DNA of 64,000 nucleotides from Apostichopus japonicus (taxonomy: Eukaryota; Echinodermata; Holothuroidea; Aspidochirotida; Stichopodidae), in assembly GCF_037975245.1 (NCBI RefSeq), contig NC_092569.1:2989001-3053000 (forward strand). Direction: 5' to 3'. The number at the start of each line of letters is the position of its first letter. Within the stretch, counting starts at the first letter, position 1. This document shows positions 1-64,000 of this stretch, piece after piece. The notes under the pieces are model-generated. The model saw only the letters and a list, made by a program, of their open reading frames with translations. It had not been told where the DNA came from and ran no database searches. The position numbers were made by a program, and so were the translations under genes.

Positions 1-113
1 TCACCATTAAACCTGAACGAAATTACTTCCCCTACTCTACCCATAAAATTCTTCAATTCTTCCAAGTCAATGTCCCGGGGGATACCCTTAACAGTTACAA
101 CCTTACCTTCCAT
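1..113 (-). CDS. Partial reading frame with an RRM-like N-terminus, cut by the window edge
   Basis: Read on the minus strand, an ATG at 113 opens a frame of 37 codons that is still open at base 1. The start, MEGKVVTVKGIPRDIDLEEL, has the beta1 (RNP2-like) pattern of an RRM fold, V-V-T-V-K-G-I-P, followed by an amphipathic helix and a second strand-like segment (GEVISFRF). The frame also stays open upstream to an acceptor-like TTTCTTACTCCAG near 139, so this could be an internal exon rather than a start. RRM-like N-termini occur in cellular RNA-binding proteins and in some retroelement Gag-like proteins; the piece is too short to choose. Seen: the open frame and motif. Inferred: the fold. Confidence 0.35.
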   Translation of the reverse strand, partial: MEGKVVTVKGIPRDIDLEELKNFMGRVGEVISFRFNG

Positions 114-924
114 GGTTTCTATGGTAACGCGGGGGAAGACTGGAGTAAGAAATATTAGTGTACACCTCAAAAGGTCAAAAGTGTAAAGGCATGTGAAAGA
201 ATAATGGTTGTAAACTATTTAGGGTTATACTGTGCAGTAAGCTAATCTAGAAACCTCTCTGCAAAGACTGAAATGTATGCTACACGCTCAATTGTAACAT
301 TGGTGGAATTACTCATATAATACAACTTGTGAAAACTGGAACCAAAGATATGGATAAAAACTCTGCTCTCACTTTAAAGGCAATTAAGTTGAAAATGTTG
401 GACATTTAAAATAACATTGAAATTAAGTATGACTGGGTGAACATGTCGCCTTCTCAGTGACCTAATCTCAGAGAAATAAATTGTAATCAGGTCCCATAAA
501 CGGGCGCCAATTATGTAGCCGGTCAAAAACGCAGTGACGAGGCTTAAATATATTTTTAGGTTTGGGAAGATTACAAGTGGCACCTCCAAATCAGGGTAGG
601 GCCGATTTACTCTGAGATCGTGGGGACAACTTAAAAAGGCGGAATGCTCACACAAAAACAAACAAATAAAGGTAAAGTGGTGTGTTTACGATGCACATGG
701 ACGTTGTATTAATATCAATGGGGTTACTTTAACTTAATGTGAAATTATATAAATGGGTGTAACTTACATATCTCGGAACTCTTACCTCTTATAACGACTC
801 CACTGAACTTAATGGAAAAATAATACTTATCAGTCCCAACGAAAATAATAACAAAATCGCGGCGCGGGTCGACCGAATACAATTTGAGAACGAAATTGTC
901 TCCTTGGGAAACTTCTAGGGCGGT

Positions 925-1050
925 TCACTTAGTTGGGGACGTCTCTGGATTGGGTGGTTCTCTGGACAGCTCGCTACTCGGGGAAATAACCTCTTGGGGC
1001 GTCTCAGCTTGGGGCGTCTCAAGGAGAAACTGTTCATCACTCGGGTTGGG
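925..1050 (-). other. Short open frame with an ETPQ repeat, possibly a coding remnant
   Basis: On the minus strand, 41 codons lie between two stops with a composition unlike the AT-rich flanks. It is rich in Pro, Glu, Ser and Thr and contains a doubled ETPQ motif. No ATG, domain or clear splice site was found. It may be a decayed piece of the same kind of element as the fragment at 1-113, but nothing links them directly. Confidence 0.15.
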
Positions 1051-2490
1051 TCATCGCAGGGGTTCACTTCCGGATCCAAACATTGGATTTAAATGGGAAT
1101 TTATAGTTCAGTTCCATCACAACAGAAAATTATAGGGTTGCCAGATATTAGTACAGGATGAAATAAAGTTCTGCCTCCATTGGTACAGCTCCGGGTGAGA
1201 AACTTTTATTAAATATGAAATTTCCTTGTAAAACAGTTCCAGGTTTTTACTAAAATAGAATATCCATTTGTAGAACAAGCTCCAGGTATTCACTAAACTT
1301 CTATAAAAACTCCATGGGTAAATAGCTTCAATTAAGTGTCCATTTAACTTCTAATTAATTTAATACTGGTCGTCTACTCTATTACTGGTGAAGTTAGTCT
1401 AAGAAAATAATTATGATCTCTTGCCCATCCATTTCAAACTTAATCCTTCCCTTCTTCTCCTATTACTATTACAAACTCAATCCTCCCCCTCTTCTTCTCT
1501 AACTACTGTCACTACTGTAAACTTAACTCGGCATCAGTGTCTTATCTTAATTTCCCCCTACCATGCTACCTTATTCACTCCATCCCATAATAATAAGAAT
1601 ACATCCCATAATAATAAGAATACATCCCATAATAATAAGAATACATCCCATAATAATAATACAAGGCAACTTACACATGACCAACTTAAACCAATTAAAC
1701 ACAAAGCTTGGTTCATTGAATATTCATGATTTAGCCTTTGTCTCAACTCTCCCCCCTCCTACTCTAGACCAGCTTGTCCTCCACTTCCTGGTATCTGAGG
1801 TCCAGTGACCAACCAGCTGTCAATTAATACTTAATACATAATTTACCAGACACATTACTTAATTTATGGTGTCCTTTGGTACATTTAAAATAATCATCTA
1901 TCACCAAAACATTCCTATCTAACCAAACAAAAGTTATAAAATTGTCTATTTAACCCACGGTTCTGAAAAGGATAGACTCTTGGAGCCACTCATATATTCC
2001 TAGAAAATAGGACCACGCAAAACAATTACTTAGCTTAAGAAAAAGACAGGTCACACAGGGCCACCCGACCACTAACTGTTGCCATGTAGTAGTTAGCAAT
2101 AAAAGTGAAAATTAAGGGAACTCATAAATCTACCAAGTAAAGGTTATTCATTGTCAAATGAATAAAAACAAAGATAAGAAAATGAAAGAAAATGATTAAA
2201 TGAATAAAAACAAAAGGTGGAAAATAAAAGAAAATGATAACTATACAAAACATTAACCAGGTTATGCTCTGGTTACAACAGCATGTATTTGAATTCTAGC
2301 CCAACTTTATATGCATTTCAAGGAATATCAATTCACTATATGCAGGAGACTTCCAGTACATGTATATCACTAACCATTGTGGGAGACAAAACTTTGAAAA
2401 CAGGTGATTGACTTGGGATTCTACATTTGCTAATTAAGATTGTACAGTTGATGACATATCACCTGCATTGTTCATACTTTCATCATTTAG
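1051..2490. other. Intergenic stretch without a recognised gene
   Basis: AT-rich DNA with a small minisatellite (1581-1662) and A-rich runs near 2155-2240. Short open frames in it begin at non-ATG codons or lie in the minisatellite, and none has a recognisable product. It presumably includes upstream regulatory DNA of the phytochelatin-synthase-like gene. I did not see a convincing TATA box or a metal-response element core (TGCRCNC) close to that gene. Confidence 0.4.
1581..1662. repeat. 21-bp tandem repeat, about 4 copies
   Basis: A unit beginning CATCCCATAATAATAAGAAT repeats at 1581, 1602, 1623 and 1644. Because 21 is a multiple of three it keeps frames open on both strands, which explains the short repetitive open frames here. 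Confidence 0.9.
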
Positions 2491-2554
2491 TAGATTTCAT
2501 TGGTTTATCCTTTTCCTGCTGATCTCTGGTTGTCAACAAATCCTGGAAGCAAAT
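2491..2554 (+). other. In-frame 5' extension encoding a hydrophobic, lipobox-like leader without an ATG
   Basis: The frame of the downstream gene stays open upstream of its first ATG. It would encode a hydrophobic run (FHWFILFLLISGCQQ) resembling a signal peptide, with LISGC looking like a lipobox. There is no ATG in this stretch; the open frame further up begins only with a TTG at 2468. A pyrimidine-rich tract ending CATCATTTAG at 2490 could be a 3' splice site, so an upstream exon might supply a start and a secreted or anchored isoform. Equally it could be untranslated leader. Confidence 0.3.
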
Positions 2555-3208
2555 ATGTCCAGAAATACCATCCCCAAGATTCCTTTTCACTCCGAGGAGG
2601 GCAAGAAGATTCTCGAAGAGGCGGCTTCTCAGCCTTTGTTGATCAAGATGTTCAAGAAACAACAGAATAATTCATTTTGTGGCATTCACAGTTGTGCTAT
2701 GGTCATGAGTGCCCAACACCTGGGTAAAGGCAAGTCCACCCCCGAACTACCAGAATCTGTAGTTGAAATTCCGTACACCGAGTCTAACATGTTTGATTAC
2801 AAAGAAACAACGGAGGCCTTAAGTTTTGAAGATGCGGATACCAAAGGCACAACATTGGATGAACTCAACAACCTCTTCCTTGCTCATGGGAAGAAGGTAC
2901 ATTGCACGTACGCTGCTGAGAGCAATCTGGAAGACTTCCGTGCCGCGGCTTCGGAGGCATTGCAAAACTCCAACTCCAGTAGCGGAGTGATCGTCAACTA
3001 TGACGAATACCAGCTTGAACAAGATGAAATAGTTCATGGACATTTTAGCCCAATTGCTGGCTTCCATAAGGAAAAAGATATGGTCTTATTGTTGGATACT
3101 GAGCTCCAAACAACTGACGTCTGGGTTGGAGTTAAGGATCTTTTTGATGCCATGAATACTATTGATTCTGCAAGTCAAAAGTCCAGAGGATGGATTGTAT
3201 TATTGTGA
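2555..3208 (+). CDS. Phytochelatin-synthase-like protein (papain-fold, N-terminal catalytic domain only)
   Basis: This is an intronless frame of 217 codons from ATG 2555 to TGA 3206-3208. The family (phytochelatin synthase N-terminal domain, clan CA peptidase fold) cleaves Gly from glutathione through a Cys acyl-enzyme. Full enzymes pass the gamma-Glu-Cys unit to another glutathione to make metal-chelating phytochelatins. Visible motifs are NNSFCGIHSC with nucleophile Cys42, GHFSPIAGF with His163, and MVLLLD with Asp181. The His-to-Asp spacing of 18 equals that of plant PCS1 (162/180). Further matches are VNYDEY, DLFDAMNTID and the terminal SRGW. The protein ends right after the catalytic domain and lacks the Cys-rich C-terminal domain of plant and most animal enzymes, so in length it resembles bacterial PCS-like proteins. 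The start is the only in-frame ATG before the catalytic Cys; an upstream exon could extend it. Base composition is richer in GC than the flanks. Whether it makes phytochelatin or only hydrolyses glutathione cannot be told. Confidence 0.9.
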   Translation: MSRNTIPKIPFHSEEGKKILEEAASQPLLIKMFKKQQNNSFCGIHSCAMVMSAQHLGKGKSTPELPESVVEIPYTESNMFDYKETTEALSFEDADTKGTTLDELNNLFLAHGKKVHCTYAAESNLEDFRAAASEALQNSNSSSGVIVNYDEYQLEQDEIVHGHFSPIAGFHKEKDMVLLLDTELQTTDVWVGVKDLFDAMNTIDSASQKSRGWIVLL

Positions 3209-3895
3209 GGTGTAGAAACTTTACAAAAGTAACTTGTGGTTGAAAAAAAGGTTTGAAGGAGGTGAAAGATTGGTGAAATTTCTGTCGTTATTTTAGAGGA
3301 TATGTATTACTAAAGGGGTCCTACCAATATATTACTTAACAAAACATATTGGTCCAGTGTCCTAGTACATAGGGTTAGGGCTATTGCTTGACTTCAAACT
3401 TTGCTCTCTTTCTCAGGAAATAGTTTTGTAGTCTTAGAGTGACTTTTCACATTGTTTCACTTACAGACATGGAACAGTAACATATAGTGCCTACTGCCTA
3501 GCAAAAGAATCCATTTTCCCTTAACATTCTTTAATATTTAATTCAAATATATGCATGCCAGAAGGAAAATTATGCAACATTTTATTGCATGAACAATGCC
3601 CTTTTTTATTTTTTTGTGACTATAGAAACTCTGCTATTACTATTTCCAAATCAATCCAGTGAAATAGTGAAAGACCATTACTTGTTTCAGTCTTGTTTAT
3701 GCTATCTAATTTTTTGCTGTTTGTTTGCGAATCCTTTTGTTTGTTGGTTATATGTTAAAGTCTAAAAGAAAACATGTAACATTTCAAACTCTCTTCTCTC
3801 AGGAATTTTATTAGCATAATTGCACAGGACTATGGTCCAATATATATTTATACACGCATTCAATGATTCAATGATTTTCAACATCTCATGAGAAA

Positions 3896-3901
3896 AATAA
3901 A
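3896..3901 (+). promoter_or_regulatory. Candidate poly(A) signal of the PCS-like gene
   Basis: This is the first plus-strand AATAAA after the stop at 3208, about 690 bases downstream. Position is the only evidence. Confidence 0.25.
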
Positions 3902-5037
3902 GCAATAGAAAACCATAAATCAGTAAAGAAATTCTAATATCTGTTATTGGTGTCTTTTGTACATTTTTTCTCCCACCTTCCATCGTACATTTTCATAATA
4001 GGAATATACAGAGGTCAAAAGGTTGGGGTGCTAGTTTATATAACCCCAGAAGGCTTTAAACATTAACAGACATATCTGTCAATACTGACATTGTGTAATG
4101 TCTTGACTGCTAATTCAAAAGTATCACCAAACAACAATCAATGCATCGTTTTTCCAAGATTTGTGCTCAGTTTATAACATGAAGCTAAGTCATGAATTTC
4201 AAATGTTATCTTGAAATCCCAGAGACTTGTCTCCAAAACTTTTTGAGTGAAAGGCATTTCAATGGATGAAGGCTGAGCACAAAGCAACTTTCTTAATAAT
4301 GATCAACTCTGCCCTCTATCCATACCGCCAGAGATTTGGATGAGAGTATATAGAGGGGGAGAAGGGGGTGTGAGAGAGCAAAAGAAGGAAAATCTGCTTT
4401 GCAGCTGAAAAACTGGACACATCTGATCACTTAGATATTTATACTGGAGCGAATGTAGCCGCTTAGGGTTAGGGTGGAGGGCAAAGTAGGGTTATTTCCC
4501 CTTAATCTACATGCCCCTATTTTCATATCTGTCACTAGCTGTAAACCCATCCTCTTTCATCTGCATGTACTGTGAATGCATCAGAGGCAGGAGTAAAGTA
4601 AATTTGTAAATAAATTTCTTCTGCAACCAACTCAAAGATGGCAGAGGGACTACATTGGGTTGGGAAAGAACTCTTGCAAACAACTGCCTTTTCCAGATTC
4701 AATCAGAGTATTTCTACTTCCTTGCCAGTCTTGAAATATACCATTACCAACGAAGCAATATCAAACCTGTCATTTCAAGTCATTTCATCATGACTTTTCA
4801 AAAGTCATTTCAGGTCAAAAATCTCATTCATTGAATTACTGTTTGATCAATTCTAAATTGCTTTGCAAATCAAAATAAAAAAATAATGTTAAGATAATGG
4901 TGAAATATTGACATGAAGACAAAAGATTTGTCATCTTGGAAATGTTGACTAAGTTTAAAAATTTTCTACAAATTAACTTAATTAACCGTTGATATTCCAT
5001 TTCATAGAATTTTCCCGTACCTGAATAAAATCGCAAC

Positions 5038-5043
5038 TTTAAT
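5038..5043 (-). promoter_or_regulatory. Candidate variant poly(A) signal of WASHC5
   Basis: A minus-strand ATTAAA lies about 200 bases after the WASHC5 stop. A canonical AATAAA on this strand appears only at 3812-3807, so either could be used. Confidence 0.25.
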
Positions 5044-5244
5044 CACAACATAATGATAAGCAGTTTGATATATTCCTTAGATATGATCCCTACCCCTGGC
5101 TCATCCTCCCCCCCCCCCCACCACACCTCTCCTCCTTGCTCTTTGTTTAGAATTGTATCCATGGTTGTGGTTTACTGTGGCATCAGTCCACTATTGGTAA
5201 GTACAGGCTCCATCCAACTATCCATTAAACTCGATGATGAATCC

Positions 5245-5304
5245 TCACTGACAGTTACTCTTAAATTCATCAAAGATGTATGCTGGGATGTGAGCTTCCA
5301 CCAT
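5245..5304 (-). CDS. WASHC5: WASHC5 exon 29 (terminal)
   Basis: Residues 1143-1161 plus TGA at 5247-5245. Acceptor CATATCGTAG. Encodes [19 protein letters not shown], which matches the EAH-P-x-FIFDEF C-terminus of the family; it would be missed by ORF length alone. Confidence 0.93.
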   Translation of the reverse strand: MVEAHIPAYIFDEFKSNCQ

Positions 5305-8300
5305 CTACGATATGAAATAAACAAATTGCTTACAATTCATACTAGCAGCTTTCCATGACATTAAAGGCTTGAGATTAGTGGCAGATGAAGTTGCAATTCA
5401 ATCTCCTCACATCCTTTACATTCCGGTACCTGTCAACTGTCAATTAGCAGACTGTGTGTATTGTATACACCTAAGTACTAGAAGCCTACTGTATTTTGGT
5501 GAGTTAGACATGCAAACATATGATTTGACAGAATCTCAAACTTCACTTAAGTTCCGTAAAATTATGAGATTATACCGCACAGCTAGCTCTCATTTGAATT
5601 TGAAAACAAAAATTACAAGGCTTTCAATTTGTACCTGTGTTTGCTCTAGTTCAATAGGGAGATATTTTAGATAAAACACTGTTCTCTTTTTCCGATCTGA
5701 ATTAGGCGGGTGGGGGGGGGGTGGTTGAATGAGATGGGAGGGGTTGAATGGGAGGGGAGGGGTTGAAGGGGAGGGGAGGTTAATGACAACATACCTGTCT
5801 GGGTAAAGATGCGTAATGTACAAAGTCATCCAGATAGGCCAACGTTGAAATCACCTCCTGGGGGAGCTCGGATGCTTTGGCACTGTGAACAAATAGAACA
5901 AGAAATATTTAAAATGCCACCTTTTGGGTTGCATATCGCTACCAACTGGTCAGAACATAAACAACTTGCCTTTCATAAGATAAATGTTTAAGAATTTATC
6001 CAACTACCCAAGATGTCCTGTCTGAGCCTAAGTGCTTCAACAAAGATCAGGTTATTTACTGATTGAAGCACTATTATTCAAATTAACTGACTGACTGACT
6101 CATTTACTCACTGAATGACTGACTCATTCACTCACTGAATAACTAAGGGTTGACTAATCCCTGCCTCTGATCTCCCACAAGGTAACCTTTACTGTTAATC
6201 CTACTTCTGTGGTTGATTAATCCCTGTCTAATCCATCACATTCTTAATCTTTACTGTCATTTCCAACATCAGGATTGACGTATCCATCTCTAATCCCCCA
6301 GAGGGCCAATCTTTACTGTTAATCCTACTTCTGTGGTTGACTAATCCCTGTGTCTAATCCATCACATTCTCAAACCTTACTGTCATTTCCAACATCAGCA
6401 TTGACGTATCCATCTCTAATCCCCCAGAGGGCCAATCTTTACAGTTAATCCTACTTCTGTGGTTGACAAATCCCTTCCTTAATACTTCACTTTCTTGAAA
6501 CTAGTTGATAACAGTTCTAGACAAACCTTGAGGCTGCAGCTTCCACAGTAGACTTGACATACTGGCCGAGGAGGGCAAGGAATTGGTCTGTGTTCTCAGA
6601 GTGGAATTGTTTCAGTAGAGTGAGGGTCCCACAGACGAACGGTGGCCCGTCCAAAGGGTCCTTGGGCATCTTACCAACGATGCTTCCTGCAAACCACAAA
6701 CAAACACAAAATATTGAAAAAACCTAAACTGCAATCATTCAAGGATATTACGATAATTCAGATATGATCACGGAATAACTTGCACATTTTGTTTAAACTC
6801 CATTTGGTGAATACCTTTCGACTTGTTTTGCACAATTGAAAGCTTTATTTTGAGAAGGTTTGGCCAGGTGAGATATTGTACATTAAATGCAACAATGTCC
6901 TTCACGTGACTCTACTGAAAATATTGACAACTCTTGATATCGACTTGCAAAGAAATTTTTGGCAGGCGAGGGATTTGAAACTGTGAACTCAGTTATACAA
7001 GCCCTATGTTGCTCTTCCAACTGGTTGATCCAGCCCATTTCTTTGCTTTGGGTAGGGCAGAGGTGTGGGGGGAGGGGATTGGTGTCAGTCAGAAGCCACA
7101 GCTTAAGAAAAATAATTATAACACAGAATTCTTGAAATAATTAGCTTACAGGAAACAGTCAACCAATGAAACCTCTTTAAATCTGATCATCTCTCTTCCT
7201 ATTGGACACTTTCATGTGAATCATGAATAATCATCATCAAAATTGAAAGTTCTGACTCTGTTGCTCACCGACACTTTTGACGTAATCCAGCTTCGGCAAC
7301 TGAGTGATCACGAACAAGAACGTGAAGAGAGAAAAATAAGGCAGACGTTTGGGGGTGATGTAAATCTGAAAAGAAAAAGGAAATGCCAAAAGTCTTACTC
7401 AGAAAGTGTCTAAATATGGGATTATATCCAAGCTATAAAGTATCACTATAATTCCAATACATCAGTTTTCACAAACTCTGTTACATCACATAACCCAACC
7501 AGAATGAGACTTGGATATTGTGGGTCAATATATCGATTTGAAGTATCAGTAGATACCTGAATTAATACAAGCAAAGCGGTACATTTAGAAAACATCAGTA
7601 AAGAGTAAAAATTATGAAATGTACCTTTTTTTGAGGAAAATTTATGTTTGCAGCTTATTTTTAAGTGCCAAGAAGTTTCAGAAGATGGGGCCCGAGGCCT
7701 CCTGATGTCACTTCCTAAATCCATCCATGTAAATGTTAATCTTGGCAATGACACCATGCGTACAGCATACATTTATTTATCCTCTCATAGGGACAAAGTG
7801 TTTCTGATACTTTTAACTTATCTGCCAAAACTTCCTCAACTGTTGTGTAAGAGATTATCTTATGAGATTGAGAATCAGAGCTGCTATCATTCTTCTGTCC
7901 TCTTCTAGCTAAGACATTTGCTCCCAAGCTCATTTTTCTTTTCCCCATCATTTTGTATATGCTGTTGTACTGACTGTCACAAATTTTGAAAAAATATTTG
8001 GGTACCATATTTTGTGTACCGTATTTTGTGTACCATATTTTGTTTACCATATTTTGTGTACCGTATTTTGTGTACCGTATTTTGTGTACCGTATTTTGTG
8101 TACCATATTTTGTGTCCCATATTTTGTGTACCACATTTTACAAACACTACATTATCTCTGTCTCAAGTACAAATAAATATGATGTGAAGAAATGGATCAA
8201 ACTGACCTGAAATTTTTTTGCAAATTGTGACTCACCTTAGCAAGAGGGTCAGTGATGCCGGCGCACTCGAGATAGGACGTCAGCTCGAACATCAGAGGGT

Positions 8301-11300
8301 TGTCTTCCGAGGGATAGGGTTTACTAGGGTCTTGGTAGTGGGCCTCTATTTCTGCCATTAGACCCCTGAAAGGAACAATGGGTGGGTGGGTGGGTTAAGT
8401 AAAAACAAAGAACACAAAAAAACACTAATATTACAGTAAAGTTCTATAAAGTTATGGATACTCTTCTATAGATAACTAAATAATCATGATACTACCACTT
8501 GTCATTATTGTGTTCTTTATAAAGCTTGGGTAACTCAATCAGTTTTAATTGTGATTAATTATGGTAATCAGTTAATTTAATTAAGAAATTTAAAATTTAA
8601 TCAAGTAAAGTAATCAATTGTAGTTTGTTTTAACCTTCCATCCTGGAAAGCTATATCATGAGAATATTTCCCCCATGAGTACTCACTCGTTCATCGTCTG
8701 AAGGGCACTGGCCAGAAACTTTGAGTCAAATTTGCAAGTGAAGTTGAGTTCATTAGCAATCTGCCGTCTGAGTAGTTGCATTTGTCCCACCTATGTTATG
8801 AAGAAGACAAAAGAGGATGTAGCTTAAAAACAATGAATTAGAGTATTTAAATTAATTAATAGTCAATCAGATTAATAAGTGATTTCCTTCATCTTCTCAT
8901 AGAAAAGGCAGAAAGATAATATTGTTTTTTTTTTATAAATGTAAGCAAATATCACTCAAGAATATGTTACATCAATCATTGCAGCAAAATATTGATAACT
9001 TTAAAATGACTTGTTCTGAAGGTGAGGCAAGGGGTGATTGGGGGTGGAACCATAGTTGAAAAATATGTGGGATACTTTGCTCCAACTTCAGTGTTAAAAG
9101 GATGAATAAATCCCTCTTACGTAGTAAACTTTGGTACTGAATGTGATGATGATACAAAGTCCAACTTTGGGTCATGCAAGTCACTGATTATTAATTGGTC
9201 AATGATAACCTGTCCCAGAGACAATCCCTCCAGTCGGCTGCAGTAATATACTGCGCCCAATGACAAGGTACCTCACAGGTTCCCATTTAACCCCTGGGTG
9301 CAGAGAGGCAATTGAGATAAAGCATCTTGCCCAAGGACACAACGTAACGAACTAGGCAGGAATGGAACCAGCAATCCTTGGATAACGAGTCCGACAACGC
9401 CTTAGCCTATTGGCCACCATGCTCTCCCATATTCAAAATGAAGAAAAAAAAGCATATTATCCAGGAGTGAGTGAGAAGTATATTTTTTCTTAATACCTTT
9501 AAGACGACATTGCTGAACGGTTGCCAAAGCTTCGTGGCTTTGGTCTGGTAGTAGCTGTACAGCTTGGAGGGGTTTGCTGAAAGATATTAAAGTAACAAGA
9601 AACTTCAGATAATATATTCTATAAATACCTGAATTTTTGATATTTACCTTTAAAATAATTGCTTCTCATGACAACATCAAATCAATGTCACAAATGTTTG
9701 AGAAAAACCTGACAAAAACAAGTTTATAATTATTGAATGTAATGTTTCCTCTTTGTCAGAGAAATCAACCAATCCCTTTTGCAGCAATATTAGACGATTT
9801 TGATTTTCACTTTTGAAACGTTTTTGATACGTTTTGAAAATATTTTTGCTCGTAAAATGAATTATCCTTGAAAGAAAAGAAAAGTGTGAAAACTTCCCAA
9901 ACTGAATAAAATTTTCTTCTGACCACAGCTAGTACTTAAAAAGACATTTTCCACAAAGAGGACTTCATAATAACAATGTCACATTTGTTAGTTATTTCTA
10001 AATGATTGTGAGGGAAGGATTGATGAGACAACTCACATATGAGACCTTTGACCGGGTTCAATGACTTCATGAAGCTACCAAACATATCCAGCCAGGCTTT
10101 GTCTTTCAAAACGCCTCTCTCCATGATGGACAAAAAGTTTTGTAGCTCCCGAACCATCATGAAGCATATGAGGCGGTCCACGCCAGTCAGTCCGCAGGTA
10201 CCGATGCTTTGCTGTACATGAAAGATTTATGGATTACAACATGGAAAAATGCTGTACATTAAATGCTGTACATTAAAGATTTAAGGATTACAACATAGAA
10301 AAGCTACAAGAAATGTAAAAACTTGCATCTTAATCACGAATGCCAAGCTTAGAAGATGTTGACTTTTGACAGTAGTAAGTTTTGTAAATAAAAATGCTGT
10401 ACATATTGTACATAAAGATTTATGGATTACAACATAGAAAAGCTACAAGAAATTTTAAAAACTTGCATCTTAATCACAAATGACAAGGTATAGAAGATGT
10501 TGATTTTGGCTGTTGTAAATTTTGTAAAAAAAAAAATTGCTGTACATTAAATAATGTACATTAAAGATTTCTGGATTACAACATGGAAAAGCTGCAAGAA
10601 ATGTAAAAAACTTGTGTCTTAATCACACATGCCAAGCTTAGAAGATGTTGATTTTGGCTGTAGTAATTTTTGTAAAAAAAAAAAAATTATTCTGGCCTTT
10701 GATATCAATATTACCAATGCTTGCATATTTTCATTGTAAAAATGAAAATCTTCATATGAAACATTCATCAGCATTGAAGGAAGCCTTTTAAACAGTTTCT
10801 TCAGTCTTACATACCACATCATCATTTACTTCAGCAAAGGAGAAAGAACGTTTTTCAAATTTGGTGGAAAGTATGCTAAGGTTAATAATGAAATGTAGCA
10901 GGCTTGTTCAAAGATGGTAACACGAAGGAGAGATATGCAACTAAAGATTTACCTGTATTCTTTTAAAGACTTTGCTGTCAAGGACTTCCTGTTTAGTTTT
11001 GTTGTCGTACCAAGTGTTCATCTGGTCTACGTAAGTGGTCACTCTAGGGTAGAGAGAAGGGACAGAATTGAGATATCTTAATTAACATTCCCACATCAGC
11101 AAAATAAAGTCTGCCAAAATCATGATATGTTAAATTTTACGATAAAAGTTTTGCTTTTGAATGCACGGTCGTGTGGGTCATGCAGTGATCCACCACCCCC
11201 ACCCCCACACACATTCCATTGCAAGCATTCCGTTAACAGATAGATCAAACGATACCATAATATGAATGATATAATAAGTCACAAAATAAAATTTGATATT

Positions 11301-14300
11301 ATGGTATATTAAAAATTATGGTAAACAATTCCTATCAGCTTAGGTTCCCTTTAAGTACCACTTTCATGTTTTTGAGATAAGCACCATTTAATATAAGAGT
11401 GAGATTGGCTGGACTAGTTTGCAGGCCCTTATGTCAGCTCTTCAGTTATAATTTACACAAAGCACCTTTGACCTTCATGACCTTAACAATCATGTTTAAA
11501 TATGAATTACCAAATTTGTCATATTCAAACGGTGTTTATTTCATCTTTGCATACTATGCTGCCATAAACAAAGAAGTTATAAAGAAATAGTTTGGTGGGG
11601 TTTAAAGAGAAATAAAAGGATAAATCCTTAGATTGGTTTACAATTAAGACCTATATCGAGGAGCTGATCTTGTCGCAATGTTTGGTTTAAAGGAGTATTC
11701 CTTCATTTGGTTTAAAGGAGTATTTCAGACATTTAAAAAACTTTTACACATCTGAATATCTTGAAACAAGTATAAGACATAGAAATACATTCTATCACAT
11801 ATCTTATGGGGTTTTTTTGGACAATAAAATATCGATATTCATCTTCTGGCTAACTGATCCATTATTCAAATCTAAATCTCTCCCATCACATCTACTTGAT
11901 CCCCCGTGATCGTGACTCATTTACATGCATTTTAATGTCTGTACTTCTTAGTGAGATTGGAAATGAACGGATGGAATATTACCTTGGATCAGTAATCCGT
12001 AATATCTCCCGGACCAGCCTTCCCATGAAGTTGATGGAGCCGTCTACCAGTGGAAATTTGGGGATGGGAATGGTGGTTGATTGGTAAAGACTCTGCCAGT
12101 CGTGTACCTGGAATATCAAAAGAATATATGCTATTAATATATAGGAAACATTTTAAGTATCTTACAAAATTAGTTATTTTGCTGAAAAAAAACCTTTAAT
12201 ATATCATGATCAAGAAAATGATTTGTACTAGCACAGATCTCCAATTTTTTTGGCTGCAGATGAAAATGATTTGTACTAGCACAGATCTCCAATTTTTTTG
12301 GCTGCAGATGGAAATGATTTGTACTAGTACAGATCTCCATTTTTTTTGGCTGCAGATGAAAATGATTTGTACTAGCACAAATCTCCAATTTTTTTGGCTG
12401 CAGATGAAAATGATTTGTACTAGCACAGATCTCCAATTTTTTTGGCTGCAGATGGAAATGATTTGTACTAGCACAGATCTCCAATTTTTTTTGGCTGCAG
12501 ATGGGGACAAGAATATTTGCCTAGAAATGAGAACAAATGACCTCATGAATAATAATATTGTACAATGGAACAAGACTCAGGGGTTTCTTTGGGGGCATGA
12601 CACTACTGCCATCTTTCCAAGGAAAGAAGAAGTCTATTAATATTATGCAAATATGCCTCCTTTCAAAGCAAAACCAAATTGCTGATTGTGAACCTGTTTT
12701 GCTGAAGAAAACAGAAACTACCAAGCCAGCAAAATTTTTTTACTTTTTAATGATGAAACAAAGAAAACAAGCAATGATATTTATTTGATTTACCTTGGTC
12801 CTGAGGAAACTGTTACACTCTTGTTCCATGTTGTAATTAATGATCCTAGTGACCTCCTCTTGCCAGATCTTCAGACCGTGGATGTCGACGTAATCTTGGA
12901 TGTATTCAAAGGAACGGATGAAGCCGTCCATTCGGGCTCCCAATGATTTCAGCTTGGGCAGCAGCTCGTTGGTCTGTTTGGGAGAATAAGGGAGGAGACC
13001 AAAGGCAGAGGAGGGTAGAAAATGATGGAAACTGACAAAGTGTGAGGAGATGTTATACACTGCGTAAACTAGGATGTGCATCATAAATGATAGAATCAGG
13101 CGTGTCAGGAAATAGCAAAATACTTGGTTCTGATTGGCTATTATTCATATGACATTCATTGTGACAGTCTCCTGGTACATATGAAATAACAGAATACCTA
13201 AATACAAGCTTGTGATTGGCTGTTAACCATTTCAGATACATTGTGACACTCTGCTAGTACAGTACAATGGGAGAGATACCCCAAATACAAGCTTGTGATT
13301 GGCTGTAAACCCTATCACATACATTGTGACAGTCTCCTGGTACAGTACAGTGAGAGAGAAACTCCAAATACAAGTCTGTGATTGGTTGTAAAGCCTATCA
13401 CATACATTGTGACAGTCTCCTGATATGGTACAGTGAGAGAGAAACTCCAAATACAAGCTTTTGATTGGCTGTTAACCCCATCACGTACATTGTGACAGTC
13501 TCCTGATACAGTACAGTGAGAGAGAAACTCCAAATACAAGCTTTTGATTGGCTGTTAACCCCATCACGTACATTGTGACAGTCTCCTGGTACGTTACAGT
13601 GAGAGAGAAACTCCAAATACAAGCTTGTGATTGGCTGTTAACCCCATCACGTACATTGTGACAGTCTCCTGGTACGGTACAGTGAGAGAGAAACTCCAAA
13701 TACAAGTTTGTGATTGGCTGTTAACCCCATCACGTACATTGTGACAGTCTCCTAGTACGGTACAGTGAGAGACAAACTCAAGGTATCAGCTGTAAGCCAG
13801 GTGAAACTATCCACCAAGTAACTTACCTTGGCCTTTGGGTTGAAAATAAGACCACTGTGCAAGGCAGCCGCCACTTGTTGCACCAGTTCCTTTCTGATTC
13901 CATCTTCCAAAAGTTGCTTGGGGTCAATCTTTGAAAGAAAAGAGAAATGATACTGACTTCATTCTGAGGGGGGGGGGGAGGGGTTGAAGAGATGGGATTG
14001 GAATGGACTTACAAAACATTTGTGAGTCACATAAAGTGTGTAAAAATGACTGGCTAAGGCTGGTAAGTAGCTTAAAAATGTCCTACCATACATTGAAACA
14101 TCAACCATGAAAAACTAACTTGTTAATGCTTGTTCTGCGGGGGGTGGAGATAACGGGAGAGGTAACAATGTTGATCATCATTAGCCCTGCCCTGTGACAA
14201 AGGTTAACAATAACTGGTTGGGTTTGCACCTTTTTCCCTCTAGACTTCGAAGAGAGGCAATCCTAAAGATCAAACGTCTTACCTTGATTATTCCCACCAG

Positions 14301-17300
14301 AGTGGTCTTCATCATCAGAATACCCTCCGTAAACACCGAGATGGAATGGGTTAGCTTTGCGACCTGTAAAATCAAGAAAACCGTTAATGCTTGGTGCCAA
14401 ACAAAAAAAAATCTGTTCTTTTTCATCAGCTGACTTTATAACTAGAAGGGGATCATATTTGGTAAGGGGATCATATTTGGTAAGGGGATCATACTTGGTA
14501 AGGGGATCATATTTGGTAAGGGGATCATATTTGGTAACAAATAATTCCTTTTCCCAGTACCTCTTTTATACCCTACCCAGAAAAAAATGATCTTTCTGCA
14601 TACATCATTCCCACCCGCGATCAATGATGTAACAGCTTGCCAGTCATTAATACTTGTAGTTATAAATACTAAAGCTACAAATAAAATTACATTGGGAGGT
14701 TGCTTTTTATGATTTAACAACAATACTCTTATTCACTTCACAAATAATCACCTCCAGTCTCTCATGGATAGCTACTATATCAAAGGCATTGTCCAGAGAG
14801 AGACCTTTCTTTTTGACTGATGAAAGACCAACATATTCTAAGCATCCTGGAGAAATTTGCATTCAACTCCTATGACATCTAGTTTTGTGACATTGATCGT
14901 GGAATTTGTGACAGTTTATACTGTAATACTGTATAGGTAAACTTTAAGCAAATAGATGTGATGTCATATTGACACAAATAATGTAAACTTTACGCAAACA
15001 GGTGTGATGTCATAATTACAAACATATAGTAAACTTTAAGCAAACAGGTGTGATGTCATAATTACACACATATAGTAAACATAATGCAACCAGGTGTGAT
15101 GTCATAATTACACACATAAAGTAAACTTTACGCAAACAGGTGTGATGTCATAATTACAAACATATAGTAAACTTTAAACAAACAGGTGTGATGTCATAAT
15201 TACACACATGAAGTAAACTTTAAGCAAACAAATGTGATGTCATGACACAAATAATGTAAACGTTAAGCAAACAGATGTGATGTCATAATTACACACATAT
15301 AGTAAACTTTAAGCAAACAGGTGTGATGTCATAATTACATATCTTGGACAGGGATGGATGTTGATTTGCATGAAAAAAGAAAAAAAATGTTTAAGACAAT
15401 TTTTGTCTGTTTAATATAAAGCTGTAAATATACCTCATATCTCTGATCTAGTTGTGCAAAATCTCTGAGTTTATCTTTCTCCAACCTGGTTGGAACTTCT
15501 TTGATGCTATGTGTCTGAAGCTGTATGATCTGGAAGAGCAGGCTAAACATTGTCTGTGGAATAATCTGTAGCACCTACACAAAGAAAGTAACAAACAGAG
15601 AAAACTGTAACATGATTAGAAAACACTACTACTGCAATGCATCTAATCTCTCGTACATGATATAGCCAGAATTTTGAATTCTTTGATGCTATGTGTTTTG
15701 AAGATGGCTGATCTCGAAGAGCAGGCTAATCATTATCTGTGGAATGATCTGTAACATCCACATACCCCCACCCCCCTCAACACACACACAAAACAGAGAA
15801 AAGTAAGACCAGACTAGAATAACTACCGCAATGCATCTAATCTTTCGTACATGATATAGCCAGAATTTTGAATTCTTTGATGCTATGTGTTTTGAAGATG
15901 GCTGATCTCGAAGAGCAGGCTAAACATTGTCTGTGAAATAATCTGTAGCATCTACATAAAAAACAAACCACAAAACAGAGAAAAGTAAGACCAGACTAGA
16001 AAACACATCTGTTGCAATGAATGCATTAACATTAATCTTTCATATATGACAAGTCAGTACCTTAGCAAAGGCCACATCCAGCATAACACTTGGGATCAAA
16101 ATTTTTTGGGGTCACCTTGTGCTTTAGACTAAAGATTACAAGGGTGATAGGAAATCTGTCCATTTGATCAAAGGTCAAACCGTTAAACATATTCCTTACC
16201 TCTCTGACGTAGGAGACCAGCTCGCTGGAGTAATACTGAGAGACGCTGACGAGATCGGGGCTGTTAGCTTGGAGGATGCGGATGAGAGGAAGATCAAGAG
16301 CGGAGGCAAGCTGGAGAGGAAGACAAGAAAGTAAAGAAACCATCTATGACAATGACTGGATTGTTTGCTTAGGAATACCGACATCACAATTGATGCTAAT
16401 TGGTGCTCACTTACCTTTGTTAGAGTGCTTGTATCATGATAGGGTCTGCAATAAATTAAACAAATCATGCAAGACCCAACACACCCTTTGTTTGAGCACT
16501 ACAATTACAACCGCTCTGGACTGCGTTTATGCCCACCACGTACACTTAGGGGCCCGCTACAGATACTCATTTGTGCCTAATACTATCCATATATTTAATT
16601 CACAAGTGAGCAGATAAGTTTCTTATTTGTAGGACTTGCTGTATATATGTTTGTATTACTGTATGTATATCGCATTCTATTGATACTTATACTGTTGCTT
16701 TTCTTTATTTCTTTTTTTCGTTTACGACCTGTGTAAGCCGTATTTCCGATTGTGGACAATAAATTCAAATTCAATTCAACCAGCACTGCAACTATTAGTG
16801 GCTGTGATTTTTATTTCACAGGGATTTATTTTACAGATGAAGAAGAATAACTTAGGCATTCCTGATAACTGTTATACTAAAAGTAACTGTTTAGTTGAAT
16901 GTATAGTGTGGACAGTGCCAGGTGCTGCCGACTGCCAATCAGGCAAGCACTGCATGCTGAGTTTTCATGACTCAGGCTGACACTAGTGTTGGAAAATCTT
17001 TGATCAGTGGTAGCATTAAGCACACACACAAAGCCCTAAATTTAATGATTTCCCACTCAACGAACAGGTGAGTCTGGTAGGGTTCTGTCCACCAGTGCGC
17101 AACCAGCTTAACTTTCATACAAAGGTCACATTTGCAAGAGTCCTACCCTGCAAGTAGAAGCATCAGCTGATGCATGACTTTCAAAAATGGGTTTCTTCTC
17201 ACTTCGTTCGCAAGAGGAATTCCCAAAGCTAAATGAAAACAGCGATTATGAGTTACATAAACATAAGAAGAAAAAGACCAAAAAAAGAGATGAAATTTAC

Positions 17301-20300
17301 AGTGAATATTAAATTACCTTTACACTAAATATTAATTACCTTTAGGAATGTAGCCCTGAGCTTAATAACCAGGCCTGGGTTGGTCTTGATACCTTGCTGC
17401 ATGAATCTGGTAAAGCTGTAGAATGAAATGAGACAGTTACGTCAGCTTTATCACTGTCTGAGGGTTTAACCTCCCCTACCTCTACCTCCAAGAAATGTAA
17501 ACTACCTTAGAACAGACACATCTTCTATAACCTAAACAATAATAAAGCAAAGCTTCCAGTCTGCATGGATCATCATAAATTTGTTGTTCAAAACTTAAAG
17601 AGTGAAACAAAAGTTTTAAATGCAAGAAGTTAGTGGATAACTGCACATGTTACACTTGTGGCAGGAGGGAGGGGGGGGGGAAGGGATGGTGGGATTTCAA
17701 ACCTAGCTGGCTGTTTTATTCTCTCATCCATCCAGAACGACTCTATCATATTCCAATCAGATTTTTTTATTGAACTTTCACATAGAAGAGGGAAATTCCC
17801 CCAGTTACAAAATGCATAAAAGAGCACTAAGACATTGCTGGGTTGCTATGGTGATAATACATACCTGTCCAAGGCTGTTCTCTAAGACATTGATGGGTTG
17901 CTATGGTGATAATACATACCTGTCTAGGGCTCTTCTTTAAGAGAGCACTAAGACATTGATGGGTTGCTATGGTGACAATACATACCAGTCTAGGGCGTCC
18001 TTTAAAGAGCACTAAGACATTGCTGGGTTGCTATGGTGATAATACATACCTGTCCGAGCTGTTCTTTAAAAGAGCTAAGACATTGCTGGGTTGCTATGGT
18101 GACAATACATAGCTGTCCAGGGCTGTTCTTTAAGAGAGCTATGACATTGCTGGGTTGCTATGGTGACAATACATACCTGTCTAGGGCTGTTCTTTAAGAG
18201 AGCACTAAGACACTGCTGGGTTGCTATGGTGACAATACATACCTGTCTATCATTATCCACGCATACGATAGGTCAGCCACAATTTCCATATTAATGAGGA
18301 CCTCTTCTTTAATGTTTATCGTTCGGATCATTTGATGGAGGAATTTCCTGGTCTCGGCCAAGAACTGACGGACCTGGAGGTTACTCTCCAACTGGTGGAA
18401 TTCTTGAACCTAGGAGAGGATGAAATTGAAAGCTCTGGGCCTTCTTTTCACGACCAAAATCGAAGAAAGAGGAAAGCAACAAAATGGCTTCTTCTACATC
18501 ATCGCCAGTTTGCGACTGAAAAAAAACAACTTTTAATTATCATGAAACTTAGTACACATGTTGACTGTTGACTTGTAGTCGACCGAAATTGCTGTTCATC
18601 TTTCAGACAAAAATACCAGCAAATTCTACTGAATTTATAGATAGATAGACGGATCAAATTGTTTAAAGTCAATTCAAAGATTCTAACCTCCTCCAGAGCC
18701 TGTATCAGCTGTACGATCTTCCGGCCGGCTGCTGTCGAGTCATCGTAGTTTAGAGACGTTATCTGCTGTGACATTTCTTTGAACCATGCTTGTAGATTGT
18801 CTGTTGAAGGTGATCATGACAAGCAATAATTGAGTTTAATTAGGTGAAATTTACAGACTTTCACATATGAGGGGTAACAAAAAGAAAACCATTCAAACCA
18901 AGCAAACTCACACTCAAAACAGCAGATTTATATCCATGTGTGGAGAGGATACTCATTTTTTCTCAAGCAAAACCCAGCTTGTTAGTTTCTTAGTGCAATA
19001 GTCTGAACAAATATCACAACAGTTTTGTGGGGTTTTTATCCTTTTAGGAAGAACGACCTTGCATGGAAAGACAGAGGTCTTCTAAACATCACACGTCTTC
19101 TGTCCATGTCTCACAACAAAATCTTGTAGTGATGCCACTCTTCTTTCCCAGCCCTAGCTTATTATCAAAAGGAGAAAAAAAAATTCACCTCTGAAGAAGG
19201 ACAACCTCTGACATTGGAAACTGAATTTCACTCACATTTAATAGATGTCTCTCACTGAGTCGAGATAATTTGTTACCTAAATATACAGTGTTTCATTTCA
19301 CTTACTTCATCAGCACATGCAATTACTTTACCCCTCTGTTTAATATTCATCTGTAAAAATAATGTAAATTCTAAATATCTCTCTGCTGTTATTTAAACCA
19401 AGTTGACAATAGAGAAATCTTCTGGCTACTTTCTCTGCCGATTTCCCTTGATTTTGAGGCTATCATCTGTCTCCTCCTCCTCCTCCATGAATATATTTAC
19501 GATTTTAACTCACCATTCTTAGATACTCTTGTGAGAGGTTTGGTCCCGGAGAAAACCTCAGACAGTTCTGTCATCCTCTCAACTCCCTCCAACTTGTACT
19601 TCTCCCAGTTATCCTGTTTCTCCACCAGCATTTTCTTAAACATCTATAAATGAAAGCGATATATTATTAAAAGATACTGAAACCAAAATTTACTGCATTG
19701 TTATTTGCTCTTTATTATTGTATTATTATGTATTATTAATCCATATCTTCTATATTGTAATTTCATTGTACATCCCTTTGAAAGACATCAGCTGGGTATT
19801 GACTTTATATATTTACTCCATCTGAGGTCACGGACGGGAAAACGCTTAAAGGAGCCGATGGCACTTTATAGACAAAGTCCAATTCACACCCAGATTCACT
19901 CCAGCTACTATGGCAACTCTCTAATCAATCTCTGGGACTCTCTTTTACCTTTTCCTAAAACAATCTGCCTCTGAAAATCCTGCTAAGATTGAGATATCAG
20001 GCCGTCTAACTTTTATACAAAGCAGTTTGTTAACAGTTTTTTTTACAAAAATAATAATTTCAGCCCTAACTGTTATATGCAGATTAGGATTAGTAAATCT
20101 GCTATAAAATTATGGTAGGCTTACAAAAGATAAAGCAACTTGTTAGAACAGCCAACAGACTTTTAAGCATCTTGTGAGACATTAATGCATTCAGTATTCT
20201 ATCAAGTTTATTCCAAGGTAAGAGAGATATTTCTGCAGCAGATACAACAAGCATATCACAAATACGTAAATTGTTTTTAGGGTTACGCTTGGATTTCAAC

Positions 20301-23300
20301 TAAATCCAATTTTTGATTGCGACGTCAAATATCACCTACCTCCTTTAATTTGTATTCCAGCTGCCCCGTGTTTAACAAGAGCTCAAACAGTCTCTGGGGG
20401 TTGTACTTCGAATCTGCCATGACCTGTTCCCGCAGTTGACGACATCTCTTGTTCACGTCCCACGCTACCGAAGCACGTTCAAAAGATGAAAAGTTGAATC
20501 TGTTATAAATGGCTACTAACTTTCCAATACAAATTAAATGTATTGGATTGAGTAGACAGAAGCTAAAAATCACTGATTATTTGTCAAAACTGCTCATTTC
20601 TTTAAGAATGAACACAGAGATCTCTGTAAATAATAATCATGACATTAACAGAAACACTTCTGATGAAAAGTGGGAACAAAAATTCAAAAAAAAAATTCTT
20701 GGGGCAGACTTGGAATTCTTCTACGTTGCTGATAAACTATAGAACCCTACTGGTCACAATGTAGGCTAAGATTATTGTGACACTGTGCTTTTTCTTAAGA
20801 TCAAAAACTGGATATCTCTTTTCAACATTATCAGCAGGTAACAAGAAAAGAAGTTGACCACAGGTAGGAAAAGAAAAAAAAGGCGGGGAAAAATGTGAAA
20901 AAAAGTTAGTAGGACACTTACGTCCTTCAGCATTGTGCAAAATCAGCCAACGTATAGTGACATTACAATCTCGCAGACAGTTCATCAGTTTTGGAATGTT
21001 GTCCAAGACAAATTCTTCCGAAAGAGAGCCCTCTGTTAGATAGTGCTTGGTATCGCCGATCAACTTGTCTAACTTTTTGCAGTGTTTTACAGACTGCCGG
21101 GAAAACGAACGATCAGCATGTTAAATCTTTTACGATGATAGTTTCGAGAAAAAAAAAGTGAGTCAACAAAAATGAAAAAAAACACAGAAAAAGAAAATAC
21201 TGTTAAAATTTATTAGAACTTGAAAGTATCCCTATAAAAAGAAGTATTCACTGCTTAAATCTGCCTTTCTAAAATTAAAGAAAAAGCTAGATCGACTATA
21301 AAATATCATGAAATATGATTAGCACCTAAAAAGATCCAACTCAAAATTATTCAGGCTTCCAGGATGGAGGGGCAGTATTTCAGATATCTGAAGCTGGCAG
21401 GACAGGATGATTTAAGGCAGAATTTTTGTTTTGATTTGTCATCATGAAAGAAACAACTTAAAGTGCTGGTAATGCTCCTATAGCTATTTCAGATATTCAA
21501 ATTTTAAAATATGCTAAACGTCTGGACTTTGCCTAAAGTCGATCATGGTAAGTACTTCACTGCACAGAGTATGGTGCTCAGTAGACAGAAATGCAGCAGT
21601 TGTGAGGAGACAGGTAAGGGAGGGGATAAAACTGATCTAACGTACCTGCAGCCTGACATTGTCTACATTTAAGGTGTTGTTGAGGGCGGTCTTCGATGCC
21701 TTGTATGGATCCCAGGCATCCACGAGATTGACCACGATACCCATATAAATGGTCGTAACCTTTGAGAGAAAAGGGAGAACAAAATTAAATTTCTGGGAAC
21801 AAAAATGTATCATGCAAGTTTTACACAGTTGTCGGTAGCGTTAACGGAATTTGATGATTTGAAGAAAAAAAAATTTGCATCCGGATAACGTTCTCCAAAC
21901 GTCTCAGTATGCTGCTAAGAACTGTCTGGAAATTTCCAACCATTTAATGACACACTGAAAATCAATTTTTGGGATATATTGTAACTTGTGATGATAGTTC
22001 CATATGGAACCAAAATGTACTAGGATTAGATTTCAATATCTGAAATAATTCTTTTGTTCAAAATGAAGAATGCTTTTCATTTGATGGGGTGAAGCACAAC
22101 ATTCAGTCAACGTCTATATAACTTCTTATTCCATGTTTTGTGACAAGTTCTTCTTCAATATTTACCAACTATTGACTTTTCTGCCACTCAAATTTTGTTT
22201 AAGTTGAGAGATATTGACATCACAGATTCCACAGTGTCAATATTAATGCTCCTTTATATGAACACCACCTATAACATTTGCTCCTGTTTTTGAGATACTA
22301 GATATCAAATATGAGAAATTAACTATACTTATTACCCTGTTCTCATGTCATAACTACCAAGTTGTGTTAGGTAAGACCTTTGCCTTTTAAATATTTTTCA
22401 GCTATATAAATATTTTGATAATATACAATAACATAAACTCACAACAATTTTGGTTCATTAGCTAGAATTGTCAAGGTTTCCTTTCCAAAAATTAATCAAA
22501 ATTTTGAGATTTTTTTTGGTTAAGTTTTCAAATTTGCATTTTGCATGTAATAACTATTTTAATGTCCGGGCGACAAAAAATGCGGAGAATCCAACAACAT
22601 TCACAAATAACTGGACTCATGAATATTCACATCATGACAAATCTAAAACAATGGTTTTGTTTGATCAGTTTCCACTCTTAATTGGAGTAATATCTGGTAG
22701 AGTTTGGTGAAACTATTTAATCAAAGTAAACAAAAGCAACAAGAATAATTCTTTTTGATTTTTAATTAACCTGCACCTTAATCTGAAAACAACCCCACCC
22801 CCAACCCTTTCCCCCACAAAACAAAAGAAGAAGAAAGGTTTGGTTTCCTTTTCACCCTTACCCAGTTGTCGGGAAAGTGCTTGTCGACTATCTCTCTCAT
22901 TTTGGCCTGTTGACTGTGAAGCGTCTGCGGCGCGAAATATAAGATAACGTAGAGCATGGCAGCCTGAGTGGCTAGTGCTGTACTTCTGTGTTCTGGCAAG
23001 GGGTAGGCTGAAATCTGGGGGACATAAAGCAAAAAGATTACATTAATAGAATTGGCTATCGTAGTAAACATCAATGACTTCTCATAATCTTTGTAGCTTA
23101 GCAGCTTTTCTTCAATAGTAGAGGATATAAAAATACTTTGAAACTTTCAAAGTTTTGGAACCTAAGAGTTGCGTCCAATGCAGGATGCTGATTCACAAAG
23201 TTCAAACTTGTGATGAGAAACACAGCATGACAATAAAGTGAGATATCATCATGAAAATATCATCAAGAACCACTAAAGATGACATGGTACGTAAATGGAA

Positions 23301-26300
23301 TGATTGTTCCAATTCACAAAGTAAACAAAATTCCACAAAACAATTCTAACGAATCAATGATACAGTGGCTCATACCATATACTTTTACACTTGACTGCAT
23401 CCTCAGATAATTCTAGAAGACCAATGGTGCAGTTGCTGGCATAATATGTGAGTTTAACACTGGAAATATCCCTCTGGAAATATCCTCCTCATAAATCTAG
23501 CTGCTCCCTGAACTAAACTCCTAAACTTTCACATGAACCAACACATGACAATATTTACTAACAAATTGGCAATTTCATAATTTAGTAAAATGCAAATGCA
23601 TATCTCTGGAAACAGAAGCATTGTTTATAGTTTCAAATAACAATGGAAAAAGAACCTTAAATTGTCAATGAAAGTTAACTCCCTGAATCAGCCATTATGC
23701 TTCAACACCTTGGTCCAAGCGATGGCAATAATTCCCCGATATCCACAAAATTGAAGAAACAGAAATATGTTCATACACAATGATAGAAAGAAGGGCATAC
23801 GAAAAGACAACCGTTACTTCATTACTTTCTGTGTGTCTAAGATTAAACATATAGAATAAATGGGCTATAGAAAATTGCTTTTTATTTTTTAAAGTTTTAA
23901 TAACATTCCCAAACAAAGACATGGAATATGTTACCTGATTGTAGAGGTCATCTGACCTCAATCGTCCAATCAGCATCTCAATAAATGTCGCACTAATAGG
24001 AATTCGTCTGAGGAATAAAAAGAAAGAAAAGTAGAATGGAGTCCAAGAGTGAGTACAATTCCACAGAGTAACGATGCTAGAACAGGAGTACAAGTAGGTA
24101 CTCATTACATGTACACTACCTACCACTGACACAACCATGTAGCACACTGTAACATAGCAAGTGTCAGTACCAAGTACACTAAGAAAACAGCGTTTGAAGC
24201 TTTAACAACCAGATTTGATAAAATTATTCATCCAAGGTCATCTTGTGACTTTTCAAAATATTTTTAAATCCATTCTTACCGAGTTGGAGAGAAGGGTTTC
24301 AGTTTCACTTGCACTTTGTCACCCCAAATAGATTTTCGTGTCCCACACTTCATAATTTTCACTTTGCATACATATGCAGTTAGAATCGTGAGGTGGCTTT
24401 GATCAACACTACTACTTGATCAGCAGCAGCAACGACAACGACAACAACAACAAGAGCAGCAGAGATGACATTGTTCCTGAATCTTTATTGCAGTTTTAAC
24501 AAACTGGAACGAGAAAATCTGTAATTACCTAAAGTAATCCTCGGGATAATTTGCGGGTCGTTTGGCGCCCACCGAAGAGGAGTAACCTGTCGACCTTAGC
24601 AACTTACAGACGTCATCCATGTTGGAGTCAACAGCTGCCCTGGAAGCACTGAAATGACAAAAAAAAAAAAAACAAGAAGTAAAGAATGGCTAAATCAGTC
24701 ATCCGGTACAAAGACTGTTGATAACATGTGATTTTTGAAACTTCACCTGATAGGAGCTGGTTTCATAACAAAACTAAACCGTGTTCCCACTAAGAACAGG
24801 TTGGGACAAGAATCTATCGGTGGATCGATACATGTTAAAAATCATGAAATGTTTCAAATAAAATATCAGTGGATGGATACATGTTAAAAATCATGAAATG
24901 TTTCAAATAAAATATCAGTGGATCGATACATGTTAAATATTGTGAAATGTTTCAAATAAAATATCAGTGGATGGATACATGTTAAAAATCATGAAATGTT
25001 TCAAATAAAATATCAGTGGATGGATACATGTTAAAAATCATGAAATGTTTCAAATAAAATATCAGTGGATCGATACATGTTAAAAATCATGAAATGTTTC
25101 AAATAAAATATCAGTGGATGGATACATGTTAAAAATCAAGACATCTCTTTTCACATAAGATGTTACAGATAATTTAGTTTATGAGAAAAACAATATGAAT
25201 TTACTTATAAAAGGGATAAAGCAAATTCTCAACTTATGAACATCAATGAAATTATGACCCTATAGTGTTTACCATTGACTTTGGTATATTTTCTGTATAA
25301 AATTAATACAAAAGTCCCATCGCTAGGCACATCACTAACTACAGAACTTTCGTTTCAAATAATCGAAGGAAAAGTTCACAAATCTTGACAATGATTTTTT
25401 GCACAGGATTACTTCTGATTATAAAAGTGTTGATGTCAAGAAAATGCTTATATTAAAAATAGAGTCACTAAATGAGTTGCTAATTTTTAATTTGGGTATA
25501 AAATACAGCTTGAACAGTGTGTCTTAGTTTGCTCGACTGCAGCTCATCAAGTGTAATACTCGGTAGTTACAGCAAACTTGCTGGAAACCAAAAACCAAAA
25601 CTTAACAGCCTTTCTTTAGTAGATGTATGATTTTACCTGTAACGATGATAGGACACCAGCATTCTCTCACGCACTCTGCCGTCAATCCTCATGTCAACCA
25701 CAAGTAGCATCACTCCGTAGAGATATAGGCTCTCACACTGCAGAGATCAAGCCATAATCAATATTCATGAAGATATTCATGAAGATTCTACTAATCAATA
25801 TTCATGCAGATAATTATTGTACTAATCAATACTCATGCAGATAATTATTGTACTAATCAATATTCATGCGAGATAATTATTGTACTAATCAATATTCATG
25901 CAGATAATTATTGTTCTAATCAATATTCATGCAAGATAATTATTCTTCTAATCAATATTCATGCAAGATAATTATTCTACTAATCAATATTCATGCCAGA
26001 TAATTATTCTACAATCAATATTAATGGCAGATATTTATTCCAATAATCAATATTTATCGCAGATAATTATTCTACGAATTAATATTCATGCAAGATAATT
26101 ATTCTATTATTCAATATTCATGGCTGATAATTATTCTGCCTGGATGGGTTGGTATTTGATTGCCTTTTATATGTGATTCATAAGAGAAGCATTTGTTTCT
26201 TGCATATTTACCAGAGCTGAAACTAAATCATTAGCTATAAATATTTACCATGCTGTGAATAACTCTGGGACATGGTCAAGATATTTAAAAATACCAGACA

Positions 26301-28355
26301 GGAATACTAGGGTCACTTAACCCATGATTATGTATTAAATAAACATTTACCAGAGCGTGAATGTAATGTTTCTATTTGACATCTCAATTTCTTTTTAATA
26401 GATCCTATGATATCTTTCAACAATCCAGGCCTCTTTGCTTGAACTATATTAATTAATCCCAATGCACCTCCAACCATATTTATCTGTTTTCGTTCCATGA
26501 TTCTTACTATTCTAGTGGATATTTCTATAGAAACATTTAGTGAAGTATTTTTTATTGCCCTAAATAGTGTCATTTCATTACAACAATAGCTTAGGCTGTG
26601 ATTTTTACATGCAATTCTGGATACATTAGGTCTATGGCAAACACGTTGGTTAGCTTTGCCTTTATTGCTATTTGATTTGAAAGGTAACAGACAAACTGTC
26701 TCGCATAACATTAAATACATGTATTTGTATAATGGATAACATGATACCTACTCTGCTGTCAGTATCAGCAATCCTTGACAAAGAAATGTATGTAACCCCT
26801 GCTCTCAAAAAGATTACAAAATACAAAAATTTTCTCACCAAGAGCTGTTTTCCATCCCCATTCAGTAAGACCGATTCAAGAGTTTGCTGAATAAAGACTC
26901 CTTCATCGAGGTCTTCTAGGAATCTACACAGAATATAAACAACACAAACATTTAATGGTAGTATGTTAACACTTTGTAGCAGAATTCACAACAGAAAAGT
27001 AACACTTCCGACTTTGTAAGCTTTGCATTAAACCCCCCCCCCCCCCCATCTTATTTTTCCACCCACAGCCCTCTCATCTTTCCAATTGCCTCGCAATTTG
27101 TAGAATTGGGATTAATGATACAGTAGCATTACTAACTGTAGTACCGTGAAGGAAATTTAAATATTCATCTGTGCATTTTAATTTCAATGCATTTCAAGTT
27201 CTGTAAACAGATAACTCCTCACAATCGAGTCTGAATACATCGAAATAGTCGACATAGGGAAAGGAAAGAGAATATGGAAAATAATACTTTAATAATTTAA
27301 GAGCATTTCGAACATGTAAGTTATATGTCATTTATTCAACAAGATTATGCTGAGCTTTGCTGAGAGTGGGGGTTGGGCCCTGGCCATGGGAAATGAACCA
27401 ACTTGAGGGGGGGTGTGGGAAGGGGTTCGATCCATTTCTTTTCCATCGGCCTCATTGGTGACATACGATACCTGTTCAGATCAGAGATGTATTTGTGAAT
27501 GCTCTCGAATGCTAAGTAAAATCTTCGAAGGATATCCATATGGTTCTCTCGGAAGGCTTCGTCCAAATCTTGTAGATCCTGCAAATCAAACGACATTGAA
27601 GCAACATTAGTAAGGGTTAATTATCTAAGCATAAACTGAGCTTGACCCACAGGGTAAATTTCAAATTTCTGTGGTTAATTCCAACCCTCTGTAGTCTTTG
27701 GTCACACCCCTAATGCTGAAAAAAAAAAACACTTTCCTTTCAGTGAGTTTCAAATTTAGGAAAATTTTTATGTGACAATTTAATTGATAGGAGCCATTAG
27801 TTTTGACCCATCCTTCTTTTCTATGTGATTTACAGGGATTATTTAATGACCCTCCAAATATTGCAATATGTTCATAAAAAAGTTTCATGATTTTTGAGAA
27901 TCTAATTTGGCTAAAATAGTCAAAATTTGTTTTGCTAAGTTAGGTAGACTTTCACTGAATTTTGGTACCATTAACTTTTAAATCAGGTGCCTTTCATTAA
28001 TGGCTATCACCTCACACAAATTCCTCACACAGAGTTGTGCAATATCTTAATTACCATGCTGAGAAGAGCTAGCAACACATTTCAAACAAACTAAATCACA
28101 TACAACTAATTGGTGCAACTAAATCCTTACCGGACTGGAATCAATTTTATGGTCATAGTATTCAGATCCTTTGAAATAGTTGAAGTCAAACAAGATGTCT
28201 GCATATTTCATTTGGTCGTGTTTAGTCTCAAGTCGAAAGACTGGTGGCACAAAATCTGCCAACCTCAGAAGCTCTGCGATAATGGCATTCCCCCTGGAAA
28301 CCAACTTTAGGACAGTCTGACCACAGAGGTTATTATCTGCAAGAAAGTCGGCCAT
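5245..28355 (-). CDS. WASHC5: WASH complex subunit 5 (strumpellin), complete 29-coding-exon gene
   Basis: Strumpellin is a large helical scaffold subunit of the WASH complex (WASH1, FAM21, CCDC53, SWIP, strumpellin), which drives Arp2/3-dependent actin branching on endosomes for cargo recycling. Joining the 29 exons listed separately gives 3486 nt, i.e. 1161 residues plus stop, against 1159 in human. Every intron is GT-AG and every phase joins cleanly. Recognisable family segments are the N-terminus [105 protein letters not shown], and the C-terminus IFDEF. ATG 28355 lies in CAAAATGG, a good start context, and matches the family N-terminus. A T-rich acceptor ends at 28371, 15 bases upstream, implying at least one untranslated upstream exon. 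There is no frameshift or missing block, so the gene looks functional. Human alleles of this gene cause spastic paraplegia 8. Confidence 0.96.
5705..5785. repeat. G-rich minisatellite in WASHC5 intron 28
   Basis: Repeats of GGGAGGGG with interspersed GGTTGAA, beginning with a run of ten Gs. The G-rich strand is the plus strand, so the pre-mRNA is C-rich here and the non-transcribed strand could form a G-quadruplex close to the exon 28 donor. Confidence 0.8.
5795..5882 (-). CDS. WASHC5: WASHC5 exon 28
   Basis: Residues 1113-1142. Acceptor TTGTTCACAG, donor AGACAG|GTATGT. Encodes [22 protein letters not shown]-rich minisatellite starts 10 bases into the following intron. Confidence 0.94.
6085..6475. 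repeat. Intron 27 tandem repeats (GACT-rich block, then about 124-bp unit x2.7)
   Basis: 6085-6142 is a degenerate GACTGACTCATT-type repeat. From about 6147 a unit of roughly 124 bp with CTACTTCTGTGGTTGA, TCCATCACATTCT and TGACGTATCCATCTC recurs two and a half times with few differences. Confidence 0.8.
6527..6686 (-). CDS. WASHC5: WASHC5 exon 27
   Basis: Residues 1060-1113. Acceptor GGTTTGCAG, donor TCAAG|GTTTGT. Encodes [20 protein letters not shown] and [16 protein letters not shown]. Confidence 0.94.
7269..7365 (-). CDS. WASHC5: WASHC5 exon 26
   Basis: Residues 1028-1060. Acceptor CTTTTCAG, donor TGTCG|GTGAGC. Encodes [20 protein letters not shown], then TQLPKL. Confidence 0.94.
8002..8140. 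repeat. 14-bp tandem repeat, about 10 copies, in WASHC5 intron 25
   Basis: The unit GTACCATATTTTGT, alternating with GTACCGTATTTTGT, repeats from 8002. It explains the repetitive short open frames on both strands here. Confidence 0.9.
8236..8365 (-). CDS. WASHC5: WASHC5 exon 25
   Basis: Residues 984-1027. Acceptor TCCTTTCAG, donor GCTAAG|GTGAGT. Encodes [20 protein letters not shown] and [13 protein letters not shown]. Confidence 0.94.
8687..8790 (-). CDS. WASHC5: WASHC5 exon 24
   Basis: Residues 950-984. Acceptor CATAACATAG, donor ACGA|GTGAGT. Encodes [20 protein letters not shown] and [10 protein letters not shown]. Confidence 0.93.
9205..9430 (-). mobile_element. tRNA-derived SINE in WASHC5 intron 23
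   Basis: Read on the minus strand from 9430, the element starts with a tRNA-like head: an A-box-like TGGCCAATAGG (9416-9406) and a B-box GGTTCCATTCC (9369-9359). The spacing of about 37 bp suits an internal Pol III promoter. The body follows with TGTGTCCTTGGGCAAGATGC, a word I associate with widespread SINE-like repeats of marine animals, and the element ends near 9205. It is in the same orientation as WASHC5. The family was not assigned, and no flanking duplication was identified. Confidence 0.72.
9497..9576 (-). CDS. WASHC5: WASHC5 exon 23
   Basis: Residues 923-949. Acceptor TATCTTTCAG, donor TTAAAG|GTATTA. Encodes [20 protein letters not shown]. Confidence 0.91.
10037..10211 (-). CDS. WASHC5: WASHC5 exon 22
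   Basis: Residues 865-923. Acceptor TTTCATGTACAG, donor ATAT|GTGAGT. Encodes [21 protein letters not shown] nearer GT after AAAG (10045) was rejected because only the used site gives the family length and phase into exon 23. Confidence 0.91.
10212..10690. repeat. About 145-bp tandem repeat, 3-4 copies, in WASHC5 intron 21 next to exon 22
   Basis: Units share GCTGTACATTAAAGATTT, GGATTACAACATAGAAAAGC, ACTTGCATCTTAATCAC and AGAAGATGTTGA. The array starts at the exon 22 acceptor, and each unit carries a copy of that acceptor motif (minus strand TGTACAG|CA). Confidence 0.85.
10953..11043 (-). CDS. WASHC5: WASHC5 exon 21
   Basis: Residues 834-864. Acceptor CTCTACCCTAG, donor ATACAG|GTAAAT. Encodes [20 protein letters not shown]. 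Confidence 0.92.
11983..12107 (-). CDS. WASHC5: WASHC5 exon 20
   Basis: Residues 793-834. Acceptor GATATTCCAG, donor CCAAG|GTAATA. Encodes [20 protein letters not shown] and [11 protein letters not shown]. Confidence 0.93.
12206..12505. repeat. 48-bp tandem repeat, 6 copies, in WASHC5 intron 19
   Basis: Units starting ATGATTTGTACTAGCACAGA recur at 12218, 12266, 12314, 12362, 12410 and 12458, exactly 48 bp apart. Because 48 is divisible by three, all copies are open on both strands, giving apparent 16-residue repeat proteins that I do not regard as genes. Confidence 0.95.
12794..12973 (-). CDS. WASHC5: WASHC5 exon 19
   Basis: Residues 733-792, phase 0. Acceptor CTCCCAAACAG, donor ACCAAG|GTAAAT. 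Encodes [20 protein letters not shown] and [18 protein letters not shown]. Confidence 0.95.
13128..13779. repeat. 83-bp tandem repeat, 8 copies, in WASHC5 intron 18
   Basis: GATTGGCTGT-type boxes recur at about 13132, 13213, 13297, 13380, 13463, 13546, 13629 and 13712. Each unit also has TACATTGTGACAGTCTCCTG and ACAGTGAGAGAGAAACTC. The right-hand copies are nearly identical and the left-hand copy is degenerate. The period of 83 gives overlapping nested open frames, which are artefacts. Confidence 0.93.
13827..13928 (-). CDS. WASHC5: WASHC5 exon 18
   Basis: Residues 699-732, phase 0. Acceptor TTCTTTCAAAG, donor GCCAAG|GTAAGT. Encodes [15 protein letters not shown] and [12 protein letters not shown]. 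Confidence 0.94.
14283..14363 (-). CDS. WASHC5: WASHC5 exon 17
   Basis: Residues 672-698, phase 0. Acceptor GATTTTACAG, donor ATCAAG|GTAAGA. Encodes [20 protein letters not shown] and LVGIIK. Confidence 0.94.
14449..14540. repeat. 18-bp tandem repeat, 5 copies, in WASHC5 intron 16
   Basis: The unit AAGGGGATCATATTTGGT is repeated five times with one C for T change. It is a multiple of three, so the frames stay open. Confidence 0.93.
14936..15340. repeat. 46-bp tandem repeat, about 9 copies, in WASHC5 intron 16
   Basis: Each unit runs GTAAACTTTAAGCAAACAGG then TGTGATGTCATAATTACA. Every copy carries TGATGTCA, one base from the CRE/ATF palindrome TGACGTCA. Confidence 0.92.
15434..15574 (-). CDS. 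WASHC5: WASHC5 exon 16
   Basis: Residues 625-671, phase 0. Acceptor CTTTGTGTAG, donor TATGAG|GTATAT. Encodes [20 protein letters not shown] and [17 protein letters not shown]. Two decayed partial copies of this exon lie in the preceding intron. Confidence 0.94.
15679..15763 (-). pseudogene. Decayed partial copy of WASHC5 exon 16 (copy B)
   Basis: This stretch aligns with the first half of exon 16 (15496-15580), sharing TTCTTTGATGCTATGTGT, GAAGAGCAGGCTAA and TGTCTGTGGAATAATCTGTA-like words. One extra base (CTTCAAAACAC for CTTCAGACAC on the minus strand) shifts the frame, and the AG of the acceptor is lost. It is part of a tandem duplication of about 190 bp that also copied intron sequence. 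Confidence 0.8.
15870..15956 (-). pseudogene. Decayed partial copy of WASHC5 exon 16 (copy C)
   Basis: A second partial copy of exon 16, closely related to copy B (both have TTTTGAAGATGGCTGATCTC) and lying about 191 bp from it. It keeps an acceptor-like TATGTAG at its 5' edge but shares the frame-shifting base, so inclusion would break the reading frame. Confidence 0.8.
16200..16310 (-). CDS. WASHC5: WASHC5 exon 15
   Basis: Residues 588-624, phase 0. Acceptor CCTCTCCAG, donor AGAGAG|GTAAGG. Encodes [12 protein letters not shown] and [20 protein letters not shown]. In human, this neighbourhood holds residues changed in spastic paraplegia 8; the motif is intact here. Confidence 0.94.
16437..16790 (+). 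mobile_element. 3' fragment of a non-LTR retrotransposon (CR1/Jockey-like tail) in intron 14
   Basis: The plus-strand frame ending at 16617 finishes with [20 protein letters not shown]. This fits the usual end of CR1/L2/Jockey-type ORF2 proteins (Arg/Tyr-rich, S-F-x-P-x-x-I-x-x-W/F-N). It is followed by a roughly 170-base tail ending GGACAATAAATTCAAATTC plus a short ATTCA repeat, typical of such 3' ends. The body of the element is absent. The element is antisense to WASHC5. Confidence 0.55.
17340..17415 (-). CDS. WASHC5: WASHC5 exon 14
   Basis: Residues 562-587. Acceptor CATTCTACAG, donor CTAAAG|GTAATT. Encodes the short [20 protein letters not shown] segment. Confidence 0.91.
17821..18242. 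repeat. About 63-bp tandem repeat, 7 copies, in WASHC5 intron 13, abutting exon 13
   Basis: GGTTGCTATGGTGA boxes occur at about 17841, 17896, 17961, 18026, 18089, 18152 and 18219. The last unit runs directly into the exon 13 donor at 18243. Each unit includes ACATACCTGTC, the reverse complement of that donor (GACAG|GTATGT); it is intact in four of the six copies outside the true site, altered to CTG|GTATG in one (17983) and destroyed in one (18111). Confidence 0.93.
18243..18409 (-). CDS. WASHC5: WASHC5 exon 13
   Basis: Residues 507-562. Acceptor CCTCTCCTAG, donor ATAGACAG|GTATGT. Encodes [20 protein letters not shown] and [19 protein letters not shown]. Its 5' splice site is copied in the tandem array that follows in intron 13. 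Confidence 0.93.
18688..18800 (-). CDS. WASHC5: WASHC5 exon 12
   Basis: Residues 469-506. Acceptor CTTCAACAG, donor GAGGAG|GTTAGA. Encodes [20 protein letters not shown], almost unchanged from human. Confidence 0.94.
19514..19643 (-). CDS. WASHC5: WASHC5 exon 11
   Basis: Residues 426-469. Acceptor CATTTATAG, donor AATG|GTGAGT. Encodes [19 protein letters not shown]. Confidence 0.93.
19780..19975 (+). mobile_element. Short fragment of a reverse-transcriptase-type ORF end in intron 10
   Basis: The plus-strand frame ending at 19974 contains [18 protein letters not shown] and [15 protein letters not shown]. This resembles the C-terminal end of many non-LTR retrotransposon ORF2 proteins (basic stretch, then S-x-x-x-x-W-x-x-LP). 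No RT catalytic motif is present, so the call rests on pattern alone. Confidence 0.4.
20340..20464 (-). CDS. WASHC5: WASHC5 exon 10
   Basis: Residues 384-425. Donor AAGGAG|GTAGGT. Encodes [20 protein letters not shown]. The acceptor (CTTCGGTAG, border 20464) is weaker than the others; it was chosen because it alone gives the right phase and avoids upstream stops. Confidence 0.88.
20922..21093 (-). CDS. WASHC5: WASHC5 exon 9
   Basis: Residues 327-384. Acceptor TCCCGGCAG, donor AGGAC|GTAAGT. Encodes [20 protein letters not shown] followed by [10 protein letters not shown]. Confidence 0.93.
21646..21759 (-). CDS. WASHC5: WASHC5 exon 8
   Basis: Residues 289-326, phase 0 at both ends. Acceptor TCTCAAAG, donor CTGCAG|GTACGT. 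Encodes [20 protein letters not shown]. Confidence 0.93.
22862..23014 (-). CDS. WASHC5: WASHC5 exon 7
   Basis: Residues 238-288, phase 0 at both ends. Acceptor GTCCCCCAG, donor TGG|GTAAGG. One of the most conserved blocks, with [20 protein letters not shown] and [15 protein letters not shown]. Confidence 0.95.
23935..24007 (-). CDS. WASHC5: WASHC5 exon 6
   Basis: Residues 213-237. Acceptor TTCCTCAG, donor AATCAG|GTAACA. Encodes [12 protein letters not shown], nearly identical to the vertebrate segment. Confidence 0.92.
24421..24462. repeat. CAG/CAA/GAC trinucleotide repeat in intron 5
   Basis: CAGCAGCAGCAACGACAACG-type triplet run, about 40 bp, close to the exon 5 donor. Confidence 0.8.
24529..24648 (-). 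CDS. WASHC5: WASHC5 exon 5
   Basis: Residues 173-213. Acceptor CATTTCAG, donor TTTAG|GTAATT. Encodes [19 protein letters not shown] and [11 protein letters not shown]. Confidence 0.92.
24816..25138. repeat. 49-bp tandem repeat, about 6.6 copies, in WASHC5 intron 4
   Basis: The unit has ATCAGTGGATSGATACATGT then TAAAAATCATGAAATGTTTC and AAATAAAAT. Copies differ almost only at GGATCG versus GGATGG. Confidence 0.93.
25637..25737 (-). CDS. WASHC5: WASHC5 exon 4
   Basis: Residues 140-173. Acceptor TCTCTGCAG, donor TACAG|GTAAAA. Encodes [12 protein letters not shown] and [13 protein letters not shown]. An AT-rich minisatellite begins just upstream of its acceptor. Confidence 0.92.
25755..26135. 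repeat. AT-rich minisatellite, about 31-36-bp unit, 11 or so copies, in intron 3
   Basis: Repeats of TAATCAATATTCATGCAGAT plus AATTATTGTAC with small length changes. The array begins close to the acceptor of exon 4 (25738). Confidence 0.9.
26328..26720 (-). other. ATG-initiated 130-codon open frame inside WASHC5 intron 3
   Basis: An uninterrupted minus-strand frame from ATG 26720 to a stop at 26328. The product is basic, with a hydrophobic patch ([12 protein letters not shown]) and KKKLR near the end. I do not recognise a family, and its base composition is like the surrounding intron. It is unusually long for chance in such AT-rich DNA but may still be chance or a retroelement relic. Confidence 0.2.
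26839..26923 (-). CDS. WASHC5: WASHC5 exon 3
   Basis: Residues 111-139. Acceptor TCTGTGTAG, donor CTTG|GTGAGA. Encodes [20 protein letters not shown]. Confidence 0.92.
27472..27578 (-). CDS. WASHC5: WASHC5 exon 2
   Basis: Residues 76-111 (last codon split). Acceptor GATTTGCAG, donor AACAG|GTATCG. Encodes [12 protein letters not shown] and [13 protein letters not shown], both typical of strumpellin. Confidence 0.93.
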
Positions 28356-28370
28356 TTTGCAGTCTGCTCA
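28131..28370 (-). CDS. WASHC5: WASHC5 coding exon 1 (with 15 nt of 5' UTR)
   Basis: Encodes residues 1-75 from ATG 28355-28353; the coding part is 28131-28355. The acceptor is a T-rich tract ending CATAG, and the donor is CCG|GTAAGG, phase 0. It carries the conserved [11 protein letters not shown] and [11 protein letters not shown] segments. Confidence 0.93.
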
Positions 28371-28742
28371 CTATGAAAAAAATATATAAAATTGATGAAT
28401 GGGAGTATCAGTCATAATAATTGCCTCAAATTATAGTGAAATTAACGTTTATGAAGTGGCAAATAGTGAACAAGGCCAAATAGCCATATGAATTAACTTC
28501 AGAAACAACACATAGCCTTGGCCTATATCTACTACTAGCCTAGCCAACAGGCCAAGACAGTTATATCTCACTGAACCTACAACTTAGCCTAAGTCAGGGA
28601 AAATCTAGTACCACATCACAAATGCTATGCAAAATGGGCAATTACTATACAAGTGCAAAGATGTACTGGCTTGTAGGCCTCAGTTTTAATAGGGATACTG
28701 TAATGTTATATACTGTACTCAACTTTGTGTGATTTGGGCTAG

Positions 28743-30338
28743 CCTAGAATTCTGCGGAGAATAGAGAAATTTTATGAAGAACTATACCAAAGCAATCAGC
28801 AAACCGGAGACATAGATGATTCTAAGGAGAAAGTACCCAAAGTTGAATGCTGGGAAGTAGAATATGCTTTAAGCCAAATGAAACGGGGCAAGGCCCCTGG
28901 ACAGGACAACATAATGATGGACACACTAAAAGAAGCAGGGGATGCAGTTAATAAGGAACTGGCAAAGCTCTTCACAGCTTGTCTTCACCAAGGGAAGGTG
29001 CCTCAAAAGTGGAAAGATGCCAACATGATAATATTGCACAAAAAAGGAGACAAAAGGGACTTGAAGAACTACCGGCCCATTAGCCTTCTATCCAATATAT
29101 ACAAGCTTTTCGCAAAGATTCTGACAAACAGACTGGAAAGACTTCTAGACGACAACCAACCAAGGGAGCAGGCGGGATTCAGAAGAAATTTCTCAACAAT
29201 AGATCACATTCACACCCTCAACCAACTGAAGGAAAAATGTCAGGAGTTCAATATACCTGTATGTGTCGCTTTCGTGGACTATGAGAAAGCTTTCGATTCC
29301 GTTGAAACCTGGGCAGTTCTCGAGGCACTGAAAGAGCAAGACATCAACCCTAACTACATCAAAGTAATCAAAGATATCTATACTGGCAGCACAACTACTG
29401 TTAAGTAACATAAAGAAAGCAACAAAATACCAATAAGGAAAGGAGTGAGGCAGGGAGATACCATATCTCCAAAGCTCTTTACAGCATGCTTAGAACACAT
29501 CTTCAAAGACATCAATTGGGAAGATAAAGGTATCAATGTGAATGGGGAGAAGCTCAACCACCTCCGTTTTGCTGATGATATAGTCATAATAGCTAACAGC
29601 TTCAACGAAATGGAGAGCATGCTACAGGACTTGGACATAGCAAGCAGGAAAAGAGGACTGAAAATGAATATGAAGAAGACCAAAGTAATGGCAGACCAAT
29701 CAGTTAAACACAAACAAATCATCATTAATGGAACAGAATTGGAACATGTATCTGAATACATTTACCTGGGACAAAGGTTCACTCTCACCGAAAGGAATCA
29801 AGATAATGAAATAAGGAGGAGGATCAAAGCAGGGTGGCAAGCATTTGGCAGATACAGCCACATCATGAAGGGCAATCTACCATTATGCTTAAAAAGGAAA
29901 GTGTATGACCAATGCATTCTCCCATCAATGACATATGCATCAGAAACATGGACACTAACAATTAAAATGGAAAGAAAGTTAGCAGCCGCACAACATAACA
30001 TGGAGAGGAGTATGCTTAACATAACATGCAAAGATCACAAAACCAATAAGTGGATAAGGGAACAGACAAAGGTACAGGATATAATGGAAGTAATCAAACA
30101 TCGTAAATGGACATGGGCCGGCCATGTCACTAGAAGGGGAGATGGAAGATGGAGCACGCTAACCACTGTATGGACACCGCTTGACGGGAAAAGGAACAGA
30201 GGCAGGCAAAGAAAGAGATGGAGAGATGAAATACAGAAATTCTGGAATGAAACCAATTGGTACACACATGCAAGGGAGAGAGAGAGTTGGAGATATCATG
30301 CTGAGGCCTTCATCCAGCAGTGGATCGACAACGGCTGA
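28743..30338 (+). pseudogene. 5'-truncated RTE-like non-LTR retrotransposon (reverse transcriptase ORF with one in-frame stop)
   Basis: One frame runs from 28743 to TGA 30336-30338 with a single internal TAA at 29406-29408. The RT domain is recognisable: GKAPGQDNI, LHKKGDKRDLKNYRPISLLS (fingers), AGFRRNFSTIDHI, VAFVDYEKAFDSV (motif A, catalytic Asp), VRQGDTISPKLF (motif B), and RFADDIVIIA (catalytic FADD near 29568). After it come AGWQAFGRY, ASETWTLT and WTWAGHVTRRGDGRW, typical of RTE-type elements. The apurinic-like endonuclease domain expected upstream is missing, so it is a dead-on-arrival copy. The 3' end is a short GAAGAAGAAGAAG tail right after the stop, as in RTE elements. It lies antisense to WASHC5, probably in its first (5' UTR) intron. 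Confidence 0.88.
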
Positions 30339-30353
30339 AGAAGAAGAAGAGTA

Positions 30354-32134
30354 GAGGTGGTCTTGGTGCCTGCCTGCACGGGCAAGTTTGGAATAGTTTC
30401 CAACCAGACGATATTGAGACCACTTAATATTCTTGTAGGCTATACCTAATTAAATAGGTCTTGTCCTAACAAATCACTATGGTAAGACTAACTTAGGCTA
30501 GGCTTAAGCCTGGGGAAAAATAGGTAAGACAGTGTAGCCTAACGTTAGGCCTTACAGTATGATGGAATTAGAAACAGACAGGAAACTTTTAATTTACCAA
30601 AAATTTAATTCGTGCTGTAAGGTTAATCAGCTGACATGGACTGCCATAACCAGACTTCACTTATATTTCAAACGAAGTTACGAGTTTCCTACGAGTCCAA
30701 CTGTAGCTTCGGGAGGTCAGAAAGAACCATGAACGTCAGCTTTGAAGGGGGTGTTTCTGTAGTATAATAATAGGCTAGTGTAGAAACTGTATACAAACTA
30801 CTAAATACTAGCCTACATGCGGACCGCAAGTGTAATACGAAACAAAATTACTCGCAATTGGAATGATGTCAGGGAAATGTCCAATTTATTTATATACGGT
30901 ATCTTATGAAAGCCATATTATGAAATCTCACAAATGTGAATCCTGATGCAAAAAGTTCGTAAACTTTTTATCTTTTGCTGATCGAGTTTCGGTGATGAAG
31001 TGAAATCAGGGGCACGTGTCCTCAGTTTCCTTGAGAAACCTCTATTTCAAAAATTAAAAATCCCGCCCATTTTAGAGAAATGTAAAAGACGCTTTTTCGT
31101 TGCAAAAGAAAGAAAAATAAAGTCAAACAATGTTTTTTTGTAGGAAAGATTTCTTAGAATCTTCCTTGTCCGAGTCAAAGACCGGAATGACATCTTTCTA
31201 AACATAAACATAATGGTTGTGATGATCATAGAGTCGCCCGAACAGGTTTCTATGGCCCGAAACTAGACAAGCAGTATCCTCAGTTACACTGAAGTGTTTC
31301 CGTGAGAGGCCCAAATGGTGGTCACCAGCATCCGTAAAATGAGAATCTCCAAGCACGTTTTCCGTGGATTTTAAAGTTTGCCCTCTATTTTATCACTAGA
31401 GACAACAAAGTAGGGCGAGTCGGCGAAAGGAATTAACATCAGGAGCACGCAGCTGACAAAACACAATTTACTCCGCAGGCGAAGCACTTGCAAGTTAAGT
31501 GAAAACCGCTCGTGTTTGAAATATAAAAACGTGCAAAAAAAATAGACGACACCACCATTAATTTAGGGATTTTCTTTTGTTGAGGAGAGTTTTTTCATCT
31601 TTATCACCGGGAGAGAGTGAACAGCTCTGCATTCAGTGTAAGTTTGATAAGCAAAACTCTTACATAAACCAAATACCATGATGTCTTCGTTTGACTTTTG
31701 AGTTTGAAGTAATTGATTTATCGCCATCCAGGGCCTACGCTACAGACTAGTTTTCCTGATTTAAGTTAAGCCTAGCCTAAGTCAGGCCTTGCCTAGGTCT
31801 TAGCAATCCTAGAAACTCTAGGCTACAGTAGGCTAGACTAGGCTCATAACCGTTAACATATTTCATAACCACTGAGGTTCTGCCCCTCTGTGTTTTGGAT
31901 ATTTCTTTTTCTTAGACAAAAATTTAGGTGTGTGCCCACTAATAAATTGTAATATTCCGTAAATTAGGACCATGAAAATTGAAGCAATCCACTTCTCCAA
32001 AGTGAAGGTTTAGGCTCTATCACAGTAACACTCTTATCGGATTAATTTTCATTTATTGCTGATTTTTTACCTTGGAAGCTTTCAACAACAAAGTTCTGTC
32101 TACAGGTAAGTTGGCCTGACGTTTCAGGTCCTAG
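30354..32134. other. Presumed WASHC5 upstream region; no coding gene seen
   Basis: The stretch 30600-31650 has more CpG than its surroundings and would be a natural place for the WASHC5 promoter and untranslated first exon. No confident donor was found on the minus strand. On the plus strand, TTCAGT|GTAAGT near 31640 resembles a donor. TAGGCCTA-type words cluster at 30480-30560 and 31750-31850. All of this is inference from position. Confidence 0.3.
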
Positions 32135-32697
32135 CAGGGGTGTTACTAAAACGAATGACAATTGTGTTACACATAACGAATGACAATATGTTTTACACAC
32201 TAAAAGATTGCGTTGACTAAAACGAATGACAGTAATGACAGCACAGACATTTTCTTCAACCGGATATCACAGTTCAGATTTCGTGGGTGTCTAGATCTAT
32301 AGTAAAGTACGGACAAGATAAAAAAGCACCTTATAGTAAGCGAAATTGTAAGTTTGATTTTATTAATTATTAGAAACTAACAATACTATAATCTTGAAAC
32401 GGCTTCAGTTATCTTTCTATATAAATCTACATAGAGGTAAAATGCACAACACTCAAGCGCATTCTCACACAAAAACTTTCCCTGTGGTTTCTATCCGTAA
32501 CTTACACCAAAACCCTGCAACCACGTAACATGCGATTTTCCTCAAATCATTTTTGCGCAGAAAACCAAAAACCGCATTTACTCCACTATCTCTTCTCAAT
32601 ACTGTCCTTCGTTGTCATTCGCTGTCATTCACAAATGATAATTAACCCTGTACAAAGTCAATTGTCATTCCGTCATTCATTTTAGTTTGTTCCCCTA
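32135..32697. mobile_element. MITE-like element with terminal inverted repeats
   Basis: The left end CAGGGGTGTTACTAAAACG and the right end, read in reverse complement, TAGGGGAACAAACTAAAATG, match over their length and continue into GAATGAC and AATTG on both sides. The YAGGGG termini are like those of hAT elements. The GAATGACA word is repeated several times inside both arms. There is no ORF. Target duplication is uncertain: CCTAGCAG occurs at both borders but overlaps the termini. Confidence 0.65.
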
Positions 32698-33093
32698 GCA
32701 GGATCTTCTGCAGAGGCTGAATGACAAGTGACAGTAACAGAACGGACAAATACACAGAATACAGACAGGTTAGCTGTAATTCTCTTACACAGTCTCTTTA
32801 GTGGATTGCTAACAGTTTTGTTTTATTTTGATAAACAACAAAGTTAACTTGAGTTCATAGTTTTGCTTTGGTACACTAGTTGAACCCCCCCCCACCCCCA
32901 TGCCTTGCTGACCAAGGGTGATTTTATCCAGGTGCATTTACAGTATTTGAGTCAGGAGGCCCCTTTTCTTCTTAGCTAACCTGTCCCTCCCTCGATTCAA
33001 GGTATAAAAGTAGCAGTGAAACTATTTGCTTTTGTGATTCTTCCTACCATATCCTGATGCTCCTTATCCCCTTCCAACCACTTAGTCTCCTTC

Positions 33094-33535
33094 GTGTCCC
33101 TTGACCCTCCTGCCTCCTTCATTCCCCTTCCTGCCTTCTTTATTCCCTGCCAAGTTCATTCCCCTTCCTGTCACTTCATTCCTCTTTCTGCTCCTTTACT
33201 CCCCAACCTGCCACTTCCATTTGCCTTCCTTATTATTCACTCCACAACCTGCCATTCATCCCCTTCCTATCCCTTCAATGCCTTCAATCCCTAATCTGCC
33301 ACTTCATTCCCCTTCCTGCCACTTAATTCCCCTTCCTACAAAGTGCTTAATTCCCCTTCCTGCCACTTCATACCCTTCCTGCTCCTTCACTCCCCAACCT
33401 GCCACTTTGTTCACCTTCCTTTCCCTTCCTGCAACTTCATTCTCCTTACTACCACTTCACTCCCCAACCTGCCACTTCATTCCCCTTCCTGCCACTTCAT
33501 TCCACTTCCTGCCCTTTCACTCCCCTTCCTGGCAT
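33094..33535. repeat. CT-rich minisatellite (CCTGCCACTTCATTCCCCTT-type)
   Basis: Degenerate repeats of about 20 bp built from CTTCATTCCCCTTCCTGCCA. They keep frames open and give Pro/Ser/His-rich open frames that are not genes. Confidence 0.88.
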
Positions 33536-33959
33536 CTGTAAACTAATGAGAACAAGTTTTGTCCTTCCATGAAAGATACAATTCATTATTACTTACAGCA
33601 TTTGGGAAACAATTTTAAAGAAATACTGTGAACTCCATGCTTCAATTGCATTTACCTACAGTATTAGTCAGCTACTCAAAAAGAGCAATATATATATATG
33701 CTAAAGTGTTCAGCTTATTGCAATATCATATATACTGTATGTACCTGTTGACAATGCATACAAAATTGATGAAAGACGAAAAAATGATGTTGAAAATTAT
33801 CCATGGGTTCCTGGCTAGTTATGTTAAGCTGCCAGAACATTTTTGGAAATAATATTTATAATTTCAAATGATAATAATTATAATAACAATAATTAGCATT
33901 TAAGCCAGGACTGGGCAGGTTATACAGTACAATATGGATCTTTTCAATAATTTCGTCTG

Positions 33960-34600
33960 ACAGAAGTCTTTCATAGCATACTTGAAATGTGAAATTATTG
34001 GAAATTTAGAACAGATACAGTGGCGGAGCGTCCATACAGTCCCACCCCCCCCCCCCCCGACGGACTCAAATGGACTGCTGGCGCCCTTTTCAGCTTTTTA
34101 CCACTTTTTACTTATTTGCGATTATTGACTTTTTTATTGTGCTCTCATCTACCTATTGACATTTGTCACATTTTGTTGGTATAATTTCCTGACAAAATGG
34201 CGATGACACCTATTTATTCTTCGTTCATCTGCAAATTAGCAAGGCCTGGAAAGGGTCATTTCTGGCGATCTAGGGAGTATCTTTACTCAAAAAATTGTCT
34301 GTACGTTCCGCGCCAACCTGTGGTGGCACTCCGCTTAGATAGTGTTGAAAGCGCCTCTACAGACCATTCTCGCCCACCCCCCCCCCCGACCAAAACCCCT
34401 ATCTCTGCCACTGAACAGATATATAAGTGGGTGAACCACACTCATATTATTCTAGTTTTAGAAGTATTCATGGCATATCAACAAATGCTTAGCACACTTG
34501 AATGGTGAAATTATAGGAAGTTTCAAACAGATATACTGTAAGTGGATGAACCACACTCATATTATTCTAGTTTTTGCCCTGTAGAAGTATCGTGTGGCAT
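33960..34600. repeat. Local duplications and a dispersed repeat copy
   Basis: A unit of about 118 bp with GTGAACCACACTCATATTAT, TCTAGTTTTAG and GGCATATCAACAAA is repeated at 34425 and 34540, with a weaker relative near 33965. Between them, 34238-34365 matches 49455-49570 (shared AAGGCCTGG, TGTACG and GGTGGC words), marking a dispersed family. Confidence 0.6.
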
Positions 34601-34924
34601 ATCAACAAAAGAATTCTGTTTCAAGTTGTCCTTTAACCACTCAACAATATGATCATCACTATCCACTCATTTTTTACCTGAACTTCCTGTTTCAAACAGT
34701 GTGTATTATTCTGTGGTAATCGGTTAATAGGTTACATCGTCAAGTTTAAACACTTTGAAAAACATTGACTAATATACTACACATTAAAGCCACGAGTACA
34801 ATAATTTGGAAAGTGAAACTGTATAAAAAAAAACAAGAAAAAACACCAAAAATCACAGACAATATGATGGCAACTGCTTCAACAGAAGGTCCTGTCTTCC
34901 TTTCCTGATTTCATTTTGTTTCAT

Positions 34925-35560
34925 TTTTTAGCTCATACCAGCATGCTGGTGTGAGCTATCGTTACAGTGCAGCGTCTATCACTCTATCACTCTATCCGTC
35001 AACAATTGGTAAAACCGCTGCCACTCGCACAGTGTTTGATGGAATTTCATGAAACTTGGACACAAGGACCATTGGGTATAGGGCCATCAGAGATGGTCCG
35101 AAATTTGGGGTCAAAGTTCACCTGTGGGCCGTAATGAGCCATTTTGTGGAAATATGCAAAATGCTTCTTCTCCTACAGATTCCATGGTACAATGTTGAGG
35201 GTTTGTCACGATAGTACTATGGAAGTTTTACCTTCAGGGTGTTCATGAATTTGAGATCAAAGATCAACTAGGGGTCTTTTGTGGCCCGGGCCGTGGCCCT
35301 ATATTTTCAAATTGCTCCTGTTCGTACAGTGTATGGCCAGTTATAATGAAACTTGGTCACAACGTTCCTCGGGATGAGAGTTACGAGGGGTGTTCGGAAA
35401 ATTGAGGTCAAATGTCATTTAGGGGGTCATCGGGGGTCATTCCTTGTAATATTTTCAAATATCTCAATCTCCTCAAGATTTTGATGGATCATATTCAAAA
35501 TTGAACTGATGATTGTTGGATTGAGTATGAATAAGGTGATGCCTAATAATTTTTGGTCAA
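34925..35560. repeat. Dispersed repeat with a palindromic end
   Basis: It begins with a near-perfect 28-bp palindrome (34930-34957, core CCAGCATGCTGG). Low-coding sequence follows, including CTCGCACAGTGTTTGATGGA, ATGAAACTTGGACACAAGGA and repeated GGGGTCA words. The type resembles repeats I have seen in marine invertebrate genomes beginning TTTAGCTCA. It shows internal similarity (35040-35110 versus 35330-35400). The family and mobility are unknown. Confidence 0.45.
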
Positions 35561-35625
35561 AAGTTAATTAATTACAATTAATCCCCATTGTTTAAAAAAA
35601 TCTGAGCCTTCACCTTTTGCAAAGC

Positions 35626-35822
35626 TCCTTTAATTTGTCTCCCAGTCTCTGCAGTGTTTGTTTACATTTGTGGTTAAGCTCTGCAGAGGCTGTTAGTGGA
35701 ATTAAAGCAGGACAGGGAGTTGTTATTAACTGCTGAACTGTAAGCATGAGAGCCCTATAGCCAATCAGCACTAGCCGATTCTTAGAAGTCTTTGAGTCTG
35801 AGGTATGTAGGCAGCCAGCCAA
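35626..35822 (-). other. Weak exon candidate
   Basis: A minus-strand open stretch ends AACTTTGCAAAAG|GTGAAGG-like (donor) and is preceded by ACCTCAG (acceptor-like) near 35800. The predicted peptide ends in a helical-looking HKCKQTLQRLGDKLKELCK. No ATG and no recognised family. Confidence 0.15.
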
Positions 35823-35839
35823 AATTTTGGCAAGGAGTG

Positions 35840-38800
35840 CTTCAGGTCTGCTCAGGTAGAAGGGAGAAAGTGTAATAGGGTAGGTCAGTGGTATTGTTTG
35901 AGAGAATGGGTAAAATAGGATTTAAAGGGGGAAAAATAGGAATTATAGCCAGTGGTGTGGCCAGGATTCTGCTAACGGAGGGGGGGGGTGGGTGTTATTC
36001 CTCATGGGCCCAAAATTGGTGGAATCTGAAAAATGGCCTGAAATTTGGTGGGCCATAAAGTTTTGTTAGCCCTGCATTTTTAAGCTCGAAAAGGTACAGT
36101 ATGAGCTTCTGCACCATTGGTGCTCTAGTTTTTTCTTTGTTGCCAGAAAATCTTGAAAATTGAAAACAGAAGTATGTGACAACAATACTTGCATCAATTG
36201 TGCTGTTTAAAGTGGTACTGTATGTAATTAGTACATCAAGAGGCAGTTATGTTGAAAACTTACCTGCACTTTTTTTTTTTAAAGTTCAACGTCTTCTTTA
36301 AAGTAACTTGATAATAGTAAAAAAAACAAACAATTGCCCTTGAAATTTATAAAAAAAAACATTCATCTATGTACAGGTTGGTATACCAGTCCCTTTGTTG
36401 ACAAACTGTCTTCTACTGTATGTACACTGTTCTATAAAAGGTGTGTATGTGTTATGCTACGCCATCAAATTCCCTCGCGCTCGCATGCGGAATGTTTAGA
36501 TCTGTAGAAGACATGCCAAAGATGAAAGATGAAATGTTTATTTAGATCTATTGCAAATTTGAACTTGCTTTAACTTAATTCTTCATTTTCGTTAATAAAC
36601 AGATTATCGTTTTATCCCTGCAGTACTGTGTACTCAGGTTTAGCAAAGCGTACGGTATGATTCTCTCGCTGCGTATGTCATCCAATGCCCCGAGGCATGC
36701 GGACATCTCTGGAATCTATGTTTGCTTCATTTACTATCAACCTGATTAAATAGAGTGATTCATTCCCTGTGAATCGAATTCCTTCAAACAAGAAAGAAAG
36801 AAAAAGAAAGAAAAAAAGAGAAGAGAATGTAATATTTCAGGTTGAAAAGGCCAAAATGAGAAAATGGAAAAATGCGGGCAGATTTTGTGTGAGATTTGTG
36901 GTTTTAAAAGTAGGTATAAAATGGAAATGACTAAGTACTGTGGTTGTACCTGTATGTACAGACTACAGTCCAGCTGGTCTCTGAATATTTAGATATTTTA
37001 TGTTATTATTATATCAGCTAGAGTCACAAAATTTGATAGAACTATACAGTAATCTATGCATCACTGAATTAAAGCGCATCGGTTCTCTTAAATTATCAAA
37101 TATGCTTCAAGAAGTAAATATCTGTCTTATCTCATCATAGCAGAGCTATTGTCGTTCACCCCCCCAAAGGAAAAGCAGATTAGATTTATTATCGATGGTA
37201 CATCATGTCTGCTTGTCAAGTCTCTTGTGAGTTGAGGAGGAAGTATGCACAGATATTTTGTGTTCGGATATCTTCAGTCTGGGACCTTACATTTTATCAT
37301 GAGTCCGTTATTGAGTCGGTTAACTTTGATTACTTGGTTAACAGTTATATGTCAGCCCTACAGTATCCAAGGTGGATATGTGGTCCAAGTATCACAAATA
37401 CACATTACAGAAAGAGGAAGGAAAATATTTATGATATATTATATATTTATTAGCATAAATGTTGATGCATATCATAACAACAATATAGATAAAAAACAAA
37501 AGAACACATATACAGTCTAGGCTACTGCCATCAGTGCCATGTAATACTTTTGTTTAGTAGTTAAATAAGTGGCATGTTGATTGAGTGATAAAGCAGTAAT
37601 TTGGAAGTCTGTTTGTTGTCAATTTTCGAAGGTTTGCAATGACCAATTAGGCTTTCCAGTTGAGCTCTCTTGTAAATTGACATAGCGACAAAGTTAAATA
37701 TGTACACTTGGAGTAAAAAAAAAAACCAAAACTGCTGTAAGGCTCTGGAAAATAACAGTCAAAAGAAAGAATGCAATGTAGTGAGGATGAAGGTAAAATT
37801 AACTCAGCTTCTTTCTTGGCAAAATGACAATAAAAAGAACATTTGCTGTCAAACCACCCCATCCCACCCTGCCCTGCCCTGCCCCAGCCCAATCCCACCC
37901 CATCCCACTACCTCACCACCCCACCCCTTCCCAATAGAAGAAAAACAGGAAAGAAAGTAAATTAGGAATAGGAACTTGAAGAAACATTATAGACGTGCAC
38001 GAAAAAAAGGAACAAAAGGCAAAAAAGGGAATAAAAAAACTATGACATTTAAAATGTGATTATGATAGAGTACTTAGTTAAAGACAGGGCTCTAGATACT
38101 TGTTACTTTCAAATTTTGCTGCGCAGGATTGAATTAAAAGTTAAAAAAAAATGTAATTGATTAATTATTTAATTAATGCATAATTTCTCATTGGCTGTAC
38201 AATGTTTCCCTGTCAGCCTGTCCTTACTCAAATGTTTACTTTATCTGAAGAGGGATTCTGCAAATCCATCAGGCAAAGCTACTATAGGTCTTGATCGGAA
38301 TCATCGTTGGTAAAGTTCCGGTAAAATATTCTCTCCGCGATATATTTATCGCTGGACAGTACTATATCCACAACATGTATAAATTGCTTGTAAGTTATTC
38401 ATATCAGGCTCTACAGCATTTAAACCTCCCTTGTTTGTTTCAACCAGTAAAATTGTCCAAAAACACTGCATGTGGGTACATAATAATTTGTTTGGATCTA
38501 TAGCTTCAGGAACAGCTGTGTATATAATACTTCACTTGTCAAGTTTCTGTCAAATTGTAAACATTAAGAAATTAATTGTGTATGTTTTTACATTAGCATA
38601 TGGAGTAAAATTTGAGGTTTAACAGCCTTGTGCACCGTAGATGATGCTAAGGACCCTGGCAGCTCACAAATTACTTAGTATCTTTGCATATATATTGCAA
38701 TTTGCATGACAAGTGAGATCATTTGGCAGAGTGTTATTGTTGAGTTATCCACCAGATGAACTATATCCTGAACATAACAAATATCTATATCTGTGTTCGT

Positions 38801-40750
38801 ATATATACATGTGTGTGTGTGTGTGATTGTAATTAGTTTTAAATGGAACCGTACTAAGTTACAGTACCAATGTGTGTACCAGCAGTCATGTACACTAATT
38901 AATATTGATTTGGAAATTTATATTGTACTACATATATATGTGTAGGCCTACCTTTGTGCATGTACAAGTTAATATTGATTTGGATATTGTACTACATACA
39001 ACATGTACCTTTGTGCACAATGTAATATTGACCTGATTAAGAACAAAGTTCTGGTGGGTTATCAGTCCTACTGATTTGATTGTGATACACTATTGTCTAT
39101 TAGAGATCAGACCAGGTTTCCAAATACATGTGTATACTACACATTTGTCATACACATATAAAATGTACATTAACATGCAGTTGAGTGTACAAAGTCAAGT
39201 TGTCATTATGGATCTAAAAAATGACTCAGGATTCTTCTCAAGGAAATTACCAAATTTATTTTGAATTCATGCAAAGTCATCATGAGGTCATGAAGACTGC
39301 TAATAATGAAGAGTGCAAGATATAATCATCCCTCATGCGTCAGTCGTAGCGTCAGGCCTCGCAATATTTAGATCTGATTCGTAATACCCTAGCTGTTACA
39401 GGCTACTTCAACAAGCCTCGTGTAAACATTGGCTAAATCCATCTTGAATTAGCATGTATCGTAAACAGACCAGACAGATATAGTCACTGGTTTAGAACAA
39501 TACTCTCGTTTAATACTGACTCACGGGAGACTTTTTGTCATACCAGCTTTTCTTATATTTTTTGTTATCCTTCTGACGAAGTGACTCATTGGTCTCTCTC
39601 ACAATGACGAAGTCGCTTGGTTTTTTATATACCTTCCGTAATACAGTTTCCAACCAGACCTCTTATATTGATTAAGTTCACCACGGAATAATGTGTCGAT
39701 CCCAATTTGATAGTTTCCTAAAGAGGTGGTGGATTCAAGCTTAAATTGGTTTTGAAACTCTCTCTAGCTCTTTGCTTCAACAAAGATTTTTGTTTTATAA
39801 CTCGGCAGGGTGTCTTTCCAAGAATTTTGCGAAGGCAAGAAGGCAAATTAGTGATTATACAGTAATAATAACTACTTAGTAATAAATGGCCCCCAGCCAT
39901 TTGGTGACAAATTGTGTACTGTTATGGTACAGTACTGTAACTGTAAAGTTTGTGTAGCTATCATTTTGTACAGTCGTTTTTGCAATTTGATGTCATTATA
40001 TATCGAGTTAGATGCCTTCGGTCAATTTCTGTTTCTCTTGAACTGATTGCAAATACTGTGCATTTACCAGTTTTATTGTAAAGTAGATGTAGTATATTGA
40101 AATATAATTGGATTTGCAGTATAAATGCTAAATATGCTAGAATGATGAATAATGGTCAGGGGCATATATAGTGTTCAATTTCCAATATATTATTACACTG
40201 CAGACATCTATATGAACATTCATTAAAATATAAAATAAGTTTAATTTTCAAATCCTCCAAAAAGTTATACTGTACTACTGAAAACTTTTAGCAATTTCCT
40301 TCATCACAAGTTCTGCTAATGCCTTATAAGTTACTGCATGTAACTAAATGAATGACCTTGGTATCCCAAGGTCACACCAGGGCTGCAGGAAGTTTGAAAT
40401 CCATCCAAACCATGATACTGCCATATCCTCCTCTCCCCCCCCCCTCCCCACTCCCACCCAACCCCGTCCCACATTCAAAACTTGGCATCTTCTTTAGACA
40501 GCTGATTAAGTGAAGCAAGAAGATGCATCGCTTTAAAGCTCATTACTGTTTATCCCAAAGTTTAGCACGCTCAAAATTGCTAGAAGTTTTCAAACGCAGT
40601 CTCCTAGAGGCTCAGGTCCTGAAAATTATTTCCAGCCATTGAGGAGTATTAAAATTAGCCCATTAGACATCTAAAATGTGGGTAACTGCTTTTACTGTGG
40701 TGGTAAAGTACTTTGAGTATGGGTGACCATACATATTTGACCTTCTACAA
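35840..40750. other. Gene-poor intergenic stretch
   Basis: No convincing exon. Holds poly-G/poly-C runs (35979, 40433), a C-rich CCCTGCCCTG tract (37855-37930), a GAAA-rich run (36788-36828), and a partial duplication of an 80-bp unit with TTAATATTGATTTGG at 38900-39020. Short open frames in it begin with non-ATG codons or are AT-rich noise. Confidence 0.4.
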
Positions 40751-40969
40751 ATATCTGGGAGCAACAGGAGTGGCCTTTAAAGGGTGTGAAGACTCGCGCA
40801 AAAAGAAGCGTCTAATGCCGGTAATCTGACCTAGTTTCGAATGTGGTGTAACAGAAGTGTAAGACACCACCATCAATCCCAGAAAATACACACAAAGCTT
40901 GCTACCGTCGGTAATTAGACACTAGTGTACAGTCAGTACATACAGCACAGTGTAGAAACGATACAGCGA

Positions 40970-41002
40970 TGGACATCTCAGGTCCAGCTAAAGATAACAA
41001 GG
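40970..41002 (+). other. Possible first coding exon (very weak)
   Basis: Within a locally CpG-richer patch (40780-41110), ATG 40970 opens MDISGPAKDNK and is followed by the donor-like AACAAG|GTATCA. A second ATG at 41084, after a CTTTTCAG acceptor-like sequence, opens only 14 codons. No family is recognised. Confidence 0.12.
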
Positions 41003-42967
41003 TATCACGATTCATTACTGTCTGCATTTTGTAGCGACACGAACAAAACGTCACTTGCAAGCAACAGAAAGTTAACTTTTCAGATGGCCGCACGCGGTTT
41101 GGGGCGAGTCTTCAATGCCTTTAATTGATAGTACTTAATTGTAGCAATGATCTGCTGTCACAACATGATGTTCAGTAAATGCTATGATTAAGATATTAAT
41201 CCAACTGTCTACAACAATGACGATGACGACATTGACGACAATAAAAAGAATAACATATAGATGTAAATGACATTTCATATTAAAATTTTAACCTTTTCTG
41301 GCCATTTTAACATACATATAGATTACGCTAATCCCGAATTTTTAATCCCTGTATTTTCCTTTTAATTCCTTGTGGTCTTGCCTGTCTCAAGACAATGGTC
41401 TGATTTGTTTAAAAGATACTTTAATTAATTCACCAACATGCTTGTCATATTCCCATGGTGCACATTTTCTGTCATTGTTTTGATTTCCTCAACAAATGAG
41501 TAAGAAACCCTAATTAATTATACATCCTTTGGGACGGGCATCAGTTATATCATCTATTCCTTCCCGGGCCTTGGAAAAATATTTGCTTCTTTTTATTGAT
41601 GATAAATTCACCCATCCGACGATTGAAAATACCAGATGTGATTGTACACAGGTACTGTAGGTATGTTGGCTTTGTATATATATATCTGCAGTATGTGTCG
41701 GTGCCCAAACATGGCAATGGGATTTAGGGCGCTCTTTATACAAGCTGAGGAAAAATTTATCTCCATATGCCATTGGCCTCTACCTCTACCCTCATTGGAT
41801 GGGATTTGCCCGTAGCCGTACGTCTCGTTGACAAGGTTTAATTTGGTGGCATGTCTTCAAACTCCTGTCGCCAGCCAGGGGCTTGGTAATGTCGTTAGCA
41901 AATGGAATGGTAGGTATGGATTGTATCAACTCCCATGTTCATCATCGTGGACGAGAATTGTGATATATATGCTTCGGAGTGTCGAGACTGGAAAATTTAG
42001 GGTATTGAATTTCAATTAAAAGGCAAGATTGAGAAGATTAAAGATTTTTTATTCTTCACAGCTACTGCTGATGATGAAGGCAAAGAAACCATTTTGATGT
42101 AAAGGTTTGAAAACTTAACAGTGGATAAGAGATGCCTTCAGATGTTGAGATTTTGTACAGGAGGGAATATAGACTTTCAGCTTTTCTGTAGTATCACCGA
42201 AACAGACAAAGTCCTGTACATGTATATATCTGAATTAAATTGATATAATCAGCTCTGTACAGTAGGTATGTTGACAGAAAAATTCAAAGGTGTCCAGGGG
42301 TTGATATTTGCCAATGTTTCACTGTAAATGATAGTTCAACCCAAATGGAAAAAAAAATGAACAAAAAAATGAAAACAAAAAAGGAAAGAAAAAATTGCAA
42401 AAAAATGCAAATGTTAATATCAAATAAATTAGAAATTTTTTGTTGACCCCATTTTGTAACTTGGTGTCAGGGTGTCCTTGCTTGGAATCTGAATGTGGCT
42501 AGTAACAGTACCATGGTGTCGTAAAGTGTTGAGTTTTAATTTTATTTATTAATTAGTTTATTACTTGTCACATGAAGTGACTGCAATAAACGAACAAAAG
42601 TTTGTTTCCAATCGAGGATAATATTAACATTGGAAACTAAAGGAGCAAGTTCTGTAAAACCAGCCACTTTAATGGGACTTAAAAGGGACTTCAAAGAGAC
42701 AGACAAATTTGGCAAATAAAATTTTCCTGAGAGATCTACAAAAGAGTATACTTTGTCGATCGCGATGACAAAACACGTACAGAATTTGAATCAGCAGACT
42801 CAAGTGGCAAGATATAATTTTGTAATATTATGGATGGATTTGATTTTTGAATCCAGATAATCCAGAAGCTGGATTAAGGAGGTCCAGATAATCCAGGATA
42901 TAATTTTTTTCCAGTAAATTCCAATTTGTAACATTTGAACCGAAAATGATTAGTAAAAAATACCAAA

Positions 42968-43390
42968 TTACTGACTTTTCAGCCGTTTTCTCAGCTGGGT
43001 TCTAAATTTAGATGTTTGTCGATCAATCCTTCGATATCGTATTTGAAGAGAATCGGTAACCCCTGGATGATTACTCATGTTGTCAAGGCTGTTGAACTTT
43101 CTGCTCCGTCGTCTACTGGAGACAGCGTTCTGCGAGAGGAAACTTGAGAGGCGAGTGTTCTTATTTGAGATGATGCTCGTGGAGCCAGAGGCTTTTTCGG
43201 AGGACGGAAGTCTTCTGGTGCCTTGCTCTTTTTTTATCTTCCTGTAATGTGTGACGTTCGTCTTCCCAAACTGTTCGGAAGGATCAAGACTTAAAACCGA
43301 AGGAACAATTTGTTCATTTACACTGTACATTGTAACATGTTTACATATTCGGAACATACATCCTTGGGCCACATAATAACAGAGATAATC
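42968..43390 (-). CDS. Orphan 141-codon open frame, unassigned
   Basis: From the first in-frame ATG (minus strand, about 43390) to the stop at 42968. The product is basic and Ser/Arg-rich (SSRRRSRKFNSLDNMSNHPG, TQLRKRLKSQ), with a Cys/Tyr-containing N-terminal part. Base composition is less AT-rich than the flanks, which favours real coding or a first or last exon. The frame stays open upstream to 43438. It lies 100 bases from a recently amplified satellite. I do not recognise the family; a chance frame remains possible. Confidence 0.3.
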   Translation of the reverse strand, partial: DYLCYYVAQGCMFRICKHVTMYSVNEQIVPSVLSLDPSEQFGKTNVTHYRKIKKEQGTRRLPSSEKASGSTSIISNKNTRLSSFLSQNAVSSRRRSRKFNSLDNMSNHPGVTDSLQIRYRRIDRQTSKFRTQLRKRLKSQ

Positions 43391-43491
43391 CATTCTTGTC
43401 GAGACTGTAGCGGAGGAAAACCGCTCGAGGGCCAACACTCGATATTGTCAAGGACCGTCGTGAATATCTGGTATTCTAAATTTGGCTCCGG

Positions 43492-44742
43492 AAGTTATTT
43501 AATGTAAAGAGTGGAATCAGACCCGTTAGTGCAATGTACACACTGCTACTCTTTGGACGGTCACACAAGACAGTGACTAGATTGGTATGGATGTATTTGG
43601 CCGAATCTTTGAGCTAAGATGATGAATATATGTAAAAAGGAGAAGAGGGATAAGGGTCTCAAAATATTCACAAAATACATCCAAATTAATTCTGAAGGGG
43701 GAGGGGGGGGGGGGGGATTTACCGCATGGTATCTGAGAATTAAGTAAGTTATTTAATGTAAAGAGTGGAATCAGACCCGTTAGTGCAATGTACACACTGC
43801 TACTCTTTGGACGGTCACACAAGACAGTGACTAGATTGGTATGGATGTATTTGGCCGAATCTTTGAGCTAAGATGATGAATATATGTAAAAAGGAGAAGA
43901 GGGATAAGGGTCTCAAAATATTCACAAAATACATCCAAATTAATTCTGAAGGGGGGGGGGGGGGATTTACCGCATGGTATCTGAGAATTAAGTAAGTTAT
44001 TTAATGTAAAGAGTGAAATCAGACCCGTTAGTGCAATGTACACACTGCTACTCTTTGGACGGTCACACAAGACAGTGACTAGATTGGTATGGATGTATTT
44101 GGCCGAATCTTTGAGCTAAGATGATGAATATATGTAAAAAGGAGATGAGGGATAAGGGTCTCAAAATATTCACAAAATACATCCAAATTAATTCTGAAGG
44201 GGGAGGGGGGGGGGGATTTACCGCATGGTATCTGAGAATTAAGTAAGTTATTTAATGTAAAGAGTGAAATCAGACCCGTTAGTGCAATGTACACACTGCT
44301 ACTCTTTGGACGGTCACACAAGACAGTGACTAGATTGGTATGGATGTATTTGGCCGAATCTTTGAGCTAAGATGATGAATATATGTAAAAAGGAGATGAG
44401 GGATAAGGGTCTCAAAATATTCACAAAATACATCCAAATTAATTCTGAAGGGGGAGGGGGGGGGGGATTTACCGCATGGTATCTGAGAATTAAGTAAGTT
44501 ATTTAATGTAAAGAGTGAAATCAGACCCGTTAGTGCAATGTACACACTGCTACTCTTTGGTCGGTCACACAAAACAGTGACTAGATTGGTATGGATGTAT
44601 TTGGCCGAATCTTTGAGCTAAGATGATGAATATATGTAAAAAGGAGATGAGGGATAAGGGTCTCAAAATATTCACAAAATACATCCAAATTAATTCTGAA
44701 GGGGGAGGGGGGGGGGGATTTACCGCATGGTATCTGAGAATA
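43492..44742. repeat. About 251-bp satellite, 5 nearly identical copies
   Basis: Units start AAGTTATTTAATGTAAAGAG at 43492, 43746, 43994, 44245 and 44496 (periods 254, 248, 251, 251). Length differences come almost entirely from the poly-G tract in each unit. Outside it, copies differ by only a few bases, implying recent amplification. The repeated 80-codon minus-strand frame is a by-product. Confidence 0.96.
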
Positions 44743-44759
44743 CTGAGCATAGACATTAT

Positions 44760-46540
44760 TTAGTAAACCTCAGTTAATCCCTGATTTATACCTCGCCGTG
44801 ATGCATTCAGTCGAAAAAAAAAAAATTGGGGTCTACTAGTAGATGATGTGGACATTGTCTGTGCTTGCAGTAGGATCCTGTATAGTCACTTTGCAAAGCT
44901 AATGGATGAATGTCCTTTCTAAGGAAAACAGTGTTAATGATGATCTCTCTGATTTTGCTCTTTGGTTTAGTTTTATTACTTCAACTAAGTAGCATGTGGT
45001 TTTAAATGATGGTTTGATCAGATTCGGCCAGAATGAGATTTATACTTCAAGAGGACTTGGATTAAAAATATTCAAAGCAATGAAAAATTGCAGTTTCAAA
45101 GTGAACAACACATCAGTGTGCAAAGTAAAGGAACACACAAATCTAACCACTATAATTTACAGTAAATGATCTTCTCTCTGCTGAAAATGAAGTCCCAAAC
45201 ACAATTACAGTATCCTTGAAAAAGGAGAGGAGAACTACTGTATATTGCTTCCCAGCTACTGTATGTCATTTTCAAGTGGACAAGTTTCTGCAAAGGAAAT
45301 TAACAGAAAGGAATTTGGACATGATTGCATGCACAAATCGGATGGGAGCTAGACTAAATAGTAATTTCAAACTGTTTGCAAGGAATTAGCTTGTGAAAGA
45401 AGTTGAGTCTGAACATTGTCGTTTGTTCCCCCAATAGAAGGAAAGGGGTGGCAGTATTGTTAATTCACAATTATAGCTGCGAATTGAGGGAGATGAATAA
45501 TGGCTAATCTATTAGTGTGAGTTTTGGTAAAATGTTAGTCTTGATAAGTCAAAAGTTTAAAAAGGGAAAGAGAAAAATTAGAGCACAAGTATATAATGAT
45601 TCTTACGGTGTCTATTGAGGTTTTTTATTTAAAGATATTCCCCTTTAAAACTATACTAACTCTTAAGGAATGCTTCCCCTAAGACTAAAGAGACGATGTC
45701 TGTCTGCTGCTCATTGCGACCCTCAATGTTAATGTTAAACCAAGGTTTTATAAAAATCTAATAACTCAGCTCAAAAATATTCTTTTTTATCTTTATAAAA
45801 ACAGAGCATCCTGGCATGACCTTCAAATTGATTTGTCCTTGACAAAATTTGTAATGTACGTGTAAACATGTATGTCATTTGAGGCCATAAACGTGTTAAA
45901 TGTTTCCATGTTGTGTTTGGTCTTGTATCTGAGGAACTGGCCTACAGTAATGGTCTGCAGTGTTATTAAACTAAATACTGTAGTCTACAGTCACTTCAAT
46001 TGATGAACATCATTTTGCTTCAAAAGGTCATTTTGCTGTGTTTTCATGGTCTGCAATATATTAAATTTAGTTTTGTGCCTAAAGTCATGCTTCAAGGAAA
46101 CTCCTTAAATTAAAACATGGGATATGTTAACAGTGCACATCTGTGACAAATGTACAGCTTCTATGTACATGTGTTATAGTAGTATTGATTGAGAGAATGT
46201 GTGCTTGTACATTACCCAGTGTGTTTATATATACTTCATGTGAGTACAAAGGAGTCATACTTGATCTCATTAAGTGCTTCATGAGGTATCTGCGTTAAAT
46301 AATTGGGTCAAGTATAAAGGTGACATTGTTCATCAGCTGTGTTTCTTTTTGTTGTAATAGTATTGAAAAGGAAGTGATCAATATTTTAATTTGAACAGTT
46401 CACAACGCTACTTTTGTTTTGTTATGGCAGGAAAAATGTATGTATGTGGAAACAACCATAGGAGCGAGTCATTTCTGTTTGTTTTTGTGCTAAGTGAATG
46501 GACCTTGACTCATTCATATCATCAGGAATCTATATATATC
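44760..46540. other. Gene-poor intergenic stretch
   Basis: AT-rich, with no exon, RNA gene or long repeat recognised. Confidence 0.4.
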
Positions 46541-46542
46541 GG

Positions 46543-46804
46543 CTAAATTCGACGGTTGGGCGAATTCCCCATTGATTTGCACACTAAAATAAAACATTAA
46601 TTCCTCATATATACTCCCTAACCTCTGACCCTAAAACTAATCAAACCCTAGTTTTAGACAGTGGAGAACAAGAGAAGACTATTTGCGACAGTATAATTAT
46701 GCCTAGAAATGGTAGTAAAAACGTTAAGGCGAAACAACTTTTTTTGCCTTAGCTTCAAATTTCCACTCTCCTATTGTTCAATTTCGCCCTAGCGCCAAAT
46801 TTAG
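46543..46804. mobile_element. Second MITE-like inverted-repeat element
   Basis: The left arm CTAAATTCGACGGTTGGGCG matches the right arm in reverse complement, CTAAATTTGGCGCTAGGGCG, over about 25 bp. The arms enclose 210 bp without an ORF and sit in TATATA-rich flanks. The class is not assigned. Confidence 0.6.
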
Positions 46805-47427
46805 TAAAATATATATATATATACTGTAATATCCTAAGAAAATGTGTGAAACTTTATAATAAAATATAGCTAATCTAAATTAATTTTGTGACAGAGAAGC
46901 TTAGTGGAGTGTAATATTTATGAGAACTGCTTGGTTTGTCGTGTTATTATTAAATGTAATCGCTGACCACTGTGGTGTGTTATAATCCAATTCGTTCCAA
47001 GCTCTGGCTGATGTCATTAAAAAAAAAAATGGAATTCACACCGTGAGCAACCTCTCAATGGATACAATTCTTCAGAAGCCAAATTGTTCTGATTTCTGAA
47101 GTTGAGCTCTAATAATGCAACATCAACACAACATGTTTGTAAGATCTTGACATGGAAACTGTTTCAAATGAGGTGTCTGGTAGGTTTTTATTACCCTTGG
47201 GATACCCGAAACTTCATACTGCGTATAGTTGCGTCTCCAGAAGTATCAGTATATAGTTGAATCATTTATACACGGAATGCCGTAGCTAATATTTCAGCTT
47301 GTTGTAATTGTATTCCTGTAGGGATCCTTCAATTTAAATATTTTACATTATCGGTCCCGAATATTTTGAGATTTTCTCTATAATCTAATCGATTGAGCCT
47401 TCTTCTTTTTTTTTGTCTTCAATGCAG

Positions 47428-47534
47428 AAACGATTAGAGAAGATCTGGAAGATGGCTGTCAAATGACCAAGTTTTCTATGACTGTATGTCTACAACTAGG
47501 CACGTGATCAAGATTACAGCAAGTCATCATAGAG
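47428..47534 (+). other. Candidate non-coding (5' UTR) exon of an unseen plus-strand gene
   Basis: A long pyrimidine tract ending TTTTTTTTGTCTTCAATGCAG is a strong 3' splice site, and CATAGAG|GTGAGG 107 bases on is a good 5' splice site. All three frames between contain stops, so it would be untranslated or contain a short upstream ORF. No partner exon was identified. Confidence 0.25.
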
Positions 47535-49319
47535 GTGAGGCTTTTACTCATGATGCTCCCCCCATACTCCCTAGGGAAGGGGATGTCAGTTAATTTTTCG
47601 GGGGGGGGTGGTCAGATCAGACAGAGAAACATTGCTTTAAATGAAGGGCCAGAGAACTGTAGAGAGCCAATTTGAACTATAGCTAGATTGAGTTACAGGG
47701 ATGCATGGTAGGGTGCTCAAGCCTAAGTAGTCATTAAGGGCGTGCATACCTGAATACAAGACTGTTCATGGATGAATTTGTTTTTTTTGGGCTGTGCCCA
47801 AATCTGGGCCAGATTTATGGGTGACCTGTTGAGAAACCCTGCCCCATAGGTACTGTAGTTCATTCCTTGGTCTGTCACTTGGATTGAAGAAGTTGCTGAG
47901 AAGTTACTGTATTGGTACAGTAAATGTTTGTCCCATAATGGTTAATATAAAATTAGCAGCTCTAGGGGATAGGTAGTTAAGGGGGGGGGAGGGGAGGAGA
48001 GTATTGAGGGGACATTTTCATATTCAAATCTGTTTTGGAAATCAAATGTAGGTACAAATTTCGGATATTGTGTTCATGTTCATGAAATGCAAGTTCTTTC
48101 ATACGTTCTCCCTTCTCTGGTATTTTCCACAAAATCCTTGATATATACAGTATCCCCCCTTAGATGATGTTGGCCTCCAGCTCCTACTGTATGCCATCCA
48201 ATTATGTCTGCCCTTTAAGTGCTTCACACTCACATAACAGCATGGACATGTTTGAATTAACATGCTAGTCTTGTCATGTATATACTATGGTGAGTGACTT
48301 TATTGACGTACCGTCCATTTTTATGCTAAAGATTCACATTATTTCTACTATCATGTATTGCATTCAACTCAAGAGCTACAGACTTACAGTATTCAGTTCT
48401 TCTGAGCTCAGTACATTCCGTACACAGTAAATTCCATACCCACATTCTGTAATTGAACCAGATGGGAAAAGGTGTCCCAGCTACAGTACTGAACAATCCT
48501 TGCTTTCAATGCTGCATAAATAGTGATTTAAAAGTCTGTTGCTATGGCAACAACAAAAACAAATGAGGGTAGGAAGAGAAAGTCTCATGCATTTTCAACT
48601 ATGTATATAATGTTAAGAGTTCGGTTTATAGGGATGTGTCGCTTAGTTCAAGCAAAATATGAAGTGAGCAAGTTTGGAAGGGTGGAGTGATCGTTAAGTC
48701 AGATGTGTTCAAGAGAGTTAGAGAGCTGTATACTCATTCATGGCTGAGACACAGACGTTGTGATGAGGCAGATTGCTTCCTTTATAATCAGAGAAGTACT
48801 TGAAGGTTATCCTTAGGTGGAATTAAAACTCAGGTGGACGCGATGAGAAGAGCACACTTCCTTATAACAGTTCTGTATCTAGGCCTATACTGTAGATTTC
48901 TCAGACTGGGAAATTGAAGAACAATTTAATTTAATAACGAGTACAGCATATATACATGTGAAAAATAATATTTGTATTTCTTAGACGCAATGTTTCTATC
49001 AGCTTTAAAAGTGATTATGTGCATTTCGAAAAAGGAAATAAATTTATGTTTGATGTTATGTTTTTCATTATTGTCATTGTATTATACAGGTGTTGTTCAT
49101 GGATGAAAATTGATGACTGAAAATGACTGTGATAGTTTTTATGTATTTCCTTTTTCGAAACGCAAGGAAACACTTCAAACGGAAAGAGATCAATAATTGA
49201 AACACATTATTTGCTGATTTTGTTTTGATTCAAGAATTGGGTCAGGGACTGTAAAGTTATAGAGTGCATTCACTCAGCTATAATAATATTGTAATCACAG
49301 GTTAATTATATACTCAGTG

Positions 49320-49850
49320 CCAGCACAGGCTCTTCTATCATTAATTAAAGGTAATGTTGTATGCCATGTAGGAGAAGGGGGGCAGGAGCAAATTTTTTTT
49401 TATAATATAGCTAGTAATTTCAACATAGAAAATGCTTAGATGCAATTAACTGACAAGGCCTGGGAAGTGTCATTTCCAATGATCTCGGTGGAATTTTTGG
49501 CAAAAATTTTCTTGTACGCTTCACACCAACTCATGGTGGCGCTGTGCTTAGATAGTTTGCCTACAGGCTTCGCCCCTCCCTTGGCATATTCCTCGCTATG
49601 CGCCTGGGGGGAGGGATAGAATTGATGTTATACAGTACATAATCAGTTATGGTGTACAGTGCTTTATCTTTTTGTACGCAACTGTGTGCACAGGCACTTC
49701 TATCATTAATAAGAGGTAATATACGGTAGTATGCCAAGTAGGAGGAAAAAGAAAAAAAAAAAAAAAAAAACATATTTGAGGTTTTACAGTACTACGTAAT
49801 CAGTTATGATGTACAGTGCTGTATTAATCCCTTTGTACGCAACTATGTGC
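49320..49850. repeat. Local duplications and a dispersed repeat copy
   Basis: CTTCTATCATTAATWARAGG and TATGCCAWGTAGGAG words recur at 49330 and 49695. AATCAGTTATGRTGTACAGT followed by TTTGTACGCAACT recurs at 49640 and 49795. 49455-49570 is related to 34238-34365. Confidence 0.6.
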
Positions 49851-50037
49851 ATATACTGTTTGTACAGAAGAATTGGTCTGATGTTATTATCAAGCTGCTA
49901 CGTAAAGTGGACAGATTATTATAGAAAATGTAACTTAGCAATTTTTTTTTTACACAGAATCTTGCCAGTTTGTATGTACTGTAAACCTCAACGTTAAATT
50001 ATTCCCTGAACTGGGAGAAATTTTCATCTTTCTTTTC

Positions 50038-50100
50038 TTTACCTGTCTCCAACCTACATGCACTTTATAGTCTACCTAAACTACTGGGCCACCGTCCCCC
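50038..50100. repeat. Dispersed TTACCTGTCTCC-type repeat, fragment
   Basis: CTTTACCTGTCTCCAACCTA belongs to the family described at 54018 and 56600-56890. Confidence 0.4.
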
Positions 50101-50819
50101 CCCCCCCATCCCACTTTCGGGACATCACCTCTTCCAGCTTCCAGACTTACCATTAAAAAAAAGAAAATTGTGATTTTCTGCGGACTTTTTGTCTGCACGG
50201 TAATGAAAGATGTATTGTTTAGATTAATCCTAGAGAGCTCTACAGTTTTAACTAAAATGTCTGTTGTAGATTACAATAAGTTCACTTCTGTACAACCCTT
50301 GTTATCTGATAACCCGGTCAACAATTTCCTGTGTGGAACAGTTTAAATGTAAGATAGGGTTGGTACAACAGATTTCATGGGGTTGTGGATCTGAGGTTAT
50401 ATGAGCACTTGAATTGTAATAAATTGATTTTGTTAGGAAATCATGGATGCGTTTATTAGAGGATGGACAAAAAATGATATTCCTTTATTTAAATGTATTG
50501 TACTTACTTTGCCGCAGTATTTTCAACACTCCAAAGGATGGTCTAAGCTAGGGGTAAATGGGTTTTTATAACTGATGAGAAAGATTACCATTGTCATGGA
50601 TATATATCACAATATTTGCATTATAAAAGACGGCTAAAAGAGCCACAAAAGTTTATTTCACAAGATTTCTGATTAATATTGTCAAAGTCACCAATGATGT
50701 TACATTTAAACTACATCTAAAAGAACTGAGCACTGTTAAACCAAACACAGCTTGGTCTGATCATGTCTACATAGTGGAATATAAGCATGGTTTTATGTGA
50801 AGTACTTTAAATAACTGCC

Positions 50820-51300
50820 GCACTTACCTGTCTTCACATAATAACTGCACTCTAGCAGTACCAAGTATGTATGTATGTATGTATGTATGTATGTATGTAT
50901 GTATGTATGTATGTATGTATGTATGTATGTATGTATGTATGTATGTATGTATGTATGTATGTATGTATGTATGTATGTATGTATGCAGTATGTATGTATG
51001 TATGTATGTATGTATGCGTGTATGTATGTATGTATGTATGTATGTATGTATGTATGTATGTATGTATGTATGTATGTATGTATGTATGTATATGTGATCT
51101 TGACGCAAGCAGGAACTCGCGAAAGAAGCCATGGAGGCTGGTAGACTCGCAAGCTGACCGAAGCCAATCTCGTCTAGCACGTCTGGAAACCTTTTAAGAA
51201 CCACCTTATCCTGGAATCCTACCCCCCCCCCAGTCTACACGTTACTTCTCATTCTACCATCCACAGTGTCAACATCCAGATATTAGCATAGTTGTTTTAT
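50820..51300. repeat. Dispersed TTACCTGTCTCC-type repeat interrupted by a microsatellite
   Basis: The left part (CACTTACCTGTCTTCACATA, then CACTCTAGCAG) and the right part (TTCTCATTCTACCATCCACA near 51245) match the two halves of the family copies at 56725-56890. The GTAT run lies between them. Confidence 0.55.
50865..51091. repeat. GTAT tetranucleotide microsatellite, about 225 bp
   Basis: Nearly pure GTAT repeats with two small interruptions (GCAGTATG at about 50985, GCGTG at about 51016). It produces Met-Tyr-Val-Cys and Ile-His-Thr-Tyr open frames on the two strands that are not genes. Confidence 0.98.
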
Positions 51301-53719
51301 TCTGCCTAGGTTTACCTTTCTGGAAAAATTTTTTTCAGATTCCATTTGATCATTCCATATGATCCATCCATTTTGGAACATTTGTGCAGAATATTAAAAA
51401 AATATATAAAAAAATCAATGGTATGCCAACCTGATTGAATGACCCATCCACTGTACTGTATCAACAGCACTGTATCAATTGCCTATCAAATTATGTAATG
51501 TAACAATTTAAAACCGTACCACCATTTAATTAACCCACTTTACGGTCATCACTAACTTTCTCATTCCTGTTTTTAGTTTCATCTACTATTTCGATGTGTA
51601 TTGATGAATAGATTGTATTTCCAATAGTTGGTTTCTTCATATTAAAGTGGTATATATATATGGTTGCTAAAATTGTGAGATAAAACAGTCTTCATACACA
51701 GTATTTCTGAATGGTTAGTGCATCTCAGAAACAGCTCATTTAGCTAATTTTGACCCCTCCAGTTAGTCGGTACTGTTTAAATATATCTTTTTTCTCTCAT
51801 GTTTTTGGAAAAATTAAAGTTTAAAGTTGCTGCTTGATTTTTGGAAAAGTTGTATTTTCATCATATATCATGATTATGTTTGCTTATAATTAGGCCAAAA
51901 TAGATATACTTTACAACCTAATATTTTGCTTAGTACTATTCCATAGACTGCAGTGTAGTACTTCGTCCTTCAATATAGTCAAATTTTGTTGATATAAACA
52001 CAAACCAGACAGATTTATATGTATTGACCTATTTCTCCTTTATGCACAAATCTGTAATGTTTAATTATGTAAGTCAGTCAACTCCTACAGTAGTGTGTAC
52101 AATCCACTTTGTCAAATCATTTTTCAAATTTGACTGCTTCATAATTTACAACATAGATTCCATTTTTCCCACGAGTATTAAACTCGGGCTCAAATGGTGG
52201 CGAAAACTCAACAATTAATTGATACGGACTATGAAATTCTATATTGACTTGTCATACAGATCAATATATGTTCTATCACTGTACAGTACGTTGTCGCCTC
52301 CCAAGGGTCATCAATTGTATAACAGGCTCCACATATATCTCTGGTAATATGGCCGTTCATGTTGTGAACAAAATCTACAGATTTCCAATTTCCAGTTAGA
52401 ATGTGAGGAGGTTGATGTGGCCCGGGGGGAGGGGGCGGGGGGTGGGAGAAAGGAGTTGGGCAAACCGGATAAGTGCATGGATGAAGAGTGACCACGCATC
52501 ATTAACAACCGATGTCATAGACCATCAGGTTTATTAAGGTAATTTTTTTTTTTTTTTTCCATTTGTTCCCATATTTGGGGCCAAATAATTTATGGTAATG
52601 GTCACAGCGGAGTGTGTTTTTCCATGATTGTTAATGTGCTTAGTGGGACTAGAAAGGCAAATTTAACACATCTGGACACTGCCGTGATAGGATGAGAACA
52701 GAGCTAAGGATACGGATTGAATGAATCTTGCAGTTTAATGCCAACTTATGGATCAGTGATGGAGAAAATTAGAACAGTTGCTACAGAATATTACCAGATG
52801 ACTGTAGATATTACTGTACAGTAGTAGAGCTAAGAGTGCTCTGGTTATTAGGAGACAGGTAACCTTTCTGCTCAGGAATATCCAAACCAAGTTTAATATT
52901 AATAAGTCTTGATAATTGAAATAAAAAAAAACATGAAAACTAAACGATAAACAATTTAAACGAATGGGATATGAGGGTAAATAATGTCCCTGTTATGTTG
53001 TGGTGTTTTTTCCAACCTTTTGGTAAAATGAATGTGTGAGTACAATAAGTGTTTTGGTTTGTGTGTGTTGGTGTTAAGTACTGTAGACCAACTTGAAGAC
53101 ATTTTGCAATCGATTGCAATTGAATCATTCGATGCATAGTTTAATAAAGTACCACTGGGGAGCTTCTTTCATCTGGTTTTGTTTTTATATAGAGAAAAAA
53201 ATGTAAAGTTTAAGGCAAAATAGGTAAAGAATTTTAACACTCTGTGGGTGGAATACCAAGCTCTTGAACTTACGAACGAAAATATCTTCCTTAAATGTAA
53301 AGAAAGAGAACTGCTGCTGTGTATTGTGGTCGTCTGAATTTAATCATGGCTTTATCCTGCAAATTTTGCTGGCATAATGTACATATAGAGTAGAATTACA
53401 AAAAAAATTGAAAAACAATTGAATAATTAATAAGTTTTCTCTGAACATCAAAAATGACTTAGTAAGGACTTCCAGTGATTCATCATTTTCAAGACAAAAT
53501 GATGCAAAGAGTCATAAATATGGAGTCACGCTGTCTGTTTCTATGATGGCTGTCAGAAAATTATTCAAGAAAGATGGCTATATATAGACTTGTTATCTTT
53601 ACAGTATATCATCAGACCATGGATGGGGGGAGGGGGGGAGATGAAACGATGAAAACAGATTGTAAAATTTGAGATAAACTGAAGCAGAGAATTTCAGCAT
53701 GTTTCAAAGTAAATAATAT

Positions 53720-53960
53720 AATTAGTAAATATATAAAATATATATAATATATAAAATATAGTAAATATTATAATATTTTTAATAATATTAATATATATAA
53801 ATATAGTATATATATATATAGTATATATATATAGTAATAGTAAATATATATATATATATATAAATAATATAATTAGTAAATAAATAAAATTTAAAGTTTA
53901 TAATAATAGTTAAGTAAACAGTATAGTAATAGGAAAGTAAATAATATAATTAAATAATAT
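53720..53960. repeat. AT-rich simple repeat (ATATATA/AATATAG)
   Basis: Low-complexity TATATAAATATAG-type sequence of about 240 bp. Confidence 0.9.
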
Positions 53961-54017
53961 AGCACGGTAATACTATTTCTTTAATTAGGTCAGTTATATT
54001 TAAAGCACTTGGTTCTC

Positions 54018-54165
54018 ACTTACCTGTCTCCCCGCACTGTTTTAGCACTCTCGCTAAAGAGTGAATTGGTAACATTTTTATGACTGTGCACCCTCTATGA
54101 CCCGTTTCTTGAACTTTCTTCCAGTCCCTCCTACACTAATTCTCATTACCACCTACCCAAGATGA
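54018..54165. repeat. Dispersed TTACCTGTCTCC-type repeat copy
   Basis: CACTTACCTGTCTCCCCGCA, TAGCACTCT, GTGAATTGGTAAC and CTGTGCACCCTCTATGA are in the same order as in the copies at 56600 and 56728. Confidence 0.65.
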
Positions 54166-56037
54166 CTAGACGTGTAATAAAGATGCAAGCAAATCATCAA
54201 AATGATTAACAGAGCTATGTACCAGCAAAGATTATTGTCAAGTTTGGTTTAATGTTCAGACATATATGAAATCTCTTTAAAATATGTTTAAAATAAAGTA
54301 AGCACCCTCAGTGAATTTTTTTTTGCCTCATTTCCCCAATACCACCACCCCCCTCCCCCCCACTTCCTCCGAGGCCACAAAGTTGACATCCAGATTGAAA
54401 ATTTGACTTGACCTACAGTATCCTGTTTTAGGTTGGGACCCTGGCGTTGAGAATATAATCTGTACTGTAGGCCCGCCATTTAAAATAATTAAAAACCCAA
54501 TGCTTCTACTTACAGTAGTACTGGTTGAGCTAAGTACTGTCCTGTAGTCTGTAGTATTTACTGTGTATATAATGTAAGTTAGCAATACACATACAGTATA
54601 CAGTACACTAGGACATGCCTCACCATGCAGGTACAGTAGTTCACCGAAAGACTGCCTTCCAGTATCTAGTTAACCTGGCTCAGATGAAAATATCTGTAAA
54701 TGTACATGCTGTATGTGATAGCAAATTGAAAAATAGTAATGTTAAAAATCAAATAAAAAAAAAAGGACATGAATTTCTTATTTTTTTTCCTTACTTATTA
54801 TTTTTATTTATTTATATATTTTTTAAATTCACATTTTGTAATGTCACATTTGTATGCTGTAGCTTAGCTATAACCACAATTTTCATAGCATGAATCCGAT
54901 GTGTAACTTGCATTCTGAAACTTCCCAAGTTAATGTTATCAATATTTTATTTAGCATAGCATGAAGTTATTAGATTACTGTACAAAACACCAGAGCTACA
55001 GTAATGGCACCACGCAGGGTGATAAGATGCATTGTACATTGTGGGGTACAGTAGGTAGTACTGTATGGTATATAATGTATTGTACAGATGTTAACACTGG
55101 GAATGTATACTGGATGTCTTTAATGTGAGTCATCTAGTTAAACTGTACAAACAAATTGCCCTGAAGAAGACCTAACTAATGACCTCATTTCTCAAAGTGA
55201 AATTTTGTTTTGGTTCCCTGCATGGGCTTTAGATGTTTACCTTTAGAAGCTTTAGGATATGCATATATCTTCCCACAGAAATCAAAATTCCCTGTAAATT
55301 ATACCCAAAGTAAGCCAACATTTTATGATATCCCTTGGTGAGATGGTGACCTAACTGTGAGGTCAAGTTAGTGTTGTTGAGATGTGGCAAGAAATCCCCC
55401 AAGGGAGCCTGGATGACTAAACTTGACAAGTTGTAAACAGCTACTAGAAATACCTTATGCGATTAAGTTCCATCTGTCCTCATGAGAGACTAAATTAAAA
55501 CAACCCTGGTGTCAACGTTGTCAGCAATAGCTGTATAAATATTGTTTTGCCAGATGTACAGCATGTAAATTGTGTAAACTTTAGCTGCAAATCTCACAGG
55601 GGCAACAGTGGAGAAAAAAGAAAAAAAAAACACTTTTGTCTTCCCAGATCTCAGTAATTAGCTACTCTTTCTTCTTGTAATAAATGTCACCCTTGCACAC
55701 TGTCCAGTGGAGGGATGGGAGGAAGAAGGATGCCCCATTGTGACCTTTGACCTGTACTGCATATGAGTAAATTAATATGAATAGTGACCCTCATGGGTTT
55801 GGTTTGGCAACTTTGATTTCTTGGAAAATAAATTTTGCAAAGGAATAACAAGTTTATTTGACCAGTGCAAAGTTTGCAGGACTGGTTGAACTTGGGCTAT
55901 GTTCCAGATTGAATTGATATGTAAAGTAACTAGTAATGCTTAGCTAGTTTATGTGAGCTATACAGTCATATTTATGTGCATCTGTTTGTGTTGGATAAAC
56001 ATGCTATATTTTGAGCAGAATTTACTTTGTTTAAATG

Positions 56038-56085
56038 CTTACCTGTCTCCCCACAACCGTGCTCTATCATGCCTACAGTATAGAT
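56038..56085. repeat. Dispersed TTACCTGTCTCC-type repeat, fragment
   Basis: GCTTACCTGTCTCCCCACAA followed by a short remnant of the family. Confidence 0.5.
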
Positions 56086-56597
56086 TGTAAAGCAGAGTTT
56101 AATTGCCCACAGTTTTTTGCTGTCAAACTATGGAAGGTTTACAGAGTTGCTGCATTCAGTGGTCATGCAGGTTTGAAGTTAAGAAGTTAAGAAGTTTGAA
56201 GTTAAGAAGTCCCAAGTTTAACCTAAATGATTGATTTATAAAAATATCTCCAGGTAGCAAAGTCAAGCAATATAGTATACAGTTCTTATAAGTTGACAAT
56301 GTTCAGCTAAGTATATTGTTGTGGTAAGAGGAGTTCAACAAATGGTGTGCGATCTTTGTCATGAAGTTGAGACCTACTCTATAACACACATATATATATA
56401 TATGCATACATACAAAATTTTCTACTTGTGCATGGTATTAATAATATCTATCCTATTTATTTCTATATCCCCAAATGTGAAATAAACTAAATTTTGTTGT
56501 TTTCTGAGCGTTCCCCCTAAATTTTGTAGTAGATGCAATGTGACTGGTTATTAAACGCCAGTTAAGTTCTTTCATTTTATATACTTTTCTTTGCTCC

Positions 56598-56890
56598 TCA
56601 CTCACCTGTCTCCTCACAGCCTCAGCACTCTAGAGTGAACTGGTAACCTTTGAACACTGCCCTCTATGGCCGGACACTCCGGCAAACTGGCAAAGCGAGT
56701 GAACAGAATTGCCTAATTACTTCGTTCCTGGCTTACCTGTCTCCCCACAACCTTAGCACCTCTTTCTACCGTGCCTAGAATGAACTGATAACCTTTCAAC
56801 ACTGTGCGCCCTCTATTACTGGCTCCTTCGGTCGATGCCCTCCCTTCTCATTCTACCATCCAAAGTGCCAGCATCGTGCGTTTTGTTGTT
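56598..56890. repeat. Two adjacent copies of the dispersed TTACCTGTCTCC-type repeat
   Basis: Copy 1 (56598-56690) and copy 2 (56728-56890) share ACCTGTCTCC, CCTCAGCACTC/CCTTAGCACCTC, GAACTGRTAACCTTT, ACACTG and GCCCTCTAT. The second adds TTCTCATTCTACCATCCA. Confidence 0.7.
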
Positions 56891-58546
56891 TTCCGGATTT
56901 CCTATGTACAGCGATTTTCGTACGGAATTACTACAATACATATACTGTATGTATACACTTTTAGAATTTTATAAACATTTCCTCTGCAAGGAAACGGACT
57001 TGATTACTATTCAAATGATAAGTGATAAATGCAAGATATGAAATGGAAATAATGGTTACGTTGTATAGATCTAAAAATTGTGCATACATTTTAATGTGTC
57101 TTAGGAGCTCAGGATGGCTTGAATTGACAACAGATTTTGCAAATTCCCCACATTGGCCCGCACATGTGTATAAAACTAGTGTAATGGTTCAAGCTACAGT
57201 AATACCCTTCTCATTTCTTTCCTTCAATCTTTGATTACATGTTAAGTCATGACATTGCCCTTCCCTCCCTCCTTCCTTCATCCTTTAGACTACAATACTC
57301 GAATGACCGTAGACTGTTTGTAATGGCTGATCAATATGATGTCACCCTTAAATGTTTGTATTAAATTTATTGATTATAAACATCTTTGATAATTTATACT
57401 GTAATGTTGAAGAACAAGACCATAAAGCCCTTCATCCCAACAAGATTTTCATCAGTTTTAAACTTCCCGTCCTTGTCAGTGACCTCGAAATATACATACA
57501 GTAAGATTAGACTTCAAAAGCTCTGGGTTTGCAAGATGTTTATTCTACCTAGATCATGGTGCTGATCAGCTGCAACATAATGGAAGTCTGTCCTTATACA
57601 TTGTTTATCTTTGCTCTAAATGATTAGGCTTGATTTATTTGCTTTATCGTAATGAACCGACAGAATCGTAAACAGGACTGAGGGTCTCGTTAAGGGTAAG
57701 CTCTCCTTTCATCGTTGCCCATCTAGTGCTCCACTTTTCGATATTAAGTTTCTGCACTTTTTTTAAATTCCCAAATGAGAGGCAGGTGAAAAAAAGGTCC
57801 TATGATTTTGTGGGAAAGGAGAGGGTGTAAGGGAAGGATTAGGGAAGGGGGTGAGAAGAGGGGGATAATAGAAAAGATGGTAATAATGGGAGTTACTATG
57901 GTGATGGATGTAGTCAAACTTCGCACTTTTAATCACACTTTATATATAGACAAATAAAGTGACAAACTGTATATGCTAGAAAATTGTTTTAAAAGTGTTT
58001 TATGCTTACACTTTCAAGTGTTTTGTGACTGTTTTATTTGGAGTGTTAATTACAGATTTGCATTAATCTTTGTGTTCCAAAGGTTTCAAGGTGACTTGAA
58101 CTAGAATGAGTACATAGTGTACAGTCCCTATATGTTTATTTTCACATGGCTTTATCTTATTTATATCTGCTGGCTTTCTCCATCTCCTTAAAAGTGAGTG
58201 CGATCCCGCCTCTGGACATTTCTACACTGGATGAAATTTTAACTAAACAATCATTGAAGAGAATGAATGTGAAGATGGCCTCTCGATACATTACCAGCCA
58301 TCTGTAGTGCACAGTTTACTAAGTGCTGCATCAGATTTAACGCACCGCAAAATGCTATAAAATATGGACAATTTGTTATGCAAATGCAAAGATGTTGTAT
58401 TATACAGTTAGCAGTTTTTCTACACAGGAACCAATAGCACCCTACGCTACAAGAGACAAAATTTACAGACTTCAGAACTGCCATGTGCACAAAATTTGAA
58501 CACTAAATAACATTCCCTGATATACTGTACAAATTACTTCTGAAAG

Positions 58547-58826
58547 CCCCCCCCCTGCCCCCTCTGTTATACCTGTAACCTCTATTGCAGGCCAAACTGT
58601 AAATGATGAAGTCTGTTGATGTTCATTTGTTTTGACATACATATGTATATTTCATCTGTTCACTCCATAACTGGAAGTAAAAGTCCCTCCCGCCCCCCCG
58701 CCCCCCCCCCTCTGTTATACCTGTAACCTCTATTGCAGGCTAAACTGTACATGTATGCAGTCTGTTGATGTACATTCGTTTTGACATGTATACATCCATT
58801 CACTCCATTCCTCAATATTTTCCAAT
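58547..58826. repeat. Tandem duplication of about 160 bp with poly-C
   Basis: CTCTGTTATACCTGTAACCT, CTATTGCAGG, AGTCTGTTGATG and GTTTTGACAT recur at 58561 and 58710, each after a poly-C run. Confidence 0.85.
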
Positions 58827-58899
58827 CCTCCTCATCGTCTCTGAACACAACCCATTGAGCATACACATGTAAATTAACTCACCAGGCAATCCCCTTCAT

Positions 58900-59110
58900 C
58901 GGCCGACAAACAGATCTGAGACACATCACCGGATTGCTATTTCGAGCATGCAGACGTCTTCGTAGTCGTCGAGGGCTTGCCTCTTCTCGTACGTCATCAT
59001 CCGAGAGACGCTCGCAACCTCTCACCGCAGTCGTGTGTCACATGCTCCTCTCCGTTGCTTCATCGTTGGGACAATTCCAGCTGATTGCAGCAGTGCAGTG
59101 CGACTCGGGG
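58900..59110. other. CpG-richer patch, possible exon or promoter
   Basis: This 200-bp patch is richer in CpG than anything within several kilobases. On the minus strand it ends in a good donor (GCCTG|GTGAGTTAA, border near 58883) and one frame is open for about 50 codons upstream of it without an ATG. On the plus strand an Arg/Ser-rich frame begins at a TTG. Neither is recognisable. Confidence 0.2.
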
Positions 59111-60104
59111 ATGACAGATCTTGCATGGGTAATATGGCAGCATCTAAATTTGGAGAGTGTTATTGAAACTGTTAGATGGGTGAGGCTACAGTGATGCTGC
59201 ATAAATATAGCTGGAGACACGTGAAAAGTGTGTGCAAGGCTTGGAGGAGAGAGTAGAGCATTCAGTGTGTATACAATCCACATTAGCTATGCATTTCAGT
59301 GTAGGCTTTTAGGGTAGAAAATAGACCAACAGAATTAGACAGTTCGCTGTAGGGGTCTGTGCAACAGGCTCGGCTCATTTTGCCAGAATTGGCAGAATTG
59401 ATGGATTTTTCTAACATGATTTTCAACACATGACAGTGATTTTTAAAAATATTCCCAGGGATTATCTTTTCCCCTGTTGTCAGGGTAGTGTTATCTCAAC
59501 AGTCTTGTGTGGATTTACTTGCATGAGGTAAGCATCGTATGATTCATATTTGCATCTAGTATTTAATGAAAATTCTCATTGTGTAAATAGCATCCAACTA
59601 TTAAACATTTAACAATGATTAACATTGAAATTAGACAACAAGTGTACATAGTTTAGTATGTACACCTGGTTCTAGCTTCCCTCTCTCTCTTTGGAACAGA
59701 GATAATACATATATTTGATGACATCCAAGTGGTTTTAAATTCTATGGATTGCTTATTTTGAACTTGGCTTTCTATGTGACTCTTAGGATGACCTCATGCA
59801 GTGTGTTTACAGGTGTATAGGCACAAATAGGCACAAAATGTGAAATGTATATCAGGCAGTCATGTATGTACAATACAGCTCTGTATCTTTGTGTCTGTCT
59901 ACAGTATCTGTTTTTTAACAAGCTTTAAAAAACTGGGAACTGTTGGTTAAATATGAAGTGTTTCACCTATATATTCAGTTCTGCGTGATACTCTAGTTTC
60001 GTTTTTGACTGGTTCTAAAGCAAATCGATTGGTTGTAGTAACTGGATTCAAAACATGGCTAAATAGGGATTGCCTTCTACTGTGGATAGCTCAGTTTTGT
60101 ACGT

Positions 60105-61140
60105 ATATGGTTGGTTACAGTATTTGAAATGCTGATGTCTTCATATAGCTCAGTATATTGTTAGGTTCAGTATTTGAAATGCAGTAGTCTCTGGAGAGCT
60201 CAGTATTGTAAGTGTATTGTTGGGTACAGTATTTGAAATGCTGATGTCTTCATATAGCTCAGTTTTGTATGTATATATAGTTGGTTACAGTATTTGAAAT
60301 GCTGATGTCTTCATATAGCTCAGTATTGTACGTATATGGTTGGTTAGAGTATTTGAATTGCTGATGTCTTCATGTAGCTCAGCGTTGTACGTATATGGTT
60401 GGTTACAGTACTTGAAATGCTGATGTCTTCATAGCTCAGTATTGTACGTATATGGTTGGTTAGAGTATTTGAAATGCTGATGTCTTCATATAGCTCAGCA
60501 TTGTACGTATATGGTTGGTTACAGTATTTGAAATGCTGATGTCTTCATATAGCTCAGCATTGTACGTATATGGTTGGTTACAGTATTTGAAATGCTGATG
60601 TCCTTCATATAGCTCAGCATTGTACGTATATATGGTTGGTTACAGTATTTGAAATGCTGATGTCTTCATATAGCTCAGTTTTGTACGTATATATAGTTGG
60701 GTACAGTATTTGAAATGCTGATGTCTTCATATAGCTCATTATTTTACGTATATGGTTGGTTACATTATTTGAAATGCTGGTGTCTTCATATAGCTCAGTA
60801 TTGTACGTATATGGTTGGTTACAGTATTTGAAATGCTGATGTCTTCATATAGCTCAGTATTGTACGTATATGGTTGGTTACAGTATTTGAAATGCTGATG
60901 TCTTCATATAGCTCAGCATTGTACGTATATGGTTGGTTACAGTATTTGAAATGCTGATGTCTTCATATAGCTCATTATTTTACGTATATGGTTGGTTACA
61001 GTATTTGAAATGCTGATGTCTTCATATAGCTCAGTATTGTACGTATATGGTTGGTTACAGTATTTGAAATGCTGATGTCTTCATATAGCTCAGTATTGTA
61101 CGTCTATTGTTGGGTACAGTATTTGAAAAGCTGAGGTCTC
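60105..61140. repeat. 60-bp tandem repeat, about 17 copies
   Basis: The unit holds GTATATGGTTGGTTACAGTA, TTTGAAATGCTGATGTCTTC and ATATAGCTCAGTATTGTAC. Most copies are 56-62 bp and differ by one to three bases. Confidence 0.96.
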
Positions 61141-61610
61141 TGGATTATAGATCATCATTGTGTATATCTGGTGGTCTCTGGATACCTCAGTATTGTACGT
61201 CTATTGTTGGGTACAATGTTTGAAATGCTGAGGTCTCCGGATAACTCAGTATTGTACGTCTATTGTTGGGTACAGTGTTTGAAAAGCTGAGGTCTCCAGA
61301 TAGCTCAGTATTGTACGTATATGGTACGGTACAGTGTTTGAAACGCTGAGATCTCTGGATACCTCAGTATTGTACGACTATTGTTGGGTACAATGTTTGC
61401 AACTCTTAGGTCTGTGGATAGCTCAGTACTGTACATATATTGTTGGGTACAGTGATTGTACTGCTGAGGTCTCTGGATACCTCAGTATTGTACAACTATT
61501 GTTGGGTACAATGTTTGCAACTCTTAGGTCTGCGGATAGCTCAGTATTGTTGGTAAATAGTCTGGTACAGTATTTTAAATGCTGACCATTTGAAAATCCA
61601 CCCTATAGTA
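61141..61610. repeat. Diverged continuation of the 60-bp array
   Basis: The same unit continues in a more variable form (GAGGTCTCTGGATACCTCAG, TATTGTTGGGTACA), bridging to the higher-order repeat. Its frames are open over several units but are not recognisable proteins. Confidence 0.85.
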
Positions 61611-61865
61611 AGACTGCCTTTCATTTTTAGGCACTGCCTACTTTTTCACGTCTCAAGGTGATTAGTCTGGTACATTAGCCATGTGTTACCTAATCAACTC
61701 GCTGAGCCTAGCGAAGGAAAGGAGCATGGAAAAGTTACTTGTACTGCTCAAGTTTACTGTGAGAGCCTAATAAAATACCTGAGGCAGGGAAAGTGTTATG
61801 GCAGTGGTATTAAAGGGCACATATACCAATTGACTTCTGGATCACTCACTACTGTATTTATGTGG

Positions 61866-64000
61866 TTGGGTACAGTACTTGAAATGCTGAGGTCTCCAGA
61901 TACCTCAGTATTGTAAGTGTATTGTAGAGTACAGTAATTGAAAGGCTCTGGTCTCTGTATATATCATTAGTATGGACACCAGAGTGAGACAATTAAACAA
62001 AACGGATTCGTTCTTTTGGAGAACAGGGGAGTACATTCATATAATACTTGTGCGCATAGGTTTTCTTGTTTCTACTCGTAACCTGGCTTGGGTCTCTAGT
62101 TACCTTGGTAACCATTCCCAGGCTAGCAACGCTACCACAGGGACCTGGCATTGCTACTGGAGGGCAGAAGGAACTGGACTTTTGAATCACTAGTATGGAC
62201 ACCAGAGTGATAAATAAAAAAAATCGGATTGGTTCTTTTGGAGAACAGGCGAGTACTTTCAAAAAATACTTGTGCGCATAGGTTTTCTTGTTTCTGGAGA
62301 GCTCATATTGTACTTATATTGTTGGGTACATTTTTTGAAATGCTGAGGTCTCCAGATACCTCAGTATCGTAAGTCTATTGTAGAGTACAGTAATTGAAAG
62401 GCTCTGGTCTCCGTATATATCATTAGTATGGACACCAGAGTGAGACAAACAAAACGGATTCGTTCTTTTGGAGAACAGGGGAGTACATTCATATAATACT
62501 TGTGCGCATAGGTTTTCTTGTTTCTACTCGTAACCTGGCTTGGGTCTCTAGTTACCTTGGTAACCATTCCCAGGCTAGCAACGCTACCACAGGGACCTGG
62601 CATTGCTACTGGAGGGCAGAAGGAACTGGACTTTTGAATCACTAGTATGGACACCAGAGTGATAAAAAAAAAAATCGGATTGGTTCTTTTGGAGAACAGG
62701 CGAGTACTTTCAAAAAATACTTGTGCGCATAGGTTTTCTTCTTTCTGGAGAGCTCATATTGTACTTATATTGTTGGGTACATTTTTTGAAATGCTGAAGT
62801 CTCGAGATACCTCAGTATCGTAAGTCTATTGTAGAGTACAGTAATTGAAAGGCTCTGGTCTCCGTATATATCATTAGTATGGACACCAGAGTGAGACAAA
62901 CAAAACGGATTCGTTCTTTTGGAGAACAGGGGAGTACATTCATATAATACTTGTGCGCATAGGTTTTCTTGTTTCTACTCGTAACCTGGCTTGGGTCTCT
63001 AGTTACCTTGGTAACCATTCCCAGGCTAGCAACGCTACCACAGGGACCTGGCATTGCTACTGGAGGGCAGAAGGAACTGGACTTTTGAATCACTAGTATG
63101 GACACCAGAGTGATAAAAAAAAAAATCGGATTCGTTCTTTTAAAGAACAGGCGAGTACATTCAAAAAATACTTGTGCGCATAGGTTTTCTTGTCTCTGGA
63201 GAGCTCAGTATTGTACGTATATTGTTGGGTACATTTTTTGAAATGCTGAGGTCTCGAGATACCTCAGTATCGTAAGTCTATTGTAGAGTACAGTAATTGA
63301 AAGGCTCTGGTCTCCATATATATCATTAGTATGGACACCAGAGTGAGACAAACAAAACGGATTCGTTCTTTTGGAGAACAGGGGAGTACATTCATATAAT
63401 ACTTGTGCGCATAGGGTTTCTTGTTTCTACTCGTAACCTGGCTTGGGTCTCTAGTTACCTTGGTAACCATTCCCAGGCTAGCAACGCTACCACAGCGACC
63501 TGGCATTGCTACTGGAGGGCAGAAGGAACTGGACTTTTGAATCACTAGTATGGACACCAGAGTGATAAAAAAAAAAATCGGATTCGTTCTTTTAAAGAAC
63601 AGGCGAGTACATTCAAAAAATACTTGTGCACATAGGTTTTCTTCTTTCTGGAGAGCTCAGTATTGTACGTATATTGTTGGGTACATTTTTTGAAATGCTG
63701 AGGTCTCGAGATACCTCAGTATTGTAAGTCTATTGTAGAGTACAGTAATTGAAAGGCTCTGGTCTCCGTATATATCATTAGTATGGACACCAGAGTGAGA
63801 CAATTAAACAAAACGGATTCGTTCTTTTGGAGAACAGGGGAGTACATTCATATAATACTTGTGCGCATAGGTTTTCTTGTTTCTACTCGTAACCTGGCTT
63901 GGGTCTCTAGTTACCTTGGTAACCATTCCCAGGCTAGCAACGCTACCACAGGGACCTGGCATTGCTACTGGAGGGCAGAAGGAACTGGACTTTTGAATCA
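61866..64000. repeat. About 452-bp higher-order repeat, 4.7 copies, running off the window
   Basis: GTATGGACACCAGAGTGAGA occurs at 61970, 62426, 62877, 63329 and 63781 (periods 456, 451, 452, 452). Each unit contains one diverged 60-bp monomer, two related blocks of about 95 bp (GTATGGACACCAGAGTGA to TTGTGCGCATAGGTTTTCTT), and a block with TAGTTACCTTGGTAACCATT. Copies are nearly identical. The 97-codon minus-strand frame seen in each unit is a by-product, since the period is not a multiple of three. Confidence 0.95.

Follow-up and report, generated by a model that had tools for sequence, protein, structure and literature searches.

Phytochelatin synthases (PCS) illustrate how a protease fold has been turned into a peptide synthase. 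In the reaction glutathione acylates the catalytic cysteine, glycine leaves, and a second glutathione accepts the gamma-Glu-Cys unit. The cavity for this second substrate consists of Gln50, Arg152, Lys185, and Tyr186 in the plant enzyme AtPCS1 and of Gln64, Arg173, Lys206, and Tyr207 in the Nostoc enzyme, and PMC3855540 describes these residues as invariant throughout its alignment of PCS, which includes C. elegans. Mutations of AtPCS1 left 0.02% (R152A), 0.02% (K185A), 0.01% (R152K), and 0.56% (K185R) of the wild-type activity, and F184A and Y186A had very low activity. According to the same source Arg152 may bond with the catalytic histidine and aspartate, and such mutants may disturb the first site too (PMC3855540). 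For enzymes with one domain PMC7411734 describes the Nostoc protein as a peptidase in the main, which makes PC2 very weakly, and reports a cadmium-induced transpeptidase activity in the cyanobacterium Geitlerinema. The isolated catalytic domain of the Schistosoma protein was found to hydrolyse a glutathione S-conjugate with release of glycine, and also to make PC2 at a rate equal to that of the full protein (PMC3561135).

A gene of this family is present in a stretch of 64,000 nucleotides from the sea cucumber Apostichopus japonicus (assembly GCF_037975245.1, contig NC_092569.1, positions 2,989,001 to 3,053,000), which is called the window here. The preliminary description had reported a PCS-like gene limited to the catalytic domain and without an intron, and this was borne out. 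The open reading frame 2555-3208 on the plus strand encodes 217 amino acids, of which residues 8-213 match positions 10-210 of the 210 positions of the Pfam profile PF05023 with an E value of 1.1e-41 and a score of 142.9 bits as compared to a curated cut-off of 24.9, which places the protein in the family. The solved cyanobacterial enzyme Alr0975 aligns to residues 9-215 (E 2e-31), and with E values of this size chance is ruled far out as the source of the two matches. The catalytic triad Cys42-His163-Asp181 is complete as had been described, its residues standing in register with the Cys-His-Asp triad of the relatives in the alignments. The protein terminus coincides with the end of the catalytic domain. 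The single-exon status covers the coding region alone, and a 5' non-coding exon may exist.

A close prokaryotic source was looked for and rejected. With patterns built on the query by itself, no relative turned up in prokaryotic genome contigs, viral contigs, or phage records, and a plasmid search yielded 17 records with identities of up to 33%. An alignment-based search yielded three relatives in viral contigs and at least 544 in prokaryotic genomes; the best 80 of the latter were retained. The alignment used throughout contains the two sea cucumber copies of the gene and 89 relatives, namely six of the 17 plasmid records, the best 80 of the at least 544 prokaryotic-genome matches, and all three viral-contig matches. 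The features of the gene are given below, with residue counts among these 89 relatives (best 80 of at least 544 prokaryotic matches included).

2463..2554, plus strand: in-frame open stretch 5' of the ATG, hydrophobic, resembling a signal peptide by eye; open in both copies with few differences
2555..3208, plus strand: PCS-like gene, one coding exon, 217 amino acids, catalytic domain only; reading frame without internal stop, profile match
2660-2662, plus strand: codon of Gln36, equivalent of the oxyanion-hole glutamine; Gln in 87 of 89 relatives
2678..2683, plus strand: codons of Cys42 (nucleophile) and Gly43; Cys in 89 of 89 relatives
2999..3046, plus strand: residues 149-164, corresponding to the Arg152 loop of AtPCS1; acidic here, two residues longer, no Arg or Lys before His163
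3041..3043, plus strand: codon of the catalytic His163; His in 89 of 89 relatives
3095..3127, plus strand: residues 181-191, catalytic Asp181 and the following loop; one residue shorter
3164..3190, plus strand: residues 204-212, with Asp204, Arg211, and Gly212 retained
3896..3901, plus strand: first AATAAA past the stop codon, a possible polyadenylation signal

The role of the oxyanion glutamine is taken from PMC3855540. Upstream the reading frame is open to a stop at 2435 and contains no ATG before the one at 2555. The stretch 2463-2554 may be 5' untranslated region, a piece of an unseen 5' exon, or chance; joined to such an exon it could give a secreted form of the protein. Bacterial-type promoters gave six matches where 3.4 were expected (standard deviation 2.0), which is no signal.

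No C-terminal domain as in the two-domain eukaryotic PCS was found, and the stop codon stands at the domain border. Unrecognised C-terminal exons nearby had been named as an observation which would overturn the one-domain description; in a tblastn search of 91 kb, comprising the window and the preceding 27 kb, queries taken from the C-terminal portions of three long PCS-like proteins of bacteria gave nothing significant (best E 0.19). The profile of the C-terminal domain, PF09328, had no match in the genome and was equally silent in 14 of 14 control genomes, hence this result carries little weight. A splice donor might be suspected in the GT-rich sequence at the stop codon, yet no C-domain match follows in these searches, and the sequences downstream of the gene in the two tandem units described below differ by several indels; hidden C-terminal exons were rejected.

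Among the described systems Nostoc Alr0975 (NsPCS; PDB 2btw, 2bu3, 6th5) shares with the sea cucumber protein the single domain, a similar length, the triad, an asparagine four residues before the cysteine, and a terminus at the domain border. In NsPCS the cavity for the second substrate still has Arg173, Lys206, and Tyr207 (PMC3855540), whereas the sea cucumber copies have lost their equivalents. Like the prokaryotic half-PCS the 217-residue protein is confined to the catalytic domain, but these are at most 37% identical to it among the matches listed, and the sea cucumber gene is an animal gene which is tandemly duplicated. With the two-domain PCS of animals and plants (AtPCS1, C. elegans, Schistosoma) the PF05023 domain is common, the identity to the catalytic domain of AtPCS1 being 32-33%, and the segments GHFSP and MVLLLD are alike. 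In contrast to these proteins no C-terminal domain was found, the coding region has no introns, the acceptor residues are lost, and a Trp- and Cys-rich segment is absent. Two mutually identical IMG/VR viral-contig proteins (L088:2779-3360 and L089:3001-3582) resemble the sea cucumber protein in having no equivalents of Arg152, Lys185, and Tyr186, but have other replacement residues, a length of 206 amino acids, and 23% identity (L088). Some relatives were seen in other surroundings. Two conjugative cyanobacterial plasmids carry a 397-residue plant-like PCS (L001:1962-3155, L002:1962-3155) with a cation-transporting ATPase gene nearby, two Myxococcota sequences (L047, L083) are longer PCS-like proteins which group with AtPCS1 in trees, and on a Salipiger plasmid (L003:126-4540) a PCS-family gene, the product of which has a signal-like N-terminus by eye, lies amid genes for a multicopper oxidase, a c-type cytochrome, and a GMC oxidoreductase.

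The residues of the two substrate sites have fared differently. At the columns of Arg152, Lys185, and Tyr186 both sea cucumber copies have glutamate, glutamine, and threonine, so that the second-substrate site which characterizes phytochelatin synthase (EC 2.3.2.15) is found in neither copy. In the 89 relatives, with the best 80 of at least 544 prokaryotic matches among them, the Arg152 column holds arginine in 87 and a gap in the other two, the Lys185 column lysine in 78 and arginine in six, and the Tyr186 column tyrosine in 85; 11 of the 89 deviate at one or more of the three sites, and all three are lost only in L088 and L089. Where PCS reads Arg-Phe-Lys-Tyr-Pro-Pro, residues 181-191 of both copies contain no lysine, arginine, or tyrosine. 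The loss does not depend on details of the alignment, as there is no arginine or lysine at all from Tyr149 to His163 or from Asp181 to Val191. The family motifs had been called clear in the preliminary description; this holds for the triad, which is aligned, and fails for the acceptor motifs Arg152 and Phe-Lys-Tyr-Pro-Pro, which are gone in both copies. On the donor side, Asp181 has aspartate in 88 of the 89 relatives, and Asp204 and Arg211 are likewise found in 88, the remaining row being truncated there and showing a gap (best 80 of at least 544 prokaryotic matches included). In the Nostoc structure the equivalents of Asp204 and Arg211 contact the first glutathione; a literature search for this contact found nothing.

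With a probability of roughly 0.55 the locus is read as a functional, tandemly duplicated gene of the animal, the product of which would be a papain-fold member of the PCS family with one domain that has retained the donor half of the active site, lost the acceptor half, and acts as a deglycinase. The predicted product is a deglycinase of glutathione or glutathione conjugates that no longer makes phytochelatin, and to call it a phytochelatin synthase is probably a functional misnomer. In the proposed mechanism Cys42 would attack the Cys-Gly bond of glutathione or of a glutathione S-conjugate, glycine would depart, and a gamma-Glu-Cys acyl-enzyme would be left. Since acidic loops have taken the place of the basic pocket for a second glutathione, the acyl group would pass to water and not to glutathione. 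The product would thus be gamma-Glu-Cys or its S-conjugate, not phytochelatin, and the gene would serve to turn over glutathione conjugates, not to chelate metals. With the donor side retained and the acceptor side lost hydrolysis is to be expected, and the argument for it rests on the lost residues and not on the missing domain, since one-domain enzymes can synthesize, as the Schistosoma and Geitlerinema examples demonstrate. A point against the reading is that some bacterial relatives, among the 89 with the best 80 of at least 544, have no equivalent of single acceptor residues.

Two other functions have to be weighed against deglycination. The acceptor pocket might have been rebuilt from other residues and the gene might still be the metal-detoxifying PCS of the sea cucumber. 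It would be the sole candidate for this role, being the only member of the PCS family detected in the genome, its triad and donor-site residues are retained, and PC2 synthesis by a lone catalytic domain (PMC3561135) and cadmium-induced synthesis in a cyanobacterium (PMC7411734) have been described. Both copies, however, have no arginine, lysine, or tyrosine after Asp181 and no arginine or lysine between Tyr149 and His163, and even the conservative changes at two of the sites leave AtPCS1 with only 0.01-0.56% activity (PMC3855540), which makes continued phytochelatin synthesis improbable. An unlikely outcome, though one to be taken more seriously than continued synthesis, is that the fold now serves another substrate, such as a different gamma-glutamyl bond, an isopeptide bond, or an amine acceptor suiting the acidic pocket, and that glutathione has been abandoned. 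As Arg152 may position the catalytic histidine and aspartate, a wholly new substrate, little activity, or a complete loss of activity on glutathione is conceivable. The very long branch of 2.7-4.0 changes per site, the reversed charge of the acceptor loops, and the exchange E183W in an acceptor loop between the two copies point in this direction, but the residues tied to the first glutathione are retained, i.e. Asp204 and Arg211 and the oxyanion glutamine (for the glutamine, PMC3855540).

That the gene is maintained can be seen from its duplication. The surroundings of the two copies comprise the following features, the contig which carries the window being C9.

C9:2976295-2980334, outside the window: tandem unit A, about 4.04 kb (self-comparison)
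514..2277, no strand assigned: window-side LTR of 1764 bp, part of a 10.1-kb LTR retrotransposon in unit B
2278..5251, plus strand: downstream part of tandem unit B, which begins at C9:2980333 (self-comparison)
6556..28289, minus strand: WASHC5 (strumpellin), tail-to-tail neighbour, 22 PF10266 segments

Self-comparison revealed a head-to-tail duplication of about 4.04 kb, in which the second copy occupies C9:2977653-2978303 and encodes a protein 94% identical to that of the window copy. The coding regions differ at 27 of 654 bases without any indel, and 12 residue changes separate the proteins, one of them being E183W in the lost acceptor loop. By the Nei-Gojobori method dS is 0.110, dN 0.026, and dN/dS 0.24, and dN is below dS with p 0.0003-0.0008 (Fisher's exact test on rounded counts). 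For the flanking blocks 2277-2434, 3209-3290, and 3522-4104, the 806 ungapped columns contain 57 substitutions (7.1%), and indel events number 13; the sequence from 3283 to 3522 has no counterpart in unit A and was omitted from this count. Coding region and flanks differ in substitutions with p 0.017 (Fisher's exact test). The block 2435-2554 shows three substitutions and one indel event, and the regions 3' of the gene differ by several indels between the two units. The gene pair has evolved under purifying selection, the share borne by each copy not being resolved by the test. A tandem pair with 94% protein identity, a dN/dS of 0.24, and no coding indels marks a maintained gene.

Inside unit B, upstream of the window copy, a 10.1-kb LTR retrotransposon spans C9:2981155-2991277. 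Its partner LTR at C9:2981155-2982918 is 99.943% identical to the window LTR (one difference), a target-site duplication of 4-5 bp flanks the element, and the empty site is preserved in unit A. The retrotransposon is very young. Its near LTR end sits 277 bp before the ATG of the window copy, so the upstream region of this copy is mostly new. The element has a long pol-like open reading frame on the minus strand, Ty3-like by eye.

Searches for other PCS genes spanned the whole assembly of 671.58 Mb in 35 contigs. Both copies were recovered by the PF05023 profile (E up to 10), by the 397-residue plant-like cyanobacterial PCS, and by the catalytic domain of AtPCS1, and no further PCS was detected genome-wide by these three queries, a search in which only the best candidates were scored and which very short exons could escape. 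None of 14 control genomes gave a match to PF05023. A third place on contig C3 (E 1.49) contains two internal stops, is non-coding by eye, and was rejected. As a positive control an exon-by-exon search recovered WASHC5 in 22 pieces, so an ordinary PCS split by introns should have been visible. A retrocopy of a living parent gene, which had been offered as one explanation of the locus, is unsupported since no intron-bearing PCS was detected while this control was positive. Two PCS sequences of the sea urchin S. purpuratus appear in the tree of PMC3838358, so echinoderms had PCS. No publication dealing with a sea cucumber PCS gene was found in titles and abstract openings, with subscription journals and preprints thinly covered.

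The phylogenetic check proposed at the outset gave a divided answer, and the trees were built without animal or algal PCS, a gap which limits what they say on origin. In a quick tree of 91 rows (best 80 of at least 544 prokaryotic matches included) the pair falls among bacterial half-PCS, with 96% SH-aLRT for a set of 10 and a branch of 4.0 changes per site, while in a careful tree of 43 rows picked from 92 it stands beside plant-like PCS (88/82) on a branch of 2.67, where long branches meet. The AU test rejected none of four alternative groupings (p 0.101, 0.254, 0.115, and 0.336). At 17 columns which separate 77 half-PCS from four plant-like PCS, counted with nine of the 89 relatives omitted (divergent plasmid and viral ones among them), the query reads as half-PCS at five, as plant-like at six, and as neither at six. 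The query has Asn38, and asparagine occurs at this column in only 47 of the 89 relatives (best 80 of at least 544 included); this residue makes the protein N-type in the sense of PMC11314372.

A bacterial half-PCS gene may have entered an ancestor of the echinoderms by horizontal transfer, then changed fast and been duplicated in tandem. This origin is given somewhat less than an even chance. It would account for the single domain, the coding region without intron, and the N-type asparagine (PMC11314372), and agrees with the 91-row tree, but the 43-row tree, the split of the diagnostic columns, and a best identity to a prokaryotic relative of just 37% among the matches listed speak against it. 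Held possible to the same degree is a degenerate descendant, possibly an old retrocopy, of an ordinary animal two-domain PCS which lost its introns and C-terminal domain. The sea urchin sequences of PMC3838358, the failure to detect any other PCS in this genome, and the resemblance of the stretch from His163 to Asp181 to plant-like PCS favour such a descent, which is at odds with the missing Trp- and Cys-rich segment, with half-PCS-like residues elsewhere, and with a parent gene not being detected in the genome. Between transfer and degeneration the evidence does not decide, given two conflicting trees, a very long branch, and four alternative groupings none of which was rejected. Bacterial contamination, which the preliminary description had named as a refuting possibility, or a pseudogene has nothing in its favour except the absence of coding-region introns and is practically excluded: the 37.46-Mb contig which bears the locus, in the assembly of an echinoderm, also carries WASHC5 and the LTR element, and the tandem copies are intact and under purifying selection. 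The echinoderm nature of the assembly shows in its mitochondrial genome of 16,099 bases, in which COX1 reads through under table 9, with AAA at several positions of conserved asparagine, and the genes follow one another, by eye, as COX1-ND4L-COX2-ATP6-COX3-ND3-ND4-ND5-ND6(minus)-CYTB, the order of sea urchins and sea cucumbers. Codon use correlates at 0.60 with 625 host codons, taken from the stop-free segments among 19 WASHC5 segments, as compared to 0.12-0.45 with the four bacterial relatives tried; being nearer to the host it is as expected of a long-resident gene. Third-position GC is 0.48 in the gene and 0.57 in the host codon set.

With a natural variant under selection that has the donor half and no acceptor half, one could test directly which residues turn the fold into a synthase. 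If deglycination is the true function, a farmed animal with PCS-family genes may make no phytochelatin, which would bear on the handling of cadmium, arsenic, and glutathione conjugates in echinoderms, and the label PCS in animal annotation can mislead. A wider and rather doubtful proposal is that sea cucumbers have no phytochelatin synthase, and that the sole family member in the genome represents a third lineage deep within the PCS fold. Its acceptor pocket would have changed from basic to acidic and the transpeptidase would have become a dedicated hydrolase or a transferase for a new amine. Echinoderms would have acquired or rebuilt this gene, which is now present in two copies, one of them with the very young retrotransposon close upstream.

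The neighbour on the minus strand is WASHC5 as had been recognized, with 22 strumpellin-profile segments at 6556-28289 of the window, the nearest of them 3.35 kb from the gene. The 19 of the 22 segments which were translated look like strumpellin except where intron sequence interrupts. Tandem repeats lie between WASHC5 segments at 12262-12504 and 13193-13779 of the window, and two open reading frames of 176 and 297 amino acids at 28878-30338 on the plus strand, upstream of the first WASHC5 segment, look by eye like pieces of a LINE reverse transcriptase.
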